Shown: one piece after another, positions 1 to 64,000 of the stretch | How positions within the stretch are numbered: the stretch's first letter is position 1 | Layout of the letters: every line of letters starts with the position of its first letter | Assembly (NCBI RefSeq): GCF_947623445.1 | Contig: NC_135241.1 | Coordinates: 2,110,501-2,174,500 of the forward strand | Source: Clavelina lepadiformis | Lineage: Eukaryota; Chordata; Ascidiacea; Aplousobranchia; Clavelinidae | Reading direction: 5' to 3' | Length of the DNA: 64,000 nt | Position numbers and translations under genes: made by a program | Notes under the pieces: generated by a model | What the model saw: only the letters and a program-made list of their open reading frames with translations | What the model was told of the DNA's origin: nothing | Databases searched by the model: none

Positions 1-38
1 TTCCGAATATCCATATGAAATTGCAAAAGTAATATCGG

Positions 39-120
39 CGTTGTCGGCGGGATTCGAACCTACGCGGGCAGGGCCCAACAGATTTCGAGTCTGTCGCCTT
101 AACCACTCGGCCACGACAAC
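39..120 (-). tRNA. tRNA-Ser (anticodon CGA)
   Basis: Read on the minus strand this is an 82-nt serine tRNA. The 7-bp acceptor stem GTTGTCG/CGACAAC is perfect and is followed by discriminator G, as in eukaryotic Ser tRNAs. The A box region GTGGCCGAGTGGTTAAGGC and B box GGTTCGAATCC are intact. The anticodon loop reads CTCGAAA, giving CGA. A long variable arm with a GGGC/GCCC stem marks it as class II. A TTTT run lies just downstream (lower coordinates), fitting Pol III termination. It is not interrupted and looks functional. Confidence 0.95.
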
Positions 121-199
121 TGTGCTTAATGCATAGATGAGAAATAGATAAAATCGCACTTTTCCGAATATCCATATGAAATTGCAAAAGTACTATCGG

Positions 200-292
200 C
201 GTTGTCGGCAGGATTCGAACCTACGCGGGCATAGCCTAACAGATTTCAAGTCTGTCGCCTTAACGTTGCCTTAACCACTCGGCCACGACAAC
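200..292 (-). pseudogene. tRNA-Ser-like copy (anticodon UGA) with an 11-nt D-arm insertion
   Basis: This is a second copy of the neighbouring tRNA-Ser with the same acceptor stem, B box and discriminator G, but 93 nt long. The anticodon has become TGA. An extra 11 nt (AACGTTAAGGC) follows GGTTAAGGC and looks like a short tandem duplication of the D-arm end. Canonical nuclear tRNA introns lie one nucleotide 3' of the anticodon, so this is not an ordinary intron. It also widens the A box/D-arm, so the molecule probably does not fold or mature normally. The anticodon stem and the variable arm remain pairable. Confidence 0.7.
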
Positions 293-402
293 TGTGCTTA
301 ATGTGCAATGCAAATAGATAAAATGGCACTTTTCTCGAATCACTAGATAGATTCCACCATGTCGATGTTTCCGGAATCTTGTCCTGACTTTCAAATCTGA
401 CA

Positions 403-470
403 AGATGAAAATCAAGCAAGCGTAGTCTAGATGAAAATCAAGCTAGCGTAGTCTAGATGAAATCCAAGCT
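403..470. repeat. 26-bp tandem repeat, about 2.6 copies
   Basis: Units at 403-428 and 429-454 differ at one base; a partial third unit runs 455-470. Each begins AGATGAAAATCAAGC and ends GCGTAGTCT. Confidence 0.85.
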
Positions 471-572
471 GATTTCGAGACCTAGCTACGCCTACGTCTC
501 TGTAGTGTATTAACTATAAGCTAGTTTCAACTAAATTTTAAGTACTAAAGTAAACTTCTGTTATTTGCTTAA

Positions 573-1020
573 GGGGTCATGTCCCAATTCAAAGAGATAG
601 GCTTTTCAATGCAAAGTGCATTAAATCAAGAAGCTACCAACGCAAAACTACATCATAAACCTACCCTGAATTTTGGCTTGCAACAAGACCTAGGTTATGT
701 CTGTCTACAGTCTTAATTTGGACAAAATCCATGTACTCAGTTTTCTATAACAATTGCCTAAACTTTAGAACAAGTTTTTAGCTTAACATTTTATGACAAA
801 TACTCCAAAAAAACAAAAATTCAAACCCACACAAAGTTTACAACTTAGCCTAGACCTGGAACCAGCTGTCGTCAAAGCAACGACGAACTACTCCACATCG
901 ACGTCACATGCGCATTGGACCGGAAAATTTTTACTTTTTTTAATATGACGCATTGAGTGCGACCGGTCACAATCACTGTGTTGCCGGCTCAAAATTGTGG
1001 TTTCATTGGGAAGTGACCCC
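573..1020. mobile_element. piggyBac-type MITE with TTAA target duplication
   Basis: The ends are inverted: GGGGTCATGTCCCA on the left and the complement of GGGGTCACTTCCCA on the right. TTAA sits directly outside both ends (569-572 and 1021-1024), the target duplication typical of piggyBac elements. The 448-bp interior has no coding sequence I can recognise, so it is a non-autonomous element. Confidence 0.75.
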
Positions 1021-1201
1021 TTAAACGTGAAGAAATTCATAAATTTTAGTTTTACTTATGACTATATCTATATATAGATATCTATATATATTATATAAGG
1101 TAAGTGATTAGGATTAGGATTAGGTGATTAGTAGGGCAAGTTTTTGCAACTTTTGCAACTTTTTTTACAGCTTCTGGCAGCTTCCTAAATACTCAGGATT
1201 T

Positions 1202-1257
1202 ACGTGAGTCTAGCCAGCTGGTGGCCTAGACGTGAGTCTAGCCAGCTGGTGGCCTAG
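1202..1257. repeat. 28-bp tandem repeat, two exact copies
   Basis: The unit ACGTGAGTCTAGCCAGCTGG... occurs at 1202-1229 and 1230-1257, followed by the first eight bases of a third copy. Confidence 0.9.
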
Positions 1258-2448
1258 ACGTGAGTAATAGAGTATGTAATAGAGGAGTGTATGTAATAGA
1301 GGTTTATATAGGCATGAAGGCTGTGCCCGAAAAGAGTGGGAAGGAAAACACACAGCCTAAAAAGAAAAACAAGATCATAGATTGTGAATTTATGCGGTAG
1401 CCAAAACTAAAGCTTTCGATAGCTTAGGCATACTACCTACACCACATTGGTTTGAAAAGGAAATAGCGGTATGCTGTACGCCTATACGTACATTTTGAAT
1501 CTGAGAGCATGAGTAGTTCTTGATGATTGTGTAATTAATTAAATTTTGCTAAACGTTGCAATTTTTTGAAGATCTGGCAGTGAATTTTAGTCCGTACTTT
1601 CAAACCGCGTTTGAAAATGAACAAAAGTATAAGGTTTGAAAATCCATAACTAAGCTGCAGTCCTTCCGTTCATACGAACTCACAAGCGGCCATTGAACGA
1701 GAAGGCTGCAGAATGCGATTGGGTTACTTTCCGCATCAGTTGTTGGGAAAGTAAAGTCAAAACACAAGACCATCAAAGCTTCTTACCTTATAGCTTTTAC
1801 TTCATATGGATTGTTATGTATTGGTTCTATGATATTTTCAATAACTGCTTATAGCACCAGAGTTGAAACGCGTTTATTCTTTTGCAGATTTCTTTTGTAT
1901 ATGTCCAAGTTCAAATAACATAGGTCATTATACATTTTATACAGCATGCAAGTATGTAGGGTAATATAGCATGAAAGAAAAGTTGTACTGCGAACAACAC
2001 CTCGCTCTTGGCAGTCGGACAATTTTTATTTGGCATAGATTTTGTCTTGTTATTCCTCGTTCCCACGCAAGTACTGAGAACGAATGGCAAAACAATATCA
2101 AGTTCTTTAGTTGTTATGTACGTAGTTAAATATTTTGTTATCTTGTTTTCAAATTCCAAATTTGGGCATAAAAATCTGTTTAAAATCCGTTTTTTTTATT
2201 GTTGGTTCTCCTTTCATGAAATTTAATTAAATTAAATTTATTTACAAACGTACAAACTAACAAACATTTGTATTCAGTGTATTTGTACTTCTGTATTCAG
2301 TTTAGATTGTCGACTTTGTAAAACAAATATGACTACACTATAGTTACATCTAGCGCTGTACATATAAATGAAATGTATTCAGCATGCCAAGCACGTAAGT
2401 ATTTACAATGCTATATGTAAATGAAGCAAAAGATTGTACATGGAAATA
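1258..2448. other. Intergenic, no gene seen
   Basis: AT-rich sequence downstream of GPCR gene 1 (its 3' side). The open frames here are short and lack splice-linked continuation or recognisable domains. It probably includes the 3' UTR of the gene at 2449-4703. Confidence 0.5.
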
Positions 2449-4703
2449 TCATATTTTCGTTTTAAGGCCGGTGGTTTCTTTTGATGTAATTGATTCTGTG
2501 AGCTTTCTTCCGAACTTCCAGCACAGAGCTTGCAACATTTCTTCACGAAAGGCCTTGTCCCGTAAGCTGTAGATTATGACGTTGAAGAGACTGTAAAAGT
2601 AGAATTCACCAAGACGTAAAAACTGTTGTAAATGTTATTATCAATTTACAAGAACTTATTTACAGTATTGAAATATTCTTAGAAGTCACGCACAAGTTAT
2701 AAACTTATAACTATTCGAGCTAAAGCAACAGAATCTCACCTGTTGCTTAAAGTGGTGTAGAAACTTACAAGGTAGGGTTGAGATAAACTGTCACAACTTA
2801 AATAACGGCTATATAGCAGTGAAGCAAAAAGAATTGATGGAACTGAAACCAAAAATAAGCGTTTTTAGGCCTATACATGTGTTTTGGTGAAGATATAGCA
2901 GTATAGGCTAATTAATACAGGTATATACACTGTGAGTTTTAAGATATGATTTTACATTTACCTGTTAAAAGGACCGAAAGCTGTTTCAAGTTGCAGTTTA
3001 CTTTTTACCAAATGGCTTTATAGCTATTTTTCATTACATGATATGCTAAACAAATTCTTACGCAAGGTGATGGTAAAACAAGTTTGCATTATCGCGACTG
3101 TCACCAACGCATTTTTATTTTGTTGCAAACAGCAACTTTCTGGATTTGTACTTTTACGTTTTTGTGCCAGTGTTCCTGCAAAGTTTCGACGTCGGGAAAT
3201 CATAATACCGGTTCCAATAATGAAAACACTCTACGATAAAATATGTAAACAGATTGTTAAATTAAAAGTAATCGATTCTGCAGCTTTTGCTGTTACATTC
3301 CACTTGTTCTACTTTTACTTCTGCTTTTTGTCGGAAGTTATAAGTTAGTTCAGATTTTTTTTCATTCTTGCTTGGTTAATATATATCGAAGACTTACCGT
3401 TAGAATGTATGGTATAACATAAAAGACTGTAAAAATTGCAAATGCAACATGATAATTTTGCCCCTGAGTTATTACTGTAATAGATGGGTAAAAAACGAAT
3501 ACCGTTGTGGAATAGGAATAGGTGACTTCTTCAACTAAACAAACTGAAAAACAATGTAAGCTACTGGTAATGTAGTTAACTAATATTGTGTTATTATCGG
3601 TTCGCAACGCTGCAGTTGTAGATGATATATATATTGTATCTACATTTAGGCAGGTTCCTATAGACGAAAATGGAACGTTGCAACTTTGCAAGGGCAGTCA
3701 ATCGCAACAATTATGAAAAAAGTGTTGCCACTCATCATGTCTAGATTTTATATAATACAACTAAACATACTCAGAGATACGGTCATCGCTGATAAAATCC
3801 ACACCATTGCAACTCCTGCGTAAACTGATTTTTTGTTTTGCCATCTGTAGTTAAACGGTTTTGCTACGGCGTAAAATCGCTCTATTGACAAATAAAGAAG
3901 GTGATATATAGAAGAAGTGATCCCAAGAAGAAATGATATTCCTGCAGCATATGCTTGCGGCGATTCCCGCAAAGCCAATTGCTCCTGGTCGAGCCCAAGC
4001 GGTGTCATATTCATTGACCAGCTGAAATTGTAAGTAACTACAACCAACAGCTGAATACCTGCATCACAATTCAGTTTCACAGTTTGTGCTCGGAGTGTTT
4101 TTTTTTCGAAAAAATGATATTTTTAGAAAATATAATTAAATTGTAAACATAAAACATCGGAATAATTTTGTGTTAACTACAAAATTTTACGTTCATACTT
4201 GTCAGAATATCAGCAAACGCCAGTGAGCTTCTACAAATGTCCATTTTACTTGCTTTGCCACGTTTACATCTTCGAAAGCCCAAAAATATGGTTAAACCGT
4301 TTCCAACCAAGATTGCCAATCCCAAACACACCGCTAGAAATAAAAAGAACGCTCCACGAAATATTCCACATTCCTGGCAATCGAGCAAAGTTTTGTTGAA
4401 GCATTCGATGTAGATTTTCGACGTATTGGCTCGGCAAATTCCAGGAAAAGCACAAAGCACGGAGTGATTGTCTGGAATTACGATGACTATTTGAATAAAA
4501 AAACGGAAAACATGTTGTATTTGACCGAAACCGTTGGACAAAGTTAAGCATTAATTACACTCTGTGTGTATAATCGTTGCTTCAAATTCTAGCTAGTTAT
4601 TCTGTTTGTCTGGCTTACAGTTTTTTTGGTCCATGCCATAGTTTGTTGGTAATCTGTCCGGTATCAGAGCAGCAGGATGATACATTGGCATATACTCTTC
4701 CAT
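2449..4703 (-). CDS. Rhodopsin-like GPCR, tandem array gene 1 (401 aa, 7 exons)
   Basis: Seven coding exons (4703-4619, 4471-4199, 4058-3771, 3543-3398, 3230-3062, 2842-2740, 2590-2449) with GT-AG borders give 1206 nt, one open frame. Intron phases are 1,1,1,0,1,2. The N-terminus is Cys-rich (FNKTLLDCQECG). Class A marks that are kept: TM1 GNG, TM2 SLAFAD, TM3 ERF for DRY, TM4 Trp, TM5 Pro (FYVIPY) and TM6 Pro. Odd: TM3 starts SPQAYAAG with Ala at position 3.25, so the usual disulfide Cys is missing. TM6 reads FTITLLP, without Trp 6.48, and TM7 reads NVIIY instead of NPxxY. Exon 1 (MEEYMPMYHPA...) has no obvious signal peptide and an upstream exon cannot be excluded. Ligand unknown. Closest kin are the four minus-strand paralogs that follow. 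Confidence 0.9.
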
Positions 4704-5181
4704 TTAGCTAATAAAAAACAACCAATATTTAATATCTTATAAGCACTCATACAATAAATGTTTGGCACTAAATATACATGTTTAAATGCGGAGGTTTCTG
4801 AAGCGCTTATTTTCAGTTGATATTTCAATTTACACCTACGCATTTTGTGTCATGCACTATATCAAAATTACTGTATATTTAACTGAAATTTTCATAAAAT
4901 GTGCACACAAAGCATTTAACTACATTTCTCAATCAACAAAATTGCAGAAATGCTTCGGAAATATGGGGACTTTCGCTTTCTTGCCTCTCCATAGATTGCC
5001 TTGCTTAAGTAATAAAACTAAAAGCTCCTGTTTATTTACTTTGCACCTCTCGACCTACTGTATACTATAGATATACTAGTATGCCCTTAACAGTAATTTC
5101 AAAGCCTTTAAGTAGAAAGAAATCGATTTACATCTTTCTTGCTGTCTCATTCATCAAATGTGCTATGATTAACAATTATTA
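4704..5181. other. Intergenic, presumed 5' flank of GPCR gene 1
   Basis: No gene is visible. This stretch must hold the promoter of the gene at 2449-4703 if that model starts correctly. No convincing TATA or other core element stands out. Confidence 0.4.
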
Positions 5182-6606
5182 CACTGGACAACAATTTACA
5201 ACTTATTTTTTATTCCTCGCTCATTTCAAGTTTACCTAGACTAATTTTGCAATGCTGAATCCAAATCTGGTCTTAGATTTTTTCTAACACGTCACGTTTT
5301 TGAGATATGATATATGCTCACGACAACCCATAACTGTGATTTTGGCTAATTTTGGCTGAGCGGAACAAAACATTACATGTAATCAACCCAGTAATTTCTA
5401 TTGAAAATAACAGCATTATCATACTGCACAATTTAACACAACCCAGGATAATTAAATCAGACAAAAATAACATTATATTCCCTCAAAAGTGCTTTATACA
5501 CTTGCTCTTTCGAGTATGTTCAGTGTCAGTTTCACGCTGAAGAAACCAGCAGTAGTCCCCCATCATGTTTGGGTTAAATCAACCTCTACACCGCGATTCT
5601 ATCACAGAGATATCTTGGTGAAATCTTTCCCCATGCTCGTCGCTCACATCACCCAGGTTTAGCGGGGAAAATTCCAAGTGTGAATGAAGAAAATGCAGTT
5701 TAACCGACATTCTGCAGCCCATTTCGCGGTATGATTCCAGCAAATTGTCCACTAGTTCCGAGTAATTTTCTGCCCTGTACTTCCCAAGAAAATTTTGTAC
5801 AATCTGTACAAATGCATTCCAGGCTTTTAATTCAATTGAATTAAGCTTGGATGGAAATACTGGGTCACGGATCAAATCACGTATTTGGGGGCCAACAAAT
5901 ATTCCAGCTCTCAGTTTAGCATCACTTGGTATTGCACCAAATTTTTCTTTTATATGCAGGAATCCATCTCCATTGAAATCCATTGCCTTCACAAATTGTT
6001 TGATCAGGCCCAGTTTAATGTGAAGTGGTGGCAAGTACACTTTGCTCGGATCAATTAGGGGTTGGCACTTAACATTATATCTTCCAACAATGTAGTCCGT
6101 TCTCATTGGCCATTCAGTTGTGTCATAGTGGTTTGCATCGTCTCGACTGTCCCACAAACAGAGAAAGCACAATTGCTTGGTGTAACCCAACTGCAATCCG
6201 AGCAAAAGTGACACAACTTTAAGGTCTCCACATATGTTCCCCCCCTATACCCCTACCCCCCCCCCCCCCCCCCTCTATAGTCATGGCCAAGAACATTCAA
6301 GAATGCATTAATTGTGAAAAGATAGAACATTGCATTTACAAAATAATGTCAATATTAATCTTACATAACATGCGTTGTGACATAATATGACCAACAATTC
6401 GCTGGGAAAGAAAATTGCACAATACCTTGTACTGTAGAACCTTATAATATAGTGCCAATCAATGCAAAATCCAAATTTTGTGAATTTTCATATCTTGAAA
6501 ACCTGACGTGATAGACCAATTCTGATTTCAGATTTGGAATCAGCGTCCCAAAGTTAGTCTAGGCAGTTTATTTTCATTTGAGGAATAATTTTGCTGTTGT
6601 CCAGTG
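5182..6606 (-). mobile_element. Unclassified DNA transposon, copy 1 (internally deleted)
   Basis: The element runs between inverted termini CACTGGACAACA (5182) and TGTTGTCCAGTG (to 6606), flanked by TTA on both sides (5179-5181 and 6607-6609), a likely 3-bp target duplication. It is the same element as 30463-32112 but in opposite orientation. It has lost about 250 bp that in the other copy encode the first 80 or so residues; the loss abuts a long C tract (about 6241-6272). It separates GPCR genes 1 and 2. Confidence 0.85.
5579..6214 (-). pseudogene. Transposase-like protein, C-terminal part of copy 1
   Basis: The 211 codons match residues about 86-296 of the protein at 30825-31811, with roughly eight differences, so the two insertions are young or young copies of the same source. 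Shared blocks include LCFLCLWDSRDDANHYD, the LPPLHIKLGLIKQFVKA segment and DEHGERFHQDI. A CGA to TGA change ends the frame before the final conserved block (PNMMGDYCWFLQR in the other copy). The N-terminal region is deleted. It cannot encode a whole protein. Confidence 0.85.
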
Positions 6607-8548
6607 TTATCTTCATGAATATCATTTGTCTGTAATTTCCTCTCGCTTTGTCGAAATCTATTTCATTTCTTCTAATAATTCTGCCTTGTAAAGATAAGCG
6701 GCTTTTTAATAATAAGTCGCAAATTATTAATTACGTAGCCTATATGAACACTTACGTAAAAGCGAAATTTTCCTTATGACGCTCAGACATACAGTAAGTA
6801 AACCGGTAAAACTGTTTAAAACTGAGGTTCCGAAAATGCTGTTATTTAATGATAATATTTGGTCATTTTACCCAATAAATTGGCTTTTGGAAAAAAGTTA
6901 ATGCATTAATAACAGAAAAACAATGCCCCATGGTATCACGATTTTCATTTCATAATGCTGTCAGTGGAGGAACCTTGTAAAAATTTGCAAACGTGTTTTG
7001 GATGTTAGTTTGCTGATGTTATCAATGAGTTTATTCAGTTTTATACTGCTGCTGTCCTTTTGAACTCTATTGGTGATCTAATGTAGTTGATCTATTTTAC
7101 AGTCGAACAAACAGTGAAACTTGTCGCTTATTAAAAAGAGTGATATTCAATTTCACTACCGGCATGAAACTAGTTATCATTTTCTGCCTTTGCTACTTTC
7201 TCGGTTACTTATTCGCAGTTCAAGTAATTTACTTAAAATATCACTTGATCAAGTATAGATGTATATCTATATAGATGTCTATAGTATAGATGTATATCTT
7301 GTAAAAACCATAGTTTAAAATAAAATCACAAAATTTAAGATAAATTCGAATTAATTGGAATCAGACCAAACAATGTTTATAAACTCAAATTTATCGATTT
7401 AATTTCAAAATGTTTGTACTACCTTTCATATGCGGTATTTAATATAACTTCAATAAACAAGCTTGGTAATTAACCGTAATGGCTATATTGTCGTTTGACT
7501 GTTGCCGTTATTTTGGCCAATTAAGTTCGAGTTCGAGCTCTGCCAGCATTGTCGTTGCCTTTTAACTTTCAATATTTTCATAAACGGCCGCTGCTGACTG
7601 ATAAAATGAACATCAACTGACTTGAAAATTAACCAGAAACGTTGCACTTTTTATATTAATATAATTTTTATACCTTGCGTTTGTGGTACTTTTCAAGGGT
7701 TGTAACGTGAAATAAGTCGATACTCTTTATATTATTTTATATTACTGCAGATACGTTAATCAAGCTACTACATTCCCTAGCAAACAATTCGTAACCAGCA
7801 ATGTTAATATTTCTGATTGTTCTAAGTTTCTCTTACATGCCTTCTTGTCTTTGCTTTTTAATCTATACAAATGACTTGCTGCTGTAAGTTTGTAGAAAGT
7901 TCTTTGTTATTTCAATCAATTGTCTTTGTTAACATTGTCTTTGATAAGAATGTGAATTTACGGTCAATAAAAATAAAAAAAACTTTAGCGACTTAAGACA
8001 TACTTTTAGTTATTTTATTCACTTTGTATAAGAACTTTGATCATAATCTCGGTTGTTTAATCCAAAATCATTAAATTAGAAAACGTATTACTAAATTCAC
8101 TCTACTTAGCATAATGACAAAACTTAGGTTTTTTTGGTGGATGAATTTTTGTTTTTTTACAGTAATGAAAAAAACCTTGTGGTATTTGTTAAATTATGGG
8201 GTTAATAACAAAATTAAAAAAATTTGACTGGAAATTGGCAAAAATCAGTTTTAACTTTATATGCTCGAATTTAGTGCTGTAGATAGCATACGCATTGTGT
8301 CATCGTAATTATTTGCTGGAAATAGTTTGTTATTTGTGGTTTAGGTTAGTAACGTGATTGAAAATTTAACAAGAAATTTGATATGGACCAACAGCATAGT
8401 TTCCAGTAGTCATACCGGCTAACAGTATCCAAACTTATAAAACTGTTGTATGATAATAAAACTCAGATCTATGCAATGAGCATGTATTTACATTTTAAGA
8501 GAAACAATAGTTTATATGGTGCTTAATAATTATTTTCTTTTGGGTCAT
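6607..8548. other. Intergenic, no gene seen
   Basis: About 1.9 kb of AT-rich DNA between the transposon and the 3' end of GPCR gene 2. A short TA-rich simple repeat (AGATGTATATCTATATAG-like) lies near 7255-7300. No splice-linked frames were found. Confidence 0.5.
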
Positions 8549-10925
8549 TCAGACTGATGGCTTTCTCGTGCGTTTCGGGCAAAATGTTTGAAATAAATCA
8601 TCTCGAAATTCCTTGTCTTGTAGGTTGTAGATTATCACGTTGATAAAACTGTTGAAACGATGAAGCCCAAGTTAATCAGTCAAAGCTCTTATAATACCAG
8701 ATAAAAGTTTGATTGTAGGTTATGCTGTACGGAGTTCTATCTATTTCATCAGAAGCCCACCTGTTGCTTAAAGAGATGAAAAAGCTCACAAAGTAGGGTT
8801 GAGAGATGTTGACACAATCGACAAGACGGCTATAAATCAGGGCAGTTAAAAATACTATCGGAACTGGAATTGAAAATGCAAATTTTGTATAAGTTCTGGG
8901 TGAAAGTTTAAAATTTCAGTTTAATGAAATCGTCGAAAATACTCATACGACATACAATTGGAACACTTAACAATTTACTGAAAGTCGTTCGATTTTTTTT
9001 TACTTTAACCCTTAAATCACATAATAATGTAAAAAATTTCTTACGCAAGGTGGTAGTAAAGAAAATGTGCATGATAGCAATTGTCACCAATGCCTTGGTG
9101 TTTTGCTGCAAAGACACCCTCTCAGAATCTTTATTTTGCAAATTATGTTGCGTTTCTCTTGTAACCTTTCGGCGTTGGCGAATCATAATAGCAGTTCCAA
9201 TTACTAAAGCACTCTGCAAAGGTATTGTAGTAAACTACTTAATATTGGGGATAGTTCTTGCTCTTATATTAAATATCTTCATTTAAACTTATATATTAGC
9301 GGTTTTTTGTCTATTTCTTGCTGTCAAATGCTATTTTGCTTCCAGAAACCAACTCTTTCATATCCACTCCACCTTGCAATTGTTCTACTCGCGAAACTTA
9401 CCGTCAAAGTGTAAGGAACAATGTATAAGAGGGCAAGAGCAGCAAGAAGATCAACATGACTTTGCTCTTCATTTATGTCCTTTGGCGTTGGGAAAAAGAT
9501 GAAGAGCGATGATGAGTAAACGAAAGTCCAATTTTGCGCAAAGTATGCTAAATTATAAACAACTTGTTAACAGAAAACGTTCAAAGATTTTTGTATTTTT
9601 GCATCTGAATGTACGTTTTAGAAAAATAACGGCATTTATTGCTCACTTATACTTTAGCAACAACAAAGTGGAAAGCAATATAGTTACATAAATCTATTGT
9701 CTCTAGTTGTATAACTGCGTTCTATACGAATTGTTAAAAACGTTACAGGTAAACACTTGTGTATTCTTACGTACTTATTGCGATTGCAATTGCTGAAAAA
9801 ATCCATGCCACTGTAACTCCAATGTAAACTGACTTTTTACTTTGCCATTTGTAGTTAAATGGCTTTGCCACTGCGTAAAATCTTTCTATTGCCATATAAG
9901 TCAAATGATACATTGACGAAGTGATTCCGAACAAAAAAGCAAATCCTGCCGCATATGCTTGTGGCGATCCCCGCAGAGCCAATCTACTCCTGTCAAATTC
10001 AAGCGGTGTCATGTTCATCGACCAACTGAAGTTGTAAGTTATTACTACTAGCGGCTGTAGACCTGTGACATGGAACAATAACAATTTTCTGTTTACGTTA
10101 CATGATAAAATTATAAACTTTACAAAACTTAACTATATGTGAAGACAAAGAAAGAAATAAGTTGAATTAACTATAATTGCTATAGCTAACGAACCAACTA
10201 ACTAACTAACTGTGACATGGAAATTATATACTTTACAGTAGGCTACCTACTAAACTATATGTGAAACCAAACGAAAATCAAGGTTATTTACTAATTACTC
10301 ATAACTAACCATAACCAACCAACCAAACAACTAACTGATGACGTAATTTGTTTCTTACTTGCCAAAGCATCCGCCATCGCCAGCGAGCTGCGACAAATAT
10401 CCATTTTAGTCTCTTTGTTACGTCTACATCGTCGAATGCCCACAAAAATGGCTAAACCATTCCCCATTAAGATTGCCAGCCCTAAACACACGTTTAAAAA
10501 TAAAAATATCCCACTTCGAGCCAATCCACATTCTTGACAATCAAGCAAAGTTTTGTTGAAGCATTTTCGGTTGATGGTCACCGTGTCGCTAGCGCAAAAC
10601 CCAGGAAAGATGCACAGCGAGGAATGATTTCCTAAATAAAATCTTTCAGTGACTAAAAGTCCGAATACGGAGCAATATTATACAGAAACCTGAGCGGCGT
10701 TGAACAGAATATACTGGAATTCTGTAATTGCAACATTCAACAAATACGCAGCCTTGACTGCGAAGGCCAGCACAAACCGTTTGTTGCTCGTACCCAGTCC
10801 GATGTCACAGCTGGCCAATATGCTGACATATCACTTCCATTTGGCTTTGTAAAATGATTGATCTCATATATCGTTTGATTGGCTGTTGGGTTGATGTTTC
10901 CGATTACAGGTTTCCAGTTGCACAT
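8549..10925 (-). CDS. Rhodopsin-like GPCR, tandem array gene 2 (about 408 aa, 7 exons)
   Basis: Exons 10925-10778, 10631-10359, 10062-9775, 9547-9402, 9213-9045, 8863-8761 and 8648-8549 give 1227 nt in one frame. Exons 2-6 have the same lengths and phases as gene 1. The first in-frame ATG is at 10925 (MCNWKPVIGN...). The donor at 10777 (G|GTTTGT) was chosen because it gives phase 1 and the same N-G-N-H-S junction as gene 3; a donor about 30 nt further on is the alternative. The N-terminus has NQT and NGS glycosylation sequons and the CFNKTLLDCQECG block. Kept: TM1 GNG, SLAMAD, ERF, FTTTLLP. Lost: Cys 3.25, Trp 6.48 and Pro 7.50 (NVIIY). The C-tail is short (ends KRTRKPSV). Ligand unknown. Confidence 0.87.
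10195..10345. repeat. (AACT/AACC)n tracts in intron 2 of GPCR gene 2
   Basis: Two runs of AACTAACT/AACCAACC type lie at about 10195-10213 and 10308-10335. Between them the intron repeats part of itself (TGACATGGAA... at about 10065 and 10213). The tract resembles the AACT-type tails seen at 19782-19832 and 53326-53340. Confidence 0.6.
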
Positions 10926-12513
10926 TTCCAAAAGCGATTTATTTTGCAATAAGCATTCGATATTCCGCAAAGCAACTTTATGGTTACGTCACTGGTAAAT
11001 TTTGTTTATTGTCTCTGCTTATAGATTTTGCACTTTGATTCATTAAAAATTGAAATATACCACTACCTATACAAGTTCTATAATTCAAGTTAAAACGTTT
11101 GACATTTTTAAATGGTTATACACTTCAAATACTTATATATACCTTTATACTTCAAATGGATTCAGTTAAAGGTCTCATATATCTGACTTGAGAAATGAAA
11201 AAATTGCCCTTTTCACTCAATTTTTCTCTTTGTATCACAGAAAGCTAATACGAAATGTTGTCTTATTTCATCCATTTTCTGTGAACTATTTGCGCAGTGT
11301 TACCACCTGCCTACCTCTTTTATCATTTAAGCTAGCTTTGGTCATAGTTTTATAATGGTTTTTTTTAATTTCCTGTTGCTTTGTTGGGAAAGGTGATTTT
11401 AAACCTGACGACAAAAACTGTATTTGAATTTAGTTTTAGCGATCACTTTAAGTAAACTAATGGTAAATTGTTATAAGAAAAAATTTCAGAGCCGAGGTAT
11501 GTTGTTAAATCTGAGATCTTTTGTGCGCTTCGGCTATGAATGGATTCAAATAATTAATATTTACATTTTTAGCTTTAAGTGTAGCCTATATAGACTTTTA
11601 TGTGAATTTGCAAATGGATTAGCATTTTGAGGCGTCGCCACTGTTTACTACGAAACACTAATACTTCGCTTCAATAAGTCAGTCCTTGGAATACTTTGAA
11701 ATAAGTATTTTGAAAGCTGGTCAACTTTATAAAATATAGCTGGCTTTGTCTGATGCAACTTTTGAACAGTTTATTTTTTAAGCGGAATTTTTGTTAACAA
11801 AATTCTTTCTTTGGAGGATAATGCTGAAGTATCGAACAATATTATCTCCCAATATCTTGGTGCTTCCAGAAAATAAACGGCATTTTTTACAGCTTCTGCT
11901 TTTTATTGCATATATCATTAAAAGACATACAACAAATTTGAAAATTTTACAAAAAATAATGCAACACAAATTACCATACAGTTACTTCAAAGAAAGCTTC
12001 TGTAGTAAATCTTTAACTTTTGAAAATGTACATTAATACTTAGCGCAAGTTTAAAATCTTAAGATTTGACACAAAAACCAATTAAGTATTCGTATTCCGA
12101 TGTAACGATGGTTCACTTTATTTTACAACACGTAAAAAGAAACAGGAAAGAAACCGTTTACAGGTAAATCGACAATACAAGTTAATTCGCGATATTCAGA
12201 TCTGATGATGGTTGATCTCCTTTGTTTCACACATCGTAAGATGTAGTGTGCGAGGCTTTCGTTAAAAATAAAAGTTAGTCTTATCAAGACATTTTGCACA
12301 GAAATTAATGTTATAGTGTACTGCACTTTTTTTGTCAAATTAAAGTTTATGCAAAACGTTTACTCTGATTTTTTTCTCTAAAGCTTTATACCATGCTGTC
12401 GATCCTAACTATATATTAGTGCCGATACATTTAAAGTGCAAATCAACATGTAGAAACGGTAAATATACATGAAGCACTGTGTAAATAGATGTAACTTGGT
12501 ATCAGCTAAAATC
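10926..12513. other. Intergenic between GPCR genes 2 and 3
   Basis: AT-rich, with no splice-linked frames. It should contain the upstream region of gene 2 and the 3' UTR of gene 3. Confidence 0.45.
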
Positions 12514-14935
12514 TTATATTTTTGTTTGGAGTTCAGTGGTTTCATTTGAAGTGCCCCATTTCAAGAGTTTTCTCGCGAATTGCGGTTTCACTGTATGCAG
12601 CATTTCGTCTCGAAATTCCTTGTCACGTATGTTGTATATTACGACATTAGCAAGGCTGAGAAAAAAATCGATCGAGTATAAATAAATTTTATTTTTCGAA
12701 AGTCGTTTTGAAATCTTAAAAACTCTAAAAGTTCAATAAACAAAATTATTCCTTTTCAATTGTTCAAGTATATTTATAGTCAATCACTTCGTAAACACTT
12801 TAAGAACTCGCCTGTTGCTTAAGGTAAAGTAGAAGCTTATAAGGTAAGGTTGGCTGAGAGTGGCACAATCCAATTGACTGGTGTACAGCAGCGAGGATAT
12901 AATCATTGTCGGCACTGCATGAAAAGAAATTTGAATACTATCACTATCATTACAGAGAATGTTGATGTGCATTGCTGACTAAAACGTCGATGCACTTTAT
13001 ATATAGTAAAGTTTATTTATGTGGGATTTTTGCCACATGTAACATTTATAGCATGTTTCAGAAAGTCTTACGCGCTGTAATGCTGAAAGCAATTTGCATT
13101 ATAGCGATTGTGATTAATGCGTCGGTGTTTCGTTGCAAAGACAACCTCTTAGTGGTTTTATTCTTTGATTTTTCTTCCATTCCCCCGACAATTTTTCGAT
13201 GTCGGCAAATCATAATTCCAGTTCCAATAATCAAAATTGTCTATGATCCATAAATAAAACAAATTCAATGTAAGATGAAGCCAAGTAATCCTTACAACTG
13301 TGAAGCTTTGTTTGGTAGGGTAGGCCAAGTTTCACGGCGACACTTCTTTTTTTTAGAAAGAAGTGTGTCGAAAATTGTTCAATTGTTCAAGTGTGTTGTA
13401 TTAATAAGCCTATATGTCATTGCTCTTACCGTTAAGAGGTATGGTACCGCATACAACACTGCATAAAACAAATGAATTGCTGATGACTGGTTAAGTTCTG
13501 TTGGCGTTGGGTAATACAGAAACACCATTGGAGAGTAAGAAAATGTAAGTTCTTGAATGAAACATGCTAAAGAACAGCTACAATTATGAATTCAGTTTAT
13601 GACCAACCTGTGATGGTTCTGAAGCTAGCCAACCTTCAAGAAAGTCATATAAGTCTTTTATAAAGTTGGTAAAGATAACTTGTTTGGCACTATTCTTACG
13701 CATGAACTTACTTAATATAATGGCGATTGCTGGCAAAATCCACGCCATTACAACTCCAACATAAACTGACTTGTTGCTTTGCCATCTGTAACCATAGGGT
13801 TTTGCGATTGCGTAAATTCGTTCCATCGCCATGTAAGCCAGTTGATACATGGAGGTAGTGATGGCAAACAAAAATAACAGTCCTGCCGTATATGCAAGTG
13901 GCGATCCCCGCAGAGTTCCTTGCTCATTCTCGAGCTCATTCAATGTCATTGACATCGACCAACTGAAGTTGTAAGTCACTATCACTAACAACTGTATACC
14001 TGCGACATATTTAAATTAACATTTTTAGTTTCTAAAAAGCTTTATTATAAAACATATATTTGACGAAAGAGGTTTTGTAAACAATTCATAATTTCACACG
14101 AAATACTTACTCACTTGTCAAAACATCCGCCATTGCAAGTGAAGTTCTACAAATGTCCATTTTACTTGCTTTGCCACGTTTACAACGTCGAATACCCACA
14201 AGCACTGTTAAACCGTTTCCAATGAGGATTGCCAATCCCAAACATACCGCTAAAAATAAGAACACAACACCACGAGTTTCCCCACACACTTGGCAATCCA
14301 GGAAGGTTTTGTTGAAACATTCGTCATGGATTTTTACGTTGTTGCTTTCGCAAAATCCGGGGAAGCAACAACGCATGGAATGATTGCCTGAAATTAAAGG
14401 AACTGTTTATCGAATGCTTGTGGTTTAGCCGCTTATGCACAGCATTAAAGTGATTTTCAACCATCTTTTGCGTGAACACACCATCTGCTGTTCTGTTTAA
14501 CTAAGTGACTTTGTTAACGCATAATTTTATTGTTTAACCAGCTATTGGTTTAGTGGCAGTGTTAGTTGTTACCAGCAGTTATTACGTGGATTATTTTGAG
14601 CATGTTTTTGGCCTTTCAGGCTTTGTAGCTTTTCCCGTTCATGCTGATAACAACTGACTTGGTTCTTTCGTCCTTAAAGCGCTTTTGACGAAAAATAAAA
14701 TAATAGATTGATTGATTAATAGCCCGAGCATTTAATGCAACATTAAATGAAGTAAGTTAAGCCTTTATTTATCACAGTATTATTGCAAGGAAAGCATCAT
14801 ACCATTCTGATTTCGCATCTTGTCAAGCGTCACAACAGGTGGAGAAGTTGACTTTGTAATGCTTTCATAAAACATTTCGGTTTGACTGAAATTAAGCGTA
14901 AGTAGACACTTTGCTGAATCATTGACACAAGACAT
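12514..14935 (-). CDS. Rhodopsin-like GPCR, tandem array gene 3 (about 414 aa, 7 exons)
   Basis: Exons 14935-14803, 14387-14115, 13999-13712, 13566-13430, 13240-13072, 12914-12812 and 12655-12514 add to 1245 nt, one frame, phases as in gene 1. Exon 1 opens at the first in-frame ATG (MSCVNDSAKC...) and ends G|GTATGA. Exon 6 ends AACAG|GCGAGT, so intron 6 uses a GC donor where the paralogs use GT. Kept: GNG in TM1, SLAMAD, ERI, TM6 FSITALP. Lost: Cys 3.25, Trp 6.48 (Ala) and Pro 7.50 (NVVIY). The last exon has the same 142-nt length as in gene 1 and the C-tails align (ETTELQTKI against ETTGLKTKI), pointing to genes 1 and 3 as close relatives. Confidence 0.88.
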
Positions 14936-16299
14936 CAGTTTTGACTTGTAAGAGTCGCTAATTGTATCCACTAGGCGGCGCAATTGTAAATCCAAATCAC
15001 TCCTTCACTTTTGATCGACTAAAATCAAAAATTCCTTGTATTCAACATAAAATATATTTGTATTTGTTGTTACTGTAGCTACGGAAACGCTTATAAAATT
15101 ACAGGTTGCTCTTGCTGGTTTGTTTCGATGTTATTTGGTGACCTCGGAGTAATCATTACAGCTCTTATCAGTCTCCTTAATTGCGACTCAGCTCATACAG
15201 AATATAATATTAAACGCAGCACGAAGTAGCGATTCTTTATGGGCGCTTTGTTTGATTTATCATCCGCCTTGTTGAAGTATTATTCAATTTTTTTTCGCCA
15301 TCACTTTGGTTTTACCTGTCTATGATTTATCTGTTGGTAATTCTAAATTGTAAATCAATACGGAGAAATCTGCAAAACGTCTTCAATTTCGTTTCCGATA
15401 GCTTTTAGCACACAAATATTTATCTATGTCAAAACCATACAATTAAACACTGCGTGATTTCCTAACATTAAGATTGTAGATTTAATTGAGCAAAAACCTG
15501 ATCTGATATTAATAATTCTTTTTCACTGTGATTTTGCAGACGGTCTAATTTTACTTTCCTTCATATCGATCAGAGCCTGCCACTGACAAATAGTTCAATC
15601 GATAATTAATAAGAGGAAATCTTCTTAATGACATTTCTAGTTTTGAACAAAGAAGGAAGCAAAAACTTAGGGAGAAAGATAGAGCCGTGCATATGCTTAA
15701 CATCACCCTCCATTTTCTTTATCAGATAGAGTGATGGTTAAGGTGGTTTCTCTACATGGTTCTTCGCTATGTCGTTGTCCTTTCGTAGACTCTTATTGTA
15801 TATCTTATTAGATATGTTTTTCCAATACCTTTGTCCAATCTCAATACGTTTCTTTGTTTCATGCGCAATTACACATAGTCGGTGTGTTGTCTATTGATTT
15901 AAACGTCCAAGTTGCTGCACGAGTACCGCCTGTTCATTCATTATAAATGATTTTACGTTTGATAGTTTTCTTTGTCCGTTTATCCTAACACAGGCTAGTG
16001 ATTTTGCAACCAACAGGGTCCCGTTCAACACATGCCATTTCGGGTTAGGACTTTGTATTACAAAAATTATATTGACAGAAATAAGATCAAATCTACAAGT
16101 CAATGACGTTTAAATCGTCTATAACGCCGCAATAAATTTTTTCAATAAACTTTTTTCGTGCACATCAGGTTTTGTCCATTTTTGTCGAGAGTATTTGCAG
16201 TGACGGTATAAATTGTTCTGGAATTGTTTGACATATCGTTCACAAAATGCTTTCATGAAAATTTATTTGCCAGGAATTAATTTCTTGCACAAAGAAATA
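14936..16299. other. Intergenic between GPCR genes 3 and 4
   Basis: No gene or transposon was recognised. Open frames here do not resemble any exon of the neighbouring receptors. Confidence 0.45.
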
Positions 16300-18085
16300 T
16301 TACACTCTGCTTTTTATTTCTTTCATCTTGTTAGATTTAGCAAGATTCGTGAGCTTTGATGTTGCACTCTTCACTAGATGCACTTGCAGAATTTTCAAAA
16401 TTTCTCCTCTAAATTCTTTGTCTCGTATGTTGTATATTATGACGTTGACCAAACTATAAAACATAAACACTCAGAAGTAACGCATAAAAATTAAACAAAA
16501 AATACCAAATTTTTCATCTAAAAATTGATAATTTAATTACCTGTTGGACAGTGAAATATAAAAACAAACCATGTAAGCTTGGGTAGATTCCGAATAAAAT
16601 ATAACACTGCTGTACAAGAATGAATCAATGAGAAAGGTGGGCACTAGAAATAGAAATATAATGGCAACGACAGTATTAACTGTAACCTTTTTTGTATGGT
16701 CAAAATACAGAAGTTTTATGATATGTAAACTATGATGCAAAAATTACTGTGCACGATCTTTTACTAACTATACTTACTTAAACTCAAAATGAAACCGGTC
16801 AACATTACGGTGACTGTGGCCAAAGCATTCGCATTCTGCTGGTTTGAGTCCAAATTTCCTCCGTTTGTTTTGCGAAGTTTGTGTTTCTTCAGTTTTTGAT
16901 ATCGCCGAACAACCAACGCAGTGACAATAATAAGACAACTCTGACAATGATAAGAATTATTAATTTGAGATTGAGCAGATTTCTCATCAAACTGAGCTTA
17001 ATACACGATTTTCGAAGCGAGAATACGTAACATATGATAACTTACGTTCAACAAGAAGGGAATGACGTAAAAGAATACGAAAACTATCCCTCCTTCTGGA
17101 TGACTATCGTTAACAGGGGTCTCACACGTGCTTGGATAAAACAGAAATACCGCCGTGGAGTAACTAAATGTTACTTGCTCTGGTAACTGAACTGCGTATA
17201 AAAGATTTTTATCAATTTTTTGTTACTTTAGGCCTACTGACGCATTATATGCGGTTTGACAATACCTACATAACATTACAGCACTTGCTGACGTCACCCA
17301 TACTATGCCGAGTCCCACATAAACCGACTTTTTGCTTTGGTGTCGGTAACTGAAGGGTCTTGCTAGTGCGTATAAACGCTCAATTGCCATAAACGTCAGG
17401 TGGTACTGCGAGCTGATGAACCCGAGTACGTAAGATGTTCCAGCGGCAAATGCCTGCCACGATCCCCGCAAAACACGCTGCTGTCGTTCAAGCTCCTTGG
17501 GTGTCAGCATCATGGACCAACTGAAGTTGTAAGTAACCACCACCAGAAATTGAAGACCTGCAAGAGGATTTCTTATTTAAACCAACCCCAATTCGAAAGC
17601 AAGCATTTTATCTTAACCTTGTATTATTATTTACCAATCAAAAGATCAGCTATCGCCAGTGAGCTTCTGCAGATGTCCATTTTGCTTGCCTTATTGCGTC
17701 TACATCGTCGAATACCCACAAGCATGGTTAAACAGTTTCCAGCTAGAACTGCCAGTCCAACACTAACAACCAGAAATAAGAAGACCGCGCCACGAGCCAC
17801 TCCACATTCCTGGCAATCGAGAAATTTGGTGTTGGCGCACTTTGTGTAGATCTCGTCTCGTGAGCCAACGCAGATTCCAGGCATGAGGGGTAAGTTGCCG
17901 TCATACTCTGCAGTTCTTCTTGTTGTTGTTGCTCTTGCACTAGTTATATCATCCTGCGTTTGGGTGTTCTCTTTTTGCGAAAAATTAGCCTCAACAAATA
18001 AATATTTAGTTTCAAGTCCATTGAAAAAGAGCTGTAGATATTTCGGGTAATAACTTGCTTCAATCCCGCTTGGTACGGTTTGCAT
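16300..18085 (-). CDS. Rhodopsin-like GPCR, tandem array gene 4 (about 434 aa, 6 exons)
   Basis: Exons 18085-17635, 17557-17270, 17191-17046, 16940-16778, 16643-16541 and 16453-16300 add to 1305 nt in one frame. The first exon equals exons 1 and 2 of genes 1-3 fused. It reads straight through DGNLPLMPGIC, where genes 2 and 3 have an intron inside the matching N-G-N. The start is the first in-frame ATG after a stop (MQTVPSGIEA...). This is the most diverged member: TM1 GNC rather than GNG, ERL in TM3, TM6 FILSLMP, and TM7 start IFYSESTQAY where the others have DC...QPY. Cys 3.25, Trp 6.48 and Pro 7.50 are absent as in its paralogs. The C-tail is longer and Lys-rich (KEIKSRV). Confidence 0.87.
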
Positions 18086-18792
18086 TTTTTGCAATAATTT
18101 TCACAATTTCGTACAGCATGTGACGCTGGACGATAACTGATGACTCTCTTTGCGGTTGTGTCATGAAAAAATATCTTCCTTTTGTCACTGAGCGGTTTAG
18201 GGAACCATGAAATGATTTTGATCGAAATCATTTTTATTTGAGGAAATATTTCCACCTGTCTTTCGTAATCAACTAACGGCGTTACCGTCCATGAGATAAT
18301 ATCGGTAATAATATGCTTAACTCATATTTTTTATCGATTTTTTTCATTGTGATGTATTTATGTATAATTAATCAATATTTTCAGTGTCATATTTCATTAA
18401 TTTTTTTAAATCGTGTTTAAGAAGTTTCTTCAGATTTTAATTTCAATATATTTGCTGAATATTTAACCTTTACAATCAGAGTTATTACTTCACTTATTTT
18501 ATTTATGATAAAACCTATGTAAATATTTGAAATATTACAATAACACACTTATAATAGGCCGCCTATTAGAGAGTATTATACTTTATTATTACTATTGGCT
18601 TAAATATTAAACCGATGGTTTTTCTTTTTTCAAGTACTGTAACTTTATGTCTGACCATATATCTGATAAATTAGGTATTTTTACTGTAAGTATGAATTAA
18701 TGGTACCTTTTAATAACGTTGCCTGTTTCAAAACAACGTGTTCAATTTTTGCAAACATCGACGTAGAAATTATATCCGATTAAATACAACTA
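18086..18792. other. Intergenic upstream of GPCR gene 4
   Basis: Strongly AT-rich. One open frame here overlaps the gene 4 first exon out of frame and is a shadow. Confidence 0.4.
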
Positions 18793-19631
18793 CAGTGAGA
18801 CCTCGTTAATCCGGACCACTTCGTTTCGTCAAAAAATGTCGGTTTAGCGGGGTATCCGGATTATCGGAAAGTAAAAAATCAATCAATCTTGCAAATGCAG
18901 TACCGTGTTAAAAATGCAGTATGCACCTTACTCCAATTCTAAGTACCGAGTTTCTGGCTGGACAGCAACTAAAATAAAATTATATTTTTTGTATGATCCG
19001 ACCCAGTGTCGAACCCCAGAACCACCGTATTAAAGACGAATGCTCTAAGCCAGAAGTGACGAACATGCGGCCGCAAATCGGTTTGACAACCGCTCTTGCA
19101 TGGCGAAGCATTCCGGCGGGACCAGCAGTCTTGAACTTTCTTTGACCTGTTTCAAATCTTTGCGCAATGCGATATCAAAAGCTGATAGCACGATTGAGTT
19201 GCAGCAGTATGTCTTCAATAGACTGCCGCTCTCAACCGATGTACTGTACGTATTTTTTTGCGACCGCGGAAGCGTTGTTTGTTACTGTTGATGAACAACG
19301 CAACGTTATTATGAACAACGAACAACGTTGATGAACAACGCAGACCGCAACGTTATTATGCGTAGATAATCGGCTATTGTTTCGTCAACTAACTACATAC
19401 TGTATTAGGACAATCGTGAATCATTTTCGCTTAACTGTTAATAATCCGGTTTATCGGATTTTATTGCTATTGATTTAGCACATTTGTTCCAAAACTTTTG
19501 TGTCGGAGTCGGACAGCGGGGTTTCCGGATTAAAGGGGTAAAATGCATAGGAAGAAATCCGTTCCCGGCAGTTTTGTGTCGGATAGCGGGGATTCCGGTT
19601 CATCGGGGTCCGGATTAACGAGGTCTCACTG
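18793..19631. mobile_element. pogo/Tigger-type (Tc1/mariner) DNA transposon, non-autonomous
   Basis: Near-perfect inverted termini begin CAGTGAGACCTCGTTAATCC at 18793 and end with its complement at 19631, with TA on both sides (18791-18792 and 19632-19633). The ends and the TA duplication are those of pogo/Tigger elements. Further partial copies of the terminal sequence (ATCCGGATTATCGG-like) lie inside both ends. The middle holds a 63-codon frame (19100-19291) with no domain I recognise and a local duplication (AACGTTATTATG repeated near 19300-19360). Confidence 0.85.
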
Positions 19632-19639
19632 TATATACT

Positions 19640-19832
19640 ATTCACCGTAGACCACGAATTGGAAATGGTGGATAAACTGCAAACTAGGAGATTGTTTTGC
19701 AACGACTTCATCCGCATGTTCAAAGACAGAGAGGCTTGGAGGACCATGATCGCCGATGTCTGTACCAGATCTGGCACTTAACTAACTATTAACCACCCAA
19801 CCAACCAACCGACCAACCAACTAACTATATAA
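19640..19832 (+). mobile_element. LINE 3' end fragment with AACT/AACC tail
   Basis: An in-frame segment at 19656-19781 (42 codons with stop) reads ELEMVDKLQTRRLF... and ends DREAWRTMIADVCTRSGT. This resembles the extreme C-terminus of non-LTR reverse transcriptase proteins. It is followed directly by a simple-sequence tail of AACT/AACC units to about 19832, as LINE insertions often have. The fragment abuts the pogo-type element just upstream. A related piece lies on the minus strand near 53326-53430. Confidence 0.55.
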
Positions 19833-19849
19833 CTCTAATGCCATGTCGA

Positions 19850-20470
19850 GCAACCTCCGCGTTTTTCCCAAACACTCGTTTTCAGACAAATCACGTCATA
19901 CCACTTTTTACATTGTATTTGTTTTCTCATCGTTTTAAATAACAGCTTCATTACTTCTATTATGTTTTGTATTTACGCTTACCATTGATCTTGTGCTATT
20001 GTATAAACACTGATGTTGTCTGAACTGTGTTAACCGAATTTTAAAGTAAAATAAGAAAACCATTTTTCACAGTACACCTGAAGAAGCAAGCTTATGCTTG
20101 CGAAAGCTCATGTCGAAAAATATAAAGTTAACCTTAAGAGTACCAAACTATATCCTGTTTCTTATTTTACTGTATAAACATTTTTATGTTGTCGTCCGAT
20201 GTTTTTGCGATTTCGTGGACTTCTGGCCTCCTGGCAAGAACTTGCTCAAGTTGGTTTGAACTTGAACTTTAACTTGCTCAAGATTTTCATTAGCGAATTA
20301 CAATTGTCGAAAAAGCATGTTTCTATTTTGTTCGTGATTGATCTTGCAAGAAGCGTTACGTCTTTTTAATAATGAAATTTTCAAATAATGAAACTTCCAT
20401 CAAAACAATTAACTGTAACTTTTAATAAAAATGAACAAGAAAAACTGGTATATGACGTAACAACAATAAA
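19850..20470. repeat. Segment with a diverged direct copy at about 23570-24010
   Basis: Several blocks appear in the same order in both places, for example TTTTCATTAGCGAATTA against TCTCATTAGCAATTTA and the AATGAAATTTTCAAATAATG block against AATGAGATTTTCAGGTTATG. The small MITE at 20045-20171 is absent from the second copy. It looks like an old duplication of the 3' flank of GPCR gene 5. Confidence 0.5.
20045..20171. mobile_element. Small MITE-like element
   Basis: Inverted ends AGTAAAATAAGAAA (20045-20058) and TTTCTTATTTTACT (20158-20171) enclose about 100 bp, with an inner hairpin GCAAGCTTATGCTTGC near 20096-20111. The family and target duplication are not clear. Confidence 0.55.
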
Positions 20471-20622
20471 AATTGTGAGAAACGTATTTGTCATTTTATT
20501 TTCAGCCGTGCATGTTGTTAAACGAAAACAATGATGCTCTTGTGTAGAGAAATATCATGACAACGACTTACAACAAATAAGTCATATAACAACCATTGAA
20601 ATATTATATATTTTTTGTTCCA

Positions 20623-22682
20623 TTAGTTTTTTTTGGATAACATCGAGTCGAATTGTTTCTTGAAGAAACTTTTTACCGATTTCAATTTTAAAAGTTGGAA
20701 AATTTCCTTTCTAAACTCCTTGTCACGAACGTTGTATATCACGACGTTGAATAAACTGCGCATAAATTTACTGGGATTATTTCAATTTAACTGTGAGTTA
20801 ATCAGTTATTTAGTTGAATTTATAATAACGTTAATTTGCTATACAAGCTGTCAATTGAAGTGAAACTAACCTATTACTGAAAGAGATGTAAGAGCTCATC
20901 ATAAAGGCAGTTGAAAAAGCGTCACAGTCAACTAATCCAGAATAAAGCAAGGTGCCCACAATTAAAGTAGGAACTGGAAAACATGAAGCGGTCCTGATTA
21001 AAAATAAAACTTATATAAATTATAAATGTATAGAAGGAAACTCTCAAACACAAATATTTATCTTGTTGAGTCCAACTTTAATCCTTTTATAAATTCCTCG
21101 AGAGTCACAAAGAACGAAAGGCAGATGCACAATGTCATCCTTACACGCAATTTTCTCGGATACAATTTATAATTATGGAGTATAGTTATGCTACTGTATT
21201 TAAGAAGAGCATTTATATCGAATGATTTGATCGTGTTTGGTTCAATGTTTGTATTTGAGTTCACTTGTGCTCTACATTTACATGCTGACTTTCAACATTA
21301 GCCTGCAATACACAAAAAAACGTCTTACGAAAGGAAATTGTGAATCCAAATTGCATTATGGCCACCGTGATAAATGTTGCTGGGTTCTGCTGCAAAGAGT
21401 TTTTGTTCGAGTTGATTTTATTCAATTTTCTCATTTTAATGTGTTTAGCCTTCCTGAATCGACAGATCATAATTGCAGTTGCTATAATTAAAGTTGTCTG
21501 CAAAACAATACACCCATAAAGTCAAAATCGGTCTAAACGCTAATTGTTGTTCATCATTTACACCAAAGCCGTATACACTGACCGTTAAAAAATAAGGTAG
21601 AAGGTAGATTGCTCCAAACACAGAAAATACTGCTTTATTAGTTGGATTCAAAGTAGCTACAGATGGAATGGGAAAAAACAAAAATGCTGGAACCGAATAA
21701 GCACAGGTAAACCATTGCGTAACTGGAATATATAAAACAAATGGATTAAATGCTTTTAGGTACATTATCGTATATAGCAGTTAAAAAATAATAACATGTC
21801 TTCGTTTTCATTCGTATACCGAAAATTGTAAATATTGCCACTAAGCTCCAAATTATTCCGATGCAAGAGTAAATGATGGCCTTTTTGCTTTGCCACTTGT
21901 ACTTAAAGGGCAGTGCTATTGCATAAAATCTCTCCAGGGCCATAAATGTCAAATGAAACATGGATGAAATAAGCCCGAAGACGTTTAGAAATCCTGCGGC
22001 AATAGCAAATGTTGATTCTCGTAAAGCTATTTGCTTCTTTTCGAGCTCGAGGGGGGTCAGGTTCATTGACCAACTGACGTTGTAAGTAACTACAACCAGC
22101 AGCTGCATACCTGAATCATTTTTATTTACTGGAATTGAAGACACTTTGCTTAGGCAGGCATAAACAATATTGACAAAACAGTTTCATATCAGTTAAAAAA
22201 TTTGTAATTGCATATTATTTGTCTCTATATACAGTACAATACTTACTTGTCAAAGCATCAGCCGTTGCCAGCGAAGTTCTACAAATGTCCATTTTACTGT
22301 CTTTACCACGTCTGCAACGTCGAATACCTACAAACATGGTTAAACCATTTCCGATTAAGATTGCCAATCCCAAGCATACAACCACAAACAAGAAAATTGC
22401 TCCACGAACGAAACCACATTCTTGGCAATCGAATAGAGTTTTGTTAAAGCATTTTGTGTAAATATCTTCTGCGCTGCCGACGCAAATTCCAGGAAGGCCA
22501 CAGAGAGTTCCTGGATCATAGTTTGGACCAACTGTGGTTAAAGTAGGTTGGGAAATGTTGCTGATGGGAAATCCTGAAGTTACCCAAGCATTTACCGTCT
22601 GATTCAACGAGAACGATTTCAAACTAATTGCACTAACTGCATTTGCCTCAGCTTCGTCTGATTCTAAATTAAGCTTTAGCAT
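20623..22682 (-). CDS. Rhodopsin-like GPCR, tandem array gene 5 (about 423 aa, 6 exons)
   Basis: Exons 22682-22247, 22110-21820, 21722-21583, 21497-21329, 20973-20871 and 20755-20623 add to 1272 nt in one frame with GT-AG introns. As in gene 4, the first two exons of genes 1-3 are fused. The start is the first in-frame ATG (MLKLNLESDEAEANAV...). The extracellular N-terminus has NQT and NIS sequons, then CGLPGIC and CFNKTLFDCQECG. Kept: GNG, SLATAD, ERF, TM4 Trp, TM5 Pro and TM6 Pro (FTISFLP). Lost: Cys 3.25, Trp 6.48 (Phe) and Pro 7.50 (NVVIY). Exon 3 carries one extra codon and exon 4 is two codons shorter than in gene 1. The C-tail is short and basic. Ligand unknown. Confidence 0.87.
20968..21116 (-). 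repeat. Gene 5 intron 5/exon 6 junction, source of an inverted copy
   Basis: This stretch of the gene (end of intron 5, its TTTTCCAG acceptor and the first bases of exon 6) is repeated in inverted orientation at 24022-24168 with only a few differences and a short indel. Confidence 0.85.
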
Positions 22683-23569
22683 AGCTATTATATGTAACTT
22701 TGCACAGATGATCTCAATATCGTGAACTATTTTCTGTGGCAAGCAAGTCTGCCTCAATCGACGTTTCTATTATACTTAATTTTCGACAGCCCAAAATCCT
22801 ATATCATTTAGGCCTACTCGGCACTCATTTATAATTTTATATTATAAAAGCAAGTACATAATAAGACGTTGTGTCGCATAGATTTTTTACGAATCGTTTA
22901 TGCTTCGGCCTTTTCATCTGCTTTGCTGTGTCATCAATCAAAACTGAGTGTTGCGTATATTTGGTTTTGATCTATTGAGTACATACGTTTGTTAAAAAAC
23001 GAGGTTTTGAACCCGGTATTTTCTGCCCCCATTTTGAACCCGAGCAGCCAGAAATCCATCTGGTTCAAATGACGACGATCCTGACAATGAAGGCAGCCTT
23101 GTGCAAACATTCTTTAATTACAAAATTCTCATAAGAATAACCTGGTATAGATTTTGTTCTACATTCAAAGGCTCAGCGTTATCGACACACAGGTGTAGTA
23201 CAAACATAGAATTTAAGTTTAAACTTTTAGTAATAAGTTATTATAGCCATTTAACATTTTCAAATTTGCAATTTTAGTTGATTCTTATACAAGTTTAACC
23301 CATAAAAGTTGCTGGTGTCAAATGGTAACACTTTGCATGGTTTCATCTGGTCTATTTTGACCAATGAAGATTTATTGATGTAGAAAATTGACGACCGCGT
23401 TACGTCAGGCAAATCTGCCTAAGGCAAGGTTTCGTTTGCATGGGATTATAATTCGCTGTAAACAATTTATTCTGCATATTTTGAGTTTTTCTGATTCTAC
23501 GCCGAGCATTCTTTACGCTTTTCCAAAACTGTTTTTGTTCTTCCTAAATAACTAGAAATCCCGTAGACC
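22683..23569. other. Intergenic upstream of GPCR gene 5
   Basis: No gene recognised. It should contain the gene 5 promoter. Confidence 0.4.
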
Positions 23570-24010
23570 AACGTTTTTAGACAAAATGCATCATTATATC
23601 ACCATACTTTCAAGTTTCAACATGTTTCCCCATTGCTTCAAATAACAACTTTATTACTTCTTTTGTATTCTGTATTTCGGCACCATTGTTATTGTGCTTG
23701 TATAATCATTATTAAATTCTCCATCAATTTTTTGTGTTTAAATTGGCTTCTGGTCCACTAGCATTGAACAAAACTTAACAGATTTTCACCGGATTCTCAT
23801 TAGCAATTTATTGAAACTTTAGAAAAAACACGTTTTAAATTGTTTTTCTTTACTTAAATTGATTAGGTCACATGTTATTGTCTAATGCTATCAAATGTTC
23901 AACAAACTAGTCTGTTGTTCAAAAATGAAATTTTTTACGTAATGAGATTTTCAGGTTATGGAACTTTCATTAAAACATTCTGTAACCTTTAAAAACAATA
24001 TTATGTAAAA
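23570..24010. repeat. Diverged direct copy of 19850-20470
   Basis: See the entry at 19850-20470. The copy carries the flank of a receptor gene but is not followed by a receptor; instead the inverted fragment at 24022-24168 comes next. Confidence 0.5.
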
Positions 24011-24021
24011 TAAAAACAAAG

Positions 24022-24168
24022 CGTTCTTTGTGACTCTCGAGGAATTTATAAAAGGATTAAAGTTGGACTCAACAAGATAAATATTTGTGTTTGAGAGTTT
24101 CCTTCTATACATTTTCCTATATAAGTTTTTATTTTTAATCAGGACTGCTTCATGTTTTCCAGTTCCTA
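24022..24168 (+). repeat. Inverted duplicate of a GPCR gene 5 intron-exon junction
   Basis: On the plus strand this reads as gene 5 does on the minus strand, from GTTCTTTGTGACTCTCGAGG through the polypyrimidine tract to CATGTTTTCCAGTTCCTA, where homology stops six bases into exon 6. It has no coding capacity of its own. The close match implies a recent event or gene conversion. Confidence 0.85.
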
Positions 24169-26321
24169 GAGTGGAGCTTTGAAACAGTTAAAATTGCAAT
24201 TAATGCTATCATCAGTCAGCTTGTAGCTTGCCAGCATATCGGAAATGAGTTGGAAAACTTTCCTCTAATATAACTTTCATTTTTTAATTTTTCTATATTC
24301 TTGCATATTACAGCGTTACACACATTTTATGCAGACAAAAAATAAAGTTGGAATCATTTGTGCAACAAATAGCCAAGTTACAGCTGAATAGCAGCTACTT
24401 GTTTTAAGCTTGTAGTACCGGTACATGCAACTCATTTATGCATAGCACATTATTACTGTAGTTCGATTCATTACCAAGTGTTTTCAACCAACTAATTACG
24501 AGAAAAGTTACTTTTGTTATTCTGTTGCATACCCGTCCCATTTCAGTGACATTGAAAGAGCTTAGACCTCATCTATCTCCCTCTCACAATAACTCGGTTC
24601 TATCTGTCTGTGTTTACCTACCAGGAACAGTAGCTTCATAGGGCAAAGTGTTCTGGAGAAAATGCCATGGAGAGTAAAGTAGTCCGCAATGACAACAACA
24701 ACAACGTTCAAGTTGTTCTCTAAATTTGGATATTTATAACTGAGTCGTCCTGCAAAGTTTTTCCATCAGCCGAAACATTTGCAAACAAAAGATCCAATCT
24801 TTTGGACGTTATGCACCAATACAGTGATTTCCAAACAGATTTTGACAAGGCTTTCTATGCAGAGGTTTGAAATCATAGAATAATCAAATCCCTGACCAAA
24901 AAATATCATGAAAAAATAACATTCAATCAACATAAGCAATTAAGTATAACTGATGTAGTGATAATTAATAATGAATTTAGTGTTAATGCGTAATAACGTA
25001 CAACAAAGAGAAGTTCGAAGGGAACACCTGCTGGGACTTCCACGTAACAGGCGAACCCTGTTAAATCATCCCATTTAAGCGATATGGAGTAGAAAGTTGA
25101 TTGTTAATAATTTAATATGGTTGCCTTTTTTTCCATCAAGAAAACCTGTTTTTGTCAACAACATGTTTTTCACAATGTCTTTCCAACTACTTCGATTTTT
25201 GTTCCAAAAAATCAAAATCGAAGTGTTTTATTTTAATAATTTCAAAAAACGCTTCAAATGGACTGGATATAAAATTAGACAATTCACAAGTGCATTTGAA
25301 TCGATTAGGTCGTTTATCATTTCATTATCAACTGATGCTACTCGTGATGTGAAACTCTTAAACATAACATATATCTAAGATGCAGTTAAATACAAACACA
25401 ACGCCCAGGTTCCTTGCTACCAAAGACTTCTGTACTATATAAACAACACAACCAATTCATAAATGACATCAACACAGATTCTGAGTATCAAACAAAACAC
25501 CAGGCAGTATGCATTTTGATAAAAAATTATCGATGATTATTTCACCATACCACTATCAATAAATGTAAAACAACCCAAGTAAATGTATACTTTTGAGTGC
25601 AGTATACAGATATTGCAACAGCTTTTGCCAAATATCACAAAAGACAAGAGCTTGCATTACTCATTTCAACATTAATCTTACAGTGATATACGAATTTCCT
25701 ATTACTGTATATGATTTAGTAATTTTTCAATTTGTTATTTTGCAAAGTTAAGAAAGAATCCACAGACATTTGAGATCTATAACTAAAATAAGGTTTTGCG
25801 ATTGGCTGTTTGAGCTTGCTAGGAATCACAGAAAGCATAGTCATGGAAGTAAATGACTGTAAGAAAGCTTATTGCATGCAGTGATTTAATGAAACCATCA
25901 GTTGATAAATATATTTGCATTGCTTTGGTCACAGTCTCATGATAATCCGTCAAGTAAGATTGTTGATTCAAGTTTAAAAATTAAGTGCTTCTTAGAAAGT
26001 AATTATAGATGCATACACGTATGTACGTTTAGAACCACAAAAAATCATCAGCTGAGCACACAAGTCACAATCAAAATTAATCAACATTTCAAACAATAGT
26101 TATAATACTGCTTCTCATCATTGCAATACAACAAAAATCAAAAAATGTATTTTTCTATTGGACAAAAGACACCATTAAATGTTAAATGTCACTTACATTG
26201 CAAAGATAGATGCATACAAAGATAATTATCACCTATTTCAAACTAATCAGAATAAATGTGGTTCGTTTATCTTACTTTACATATTTTAATTCTATGCATA
26301 GCCAAAGATCAAGTACTTGGA
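24169..26321. other. Intergenic, no gene seen
   Basis: About 2.1 kb of AT-rich DNA. Short frames (for example 25097-25378) have no features and no splice-linked partners. The right part probably contains the 3' UTR of the GLTP gene. Confidence 0.45.
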
Positions 26322-26960
26322 TTAAACTTTATGAAATTTTTCTACTCCTGTCTTGTCAAAAAGCTCATAAACGGTATCCACAGTTGCACGAAAATTTATA
26401 GAAAACACCCTTGCACTTTCCAGTGTTTCCTCTTCATTCAAGCCTTCTCTTAAAGCCAAAGCTTTAAGAAAATCACTCCTATATGGACAGGCATTAGTTG
26501 CAGCACTTACAAGCTGGCTTACTATAAAACCGTGGTATTCCTGCAGGGAACCTTTATATGCCAGTTTAGCACAAGATTTTAGATTTTCTGGATTAGAATC
26601 ATAATCGTTTTTAAGCAAATGCTCAAGAAACAACAGAATAAACTTGAGGCCTCTCTTCAACCACATCAAAGCATTAGTTGCAAGTCCATTTCCATCTTTG
26701 GCTTTCAGCTTCTTATCCGTTTCATGACGTTCCACTTCTATGATGTCATCCAAAGTTGCAAATTTGACGGGATTTTCCAAATATCGCTTTTTAATTTTTT
26801 CAATATTGCCTATTACATCATTTTTGACTGGTGAAAAGATTTTGCCACCAAGTAAATCAAATATTGATGGAATTTTTTCACAGGCTTCAATAAATTTTAT
26901 TGTGTCGATCTTTTTATCTTCGGGAATATCAGGAAATCCAGGTACGAATAAACAAGGCAT
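26322..26960 (-). CDS. GLTP: Glycolipid transfer protein (GLTP), single exon, 212 aa
   Basis: The frame is complete and aligns over its whole length with animal GLTP (human 209 aa), a cytosolic all-helical protein that shuttles glycosphingolipids between membranes. Sugar headgroup residues of the family are all present: Asp48, Asn52 and Lys55 in KNDVIGNIEKIKK, Trp100 in LMWLKRGL (Trp96 in human) and His143 in YHGFIV (His140 in human). The C-terminal block PYRSDFLKAL...INFRATVDTVYELF also matches. The ATG at 26960 gives the family start. Human GLTP has several introns; this copy has none, so it is either an intron-poor lineage gene or an intact retrocopy. I see no poly(A) tail or target repeats to settle it. 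Confidence 0.95.
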   Translation of the reverse strand: MPCLFVPGFPDIPEDKKIDTIKFIEACEKIPSIFDLLGGKIFSPVKNDVIGNIEKIKKRYLENPVKFATLDDIIEVERHETDKKLKAKDGNGLATNALMWLKRGLKFILLFLEHLLKNDYDSNPENLKSCAKLAYKGSLQEYHGFIVSQLVSAATNACPYRSDFLKALALREGLNEEETLESARVFSINFRATVDTVYELFDKTGVEKFHKV

Positions 26961-28151
26961 ATTAACTTAAAATATTTCAACTGAAAGACTACACTGCGTT
27001 GAAAAGTAGATTGTTTAAAAAGAGCAGGTCATTCAAACATAACTATATATATGTAACTCAATGTTATACTAAGCCTGGCACCAATTTTGGCATTGTAATG
27101 CAAAGTTTCCCAGTTAGTCACAATTTTATGGTACCGATATAATTTTTCATCGTTAACTGTGTGAAGTGCAAATTATGATACTGACCGTTATAGTTATATG
27201 GCACAAAAAAGAACATGGACACTGCAGCGAAACTCATGAAATTGGACCAAAAATCATAATTAAAATAGCAATTTTTTGATAAAATTCAGTTAATAAATAC
27301 CTCTGTACACTGGCCACCCATCCATTTAAAAGATCAGATGCCAACTGTGGGGTTATAACACATTACTGATCATACAGAAACGTCAAACTATGTTACAATA
27401 ACATATTGGGATATAAAACAAAATAGTGTTTATTAAGCTGTTGTGGATTTACTCAGAGAATGTGGGGTTTTCTTTACTTTTGCAATCTTTTACCGGAATC
27501 TCCTACTGGAAAGTTTGTATGAAAGTTGGGTTCTGCGCCAATTTTCTGGCGACGCCAAGTTTTGCGCAATATTCTATGGTATAAATATTTTACTGGCGAG
27601 CCAAATATCTTGGCGTCATATTTATTGACTGATTTATCCGGTAGTAGGGCCAGGATCGAGTCTTGTGGGATTATTACGTCATAAAATTTTCTCTATTTAT
27701 GTCATAACATCCTCATATTCAAGCATTCATATTGGAGTGCAAAAGTACAAGAGACCTGTATGGAAAGTTTGTATGATACGCCGGAGATCACCGGCGTGGC
27801 AAAGGAGAAAAAATGATTACGTATCTGATTAATATCATAATAACTAATATCAGCTTCAGCTTCTCGGGCATGGTGTCACAAGAAATGAACAGAAATTGCA
27901 AATGCAAGACGACGGCTTTCCGGTGACCTCCATTCATTAATCTAAGAATTAGGCTACACCTAGTTGCTGCGGAAATTAATTATAGTTTTGATATTGACGC
28001 GGTGTGCAACATAGACCTCAATTTTTTGGTGTAAATATCCCTGTGAAAAAATGCAAGCTTTCCATATAGAACAAAAAACCAAACCTTCTTGTAAGAGTTT
28101 TAGATAATGAAAACAACCCACTGATGTATGATGAGAGCAGAAATACAGATA
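26961..28151. other. Intergenic, presumed 5' flank of GLTP
   Basis: No gene recognised. The phrase GGAAAGTTTGTATGA occurs twice (about 27509 and 27760), a minor repeat. Confidence 0.4.
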
Positions 28152-28535
28152 CCGTAAAACCTCTATTTCACCGCCACCTCTATTTGAACGTCACCTCTAA
28201 TAGAACGCCACTTTTAAAGAAGGGTAGAAAAATAGAGCGCCTCCCTCTAATTGAACGCCACCTCTAATAGAACACCACTTTTAGCGGCGGAATTGTATTA
28301 GCAGGTCTCTACTGATAATTATACAATTGATTAAGTTTTCACAATCTAGCAGTTAAAGCAGCCATTTAAAAGATACCAACCAACATACCGGTAGTAACAA
28401 TGCAGTATCACGTTACAATAAGCAGCAGTAAAATAGAGCGCCAACCTCTAATTGAACGTCACCTCTAATAGAACGCCACTTTTAAACAAGAGTTGAAAAA
28501 TAGAGCGCCATGGCGGTGAAATAGAGGTTTTACGG
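28152..28535. mobile_element. Tc1/mariner-type MITE with TA duplication
   Basis: Termini CCGTAAAACCTCTATTTCAC on the left and its complement on the right are flanked by TA (28150-28151 and 28536-28537). The interior repeats a unit of the form CTCTAATTGAACG-CACCTCTAATAGAACGCC both near the left end and near the right end. No coding content. Confidence 0.85.
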
Positions 28536-28875
28536 TATATGGCAAAAACCTAAAAACATGGCACAGGACCACATAGCCTGTCCCCATCACAAAAATGGAA
28601 TAGGCTGTGGTATTTGGTACATTGAGGTAACCTACACACTATGGTAGTCGATACTTCCTCATTTTGACTGAGCTTAAGGACCCTTTATTTTATGCATATG
28701 CAGCTATATGCATCAACTATGTGCAATGAAAATTTGTAAATTAAGATTAGTATTTCGTCACTTTTTGAAAGTAATATTGCATAGCAGTCAACCCTATCCC
28801 AGTGTGAGTCATAACTTACAAGCCACCAATGCAAAACACGATGCAAAGACAGGTGTCACCATGAGAAGACTGGAT

Positions 28876-29022
28876 CAAGATTTGAAAAGTCATAGCTTGT
28901 ATGAACTGAAGCCTGGGTCAATATTATCGAGGTCATGGGTTCTGTAAAGTGGAGCTTAGGTAGAGATTGGAAAGGTCACAGCTTGTATAAATCGAAGCCT
29001 GGGTTGGTATTATTGAAGTGAA
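28876..29022. repeat. Direct repeat pair, about 57 bp each
   Basis: GAAAAGTCATAGCTTGTATG...AAGCCTGGGTCAATATTATC (28880-28935) is repeated with changes at 28968-29020. A third, inverted copy lies at about 30285-30330, just left of the transposon at 30463. Confidence 0.7.
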
Positions 29023-29140
29023 CTCTACCCTTAATTTAATTATGTATAGTACTACATATATGGTGTTATTTTAATTTTTAAGAACTTCTTTTATTGCCTA
29101 CTTAGGCTGTGTAGTTTCATTTTAGATAAGCTTATTAATA

Positions 29141-29510
29141 ATGCCACAAAAGTATCAGAAAAAATCAAGTAAAGACTACAGCCCTGAAGACCTTAAGGCT
29201 GTTATTAAAGAAGCCAAAAAGGATACATTATCTTCTTATGAAGCTGCTGCTCACTTCCTGAGCAGCGATTGTCAGCAGAGTAAAGTGAAATAAAAAGAAA
29301 AAAACTCCAGAGAAATAAACTTGTTTCTGCTAATGCTATAACAATTAGTGATTTATGCTTCCAGTGCAAGAAAGACTGGCATGAAGATATGAAAAAAAGC
29401 AAACAAAGCCGGTAGTTTGCAATCACTGCAATAAAACTGGTGCTGTACTGACTGCTTACCAGATGATTTTGATTGAAGGGGACTTCTGTGTTGAATGTGA
29501 TCCTTAAGTG
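29141..29510 (+). mobile_element. Internally deleted pogo-like (CENPB-type) transposon remnant
   Basis: A 50-codon frame (29141-29293) starts MPQKYQKKSSKDYSPEDLKA and continues VIKEAKKDTLSSYEAAAHF, matching the N-terminal Psq/HTH region of pogo-like transposases, then runs into unrelated sequence and stops. About 50 bp later come pieces in other frames with paired cysteines (LCFQCKKDWHED, VCNHCNKTGA) like the C-terminal zinc-ribbon end seen in this group. The DDE core is missing. I could not find terminal repeats. Confidence 0.6.
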
Positions 29511-29801
29511 CCACTATCAAAGCTCTCTTGCTTTAAGATGGATGAGTAGATGTGCTATAAGATTATAATGTGAAGCTGTAAGAACGCATTTTGTTGGGCC
29601 GCAAATATGTATGTTTCGTTATTGCATTAAACCATAAAAATGGTTGTTTCGTTTTAAAAATGCAAATAGCGGTTCATTTTATCCCAAATGTTGACTAAAC
29701 AGGGGGTAAACAGGTAAAGTCATGAAGTGTTTACAAGTTAATCAAAAAATATAGCCTAGTACACTTTAAATAATCAGCGAGGGAAAGTGAACTAGCCTAT
29801 A

Positions 29802-30091
29802 CACCGGACTGCAGATTATGGCAGTTTTCGCCGAGATCTATGAGGTACACAAGCAAAATTCCGGTGTACAAGGAAGTAGCTGGTGTTGTGCACTGCGACT
29901 TAGGGGCCAAACCTATTCGATGTGTTTGGTAGGCAAGATACGGCATTTTACAATACAAAATGGAGAAAAAATTATTGTTTCCTTTTTTGAGAGAGATCGC
30001 TTTTCTCTCGGTATACCGAGATATATATATATGCAATACCGTTTTGACAAAAAAATATCGGGGTGCTCCTGCCATACTCTGCAGTCTGGCC
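29802..30091. mobile_element. MITE with about 23-bp inverted ends
   Basis: Left end CACCGGACTGCAGATTATGG and right end complementary to GGCCAGACTGCAGAGTATGG, flanked by TATA on both sides. The inner edge (TATGGCAGTTTTC...GAGATCT) is related to short stretches at 33838-33872 and 41135-41165, so the family is dispersed. Frames across it are not coding. Confidence 0.65.
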
Positions 30092-30462
30092 TATATCCAT
30101 GGTGTTTTAAGAAGGGGTTATTTCGACCTAAAATATAGTTCAAATTAAATTAAAGTTATTTTTCAAATTTGATATCGCCCATTGATTTCAAATGTTTGTT
30201 TATTATAGTTGTAACATTTTTTATAACAAACCCTGAATCTTCTTGGCTCTAAAAACTTTGAAAAGTAGTTCAATTTACCCAACCCATGACCTCTATAATA
30301 TTGAAACCGGCTTCAGTATATAATAGCCATGTCTAGCTCTCTGATCTAGGCCCGTAGACTCCAACTTACAGGAAACATGACTTATAGACGTGATCCAAAA
30401 GTTGGTGGCTCGGTAGCCGAGTTGACATTTACCAGGCACTGAATGCGGCTCAGGTTCCATAA

Positions 30463-32112
30463 CACTGGACAACAGCAAAATTATTCCTCAAATGAAAATA
30501 AACTGCCTAGACTAACTTTGGGACGCTGATTCCAAATCTGAAATCAGAATTGGTCTATCACGTCAGGTTTTCAAGATATGAAAATTCACGAAATTCGGAT
30601 TTTGCATTGATTGGCACTATATTATAAGGTTCTACAGTACAAGGTATTGTGCAATTTTCTTTCCCAGCGAATTGTTGGTCATATTATGTCACAATGCATG
30701 TTATGTAAGATTAATATTGACATTATTTTGTAAATGCAATGTTCTATCTTTTCACAATTAATGCATTCTTGAATGTTCTTGGCCATGACTATAGAGGGGG
30801 GGGGGGGGTAAAATCGAAGACTCTGTGTGTTTTTGCACTGATGTTGATTCATTCATGTATGAGCTTGGCCACCAACACATTAGCACTGAGTGGAGACTGT
30901 TCATTGATTCTAGCAAAGCTAGTTTGAAAGCTGTCCTACTGCACAATGGGAATGAAAAGCCTTCTGTCCCTATTGCTCATGCTGTCGATTTGAAGGAGAC
31001 GTACGAGTCTATGGAAACCATCCTACGGGTCATTAACTACCGGGCTTATAACTGGAACATATGTGGAGACCTTAAAGTTGTGTCACTTTTGCTCGGATTG
31101 CAGTTGGGTTACACCAAGCATATGTGCTTTCTCTGTTTGTGGGACAGTCGAGACGATGCAAACCACTATGACACAACTGAATGGCCAATGAGAACGGACT
31201 ACATTGTTGGAAGATATAATGTTAAGTGCCAACCCCTAATTGATCCGAGCAAAGTGTACTTGCCACCACTTCACATTAAACTGGGCCTGATCAAACAATT
31301 TGTGAAGGCAATGGATTTCAATGGAGATGGATTCCTGCATATAAAAGAAAAATTTGGTGCAATACTAAGTGATGCTAAACTGAGAGCTGGAATATTTGTT
31401 GGCCCCCAAATACGTGATTTGATCCGTGACCCAGTATTTCCATTCAAGCTTAATTCAATTGAATTAAAAGCCTGGAATGCATTTGTACAGATTGTACAAA
31501 ATTTTCTTGGGAAGTACAGGGCAGAAAATTACTCGGAACTAGTGGACAATTTGCTGGAATCATACCGCGAAATGGGCTGCAGAATGTCGGTTAAACTGCA
31601 CTTTCTTCATTCACACTTGGAATTTTTCCCGCCAAACCTGGGTGATGTGAGCGACGAGCATGGGGAAAGATTTCACCAAGACATCTCTGTGATGGAATCG
31701 CGGTATAGAGGTCGATTTAACCCAAACATGATGGGGGACTACTGCTGGTTTCTTCAGCGTGAAACTGACACTGAACATACTCGAAAGAGCAAGTGTATAA
31801 AGCACTTTTGAGGGAATATAATGTTATTTTTGTCTGATTTAATTATCCTGGGTTGTGTTAAATTGTGCAGTATGATAATGCTGTTATTTTCAATAGAAAT
31901 TACTGGGTTGATTACATGTAATGTTTTGTTCCGCTCAGCCAAAATTAGCCAAAATCACAGTTATGGGTTGTCGTGAGCATATATCATATCTCAAAAACGT
32001 GACGTGTTAGAAAAAATCTAAGACCAGATTTGGATTCAGCATTGCAAAATTAGTCTAGGTAAACTTGAAATGAGCGAGGAATAAAAAATAAGTTGTAAAT
32101 TGTTGTCCAGTG
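30463..32112 (+). mobile_element. Unclassified DNA transposon, copy 2 (most complete)
   Basis: The 1650-bp element has inverted termini CACTGGACAACA and TGTTGTCCAGTG, flanked by TAA on both sides (30460-30462 and 32113-32115). It encodes one long frame (30825-31811). It shares its ends, UTR-like flanks and coding region with the copy at 5182-6606; a 189-nt stretch at 31754-31942 appears unchanged in both. A run of 13 G follows CTATAGA at about 30795. It inserted into an older repeat whose relatives lie at 28880-29020. Confidence 0.88.
30825..31811 (+). CDS. Transposase-like protein of the unclassified transposon (328 aa)
   Basis: The frame is uninterrupted from ATG to TGA. I recognise the type from multi-copy proteins of aphids, hydrozoans and other invertebrates but cannot name the superfamily. 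Visible blocks: WRLFIDSSKASLKAVLLHNG (residues about 23-42, Asp28), ICGDLKV with Asp82, a CFLC pair (Cys101, Cys104) before LWDSR, LPPLHIKLGL, IFVGPQIRDLI, DEHGERFHQDI (about 277-287) and MMGDYCWFL. The beta-strand-like LFIDSS and the spaced acidic residues suggest an RNase H-like DDE/D fold; this is inference. The N-terminus may be shorter than in a full-length source element, because the upstream region (G tract) is not open. Confidence 0.75.
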   Translation: MCFCTDVDSFMYELGHQHISTEWRLFIDSSKASLKAVLLHNGNEKPSVPIAHAVDLKETYESMETILRVINYRAYNWNICGDLKVVSLLLGLQLGYTKHMCFLCLWDSRDDANHYDTTEWPMRTDYIVGRYNVKCQPLIDPSKVYLPPLHIKLGLIKQFVKAMDFNGDGFLHIKEKFGAILSDAKLRAGIFVGPQIRDLIRDPVFPFKLNSIELKAWNAFVQIVQNFLGKYRAENYSELVDNLLESYREMGCRMSVKLHFLHSHLEFFPPNLGDVSDEHGERFHQDISVMESRYRGRFNPNMMGDYCWFLQRETDTEHTRKSKCIKHF

Positions 32113-32155
32113 TAATCGACACCCAGTGGCGCCATACCGTTGTAATGCCCTAGGG

Positions 32156-32461
32156 CAGGGCTACTCAACTATTCTTAGCAAAGGTCCAGTTACAAAAGTT
32201 CAAAATTTGCTTAGGTCCGTTATAACTTTCATGAAATAACTTACAGTCATACAAATGTATTAAAATACGGTATATAATATAATAATTCTCTGGATGGGTA
32301 TTAATTTACCACTTACATACTCGCTGATTAATTGAATAAGCAGGAATAACAAAACTTATGATGAACGATTTCAATTGCGTAAATACTGAGACAGATAAAG
32401 TCCGGATTCAACACTGAAAAGGTCCGCATTCGGACCGCGGTCCGCCAGTTGAGTAGCCCTG
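32156..32461. mobile_element. hAT-type MITE with 8-bp target duplication
   Basis: Termini CAGGGCTACTCAACT and AGTTGAGTAGCCCTG are exact inverted repeats. CCCTAGGG (8 bp) flanks both sides (32148-32155 and 32462-32469), as expected for hAT. The subterminal regions carry GGTCCG-rich motifs. No coding content. It lies 43 bp right of the transposon at 30463-32112. Confidence 0.9.
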
Positions 32462-32469
32462 CCCTAGGG

Positions 32470-33031
32470 CAAGAGGTGACATTTAAGACGTTGACACATG
32501 CTCCTGTCCAGTGGACCTGGTGGGCAGTTGTAAACTCGGGAAATACTATAAAAAAATCAAAAACATATTCCTGTCATCCCATCTCGATCCAGGCCTCGCT
32601 TGATAGCAACAGGACAACACGTTATTTGCCAAAAAAGTCATTGTGTTTTTTTTATGCACAGTTCGATTTTCGAACAAGTCGTTGTTAAGAAAAGGATGCA
32701 CACAGACGTGTTTTTGAGACGTCTCTCCGCGTCAACGGATGCCTGTGCTTCGGCACATGTTATTTGCCAATGTTATTCGAATAGCATAATAGCAAAAAAT
32801 ACAACTTTTTGAAATCAGGTTCATCTCTGCAACTTTGCTTGTACTTTTTAAAAATTAATGTATTTTCAGCGTTTGCACGTAGTACTACCCAACCTTTAAC
32901 AAGGTCGCGTTACGAACGGCTTAATGAATTAGTGACTTGTTTCGATGCTGACCAGGATTTTGCATTTCTGGTCCAACAGTGAAGAGTAGTTCATATACTT
33001 TGCGTAAATAATAATTTCATGCTGGTAAATC
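32470..33031. other. Presumed 5' region of the CARF-like gene
   Basis: No gene is visible. It lies directly upstream of the ATG at 33032 and should hold its promoter and 5' UTR. Confidence 0.4.
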
Positions 33032-36000
33032 ATGCCACTCCACAGATTCAGTACTTTGCGAGAAGCTGAAGAGTTTTTCACCTTCTATCAACGTGAAACA
33101 GTTACCGCTTGGAGAGTGTACTGTGTTGATAAGCGATTGGCGAAAACTGGTACGTGCTGTATACCTGTATTTTAATTAGGCCTGCATGTTTTTGCTAGTA
33201 CCGGTAAATTTTGCGGCATTGTACCATATTCGTGTATTGGATATCGTATTGTTTATATTGACTGGCCGATCTGCCTGTGCATTGGCGAGCGATAAAGATA
33301 GTGCTATCCGTTTCTTCACAATAGAAGTTAAAACAAAGATATGGTAGACCTAACACTACACACAGACCCGGCAGACTGGAAAGTACTGCAGTTTTCAACC
33401 AGAAATCGAGGGTGCCTAGACGCAAATTTTGGCGTTAAACGAAATCTCAATTCTTTATTTAGGTCTAGTGCAGAAGTTCTCAACCACATGATGCGTTTGT
33501 ATGCTAGACCCCAGCTACTGATTGTGGTGTTATCTGGTTGTGCACTTCTGCGTTAGACCCCTTCATTTACTGTAAATTGGCGTTCAAACAGCCAACTTTT
33601 TTAGTTTGTTTAGTTTTAACATCGGTATTGAGATAGAAACTTAGCATGCATGCTGATGAATTCATCTCACACAATCAACGAACGGGAAATATAAGGCCAA
33701 AACTTGACAGCCAAAAATGTGCAAGTTGTTGTATTCATGCTTATAGGTGCTATAACGATGAAAGGTAGCCACGGTGTTGGTATGCCTATAGTTTAACTGA
33801 AGGTGTGTATGATCAACACAATCCATATCGCGCATGCAGAGTTTGGCCATTTTCAGCAAGATCTTGCTGAAACAACCTACAATGACAAGTGGGGTGTAGC
33901 AAACAAGGTCGAACTCATTGAAAGTGCGAAATTGCAGAGTAAATCTTTAAACTAATTGAAAATTGAATGTGCAAAAACGTTTTGTCCAAAGTGCAAAATT
34001 ACACGCCTACAGTGTGCTAATGAAGCTAACGAAAAACAGTATTAAGTGAGCCCATGCCCAAACTCTACAGTGCAGCCAGCCATGAGCTCATGCCATGCTG
34101 TAAAAATAGAGGAACAATTCAACGCCACAATATTGTGCTGACTGTTCTACCAGCCATGGTTTAAAACTAATTAAGATCAAGTATTTTTACCTTGAAATAC
34201 TGTTCCGGTAAAATCTAACTGGCAGCCCACACAGCCCCAATGGAAGCTTGTCTCGTGCACAGTTTTTCGCCAAGTCACTGTTAATTTGTGCAATTTATGT
34301 ATTGTTTGAATGGCAAAAAATAATTTCTCTCTCTGTACACTGTCTGGTCAATGATCACACCAAACTTTATCCTATTCACCTGGATTTAGAATACCAATTT
34401 CAAAAAAGTTTGTTTATGCAAACCTACGCTGGTATAATTATACAGTTTTTCAAAAGGAAAAAAGACTTGATTCTTCAATGATGTTGTCATGCCCAAAATT
34501 ATGTCTTGACTGATTTTTTTAATTACAGTCTAAGATAGTTTTTTTATTTTATTTTTACTAGTTAACTAAGTTAACAATACAGTCGAAATCGGTTAATCGC
34601 ATATCGGTTAAAGGCATAAATCGCTTTATAGCATAGCATTGCATAATCCCAAACCATTCCCATTCACTTGTGAAGAAAATTCAACGGTTAATCGCATAAA
34701 TCGGTTAATCGAATAGGAATTCTTGATTGATTTGTAGACTTGTATCACTTAACCGCATATTTCATTTGATGAAGTGTTAAGTTGCTTAAGATTATCCTCA
34801 CCAATAAACAAAAATCATCGCAAGATCTCCCATAACCCGCAGCGATTAAATACACGACAAGACACTGAAGACAGCAGTTGTGAATTAAAGACAGCTGTGA
34901 TTAAATTCACCGCAAGGCTGAAGGCTATAGAGACAGTAGCACGTAAATGATTTGAACAATAAAGTAAAACTTCACGAAAAAAGGCCTTCTCTAAAGTGAT
35001 TATGAACCACAAAACTACGTTTTATTTAAGGATTGTTACGGATGGTTACATCACAATAGAACAACAAGACTAATTTTTATTTAAGGATTGTTACGTCGCA
35101 AAGCGCAACCGCAACCTTCCGTTTTTGTTTAGTGTTTTTTTTTGTGTCGAAATCGAAAAGAAGGAAGCTCACTTGTTGCGTCATAATGCATTGTGTCATT
35201 CCAAAAATCGGCGGAGGAGCAAGAATGCGTGCGCCGGTGTTTAAAAGAGAATAGTGGAGAAAATGTAGGTAAAAAACGCATACATCGGTTAATCGCATAA
35301 AAAAGCTTGGCAAATTGACTATGCGATTAACCGATTTCGACTTACTTGTCAACAAATTCTTCTACCAAAGGCACCTTTAGCTGTATATAGTGTATAAAAT
35401 ATCAAGTACAGCATTCATTTCAACTGTAGCCGTTCACCCATATTGGAACATGGGGTACAAGCTAAACTACCAAACTCCTCAGACCTAAGTCATTTCTTAA
35501 CTAACAAATTGATAACCAATAATTGACCACTTTAAACTGTACCAGTCAAATGAAAATAACTCTCATTTTAGTCTAGATTCTGGTTTCCAGTAATTTCACA
35601 TTTCTTGTAAGTGGAGGCCAGTGATGTTTCAATTATCACTTCAGTTGCCATGTCTTAAGCTTTATGTCGAGCACAACATAAAAGGGTTTTATTATAAAAT
35701 GTTGAATCTGCAATATATGTAGGCACTATAAGAGAACTCCAGAATAATAAAATCCGAGTCCAGTGGTCTCTCACGGTTGGAAAAGGTGTTTCTGTGGAAT
35801 TTGATGGCATACCGTTTGTGTTTGTTGGAGCAAAGAGATGGATGTGTCATATGGGAAAAGATGTTGACATCAGAAAGAAAGAAAAGTTGAGGGCACTTTC
35901 ACAGCAGCGTAGAGTAAGTGGCTATTTTTATCATAAGACTGACCTAATAATATGCATGGAATGGGTATAAATTTGGCGTTTAATGTAGTACATAACGTTA

Positions 36001-38736
36001 CATTCTTTTCAAGCTGGTAAAGATTTTTAATCGGTGGTTACTAGGGATGGGTCGATACAAACCCGAATAGATTTGCCGAATATCGTCTTTGTGGAAGATT
36101 TGGGCGAACACGAATACTAACAATACAATACGATACAATATTACTGATAAATTTACTTACTTCAGTAAAAAACAATGATTTAGTTCCCTGATGAAGCTGA
36201 AATAGCGTTAGCCGTATTTGCAATAAACGTCATTTTACTAACAATTTTTTTGTTTAAATCGTTTTTTAAACATTATTTATTAAAACAAAGTGATTTTTTT
36301 ATCGTTTACGTCATGTTACAATCAAGACTTGACAACTTTTGGATGAGATTTTATTGTTTGGTTCTTATCCGAATAAATTTGGGATTCGTTCGTGTCGACC
36401 TGCATTGTATTCAGGTTCGCACGAACCCGAATAATCTTCCCTAGTGGTTACTACATAACTACTGGCTGAAAGATCAACTACGATAATTTTTTACAATTAT
36501 TTTTTAAGCTTGTTGATGCTTCATTCCGACCAAGACAAAAGTGGCAAAGTAGTAAAAAGATAGATTGCCCGGCAATGGCTTACTTAACACATATCATCAA
36601 ATTTCCTGGATATGAGGTGCGAAACTACTGTATATTTTTGTGTATATTTTTATGTATGTGAAATTGTAAGTATGCATTTATGTTATTCTAAGGGTGGGGA
36701 AAGTACAGCCTTCAGGTTTCATGCGGAATTTTCTATGAGTTTGTGCAGCTCTTTAATCATTTTTTGCTTCTTTTCACAACCAAGCTTAAATATTTTGTTT
36801 AAACATACTTGTTAAGTTGTGGCATAACTGATTGCGAGGTAACTGAGATTTGGCTGTCGATTTAGAATAGCGTCTTCACACCTGTGCTAAGCTATGCTGG
36901 TTGTAGTGGTAGTTGCTTAGCTTTTTGTTTTAAAAAGTTGAAGTAATGATTGTTCCTGTCATCCTGTGCCTCTAAAAAATTATACAGTATTGTAATCTCC
37001 CGGTTAAGTACGTAATTTGCCTGTTGTCAGGAAAGGGTGACTCTATAATCTTTTTCTGACCACTTGATATGTTTTGATGTTCATAAATAGTAAAATTTAT
37101 TGCAGTTATCCTGGATGTAAATGTGAAGGGGTTGTGTTTAAGCTGGAGTTTGCTCTACTAATATTTGTCTTATTTAAATTGTTTAGCACAAAATATAGCT
37201 TGTAAAAATATCTTTTTACGAAGAAATCACATTCCTACAACGAAGTAAATTAAATTTTTTAAAGCTTACTATACTAGCTTTGTCACTGTTTAGTTAATGA
37301 TGGACGACATGGATAAGATAAGAGCGAAAAGGCAAGTTGCAGTCACTCTTCGACACGACATCTTGTCAGAAAAAGAGATGCAGATACAACACCAGTACAT
37401 TATCAAAGTACCAGAATGCAACTCTCATGTCGGCCATATGACAAGAGAAGTTGTAAGTTACACTTGCGCTCGAATGCAATGATGTTACTTTTAAAAAGCT
37501 TTTTATTATTTACTTGGTGGCTGAATAATGACACGTCTGTACATGCAGTTAATATATGCTTAGCGTTACACTGAAGTGTACAAGTATGTTGTCACATTTG
37601 AAATGTTATTTAATGCTATTGTTGAATATTGCTATTATATTTAATGCTGTGTTATTGAACTTGAAATTTAATAGGTAGTTTTTGCATCTATAGTGCAATA
37701 GCTTTAAAACATTAATCAGCATTTTTCCGTGTCAAATACTCTAGTCTCTATTTATGACTTCCCTTTTTCAAGGATATCAGTCCGCGTTCATCATTGAAGT
37801 ACGAGATAGCACATGCCGGAAGTTATTCAAGTGACAGGTTGTCAAAGGGAGATGAATCGGATTCACAACTTGATAGGTTTGCCGAATTTTTACATGTGTA
37901 ATTGTTACGAAAGTTTTATCATTCGATTTTGCTAGGCTTATTTTCGCAACTGCAACACTGCTTACTTTAAGTAAACTGTAGCGCTGTCTCGTTAACTATC
38001 ACAGAATGAGTTTTGCTAAAGCCACATTTACTTTTGAATTGTTTCAAAAAGCAACTACAGTTCTCATAACGATGCAAGCGCAGCATTTATATTGAGCATA
38101 TATTCTAGGCGACTGTTTGCTAAGACTGTTAATTGCTAAAACGTTGCAAACAAACAAGAAAGAACAACAATGATGAGGAACATATGACGTAACAAAGTTC
38201 CACACGTTACATCACTTGAACTTTCTGTTAGACATGAAAATATTGTATCTCATTACTAAACTACTAGTTTTCTTGGATATTAAGTGTTATACATTTGTAT
38301 AAGCACTACTTCAAAACTCTGTCGATTAGTTAACACCTGATTTTGCATTGATTTTACTACTACATATTTACCTTTTTATTTTGCCAGTGGTGATCAAAAG
38401 ATTCTGGTTGAAGTACTGAATGGACCAAAACGACCAAGGAAACGAACTTTAAAGCAGATTGTTGTAAAACCGAAGAAAAGAAGGCATATACAAAGATTGT
38501 CTACTTACCGGTACCGTTGCGTGACGAAATGGAAGGCCATACAAGACGACGTCTATAGAATTGACAACGAAGATGTGCTTATTGACTTTGAAGAAAGCCT
38601 TAATAAATTGCACGAAAACTTGTTAAAAAAGGAAATCGAAGCTCACTGTTCAAATCCCGTCACAGTAGAAGTGCAACAGACCATGGCAGATGAGGAATCG
38701 GGCTTGCTTTCTGCCAATGCAATGTTTATAACATAA
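33032..38736 (+). CDS. CARF/ALS2CR8-family transcription factor-like protein (342 aa, 6 exons)
   Basis: Exons 33032-33149, 35723-35913, 36509-36616, 37294-37452, 37773-37876 and 38388-38736, all GT-AG, give 1029 nt in one frame. The N-terminal half matches the ALS2CR8/CaRF domain of calcium-response factor relatives: MPLHRFSTLREAEEFFTFYQ, IPFVFVGAKRWMCHMGKD (Cys81) and KKIDCPAMAYLTHIIKFPGY (Cys123). These are the spaced Cys/His features of the family, thought to bind DNA. The region around residues 240-262 is strongly basic (KRPRKR, KPKKRR), a likely nuclear signal. Vertebrate CARF is about twice as long; this protein lacks a long activation region. Intron 1 (2.6 kb) is filled with small transposons; intron 3 starts right after PGYE. 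Nuclear role is inferred. Confidence 0.82.
33462..33559. mobile_element. Short fold-back element in CARF-like intron 1
   Basis: GGTCTAGTGCAGAAGTTCTC at the left is mirrored by the complement of GGTCTAACGCAGAAGTGCAC at the right, about 98 bp in all. A relative with a weaker right arm is at 59184-59282. Confidence 0.7.
33851..33872. repeat. 22-nt perfect palindrome centred on AGATCT
   Basis: TTTCAGCAAGA is followed immediately by its exact reverse complement. One half with its flank (ATTTTCAGCAAGATCTTG) recurs at about 41147-41164, and a looser match lies in the MITE at 29802. Confidence 0.75.
34580..35342. mobile_element. pogo-type (Tc1/mariner) non-autonomous element in CARF-like intron 1
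   Basis: Left end CAGTCGAAATCGGTTAATCG and the complementary right end are next to TA on both sides. Partial copies of the end motif (CGGTTAATCGCATA) occur inside, near 34600, 34690 and 35285, as in the element at 18793. The interior is not coding. Confidence 0.78.
36042..36443. mobile_element. hAT-type MITE in CARF-like intron 2
   Basis: The element starts TAGGGATGGG and ends TCTTCCCTA, with GTGGTTAC duplicated exactly on both sides (36034-36041 and 36444-36451), an 8-bp hAT target duplication. CCGAATA motifs face each other near both ends. Non-coding. Confidence 0.85.
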
Positions 38737-38857
38737 TAAATGCAAAACAATCTTTCTTCAAACATGCTTTAACTGAATCTAACAGCTATACATTTCCCAA
38801 CGCGTCTCGCATCCTGTCTATAGTTTCAAGAGACAATTTCGCAATTAGTTTAATAAA
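38735..38857 (+). terminator. Candidate poly(A) signals of the CARF-like gene
   Basis: AATAAA overlaps the stop codon (38735-38740) and occurs again at 38852-38857; the second is the more plausible signal. Confidence 0.45.
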
Positions 38858-39849
38858 GTATGAAAGTAAAACAATTTTTATCAAGATGCGAGAAAAAATG
38901 TTGCATCCTATCATGTCTAAGCACATCGCTTTTGTATTCAGCTCGATTGCGTGATGTATCGTTAGATTTTGAATTTCTCACCCAAGATACTCCGCGATAG
39001 GTGGGGGACCGAGTAACTCATAAATTTACCTACGCTGGCTAACCTTCCAAACACCAGGTGTATAGGTATTCAGGCAATTAAATTTGCTAATTCTGGCATT
39101 TTTTGAGAATTCCGATAAAAGTATTGAAACAAAGTTGGAAAGCAAAGTTTTGGCAACCCATTCTCCAGGTCTGTTATTATTATATCGTTAGGTTAGATTA
39201 CAGGTGGGTTAGATTAGTCATGTCCAAATGCAAAGCCATGTAGCTTTTTATTTACCGTAAGAGCAAACTTGGATAAACCCAAACTCACAAGTTCAGTAAT
39301 TACTAATTAGTACACTGACAGATGCTAATACATGTTTCACGTCCATCCCCACCAAAGTGGTTGAAAAAAGATTTTGGAAGGAATTAATTCAAAATGAGAT
39401 TTGAAATTTTCTGCGTTCAAACTGGTTGTGGACCAGAGCAATGAAATGGATCTCGTAATTGTATCTCTACCATCTATCAAAAAAACATTTGCTTATATAA
39501 GTTTCCTCACTTTCAAGAAACTTAGTAGCATCCCAGTTAAATGTGCTTAAGTTCAAACTCTTCTTTACCGGCGCCGTTTTAGCGATATACAGCTTTTTGC
39601 TTGTTGGTTTCAGATGTTTATTTACGGATATCACTGATTACAAGCAAGCAAGGTCCTTAATGTAGCGTCACTGATCAGTGAGAATCGAATTTTTGATTGC
39701 TTAACTACGCTTGGTGTAATCACAAATAATAATAGTAAGAATAAATAGCATGACAAAGAATTAAAAGCAAGAATTTGTACTTAATTTAACAATGTTGTGA
39801 TTACATTGGTCAATATTTTTATAATGATTGCTAAAAACCTAAGCTAGAT
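38737..39849. other. Intergenic, no gene seen
   Basis: Contains the 3' UTR of the CARF-like gene at its left. Nothing else is recognised. Confidence 0.4.
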
Positions 39850-40345
39850 TTACCATATGTTCATCGCCAAAAAAGGGGACAATTTCTTCAGTAAGTACAA
39901 TGCAAATAAAGTTTTACGTTTAAAGAATTTATCACATGTTTTTGGATAATTATACGCATATGCACAGGTAATGCATTCAGCTTCAAAATCATTACTTCCT
40001 TTTTTGAAACAAGGATACTTCTGCCGCAATTCATCAGAAAACACAGTGTTCCTCTTTGGCATTATTGCTTGGCTTTATTTAGATTTTATGTTTGTCTAAA
40101 TTAAAACAATGATAATAAAAATGATTAGACCTCATGCTGTCGCTGAAAAGTCATTTGACGTGACTTAGGCTTCATGCCGAAAAGTCACATAAACATATAA
40201 TTAATTGTGTTGAAAATATAAGCAAGACAGCACAAAATGCAAAAAAGGAGGACATTTGGGCAGTTTTCAGTGTCCTCGGAGGACAATTCATTATTCTATA
40301 GAAAAGAGGACAAACCCTCCTGAAAGAGGACATATGGTAGCCCTA
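39850..40345 (-). mobile_element. 5' end of a hAT-like DNA transposon, truncated
   Basis: On the minus strand the segment begins TAGGGCTACCATATGTCCTC, a hAT-like end, followed by several GGACAA/TTGTCC subterminal motifs. It then has an ATG-started frame (40062-39850) of 70 codons, MPKRNTVFSDELRQKYPCFK... with ECITC, resembling the BED-type N-terminus of hAT-like transposases. The second half of the finger does not follow in frame and no 3' end is seen, so only the 5' end remains. Confidence 0.65.
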
Positions 40346-43300
40346 CATAAGCCTACTACAAAATTCCTTTTATAAAGGTTTGTAAGAAAGTAGGCGGGGA
40401 AAGTAGTTATTTCTTTACCAAATTCTAAGAAAAATGTTATACTTTAAATTTGTTATGTGGTTTTGGTGAACTGCTTTCATATATCATGGAAAACATTGCA
40501 AAAAAATAAAAGAAAAAGCTAATATAGTCAACTACAGATTTAAGAACACAATATTTCATATAATCTGAACAAACAAGTTGCTGACCAGTTACGTGACGCC
40601 GGGAGGCGAGAGGAAATAACTCGTCATGGTTGATTGACTTTTATGGTGTTGGAGGAAAACGCCTTTGGGTGAGTTGCTGCTGGCAGAACTGGTTAGAGTT
40701 AGGAGGCTGCAGGTTAGAGCTGTGTGAGATTTGGAAACAATTTAATGCGTATAGGTCTAGTTCCGGTCCTTGGTTTAGATATTGTTGAATTTAAGTACTT
40801 TGTTTCGTCATTCGCCCAATGTCGTATGTAGGCTTAGGGCCAGTTTTATGCAATTTTAAGCTAAAAATTTGGGATCTCTTATACCGGTAGTTTTGCGCTC
40901 CGATTTGAAGGTCTGAATGGTAAGGCCTAGCCCTTTACTATTGCACTCCCGAATCAGGAACGAATATTGATTAATTATTACAATTTATAATAGGCCTAAA
41001 TATAGAAAAACTGGTTGTTTGAGTGTCAATTTATATTAAATATACAAAGAACTAATGCTAAAGTGCATGCCATCACGCTAAAATTTACATCTTTGCACGC
41101 ACTCTTATCGAAAACTGCCGATTTTTCTAGCCAGTAGAGTATGGCAATTTTCAGCAAGATCTTGGAGGCACCAAACGACCTAATTTGACAATTTCAGGTT
41201 GCCAAAAATGTTTGGATGCACTTAAAGTATGCTCACAGTCGTAGGTGCGCAACTACATAATAATAGATACACAGTTTTACTAATCTCATCTCTTAACTTC
41301 TTAAAGACTAGGGTAAGCTAGCTTATATGCAAAAGTACCAGTAAGCGAAATTTTGCCAAAAATCGTCATTCAAATTTTTAGTTTTGTATATTTTAAAATG
41401 AAATTTCGTGTGCAACATTTTAAAGCCCTTCTCTGTTAATATTCCAATTTTCAAGTTTCTACCTACATATTATCCTTCTTTCTCATCAAGACAAACACAT
41501 CTTACTCAAAAAAAGCTAAATTTCTTACTGAGGCAAGAAATTGGTCCCTGTACAAATCTTTTAATTTTTCGCGAATAATAGGAGCTAGAGAGAGGTTTTT
41601 TCATGCACTTGCGCAACATTTCCTCCTCTAACTCTCTTTAAATTTTTGTGGACTTCTTTCATCTTTAAGTTTGTTTTTTCATCACTTTTTCTACATTGGT
41701 CCTACTTAGGTGAGATAGCCAATATGCGAAGATATTTTCACAGTACTGTAAAATCCTTTGAGTCACACGTGGTGGGTAGAATGCGATGATTGCGATCGCT
41801 GGTATCACGTTATATGCACTAACTGGGATCCAAATCTCACCTAACATGAAGTCAAAAAGCTCACTTACCTCTGTCATAATTGTGAGCGAACGCATATCTG
41901 AATGCTACTTTTCCGATGGAAATTTGAATTTTTGCGCTAGTTACCTTTCTTTCTGTTGTTATTTTCAAGTTGTTTGCTTTTTGTATTGTAAATGCTTTCA
42001 AGCGTGATATTTAACCCATCCGTTGCGAATGATTTTGTTGAGTTCTTGAAGAAACAAAACAGAAAAGACACAAAGTTTATTGTCTGAAAATTTGACGAAG
42101 TGTATCAAGAAAGGCAAATATGCATTATAGAAAATAATTGCAATTTGAAGCCAAAAAGTAGAGTTAGATTCATTCTTTACTCCTCCTTAATTCTTTTTAA
42201 ATTAATCTTAGACAGCGTGATTATTTGCTACTTATAAAGGGATATGATAACACTGCGCGAGTGAAATTGATTTGAAACTATAAAAGATAGAGCCGTATGA
42301 TAAGGTTTTAAAAGCGGAAATGTGTCGACTGTTTCATTTTATATAAATTGAATGCCTCTGATTGCACGTCAATATTGAACATTGATGGACGGTTGTGGAT
42401 TTGGATTTTCTTTTAACTAAAGTTTCTGATGTTCTTTAGCAGTAAATAAAATGATTTGCTACTTTTGATTTCTCCGATGCTTTGGTTTTTGGCTTGTTTT
42501 CTTTTAACCTGGTCTTAATATTTTGGTGTATGCGGTATACGGTATGGGCCTATATGTATGATGGTTAGAAAAATATTTATTGTATCATGTTAGAGCTCTA
42601 ACAAGCTCTATCATGCTCTAACAAGAATAGCACCTTACCTTTTGCTCCCTACAGTCAATGGTTAAAATTAACAATATAATTAGAAGGCGCCTTTGCTTAG
42701 AATCAGCAAACAATAATTACAAAAGAATAAAGATTATGGTTTTTATTCGAGGCGTATATAACGTACTATACGTTGTTTATTTTCGAAAAAATGCCTTTTT
42801 TATTGCAAAAGTTTGGCAGGAATGAAAAGAGCGTACTTCTTCTGAAAGTATAAGTTTTCGCATTTTATAAATTGTTTTAAAAAAAAATCCTAAAAAACCA
42901 TGGACTTCTAAACAACTTATACATGATACTGTTGCAGCTGAAGCCCCAGCTGTGCAATTACAAATTTACCAACAGAATTATTAATTTAGTTGCCAGTTGA
43001 TATATTTTTCTAAAAAGCGGCTTAGTATTTCTTTTTCCTTGAGATTAAATGATAAAATGTTTTGTCAAGTAACTGTAGATTTATTGTAGATTATAAGCTA
43101 TACATGTGTATATGATTGTATTCAACCTTTCAGTTTTTGTCATGAGGGCTATGCTAGGACCCAGAGCTGGGTCTAATAATATTCGAGGAAAATCTTTAAA
43201 AGTATATATAATTATGCTATATACATGGTATAACAACGTTCGATGACAACTTTAAAAAATACATCATAAAAACGAAACCTGAGAAAATGAGGTTAGAGCC

Positions 43301-43716
43301 AGTAAAAAGCAATCAAATTTTTTACTGGCTGGTGTTTCCAACGACAAAATAATAATGGTTTTTGAAGTTGACCATTTACTTCTGAGAGAAAGTTTGATGG
43401 TAGTTCTGTTTGTAGCATTATAGCTGGTTTAAAGTTTGAAATTTGATGAATGCAATTGGGAAGTACAATGGTTTGTTACATATACTTCTTTTAATTGATA
43501 TATCAAAATTGTTAGTCAGCAATTAGATAGCATTTCTACGTCTCTATTGCATTTTAGTTACCAACCACTTACAAGGAGACTTTGCAACTTTTTTATCTTC
43601 TGTATTGTTTTATTCATTAACTGCAATTAAATAAAATAGTTAAATAAATTTTCTACTTTACAGCCATCATCGGTGTTTCTTGAGATTAATAGGAGATAGA
43701 CAAATTGTAGTGAAAA
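40346..43716. other. Intergenic, 3.4 kb upstream of the coronin gene
   Basis: AT-rich, with no recognised gene. A minus-strand frame at 41665-41895 contains a hydrophobic stretch but no supported splice partners. The right end holds the presumed coronin promoter and 5' UTR; a TTTACAG at about 43657-43663 could be the acceptor of a 5' UTR intron. Confidence 0.45.
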
Positions 43717-46700
43717 ATGAGTTTTGTCAGATCAAGCAAGTATCGCCATGTATTTGGGACTGCGAGTAAAAACACCTACAACGGCATCAAAGTCACGAGG
43801 AGCAGCGCCGAGAGCACGTTTTGTGCCGTAAACCCGAAGTTCGTGGCGATTGTGGTGCAAGGAGCAGGAGGAGGACCATTCCTAGTTCTTCCCCTTGATA
43901 AAGTTAGTCGAAAATTGTCACATATATATGGTTAATTCCGTGATAATGTTGCAAAGTAGCAAAAATTGAATCAACAAAATATAAAAATAAATTTATGTTT
44001 ATGTTAGAGTATACGCCTATGCCTTTCTGAAAAAGACACTCTGAATTATTATACTTTTTGTATTTTATATATAAAAGCATTTGTGTATCTGGTATGAAGT
44101 CTTCATATAAAAATGTAAATTTCACCTCTTCTTATAACATAATTTGTTTTCTAGTGCTTAGTACATAGGACAATTATTACTCTTTTTGCACATATTATGA
44201 AAGTAAGTGTTTGCAAAAAAACATCCGCCAAGTTCTACTCACCTTTCCCTGCATACAAATTTAAGGTTAAAAAAAGACAAAAGCATTTGTCCCGTCAGTC
44301 ACAAAAATAGCACATATAGTTTGATAAAAAATGCATTACTGATGTTATTGTTTTTCTTTCCACATAGCTATCTTCTACATTAAGCAGGACATTCTCACAA
44401 CTAAAAGCTTTTGGCATATATATCTTAACTTTAAATTTGTAGATGAATTAAAACTGTCCCGTCAGTCACGTGACCGACGGGACAATTTTTGGTCTGAACA
44501 AACATGATTAAATTTACCAGATTTACTTTTCTGTGTTTGGACAAAACCATTTGTTAATTTGCACCAAATCCCAAAAGTGAACAAAATGTGGCACCCAAAT
44601 GATATTGAAATTGAAAGAATCCCCAATACCAAGGAAGCACACTTTTTTGAATCAATTAAGCCATACAAAATTAGGTATGCTGTGCATTCGCTTGTGAATA
44701 ATGAACAAATGGACTGTTTTTTGTTTGGGTTTTATTTATGTTTACTAGTTCAGATGCATTTCTTCAAAAGTTCTTCAGATTAAAAAACTAATTAAATTTT
44801 ATTTAGTTTCAGTTGTTAAATTGAGTAGATGATTTTATTTAATACTTGATCCAAAAACTGTGAGTGTCCTTTTATTACTTCAGATGTTGTCCCGTCGGTC
44901 ACATACAAAATGTCCCGTCTGTCACGTACACAATACACTATAATCTTGTACTTAGTAATTGCAGCCAAAGTTCGAAATTAGTTTAAAGCACAGTTCGGGT
45001 CAACAATGAAATCTACAAGGAAACACCTTGATTTATCAAATAATGAGATAGAAATTTGTCATCAGTTACACTGTCCCAAAAACGCATGTTAATTTCTGTC
45101 CCGTCAGTCACGCTAACAAAATGTGGTTTTCAAAACTTTTACTATATTATTTTACAAAAATTTATGATGCCATTTCATAACATGCAACTACCATTAACTG
45201 AAAACACATTTTCTTTTTTCCAACCTTATATAAAACTAATAATAATGCATTTATAATTTTAAAAGTTCTATCTTTTGTCCAGTCAGTCACGCTGGAATTG
45301 ACCATATATAACATTCCCAGTAGTATATCGATAAATTATGTTGTTCGTGAGCTGCAAATATTTTTCTGTAATTTCTGAGCAAAACTATCTAAGTCTACTT
45401 TGATGTTAGACTGGCAGGATACCAACGGACCAACCTTTTGTCAACGGTCATACACAGCAAGTTATTGAGTTGGCTTGGTCCCCTTTTAATGACAATTTGT
45501 TGGCCAGTACTTCAGAGGATGGTACGATCTTGGTAAGATTTTGGCTTCAGTTTTTTTGTATTCTTGCTCTAACATTAAAGGTTTTATATACTTAATATTT
45601 ATATATATGCACAGTTAATTCTCAAGGCTCGATCGGACCACCCACCTAATTAGACAATTATTAACCAGTCTCGAATTTAAATCCATTTTCTGTACAACTT
45701 ACTCATTTAAGTGGACTACCCATCACTTTCTGGTCACAGATTCTGATATACTGTTGGTTATGTTTAAAGCCTATGCCCACGACTCAACTGTAGGTGTACA
45801 TATTTCGTAATTGGTGTAATAACATTTCAAAAATACGTTTTTTAAGACTGTAAACTATTTTGTACATATAACTCATTTTCGTTTCTGTTAATATATAATA
45901 ATAAAAAAACAGACATTTGTGGCGCAGCCTGTATGCTGACGTAATATGAACTAATTTTGTTGAACTTCTGTTCGGCACAAAAATTTAGAAAATATTCCCA
46001 GTAGCAAATATTGGAATAATTTGTGACGACACTTACAAATGGTGACATTTGTGCCAGACATTTACGCTTTAGTTATTCATCCCTTGTAATAACAAACACT
46101 TGGCCATATGGTAAGATCAGTTTCCACCTAACAGATTCAACTTTGTTGCAACACCAGATACACTACATACTGTATTGTAAAATGACTGAATGCTTTTAGC
46201 GTTTAAATAAATATGACACAAGTCAATTGCCTTGGCCCCAATCAGGTGTGATCCGACTAAAGGGATCAACTTTACATTGCAGATATCTGCAACAGCTATC
46301 ATTATTTTTGTAAACTTCCCATGTGTTGTTAAAATGCAGAACTATGGGCCTTTTAACATATTGCTTGCAGGTGTGGGAAATACCCGATGAAGGTGTGAAG
46401 CAGACTTTAACTGACCCCTGGCAAAAATTGGGCGGTGCTGACGGCCACCATAAGAGGGTTTCGCTGATACAATGGCATCCAGTAGCCGATCATATTTTAG
46501 CAAGTGGAGGTACCTTACGTCTTACTACATTAGCGCAAAAAGTGTGTTTAAAAATGTGTTCAAGCATACACGATTTTTTTAACATATATATATACATTAT
46601 TGGTATGTATGTAACTATTTTGTGCTACACCAAGGAGATACAACTGTTTTGCATATGTATGAAAGTAAAATTTCTTCCACTATAATTTTGAAAATCTTGC

Positions 46701-49700
46701 AAGGTTACGACAATAGAGTTCTTGTATGGAATGTCTTAACTGCTGAAGTAGTATTTGAAGTCACTTACGGGGACATCCCGACCTGCATGGCATGGAATTT
46801 CAACGGGTCGCTTCTTGCCACCACCTGCAAGGACAAAGCATTGAGAATTCATGACGTTCGGGCAGACACATTGAAAGCAGTAAGTGACTGTATTTGTTAG
46901 CTGCACAGTGTGTTTTTATATGTATTATACTAACTTGTTTTATGATTCATATCCCAGTTGACGTTCCTGTTGATAAGATTATCACTGAACTTTGTATTTA
47001 GCATGTTGCCTTTAAAGAATCTTAAATTTTGTTTGAATTTTCATAGTGAGAACATTTTTACTAAATATTTCTGTTTTAAATAATTAATTTTACCTGTTGC
47101 TAGTTTAATGTAGCGCAAAAGTTACAGTGAGCTTTTTTCTTAACAGGAGAAAAAGATGTTATTCAGTGGAGCAAAGGCTGCAAAATGTACCTTCGTAAAA
47201 GGTGACAAACTGTTTTGTGTGGGATTTGGTAGAATGTCGAAGAGAATGTATGCACTGTATGACTTGGTGAGTTTTCCCCTCACTTTCGTGAATTTCTAGT
47301 TTGTAAAATCAATGATTTGAAGCAAAGCCTTTATTGTAATGAATAATTAAACAATATGGACTGTGTTAACATGACTTACCTCACCTGTAAAAGACTGAAT
47401 CTCTGTTTTTGTTCCTGTGTTGTTATGAGTTAGGGAGGTGTTTGTGTATAAACATCATCTAATGTGTAAAGCTGTAATCGTTACATTAGCATTCGTACTT
47501 AATGGTGATATGGAAGTTTTAATTATTAAGTTAGAGTTAAATACATGCCATTATATCTTCTATTTAATTAATTTGTACATTAGAACAACTTAGACCAGCC
47601 ACTGGTTGAAGAAGAGGTAGATCAAGCTAGTGGCACCGTATACCCCTACTATGACCAGGACACCGGTGTTGTGTTCACTGTTGGAAAGGTATTCGGTGTC
47701 TTTTTTCTGTGGTTATAACTTTTTGAGTGAATTATTCAAATAAAAGTCTTGGGACGTTTTAACATCCATGTTAGTATCAATGTGAATAGTTTTCGATGTT
47801 TAATACGTGCTTGCAAAATGGGGCAGTAATTTAAGATTTTATGTCGATATCTTTTTTTAAATTTACCTTTTTACGCCAGATGCAATCTTATAAGTGTTCG
47901 GTTTTCAATCATTTCTTCATAGGTATTTTTCTGTCATAGCTTTCGACAATACCTTTGGTTAAATTTGGATGCTAAACATCAGTTTCTTTTAAGGAGAATA
48001 AATATTTTCCATGCAATAATTCTGCACTGTTTAAAACATAGATTGATTTATCAGAATATCATTAGGAATCGGAATATGGTTTATTTAATAATCATTAACC
48101 TAGATAAATATTAGCTTTAATTGGGTATAGTTTAAAGCTGGCATTTATTTATTCCAGTTTAATTAACAAACTCAACCTTAAGTCGTGTTACATCCATTTA
48201 TTTTCCCATATATATGTCTCTGTTCTTATTATTCTGTTGCCCTATGCCAGGTCCCCATTCTGTATTGCTCAAGCATATAATAAAAATGTATGAGTGGAAT
48301 AGCTGCGCATAGGAAGTAGTACGGTGACTTATCAGAGGCTTAGCTTACATGCGGCAAGCCTTTATTTGAGGTAACATTCAAAATGAAAATATGTGTGCTT
48401 CGCGATCTAGAGCTTTTGTGTGAAAATCTCCCTTTTCACAGCCTTAAATACTGTATAATTGTATAATTATTAATTTATTTCAATATTCCTTGCTATTCAT
48501 ATTTATTTATTTATTTTAAAGTTTATAACAACTTGGATTAAACAATTTATTACGGGAATATAATACATAGACAACATATATTGCTGACAGTCCTGGGACA
48601 TGTATAGTGAAGTATTCAACGTTTTGTTAAAGTTCATTTGTTTTTGAAAGTTCTTCTTTACTCTGGCTCACAGAACAATGGTACATTTTCACTGAGGTTT
48701 TTGAAAATCTTTTCCAGGGGGACTCACAGATTAGATACTATGAAATAGATGATGCAGAACCGTATGTCCATTTTCTTTCATCTTACGGATCTTCCAACAG
48801 TCAAAGAGGTTTTGGATACATGCCAAAACGAGGACTGGAGTTTAAGTGTTGCGAGATAGCAAGGTATAGTTTGTCTGCTTTATAGATAGGGTACAGCTTA
48901 CAGGAAACCGCCCACAAATTGAATAATACTGTTATGTGAGTTACAAGGACTCATCGCAAATTCTTCAATTGTATTTGATTAGCATGTTTCGTGTTAGCAT
49001 TTATGCGTCTATTCATTGTACCGGTATCTCGTATAAACCAAAATAGTGTAGCTACACTAACCCCTCTCAGTGCCATACAGTGTTCCTTTTGCTTCCAAAT
49101 AAGGGAACGTAACGAGCAGGAAACAGGAAACTCTGAGCATAATCACCACCGGCCTCACTCACGCTTTGCGCGCTCGCTTTATGTGTTATGGCAATTGTAG
49201 AAAGTTTCAACACTACAGTAGTTGTTTTGCCTCTTTTATCCTATGAACTGCGTGTGACATGCTTGTGTTTAAATGCCGTGCAATGATTCCTCGTACGTGT
49301 CGGCTTATACCGCTATCATCGGCTAAGCATTTAGCTGACAAATTTGTGTAGTTTTGCCTATGCATGTATATTGCTCTTCACTGCTTTTAACAAAAGCCTT
49401 ATTAACAGATTTTACAAACTGACAGAAGATAAATGTGAACCCGTCGCCATGACAGTGCCACGTAAGGTAAAATGAATCTTTGCGTTGGGTCGAGTACCAC
49501 ATACTTAAATAAAAGGAAGTAACAAATCAATTTTTGCAAACTTTTCCAGTCCGAACTCTTTCAACCTGACATCTACCCTCCATGTCTCAGCGATGAACCA
49601 GCACTTACAGCTGAAGAATGGATCGCAGGGAAAAATGCCAACCCGAATACAGTGGATGCAAGGCTGTGTGGGTTTCGTCTACATTTGCATGTTCATAAAA

Positions 49701-50190
49701 ACTGAGAATACACGATTGCCATTTGGGCGCAATTGTTATGCGAGGTAGGAGTAAGCAAGCAGATCTTGTAATATGTTATCGTTTGCAGTGTTTGACCAAC
49801 AAAAAGGAAGTGCACCAGCAAAGAAGGCAGTAAAATCGGTCGCCAAAGCTCTGCCAACGAAAAAATCTAGTGCGACTGGTGGAGCATCCGCCGCGTTGAG
49901 CTTACCTGCGGTAACCGTCGTATGTTAACCAAAATCAGCTATTATATGGATAAATAAATGATCGCTTAACTGCATTCTAGTGAGAGCTTACAAACTAATT
50001 GTTATGAGTTTCTAAAACTGTTCCATTGTTCTCGGTTGATTCCCTGCAACAGGGTGTGGATTTGGATGAGCTTTGCGATGACGTGAAGAAACTCAAGGCG
50101 ACCGTACGGAAACTGAATCGACGCGTGTTGACCCTGGAAAAGCAGCTTGGAGATGTGGTTGCAGTGGATATGAATGATGAGGAGGAATAG
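43717..50190 (+). CDS. Type I coronin, actin-binding WD40 protein (476 aa, 11 exons)
   Basis: Exons 43717-43902, 45410-45532, 46371-46509, 46704-46879, 47147-47266, 47584-47688, 48718-48863, 49409-49466, 49550-49667, 49789-49910 and 50053-50190 give 1431 nt in one frame. Coronins bind F-actin and regulate Arp2/3 and cofilin in the cell cortex. The N-terminal signature [14 protein letters not shown], the [10 protein letters not shown] block, the WD40 propeller ([34 protein letters not shown]) and the conserved post-propeller block ([27 protein letters not shown]) are all present. A short basic linker ([15 protein letters not shown]) leads to a C-terminal coiled coil ([20 protein letters not shown]). 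The donor of exon 9 (T|GTGGGT) was chosen to keep frame. The residue aligned with F-actin-binding Arg30 of Coro1B is Lys25. Confidence 0.95.
44288..45290. repeat. Interspersed 15-nt motif TGTCCCGTCRGTCAC in coronin intron 1
   Basis: The motif occurs at 44288-44302, 44455-44469, 44888-44902, 44911-44925, 45097-45111 and, with changes, 45276-45290. An inverted copy at 44470-44484 abuts the second one, forming a 30-nt near-perfect palindrome with CACGTG at its centre. The sequence between the copies is not repeated. Confidence 0.85.
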
Positions 50191-52478
50191 AGTCATGGTT
50201 GGAGAAAATCTAGCATGAAACTTATTCGCTCGGAGCAACCGAGGCATAATTTTTGTGTCTTCAACATAGTCCTTTATACTATCTTGCTCTACATTATTTC
50301 TTAAATTGTTTCCAGTAAAACAAATCCAGAAATCTAATCGCACGCCAATTTCCGGCTGCTTTCACTTCGCTAGAGGCTCGGAAAACTCATACACAGTTTT
50401 ATGAGGATCCAATGATTGCACTTGTCTCTATTCCACCTCCAGTTAAGTGAAAGCAACAAAAAGATCCTGCAAAGAGCTTCCCATATCAGAGCGACTGTCT
50501 TGTCGAATCCAAATTACTTAACAACGTTACTACCAGTAATATCCATGTATTAATCGCCTTGCTATATATGTGTGTGCTTTTCTACAAAATTTCTTCTACT
50601 TCTCTGCCTTTCCTGACGCTGTGTTTTAACCTAGATGCGGTAGCGGATGTATTGGTCAGAACATTACCCCCTTGACCAGGTCTTCATGACTTTATCTTAA
50701 GGTTTTTCCTCATTTTACTGGTAAACGAGTTTCACATTCTGCTGTCGATTGACGCTTTCGAATGAACAGAAACAGAAAAGCAACCACCATTTTCAAACAA
50801 TAATTCGGTCGCCATAACTCCAGTAGGTAAAGAATTATCATGCCAAAATGGTTTTATGTGTATCCTGCTTCAAAAGATATGCTGCTCTGAGGAGAGTTTT
50901 GGCCGAAATTGCATGTAACCGTGAAGTTACACGGTGCTTTTGTGAAATCGGTTTCTGAATGATGGTCATCGAACGCTTTCAACCTAACCATCCTGCTTTC
51001 TATTAATAATCTCATTTCGTCGTTCTTTTAACATCCTGATCGGTAGCACCAGCCCTTGCAAGAGATTTCCTGATTTAATGAACAAAATTTAGCGAAAACT
51101 TGATTAAAAAAGTTGTTTTATGCGCTTGAAAGTTGTATCATGAGAAATTTGTACAAAGAATAGAACGCCTTCTAAGCATAAAGGTTCTTTTCTTTTGCTG
51201 ATCCTGTCTCTGCCTTCAATGTAACCAGCTCTAATTTTATGCTCATTTTTGTAGAGTTCTTCCAGACTGCTCCATAAGAGCGAATGTGTATTTTCTCTAT
51301 AGCCATTTGTGTATGCTTGTGCACTATTATTAAAGTATTATCCAAGGCCGCAATCGTTTAATGATAGACCAAATCATGTAAAAAAACGGTGAATTCGTAA
51401 TAAACAACCAACAGATTTTTCCATGTTCCTTAAACTGCGTATCAGATTTTGTCGAGTTATAGTTGGGATGTTTGTCAAAGTTGGCAAAGAGACGAAAAGG
51501 CAGATGCACATTCGCTGTTTCCTTTTGCTGCTTCTGAGAGCGCAATTAGGGTAAAATATTTCATTAGCTTCAAGATCAGGCTGTCATTAACGGGATATGT
51601 TATTACGGCACCTCCAAGGCAGTTGATTGGCAAACATTGCCGTCCATTCATATTTGATCATGGGCTCGTTTTCTCAGAACCAATTTTTACCCAAAGCCTG
51701 TCATTTTTTTGAGATGATAATCATTCCACACTTGGGTCTTGGCAATTTTTGACCTTGTTTTAAATAAATTATGCGGCATCACATACTAACCGAAAGTACT
51801 CAAAAAAGTCAATCTTGTTTTGAATTGTCTTAATAACTGTCGTTAATGCTGATTGCTATTGTTGCTAGAACCGATACAGAAGGTTTAGCAATAGGTTCAA
51901 AATCGAAATATGTAACGTGGTATATAGGCAGTTCCCATAACCATCGTTTGCTGAAACATAGCACATAGCCTATTAGTTATGCTTAAGCTCAACAAACTTA
52001 ACAGCCTGAAGCGCAAAAACAACCAAGGAGCGATCTTGTGACTGATTTCTATAGTTCAAAATTAATCTGTATTCAAAAATACTGCCTCGAGCTGCTGTTG
52101 TTTTCAAGACGTAGGAATTCGAATTTAAAAACGTAAGGTATCCGCATAAGTCATTTCATAGGGAGTTTATGAGGTAGAGTTGTGTTTAGCAAGAGCAAGT
52201 ATTATATAGTAGGCTAATCGAGGGTATTTCTTAAGATGAAGTCAAAAGAAATAATATAGCTGTTTGACAGCAATTATTACGTTATTTCAATATTCGAGGT
52301 GGTTGAGATGATCATTCTAATAGAGTAGGCTAATGTATTTTCGGGGACCACAATTCAGTTAAGTTGATAAACAAAAATAAGAACACGTTTTAAATAGGCC
52401 TATTTTCAGGAACTGTAGTTGTCGAGCGTTAGTTTCCTTTATTTCTATCATATAAGCTTACTTTGTTATTGATGAAAT
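50191..52478. other. Intergenic between coronin and the MS4A-like gene
   Basis: The left part should be the coronin 3' UTR. Frames around 51330-51712 overlap on both strands and show no domain; I do not call a gene. Confidence 0.45.
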
Positions 52479-54755
52479 ATGACCAATTTGTCCCCTCAAG
52501 CTAATCCTATTTTAGTCCAAGCTCCAGGGCAAGTCGTCATGCCAGCAATCCAACCTCCAGTGACGACAACAACCAGAAAAAAATACAAGAGGATTCTCAT
52601 GGCACTGGGGGTAAGTAGCATAAGAAAGCAACAATTAGACATACCTATATATCTTCTTTTTTATGGCACATTACGTATTGGGAATAAACTGAAATCTGCT
52701 ATCAGATAGCTGAAACTGTCCTTGGTGCTTGCTGTACATTACTCGGAGTGATTCTGGTAGTCTACGCTGAAGTGCCTACTAAAATGCCATCGGTGGAAAC
52801 TTATTACGATTATTATTATAATGCAAACAAATATCGGGTGGTCTATAGGTTCTACAAGTTCTTCACCACAGGAGAAGGAATATGGTCGGGAAGTTTGGTG
52901 AGTTACAACTTCTTGTTTCGTTGTCAGCTTGCAGAACATATCGCGGATGTTTCCATTATTAACATAATAGTTTTCAGCTTCGTAAAAGCTGTTACTTTGT
53001 GTTGCGATCATGTTTTTAAGGCATGACTTTAAAACACGTTGGTTGTGATTTCAGTCAAGGGGAGATTTCATCAGACGAAATAATGAAGATGTTAAATGTT
53101 GATCGAGTAGACTGTATATTATCATATCTTGAAGTGAACACGTTAGAACATGGACAATTTACCAAAATACTTTCTTCTAGATTTTATTTGCCGGCGGACT
53201 GGGAATTGCAGCTGGAAGTAGTCGTTCGACTTCTTGTTTGGTGAGTCTAAGTAACAGACAATGTAGATCCGAATATAATTTACTCGCTTTACTAAGTTAG
53301 ATCAAGTGACGTATCCCGAAATGGGTTAGTTAGTTATAGTTAGTGCCAGAACTGCAACAGACTTAAGCAAGCATGTACCTCCGAGCCTCTCTGTCACTCG
53401 ACATGCGGATGAAGCGGTTGTTTTGATATTGCCACCTGGAGCCCAGGTATTGAGACTGTTGAGATATGTCAATCTTTGTCGTCCTCTACTTCATTTCCTC
53501 TCCATGAAACCGAATAGCGCTACTTTCTCCAGATCTCCACATCTATGTATATACTAGCGGCTAGTATAACTAGTAACTAGCCTATATGATCGACGAACAG
53601 CATTTGTAAATGGGTGACCGAAGTGAGAGTGCCAATTACCCGAATACAATGATGTATTGTTTAAGGCAATGCAAATATAATTAGTACTCTAGGCCTAAGA
53701 GATCGATAGTACTAGTATCTAAACAAACTTCCAAAATATGAAGATAACTTGACAAATATGTTGCTGGCAGATTAACACTCATATGGGTTTCGCTATTATG
53801 GGGACAATTTCTTCCACTGCACTTATAGGAGTCAGTATTTTCCTATGCTTAGGCCTACTGCCTCATCCTTTTCCACATAATAAGGTAAGAATACTATCGG
53901 TATTTATGTAATGTATGCAGTCCATGGGTAGAGTAACTTGTGCAGTATATTATGTGAATAAGTTCATCAACTGCCGGTAGCTTTGTGGGATTTTCTTTGG
54001 GCGCGAAACATTGCTCTTTGTAAAATTAAATAAACACTAAAAATAAAATTTGGAAAGAAACATTATATGACGTTGTATTTTTTCCTCTATTAAATTATTT
54101 TGTTAGGCGTTTTATTTATTCCTTGCCGCTATGTTATGCGTTATGGGTTTCGTCTCACTGGTGCTTCTAATCACCAGCTCCGTGTACGCTTCTTATGCAA
54201 CCTCGGCCGGTTGTTGCGGTGCTAGTTGCTGTGAACAGGTGGACAAGTTATAACTTACCTGTGTTAAGACATAGTGATGTCTTTTCCCGACTGTAAACTC
54301 TATTTTCATTAGCAGCAGCCCGTTCAGCCTCACACGCAGCAAGTGATGTATGTGACCGGTACCAGCTCGATGCAGATTCCTGGAATGGTTCAAGGTTTGC
54401 GAGACTTTTGAATACAAACGTCCTACGATCGGCTGCGCATTTTAGTGTTAAATTTTATATGTAAAGAGGGTTTTTGAAGACGTGAAAATATCTTTAATTA
54501 TCGTTGATTTTCAAACCAGGGTCACTTGTAATACCACAAGGGCAAAACCAGCTGGTACAAACCGGAGCAACTCAGCTGGCGTACCGTCCTGTCGAAGCTG
54601 CTCCACAAATCACTCCGAACCCATCGACATCCGCAGCACCCAGTCATGATCGGTCAAATGCAAATAACATTGCACAACAGCAGGAAGACGCACTTAAGTT
54701 GGAGGGAGGTTTAACAAATCCAGCTTTGGATAAGCCCCCTACATACACTGAATAA
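52479..54755 (+). CDS. MS4A-like four-pass membrane protein (315 aa, 7 exons)
   Basis: Exons 52479-52610, 52706-52897, 53181-53240, 53771-53884, 54107-54238, 54313-54394 and 54520-54755 give 948 nt in one frame. Four hydrophobic segments lie at about 40-63, 103-122, 132-155 and 168-195. The layout is MS4A/CD20-like: KRILMALGIAETVLGACCTL at TM1, GIWSGSLILFAGGLGIAAGS at TM2, IMGTISSTALIGVSIF at TM3, then a long cytoplasmic tail. A Cys cluster (GCCGASCCEQ, about 201-210) after TM4 could be palmitoylated. The tail is rich in Gln, Pro and Ser and ends PPTYTE, a PPxY motif for WW-domain (Nedd4-type) ligases. Exon 6 has tandem acceptors (AGCAG), so one Gln may be optional. A broken partial copy follows at 55745. 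Confidence 0.82.
53326..53430 (-). mobile_element. LINE 3' fragment in intron 3 of the MS4A-like gene
   Basis: On the minus strand CGCTTCATCCGCATG...GACAGAGAGGCT-GGAGG and then TCTGGCACTAACTATAACTAACTAAC match the 3' end of the fragment at 19656-19832, including the AACT-type tail. It is more degraded and has no usable frame. Confidence 0.6.
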
Positions 54756-55744
54756 GCATTAAGCTTTATTCGCCGAGATCTAAGCAATTAATTGCAACAT
54801 ATGAAAATGTTATTTCAGTACATCAAGAATGTCGTCAGAATTGTTGAATTCTGTAGATGTATGCCCGTAAAATTTGCCCTGGGGACAGGCTTCCCTATAA
54901 GAATACGACCGTCCACCAGCGATAATACGATTAAAATGTGTACATAAACCGTATTAGAAATATGGATCTTAACAATAACTCAATTCTGTTAAGAAAACTT
55001 GCATTTCACTTTTGTAAAACTTTATGGTCAGTTTTATGATTTTGACGTTATTTGTAGATATGTGTCCTATAGCGACCAAGACAACATTTTAATAAACTAA
55101 ATAAACTAGTAAGAAAAAATTATCATTACTAATTAAATGACTTCGTAAAGTAGAAGCTGTTCTTTTCCAAAGATGAAGAAATAATTCAAAGCGACCTTCC
55201 ACTGACCGCATCAAGAAACTTTCATGTAATTAAGCATGAAATCGATGACGCAAGTTTTAACGGTGTGACGTCACTGCACACTACTTTCGTCATTGAAGCA
55301 AACCTGAGCTTTCAGTTTCAGCAAGTCACTTTGCATAAATCTGAGGGTATCAACAACCGATCGCATACAGTGGGACAGTAGTAGTAAAAGTTTTTAATTA
55401 CGGCATTTATAATTCAGCGATGACGTATTTCAACTTTGTCATGACTGACGCATAAATGTTTACCACAAAATTTTACGCTTCAGACGAAATAAGTACATTG
55501 TATTTACTTAGTTCGGTTTAAAAGTATAGGGCCCGTTTACGATTCTATTGTAATATGTTTCAATTAAATCTTATCTTTGCCCTCGATTTTCGTAAAAGCA
55601 TGTCAAAAATTATGAACAAAACTTTCATTACACTTTAGAATAATATTTAGTGTGCTGCCAACTAATATTGAAATACAGTTAGCGGCATTTCACATTTTAT
55701 CAAATAATTATTAAATTAAAAATATTCGTTACCTTCACCGACAA
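54756..55744. other. 3' UTR of the MS4A-like gene and spacer
   Basis: AATAAA occurs at 55091-55096, with a second AATAAA eight bases on, plausible poly(A) signals. No copies of exons 1-3 were seen before the pseudogene. Confidence 0.5.
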
Positions 55745-56793
55745 GTTAAAACTCATATGGTATTTGCCATAGTAGGAGCAATCGCCCCCCTGTGAACTTG
55801 TGGTAGTCGGTATCATTTTTATGCACATCCTCTTTGGCACTACCTTATGCAATAATAAGGTGAGAGTTCGCCAGAAATTTGTGTGTTATTGAGTAGAGGT
55901 ACGTAGGAGACGTTACAAGTTAAAGACGCAGAGACAAATTACCAGCAAACGTATCCTCATCCTAAAATATTTATGCGGTTTTTAGAATGAGTACAAAACA
56001 GCTTAGTTTCAATGTAAAAGAAAAGAAGAAGACCATTTAGTTTCTGCCTAAAGTAACCAAAATGCATAAACTTAATCCACAGAGACCACATGTAATAGCC
56101 TATATTACAAGTGTTAAAGTTTTGTTAGGATTTCTGTTAAACTCAACGTTATGCGTTTATGATTTGCTAGTTGTCTTGTTAGGCGTTGTTGTTTGCTCTT
56201 GCCGTGATGCCGCTCATCGTAGGTTTAATCTCATTGGCACTTTTAATCACCAGCACTGTGTATTCTTGCTACGCAAATTCCATCGGTTTTTGTGGAGATG
56301 GCTACTGTGAACAGGTATAAGCCAATAACGCTTTATCGGCGTGATAATATGGCGGTGCATTCTTTTCACTGCACCGTTTCATTAGCGCCACATTCATTCA
56401 TTCTCGCCACAAACCAGGAAATTCATGTTTTTGGCCAGATCGACGCGGATTCCCAGAGCCAGGCATGGTAGGCAATAAATTAAAACGTGCAGTACAAGCA
56501 TCCTGGAATAGGAATCTCAGTGACAACTAAGCAATTGTAGTAGCCTACTGTATACTAGTATAGTCCGTTAAACATCAGCATAATGCATTAACGTTACAAA
56601 AATATATCAAACGTATTTGAAGCAAGTATCAATCTTGTGGGTTTCTTTGGTTTGCGGAAGATCACTCTTGATTGCACAATGTACATGGACCAAACCAGTA
56701 GGCCTACTTGCATTCCGGAACAAACCAGCCAGTGTATCAACCTGTAGCACCTGCTCCATAAATCGTTCGCAATCCACGCAAACCCTTTTTGCT
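55745..56793 (+). pseudogene. Partial tandem copy of the MS4A-like gene
   Basis: Exon 4 is recognisable at about 55745-55859 (THMVFAIVGAIAP... ending NNK before a GT donor) but is frame-shifted, an extra base apparently lying in a C run. Exon 5 at 56183-56314 is fully open, has the parental length (132 nt), intact AG and GT borders and reads ALLFALAVMPLIVG...GFCGDGYCEQ. A trace of exon 6 lies near 56430-56472. An exon 7 stretch near 56716-56780 (GTNQPVYQPVAPAP) has TAA where the parent has a Gln codon. Exons 1-3 are missing. Only exon 5 could still be used. Confidence 0.75.
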
Positions 56794-58150
56794 ACACACT
56801 ATAATATCTCTATGACCTTTTTTTTAATTATTTTAACTGCTATTAAGTATATACTGTAAACTAACTTACTGCTTAAATGAACCTGAAAACACATTTTACT
56901 CTTTTCAACAAGAAATGACCAGGTTTACCTAGCATATGGTTTGTACAACTTGGTTTGTTATTCAGTGTAGCTTTTATTAGATTTCTATAGCGAAAATATA
57001 ACAAACAGACGTTCTCTTTTGATGATGTCTATAATTATGATTCGCAGTTGCCTAGCAACTAACAATGTCGCATGATGACCTGCTTGTAAGATATAATGTT
57101 GCCACAAACAATAAAAGTTTTAGTCATGTAACAGTCCAATGAACGTTTTTGTGGAAACCTTTTGCTTAGGCGTTGTTACGTCACATTGTGCGTATCACAC
57201 GTGATGGGTGAAATCCTTGTGTCGTAACCATGTGCTGCAACTGAAATTCAGAGTTTGTCAGTAATGGTTTTACGTTATAAATATAAAGAACTGCACATCT
57301 GCAGTATCTTACAACTTAATTATTTGTTTGCAAATTAACGTTAACAACGAAACATTGTAAAGTATTTGAATGCGTGTGTGATATAACTCACGCTTGCCTT
57401 TGGCGCACTTTAAACTTGTTATAACTTGTACAGCAACGCATACGTTATTATGGTTCTGTACTAACTGACTTGCGCACATAGCGATGCCTCATCTATATCT
57501 GTGAAGATGCAAATAAGCGGCGACAAGCGAGAACCTTCATCGGCCAATCCAAAAACCAGCATAACTAGTTCAAATATTATATTGGTCACACGAACCGCCA
57601 GAATGACTTAATTTCGTTGTCAAAGCGGAGTGAAGTTGAGTTACCCGCTACTTACTCGGTTACTAAACGGCTCATTCTGGTTGACCAACTTCATACAGAA
57701 AGAGATAGCTGAGTAAGGAAACGGCAAGTGATCGATTTGATTTGCTAATAAGCAAAAAATAAAAACAACGCATTGAATATCTAAATGCACGTTTTGAGTA
57801 AGTGATAAATCGCTGTATTTCTGTCATACGTACAACTGCCGGGCCGCAGCTATAAAGCTGTAATATTACTTCATTTCGTTGTAGAGCGGTGTTTGGTTGG
57901 TTAATGCCTAATAATTATCAAAATTCAAAATGCTGTTTCGCAGTGTCTGAGCTGGTTGGAAAGAGAAATTCTGCAGTTTGTAAGAAACAATTTTGGCAAC
58001 ACTGGTTGGACTCTACAGTGATCAAGTTGTCATCTTCCTGTTTGCGTAGATTAGACGTGACGCAAAGACTGAGCTTCACTTCCTTTTTATACTTCTATGT
58101 TTGTTATGGGCAAGCTTCAAATCATAAGCCATAATAACCTGATATCTCGT

Positions 58151-58258
58151 ATCAGAAATTTGCAAATTTTAAAGACATTTTATAAAAACTATTTTATCAG
58201 GAATTTGCAAGTTTTAAAGACATTTTATAAAAACTATTTTATCAGCGATTTGTGAATG
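58151..58258. repeat. 45-bp tandem repeat, about 2.4 copies
   Basis: ATCAGAAATTTGCAAATTTT... at 58151-58195 is repeated at 58196-58240 with two changes; a decaying third copy starts at 58241. Confidence 0.9.
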
Positions 58259-59183
58259 TTTACAGGATATACGTGTCCTTAGCAAAGCCAGCCAGGTAAC
58301 AACTGACAACCTTCAGCAATACACGGACACCACAGCAAAATCCTACTTAGCATTAGTCAAACTGCTTTGTGACGAAAGTAACCTGCTCTTGTCACACATC
58401 TCTCTTTCAGTCAAACAATGCGGTCGTTAAATGAATGTCGTCACGCTAGGACAAGCCTATGCGCGGCCCGCATGGAGAAACAGTTATAGTTGAACAATGT
58501 GGGTGTAAAACGTAATGCGCATACTATCAAGAAATATACCCAGCTAGTAACAATAAGTAGAAGTTGTAGTCGGAATGCTACGGCAAGTACTTACGACGTT
58601 TGCATCAGAAATTTTGGGTTGATTTGTTGCTCAAAAGCTGGAAATAATTGCATTAAACTTTTGAAACCTTTCTACTGGAGATTACCAAATCGTAGAATAT
58701 AGCTCTGGACAGAAACTGTGAATGAAATTTTTGTATAAGTTCCTGTTAAGACGTTTATTCTGCAAAAGCCGAAAGCTTAATCTATAAGGCGCAGGATTAG
58801 ACTGTAATTCCATTGTATTAATTTTTTTCAAGCGCAACCCTTCTATTTAGCAAAACTTGCAAGATTTTTACTGACAGTAATTTGCAAGATCAAAGCAACA
58901 GTTACAATATTCCTTAGAATATGTCAGTTACAATCTTTATTCAAGGATTTTCACAATAGCACTGAGAGGATTCGTTTGTTTGCTTGTTCATAGCCACACG
59001 GCTGTTACTTTTCCATGTTTGTTTAGCTTTCACATTGCTATCAGTGAACGTTGAAACGTTTACCTTTCTAAGGGTGTTAAATTACCGACCGATATTTTTG
59101 AAAGGGCCAAACAAGCCGGTGATACAGTTAGGGCGTCTTCGAGGTCTATGTTTTATTTGAAATTGGAAAGAGTTAAAACGTTA

Positions 59184-59282
59184 GGTCTAGCGCAGAAGTG
59201 CGCAACCACAGGATCCATTTGTGCACTAGACCCCAGCTACTTAAGTTGTGACGTCATTTGGTAGTGTGCTGCTGCACCAGGC
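59184..59282. repeat. Relative of the fold-back element at 33462
   Basis: GGTCTAGCGCAGAAGTGCGC and CTAGACCCCAGCTACT match the element in CARF-like intron 1; the right arm is diverged. Confidence 0.6.
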
Positions 59283-59672
59283 CGGAAACGTTTTAAAGAT
59301 ACAGTATCGTTTCAGAGAAATAATGTTAATTGCTGTAACCGAAGGGTTTCATCGTTATGTACATTAAAGCGCAGTACAAGGTTGCTTTATTATACCATTA
59401 CATGGTCGATAAAGAATCAATCCATAAGTTTATTAAGCGTTGTTAGCGTCATAAGCGTATTTATAAGTCATTAGCGTCTTAAGCTGATTAACGCAGTTAA
59501 AAATGACTAACTGTTTCCGAGTTATTTGAGCACATTGACTCACATTCAATTTTGTTGGATCTTGATAGAGTTTGTATGAGTGTCAAATGATAGAGGTCAA
59601 ACGGTGTAAACGATCTTAGGATGATGAAGTGTAACTAATCACATTTGCTGGAATTCGTTGAACCCTGGTGCC

Positions 59673-61810
59673 ATGGGCAACGACGAGGATTCTGCCCAGG
59701 GGCCTGGGAAGGCACATTGCTCCAAGCAATTTATGATGGCTTTGTTTTCGTCGCTTATTCTTTTTGCCCTGCTGATTCTGTTTTCACAAATGGAGTCGCT
59801 GGAAGGGAAAAGCTTGATGTTCAAGGATAGCAAGACAGGTATTGATAAAAGAAGTCAATAACCTAATACTGTGGGAATTTTCATATGGGAAGTTTTAGCC
59901 GGTTTGGCTAGTGCCTGCCGAAGTGAAAATCCAACATTTTAAGTTAATAAATTACTTGATCTTGTTCAACCTTACCATTGCACTTGCGCCCAGTTTCGTT
60001 TAATGATTACATAACGCTTTCGTTGGCGCATATGTTATGTCCTAGACGACGCAGCACATTACACAAGTGATCGACCATATACTCGCTCAAGCATAAACTA
60101 AGCGAGCGACGTTTACATTGAACCACTGAATCTGAATGAGTCTATTCTAAAATGCTAAAATGGCTTACTGTGAAGCTTTGGCTTTAGTGGTGTGTAATAT
60201 TTAGCTGTTATGTCTCTCAGATCATTTCTCTCAAAGAAAATTGCGAGCAGTTTCTCACAAGGACAAACCGGCAACTCAGCAAGAGAACGAGAAAAACGCC
60301 AAGAAAGACGCACAATTTGAAAGTCGCGTAACAACCCACAACAGCAGCCAGCAGTCATTACCAAGAGATGAGAAAACCGTTGCAGAACATCAACAAAAAA
60401 ATGTGAAAATTCAACGTCAACAACAAAGTGAAATTGTGAGTAAATGCGTTATTTAGGCCTACACTGCCATAAAATACATCTACAGTACTTTGAGAATTAC
60501 ACTGTGCAAAGATCCTTAACTTCATTTTTTCGATTTGTTTGCTATCATGTTTACAGTAGCACTCGCATTTATTTACTTATCACGGTTTTGCATGTAGAAT
60601 GCAAACTTCGTGAAAGAAGAGCGAATCAACTATAAAGCTATCGTACTGCAGTTACTGAAGGAGAACCTCAATCTGCAAGCCAAGCTCAATGAAACTTTAC
60701 ACCTGTTGAAACAATGCGCTGTGGATGGCCGATACAATAAGTCAAAGAAAGCTGTGAGTGTATCGTACGCTTTGTTACGTTCAACTACTTGCTAAAGCAG
60801 CTCAACTGTAACCTCACCAGGGTTACAGACACCGTTAATTCGATTATAATCGAAACGGTAGACTGTCCATTTAACCCAGTGACGATTCAAAAACGTACGA
60901 TACGATTAAACGTAGCACAATACAACCCGAGGTCTGTTCAACCGCCCGGTGTAATTTGGGTCGTCTTGAGTTAATTTTTCGAGTTTTGAATCGTCCGTGG
61001 GTTGAGTCGGCCTACGACTGGATCAGACACCGTTAATGCGATAATAAAATGCAAGCAGCTGCACCTCACCCTCGTATGCACATAGTTAAAATTCTTATGT
61101 TGATCAGAGGAGGTACATTAAGTTTTAGCGATGAAATTATACTGTGATGCAAAAACAGAATTCCACATTTCATTGGATCAAAGTTGAACAGCTACAACGG
61201 CTTTGTCGTTATATGGTGTTTATTAATTAAGAAATTGAGTAATGACTTGTGGACTAACTTCTGACCGCGATACCTGGTTTTAACCTTAACGGGTTCCGTA
61301 CATGTGCTATTGCTTTTCTTTACTTGGTAACAGGAAACGCGTTTAACCGAGATGATTTTTTGTAAATTTGATCAGGAAAGAACTGAAACGCCAGTGAGAG
61401 CCGCAACAAACAACGTAACTCAATCGGATCGGTCACAAACCGAAGAGCAAAATCAACCAAAACGAGATGGATTTAATGAAAGCAAAATCGACTCTAAGGA
61501 TGAAGTTACTCGAAAATCAAGTCCTGACAAATATTCCAAGCCGAGACTAAAGAAAACTTATAAAGAAATACTTGCCACAGGCAAAAACGACACTGTTCTC
61601 AAAGACGATCCAAAATCTCGAAATCAAGCTGTTTATTCAAGTACAGAACCAGCAATCCAATCGAAAAATATCACTGTTTTTCAAATGGAGACGAAAAATG
61701 CGATGGAACGTTCGGTGAAAAGTAAAAACGCAAATATTTCTCTGAACACAACATCTGCTCCAAACCAGAAGCACGACAAAGCATCCAAACAAAAGATGCT
61801 CAAAGTTTAG
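59673..61810 (+). CDS. Type II membrane protein with coiled coil, unrecognised (about 337 aa, 4 exons)
   Basis: Exons 59673-59838, 60221-60435, 60598-60753 and 61334-61810 add to 1014 nt, one frame. The ATG at 59673 sits in a good context (GCCATGG). A short N-terminal tail (MGNDEDSAQG...) is followed by one hydrophobic helix at about residues 20-38 (FMMALFSSLILFALLILFS), a signal anchor without cleavage signs. The rest is Lys/Gln/Ser-rich, with a coiled coil in exon 3 (YKAIVLQLLKENLNLQAKLN) and a disordered, charged C-terminal exon. Exon 4 may instead start at 61376 (323 aa); both acceptors keep frame. The architecture recalls Golgi type II proteins such as GOLM1, but I see no sequence match, so function stays unknown. 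Confidence 0.7.
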
Positions 61811-63186
61811 CTCGAACCTTCCATTTTTTTACATATTGTAGCCATCTTGTGCGCATTAGTAGAAGCTGTCTGAAATCTTTTGTCCTTTTATAATACATTA
61901 GTCTCATTATGTAAACTTGTCTATGCATTTTTGTATTTGCTTCGTTTATAAGCAACATTCTAGTTTATATTTTTTGTTTTCCTTTGACAATGGAATTATA
62001 AACATAGATAATACGGTTACTAAATGTTATTATATTGCTTGTTGGCTTATCTGTTTCGACAAAAATAAAGTGATCGGAAAAACTGTTAAACAGCGACGAG
62101 GTCGACGACGACGACGATACGACGACAGAAATGTGCGCGTAGAAAGTTTATTTTTTCTCACGCTTCGAACAGAATTGTTACAAGTTATATAAGTAACCTT
62201 TTGTGACGTTTTCACGCTGAAGTTGAAACATTATTACAAACTTTGAGCGTTTAAAGAGAATCAGTATTCAGGAAAACTTTCTGTTATTATACTGTAGTTC
62301 AAAACCGGTCATGTAATGATTCACAGACTACCCGTTTGCCCAATATAAAAGAAGTTAGTTACTTGCCAGCTTTATGTCAACTCTATGAGTAAATATTTGT
62401 TGTCGTGTAACAAAATACAGGGACATCAATCGACGAAATCTTCAAACCAGTAATGTAGGCAATTGCAAAAAACAATTCGAAGATAAAAGTATAGAAGCCA
62501 TCCTCCTGAAGCTTACCACGAAATATAGAAAAAGTAAGATAAAATCATTATTTTTAAAGTATTAGTTTTAAATCCATATCATTTTGATCCAAATATTAAC
62601 GTAATTGCTGTTTTCCTTGCTACGTGGTATAATTGGAGTCTTAATTTCTGCGGTGATTCTATTGCAGCCTTTGGCATTTCAAAGCTTACCCAGCATAATA
62701 ATGATTTTGTAGATTATAGGTTTGTCGATAATATAGCTCACAGGCTTATAATTCTTCTTACCATTCCGCCAGTTACTTGCCTCAGGCCAAATTTTTTTTA
62801 TACAACGCTATGACGCACAGACACAAATACGTGTTTCTTACAGACAAAGAGAGAAGATTTTTTGGAAGGTCAGTAATTTTGTGATATCTTTAAATGTCAA
62901 TATTCAATGCAGGAAATGAACCTAAGATTACTCTTTTGATATTCAAGTAAGTGTAGAAATAAATATTTCAAAATACACACTGGTAGCTTAGCTTGCGGAT
63001 AATTTTCAGTCAAACTCAGCAAAAAGAATTACTAACTTTCTTGTTTTCAGTGTATACAGGATAGTTTTCTAATTATACAAACAGAGCTAGTAACAGATAA
63101 TAAAAGTACTAACTAAAACCCATTGTAAACCTGGAGTAATAATTCTGGTGAAGGGCAGCATACATTTAGTTGATCTGAAGCCAAAG
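61811..63186. other. 3' UTR of the coiled-coil gene and spacer
   Basis: AATAAA at 62064-62069 is a plausible poly(A) signal for the gene ending at 61810. A short (CGA)n tract lies near 62093-62125. Upstream exons of the lectin gene may be hidden here but none could be supported. Confidence 0.5.
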
Positions 63187-63957
63187 ATGTCCAGACAACG
63201 TGAGTGAACCGTTTGCAATAGAATCATGCATAGTCTTTATTCAGATTTAACCACTAATGAAAACAAAATTCAGTTGTAAGCTCATTTGCAAACGTTTACC
63301 AATTAGCTTAACTCATTTCACAGCAAGCAAGTTTCGTTGTTTTTTTCAGCATGTCCGCTTAACTACGTGGAATACTCAAACGCCTGTTTCAGCTTCGGGA
63401 GCCATCTGAGCTACAACCTTGCCGAGGCCGAATGCGAGAAAGTGGGGGCAAGGTTGGTAGACATCAATCAAAGATACGGCAAATACGTGAAAGAGAAAGT
63501 CCAACAACTGGGCGGAAACGCTCACTGGATTGGAACTTACGTCGTAAGCATAATATGTACAAGTAGTAGGTCAGCAGGGAAAGACTGGTAGCCTTGCATT
63601 GTTATTCAGCAATAATCATGTCAGTAATAAACCACCCTATACCATTTACTCTTCTAAACTTTATATGTTGGAGGATAACTTAACACAAAATTAATTCCAA
63701 ATCAAAGCGTTAGTTTAATTTGTAAGTGGAGATAATAATTAGTATGTTAAGCATTTTGTAACATTTTTATCTACACTTCTTATTATTCGTCATCCATTAC
63801 CGTGCAGGATAAAGGCAAGAAACAGAAACGTAAAGGTGACATATGCCCCACACTGAAGGGCCAGAATTCTGGGGGTAGTTCTTTTGCCAACGTCAACTGC
63901 AACTCGGCATATCCGTACATTTGCCAGAAATGTGGGTCATTTTACGTTAGAAGTTGA
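63187..63957 (+). CDS. Short C-type-lectin-domain protein (start uncertain)
   Basis: Two exons are well supported: 63350-63543 and 63808-63957. The first has CPLNYVEYSNACFSF, the AEAECEKVGARLVDI helix block and HWIG. The second has ICPTL, NCNSAYPYICQKC and a stop. These are the N-terminal cysteine pair, the WIG motif and the C-terminal cysteines of a C-type lectin fold. An exon at 63187-63199 (MSRQ, then GTGAGT) fits in phase and would give 118 aa without a signal peptide. That is odd for a lectin, so the true 5' end may lie elsewhere. The domain is compact: the central WxDG/WND calcium-site region is replaced by a Lys-rich stretch (DKGKKQKRKGD), so calcium-dependent sugar binding is doubtful. 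Confidence 0.75.
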
Positions 63958-64000
63958 CACTCAGCTTGTAGTAGGCTTTACATATACTGTCACGTGCTTA

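What the first reader, a model, noticed from the sequence alone, without database searches (positions are those of the whole stretch)
2449..22682. Five tandem GPCRs that all lack three class A hallmarks
All five minus-strand receptors keep TM1 Asn, TM2 Asp, the E/DRY arginine, TM4 Trp and the TM5 and TM6 prolines. All lack the TM3 cysteine 3.25 (Ala), the TM6 toggle Trp 6.48 (Leu, Leu, Ala, Leu, Phe) and the TM7 proline 7.50 (NVIIY or NVVIY). The losses are shared, so they predate the tandem expansion and are not decay; the frames stay open. With the Cys-rich N-terminus (PGxC, then DCQxCG) this suggests a lineage-specific receptor group that closes its extracellular side and switches differently from ordinary rhodopsin-like receptors. 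Likely chemosensory or peptide sensing, but that is a guess.
Basis: partly seen in the sequence, partly recalled or inferred. Interest (0 to 1): 0.78.

Follow-up and report, generated by a model that had tools for sequence, protein, structure and literature searches.

The report
Sea-squirt receptor family with altered switches
Five neighbouring sea-squirt genes belong to a large, apparently undescribed family of rhodopsin-like receptors that lack three otherwise typical building blocks, and they are candidates for the still unknown chemical sensors of these animals.

Summary
Five minus-strand genes (window 2449-22682) encode class A receptors of 376-434 aa (Pfam 7tm_1). All five lack Cys3.25, Trp6.48 and Pro7.50, and no plausible splice change restores them.

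They are a small part of one family. Second-exon matches mark at least 61 loci on seven chromosomes, partly in arrays, pseudogenes included (hand count). Of 29 gene types read, Cys3.25 is absent in 29 of 29, Trp6.48 in 24 of 24 readable, Pro7.50 in 24 of 24 readable (mostly NVxxY). Six ordinary class A receptors of the same genome have all three. The losses therefore predate the family's spread; dN/dS of 0.19-0.34 in the window argues against decay.

A first N-terminal Cys and an ECL3 Cys are both present in 17 and both absent in 5 of 22 gene types, suggesting a disulfide in place of the TM3-ECL2 one; few independent events support this. The Asp2.50/Ser3.39/Thr-Ser6.47/Asn7.45/Asn7.49 network is kept, a candidate replacement for the Trp switch.

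Ligand, expression and occurrence in other tunicates are untested; chemosensing is a guess. I file it as a new variant of class A.

The parts
2449..4703 (-). Receptor gene A, 401 aa; exons 4703-4619, 4471-4199, 4058-3771, 3543-3398, 3230-3062, 2842-2740, 2590-2449. Ala3.25 codon 3954-3952, Leu6.48 3065-3063, Val7.50 2580-2578; N-terminal Cys35 4454-4452, ECL3 Cys337 2795-2793
   Evidence: Model; residues; Pfam 7tm_1 E 1.3e-15. First exon (4703-4619) inferred
8549..10829 (-). Receptor gene B, 376 aa; exons 10829-10778, 10631-10359, 10062-9775, 9547-9402, 9213-9045, 8863-8761, 8648-8549. Ala3.25 9958-9956, Leu6.48 9048-9046, Val7.50 8638-8636; Cys24 10614-10612, ECL3 Cys326 8816-8814
   Evidence: Model; residues; Pfam 7tm_1 E 4.6e-20. 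First exon (10829-10778) inferred, weakest of the models
12514..14935 (-). Receptor gene C, 414 aa; exons 14935-14803, 14387-14115, 13999-13712, 13566-13430, 13240-13072, 12914-12812 (GC donor), 12655-12514. Ala3.25 13895-13893, Ala6.48 13075-13073, Val7.50 12645-12643; Cys51 14370-14368, ECL3 Cys350 12867-12865
   Evidence: Model; residues; Pfam 7tm_1 E 1.7e-16. First exon inferred
16300..18085 (-). Receptor gene D, 434 aa; exons 18085-17635, 17557-17270, 17191-17046, 16940-16778, 16643-16541, 16453-16300. Ala3.25 17453-17451, Leu6.48 16781-16779, Val7.50 16443-16441; lacks both the first N-terminal Cys (Pro66) and the ECL3 Cys (Tyr)
   Evidence: Model; residues; Pfam 7tm_1 E 7.5e-18
20623..22682 (-). 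Receptor gene E, 423 aa; exons 22682-22247, 22110-21820, 21722-21583, 21497-21329, 20973-20871, 20755-20623. Ala3.25 22006-22004, Phe6.48 21332-21330, Val7.50 20745-20743; Cys61 22502-22500, ECL3 Cys362 20926-20924
   Evidence: Model; residues; Pfam 7tm_1 E 4.8e-13
1939..2022 (-). Short relic resembling part of the first core exon (LSDCQERGVVRS...), downstream of gene A; the same relic lies near the A-like copies at chr2 2.00-2.03 Mb
   Evidence: Exon profile, E 8.6e-3, chr2 2112439-2112522: weak

Best explanation
The five genes are functional members of a large rhodopsin-like (class A) receptor family of this sea squirt whose common ancestor had already lost Cys3.25, Trp6.48 and Pro7.50 (and, in the 11 gene types checked, Tyr5.58).

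SHOWN by sequence: class A signature; a largely intact G-protein-facing side (R3.50, ICL2 Pro, Phe8.50, Tyr7.53); purifying selection; genome-wide spread.

INFERRED: they signal through G proteins. The ligand side is braced not by the TM3-ECL2 disulfide but by a small N-terminal knot of four invariant Cys next to TM1 and, in most members, by a disulfide from a fifth N-terminal Cys to ECL3 (my odds 0.55). Without Trp6.48, agonist binding is passed on by TM6 pivoting at Pro6.50/Phe6.44, coupled to the retained polar network Thr/Ser6.47-Asn7.45-Asn7.49-Asp2.50-Ser3.39 (my odds 0.4). Val, Ile or Phe at 7.50 should leave TM7 straighter. The ligands are unknown; tandem growth fits varied external or peptide ligands. 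The confidence below is for the core claim, functional class A receptors with ancestral losses, not for each inferred step.
For: 7tm_1 in 5 of 5. Hallmark tables. Same-genome controls 6 of 6 canonical. dN/dS 0.19-0.34, 0.29 for gene A against its copy A2 at chr2 2.00 Mb. Family spread. No Cys between D2.50 and R3.50 in the five. Four invariant N-terminal Cys in 11 of 11 gene types. Cys pair concordant in 22 of 22, whereas a TM1 Cys does not follow it. ICL1 and ICL2 are the best conserved segments, 83% and 72%. Network 6.47-7.45-7.49-2.50: passages of PMC3610275; sodium site 2x50, 3x39, 7x45, 7x49: passages of PMC6954041. Partial precedents: MRGPRX1, MC4R.
Against: No expression, ligand or signalling data. 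The disulfide rests on few events: two paired changes on the best trees; a single loss is not rejected (p-AU 0.093; 0.071). A Cys near 7.38 has the exact inverse pattern in the 11 gene types, so the pair may partly mark descent. For the MC4R precedent, C40-C279 was only postulated in the source and mutagenesis showed no significant effect. ICL3 (26%) varies more than any outer loop and ECL1 (66%) is conserved, so the loops are weak evidence for ligand diversity. AlphaFold of the N-terminal exon was uninformative. Divergent members have Gln, Leu or Asn at 3.49 and one has Met at 3.50. Most dS values in the window are near or above 1.
Confidence: 0.7

Rival explanations
1. External chemosensory receptors: the family supplies chemical senses of larva or siphon, in an animal group without the vertebrate chemoreceptor families. 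This is a sub-hypothesis of the best explanation about the ligand.
For: Tandem arrays and at least 61 loci; recent near-identical duplicates and pseudogenes; tunicate OR, V1R and V2R orthologues reported missing and TAARs disputed (PMC7776563, section and passages).
Against: No expression data; tandem expansion also occurs in immune and peptide receptors; outer loops are not uniformly the most variable parts.
Confidence: 0.3
2. Internal receptors for peptides, lipids or immune signals, for instance on blood cells, expanded in this species.
For: Gene D's best solved-structure hit is S1P receptor 2 and others are peptide receptors; the Cys-rich N-terminus would suit a peptide ligand (inference).
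Against: Solved-structure hits spread over amine, opsin, adenosine, peptide and lipid receptors without a winner.
Confidence: 0.3
3. A fast-evolving branch of an already named tunicate or chordate class A subfamily, in which the missing residues are drift without a special mechanism.
For: Single losses are known elsewhere; many Ciona rhodopsin-family receptors stayed unclassified in 2008 (PMC2396169, section 5), so relatives may exist there.
Against: The replaced sites are constrained: 3.25 Ala in 27 of 29 and 7.50 Val in 20 of 24 gene types, which is not what drift gives; Pfam and solved-structure searches name no subfamily.
Confidence: 0.25
4. Atypical receptors that bind ligand but do not couple to G proteins (decoy or scaffold).
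For: Loss of Trp6.48, Pro7.50 and Tyr5.58, all in the common activation path; Glu3.49 replaced in 6 of 27 gene types.
Against: R3.50 in 26 of 27 and Tyr7.53 in 22 of 22; ICL1 and ICL2 are the best conserved segments.
Confidence: 0.1
5. Gene-model artefact or pseudogenes.
For: Some family copies are frameshifted or truncated (F3, A3, A4, H4, B2).
Against: The five window genes have open frames, conserved splice sites and dN/dS well below 1.
Confidence: 0.04

Closest known systems
Class A (rhodopsin-like) GPCRs, Pfam PF00001 7tm_1
   Same: Profile match over its whole length; N1.50, D2.50, R3.50, W4.50, P5.50, F6.44, P6.50, N7.49, Y7.53, helix 8
   Different: No Cys3.25, Trp6.48, Pro7.50 or Tyr5.58; D2.50 to R3.50 is 64 residues in 5 of 5, against about 52 in the beta2-adrenergic receptor (recalled)
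MRGPRX1 (Mas-related receptors)
   Same: Lacks the TM3-ECL2 disulfide and Trp6.48 (Gly) and still signals (PMC10286997, passages)
   Different: Keeps NPxxY, has Leu at 5.50 and a TM4-TM5 disulfide
Melanocortin receptor MC4R
   Same: No TM3-ECL2 disulfide; an N-terminus/TM1-to-ECL3 disulfide (C40-C279) postulated without experimental proof (PMC6685040, passages)
   Different: Very short ECL2, Met5.50, DPxxY; here W4.50-P5.50 spacing is 51-54, Pro5.50, NVxxY
Mcr-like receptors of Ciona, Styela and amphioxus
   Same: Invertebrate chordate class A receptors with an altered CWxP motif (PMC11430673, passages)
   Different: Reported to keep P7.50 and D/NPxxY
Ciona LDLRR-GPCR/LGR-like expansion
   Same: A tunicate lineage-specific expansion in class A (PMC2396169, abstract and sections 5, 6, 13)
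   Different: TM regions like relaxin receptors, 14 of 32 with LDL-A domains; here a short Cys-rich N-terminus without Pfam domain. Sequences could not be compared
Nematode chemoreceptor profiles Srx, Srab, Srsx
   Same: Secondary matches of genes B, D and E
   Different: 7tm_1 scores better in every case; only B to Srx and D to Srab pass the curated cut-off

Membership tests
Class A GPCR (7tm_1) | Profile match above the curated cut-off over the 7TM region | tested here: met
   5 of 5, 49.6-72.6 bits against 30.5, profile 1-260
Class A GPCR (7tm_1) | N1.50, D2.50, R3.50, W4.50, P5.50, P6.50 | tested here: met
   5 of 5 in the window; family, of readable gene types: N 24/24, D 24/24, R 26/27, W 26/26, P5.50 22/22, P6.50 21/21
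Class A GPCR (7tm_1) | Common but not universal marks: Cys3.25, Trp6.48, NPxxY | tested here: not met
   0 of 29, 0 of 24, 0 of 24 readable gene types. They do not define the class: Trp6.48 is in 78% of non-olfactory class A sequences (PMC3610275), and MC4R and MRGPRX1 lack the disulfide
Melanocortin receptors | Met5.50, DPxxY, very short ECL2 | tested here: not met
   Pro5.50 22 of 22; N7.49 22 of 22 with V, I or F at 7.50; W4.50-P5.50 spacing 51-54 in the five
Mas-related receptors (as MRGPRX1) | Gly6.48 with NPxxY kept and no Pro5.50 | tested here: not met
   No Gly6.48 in 23, no Pro7.50 in 22, Pro5.50 in 22 of 22
Nematode Srx/Srab/Srsx chemoreceptors | Best profile match is to these families | tested here: not met
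   7tm_1 outscores them in 5 of 5
Ciona LDLRR/LGR-like receptors | LDL-A or LRR ectodomain and relaxin-receptor-like TM region | tested here: inconclusive
   No LDL-A or LRR match at E up to 1 in the five proteins; Ciona sequences not available for the TM comparison
Vertebrate-type odorant receptors | OR motifs and place in a tree | not tested
   No OR sequences used; orthologues reported absent in tunicates (PMC7776563)
Chemosensory receptors (function) | Expression in sensory cells and response to external chemicals | not testable with these tools
   No expression or assay data here

The most novel reading that the evidence does not exclude
An undescribed tunicate class A receptor family of 60 or more loci that works without three to four canonical switch and bracing residues, braces its outer face by an N-terminal Cys knot plus an N-terminus-ECL3 disulfide, and serves the chemical senses of an animal group that lacks the vertebrate chemoreceptor families.
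Probability: 0.25. Interest if true: 0.78.

Novelty: new variant of a known kind. Interest (0 to 1): 0.5.

Why it matters
What tunicates, close relatives of vertebrates, use as chemoreceptors is unknown: a review reports OR, V1R and V2R orthologues missing and TAARs disputed (PMC7776563, section read). A class A family of at least 61 loci with its own signature (NVxxY, no Trp6.48, no TM3 Cys, PGxC...C...DCxxCG) gives concrete candidates for in situ and imaging tests. For receptor biophysics it is a natural experiment: a lineage that keeps the sodium-site network and most of the G-protein face, yet lacks the toggle Trp, the NPxxY Pro and the canonical disulfide together.

Tried and rejected
Pseudogene or splice artefact: rejected for the window genes, accepted for some copies elsewhere (F3, A3, A4 frameshifted; H4, B2 truncated).

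Known subfamily by solved-structure search: hits spread over amine, peptide, opsin, adenosine and S1P receptors; no winner.

AlphaFold of the N-terminal exon (90 aa, five window sequences): pLDDT 55.7, pTM 0.29, nothing on disulfides.

Independence of the Cys pair: only one or two independent pairs, so no sign test is possible.

The first A against A2 dN/dS (0.80) was out of register in one exon and is replaced.

Related receptors elsewhere in the window: none found by tblastn in 23-64 kb above E 0.33.

Not in print, as far as searched: listings show no such motif combination or Clavelina family; only the first 10-20 rows were seen, and most subscription papers and all preprints are not held. 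PMC8746363 was looked at (passages) and not used.
Full report
SOURCE. The window is contig C2:2,110,501-2,174,500 of genome G000, called chr2 here. The eight contig lengths seen (28.78, 26.53, 25.73, 25.07, 24.62, 20.77, 20.45, 19.51 Mb) agree to about 0.01 Mb with chromosomes 1-8 of Clavelina lepadiformis kaClaLepa1 (PMC10884593, passages). G000 has 209.06 Mb in 95 contigs, the published assembly 210.1 Mb in 102 scaffolds; the species is therefore inferred. Ascidia mentula, also 9 chromosomes and 95 scaffolds, has 197.0 Mb and fits less well.

OBSERVATION. Five minus-strand genes were modelled by hand: A 401 aa, B 376, C 414, D 434, E 423. Intron phases agree; 28 of 28 acceptors are AG, 27 of 28 donors GT, one GC. 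A, B and C need an inferred 5' exon. Pfam gives 7tm_1 over the full profile in 5 of 5 (E 4.8e-13 to 4.6e-20). No Cys lies between D2.50 and R3.50 in the five. In alignments to solved class A receptors the TM6 Leu falls on Trp and the TM7 Val on Pro. Tyr5.58 is missing too in 11 of 11 gene types.

SELECTION. Pairwise dN/dS in the window is 0.19-0.34 in nine of ten pairs, the tenth saturated; dS runs from 0.93 to above 2, so the values are rough. Gene A against its recent copy A2 gives 0.29 (15 synonymous, 15 non-synonymous differences).

EXTENT. I fetched 180 kb before and 29.5 kb after the window. A second array at chr2 1.976-2.048 Mb holds F1, F2, F3 (frameshifted), F4, four copies each of G and H (the fourth H truncated), A2-A4 (A3 and A4 frameshifted in the first core exon) and a 3' piece of a B-like gene. 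Units there are 98.6-100% identical: recent duplication, or partly an assembly effect. Whole-genome protein searches were answered. Loci with a match to the second core exon, counted by hand: 46 at E 1.4e-9 or better and 15 more at 1.8e-7 or better with a divergent query, so at least 61 on contigs 1, 2, 3, 4, 6, 7 and 8. Pseudogenes are included, and the tool calls its counts lower bounds.

HALLMARKS. Twenty-seven gene types were tabulated and two read by eye (L047, L048). Left out: near-identical copies and frameshifted F3; positions not recovered are not counted. 3.25: Ala 27, Ile 1, Ser 1 (29 of 29 not Cys). 6.48: Leu 15, Ile 4, Phe 2, Thr 2, Ala 1 (24 of 24 not Trp). 7.50: Val 20, Ile 2, Phe 2 (24 of 24 not Pro). 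Kept: N1.50 24/24, D2.50 24/24, R3.50 26/27 (Met in L035), Ser3.39 26/27, P5.50 22/22, Thr or Ser 6.47 23/23, P6.50 21/21, N7.45 21/21, N7.49 22/22, Y7.53 22/22. Position 3.49 is Glu in 21 of 27, Gln in 5, Leu in 1; Asn in L047, Gln in L048. Control: 6 of 6 intronless class A receptors of the same genome carry Cys3.25, Trp6.48 and Pro7.50, read by eye; they come from eight fetched loci, two without a clean single frame being left out, and as top Pfam matches they favour canonical sequences.

CYSTEINE PAIR. Four N-terminal Cys (PGxC, C, DC, CG) are invariant in 11 of 11 gene types. A fifth, before PGxC, and an ECL3 Cys are both present in 17 and both absent in 5 of 22 gene types, never mixed. 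A TM1 Cys does not follow. I read this as a disulfide between N-terminus and ECL3. Against: two paired changes on the best trees; one common loss in D, H and F is not rejected (p-AU 0.093; 0.071); a Cys near 7.38 has the exact inverse pattern in the 11 gene types; the structure prediction was uninformative.

HOW IT MAY WORK. Shown: a largely conserved cytoplasmic face and sodium-site residues. Inferred: G-protein coupling; an outer face braced by the N-terminal knot and the ECL3 link; activation by TM6 pivoting at P6.50/F6.44 with the 6.47-7.45-7.49-2.50 network in place of the Trp toggle. Passages of PMC3610275 describe that network, with Cys, Ser or Thr at 6.47, in ordinary class A receptors, and give Trp6.48 in 78% of non-olfactory class A sequences, so this loss alone is not rare. 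MRGPRX1 couples to Gq without Trp6.48 and without the TM3-ECL2 disulfide (PMC10286997, passages). MC4R lacks that disulfide; its N-terminus-ECL3 bond is postulated, without experimental proof in the source (PMC6685040, passages). Over 10 gene types ECL1 is 66% identical, ECL2 37%, ECL3 31%, ICL3 26%.

WHAT IT IS NOT. Not a melanocortin or Mas-related receptor by the marks tested. Not better matched by nematode chemoreceptor profiles. Solved-structure searches favour no subfamily.

VERDICT. A real, apparently undescribed variant family of class A. Ligand and distribution over tunicates are open. Chemosensing is attractive, because the known vertebrate families are reported missing in tunicates (PMC7776563), but it is untested.

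Noticed in passing
window 37-120 and 198-292 (-): Two neighbouring tRNA genes in a tandem repeat (161-bp spacing, 94% identical over 103 nt): tRNA-Ser(cga), and a copy with a short insert that ARAGORN reads as tRNA-Cys(aca).
   Followed up: no
window 5579-6244 (-) and 30795-31811 (+): A 338-aa open frame and a shorter copy, near-identical by eye, between receptor genes A and B and further right, without a Pfam match: probably a dispersed element.
   Followed up: partly
window 26322-26966 (-): Open frame of 214 aa matching glycolipid transfer protein, PF08718, E 3.3e-44.
   Followed up: partly
window 46314-46900 (+): Exons of a WD40-type protein (PF00400 E 1.9e-5, below cut-off), coronin-like by recall.
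   Followed up: no
window 63307-63591 (+): C-type lectin-like fragment, weak Pfam match E 0.0087.
   Followed up: no
chr2 1,990,382-2,047,510 (loci L009-L014): Tandem units of about 15.5-18.8 kb with G, H and A-like receptors, 98.6-100% identical, and a block of 28-bp repeats at 2,018,898-2,020,575: very recent duplication or partly an assembly effect.
   Followed up: partly
ECL1 of window genes A-E: ECL1 is longer than usual (D2.50-R3.50 spacing 64 in 5 of 5) and the best conserved outer loop, with an N-glycosylation sequon (NFS or NVS) in 5 of 5.
   Followed up: partly
TM7 of D, F1, F2, F4 and H: A Cys near 7.38 occurs exactly in the gene types that lack the N-terminal/ECL3 Cys pair (11 of 11); unexplained.
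   Followed up: no
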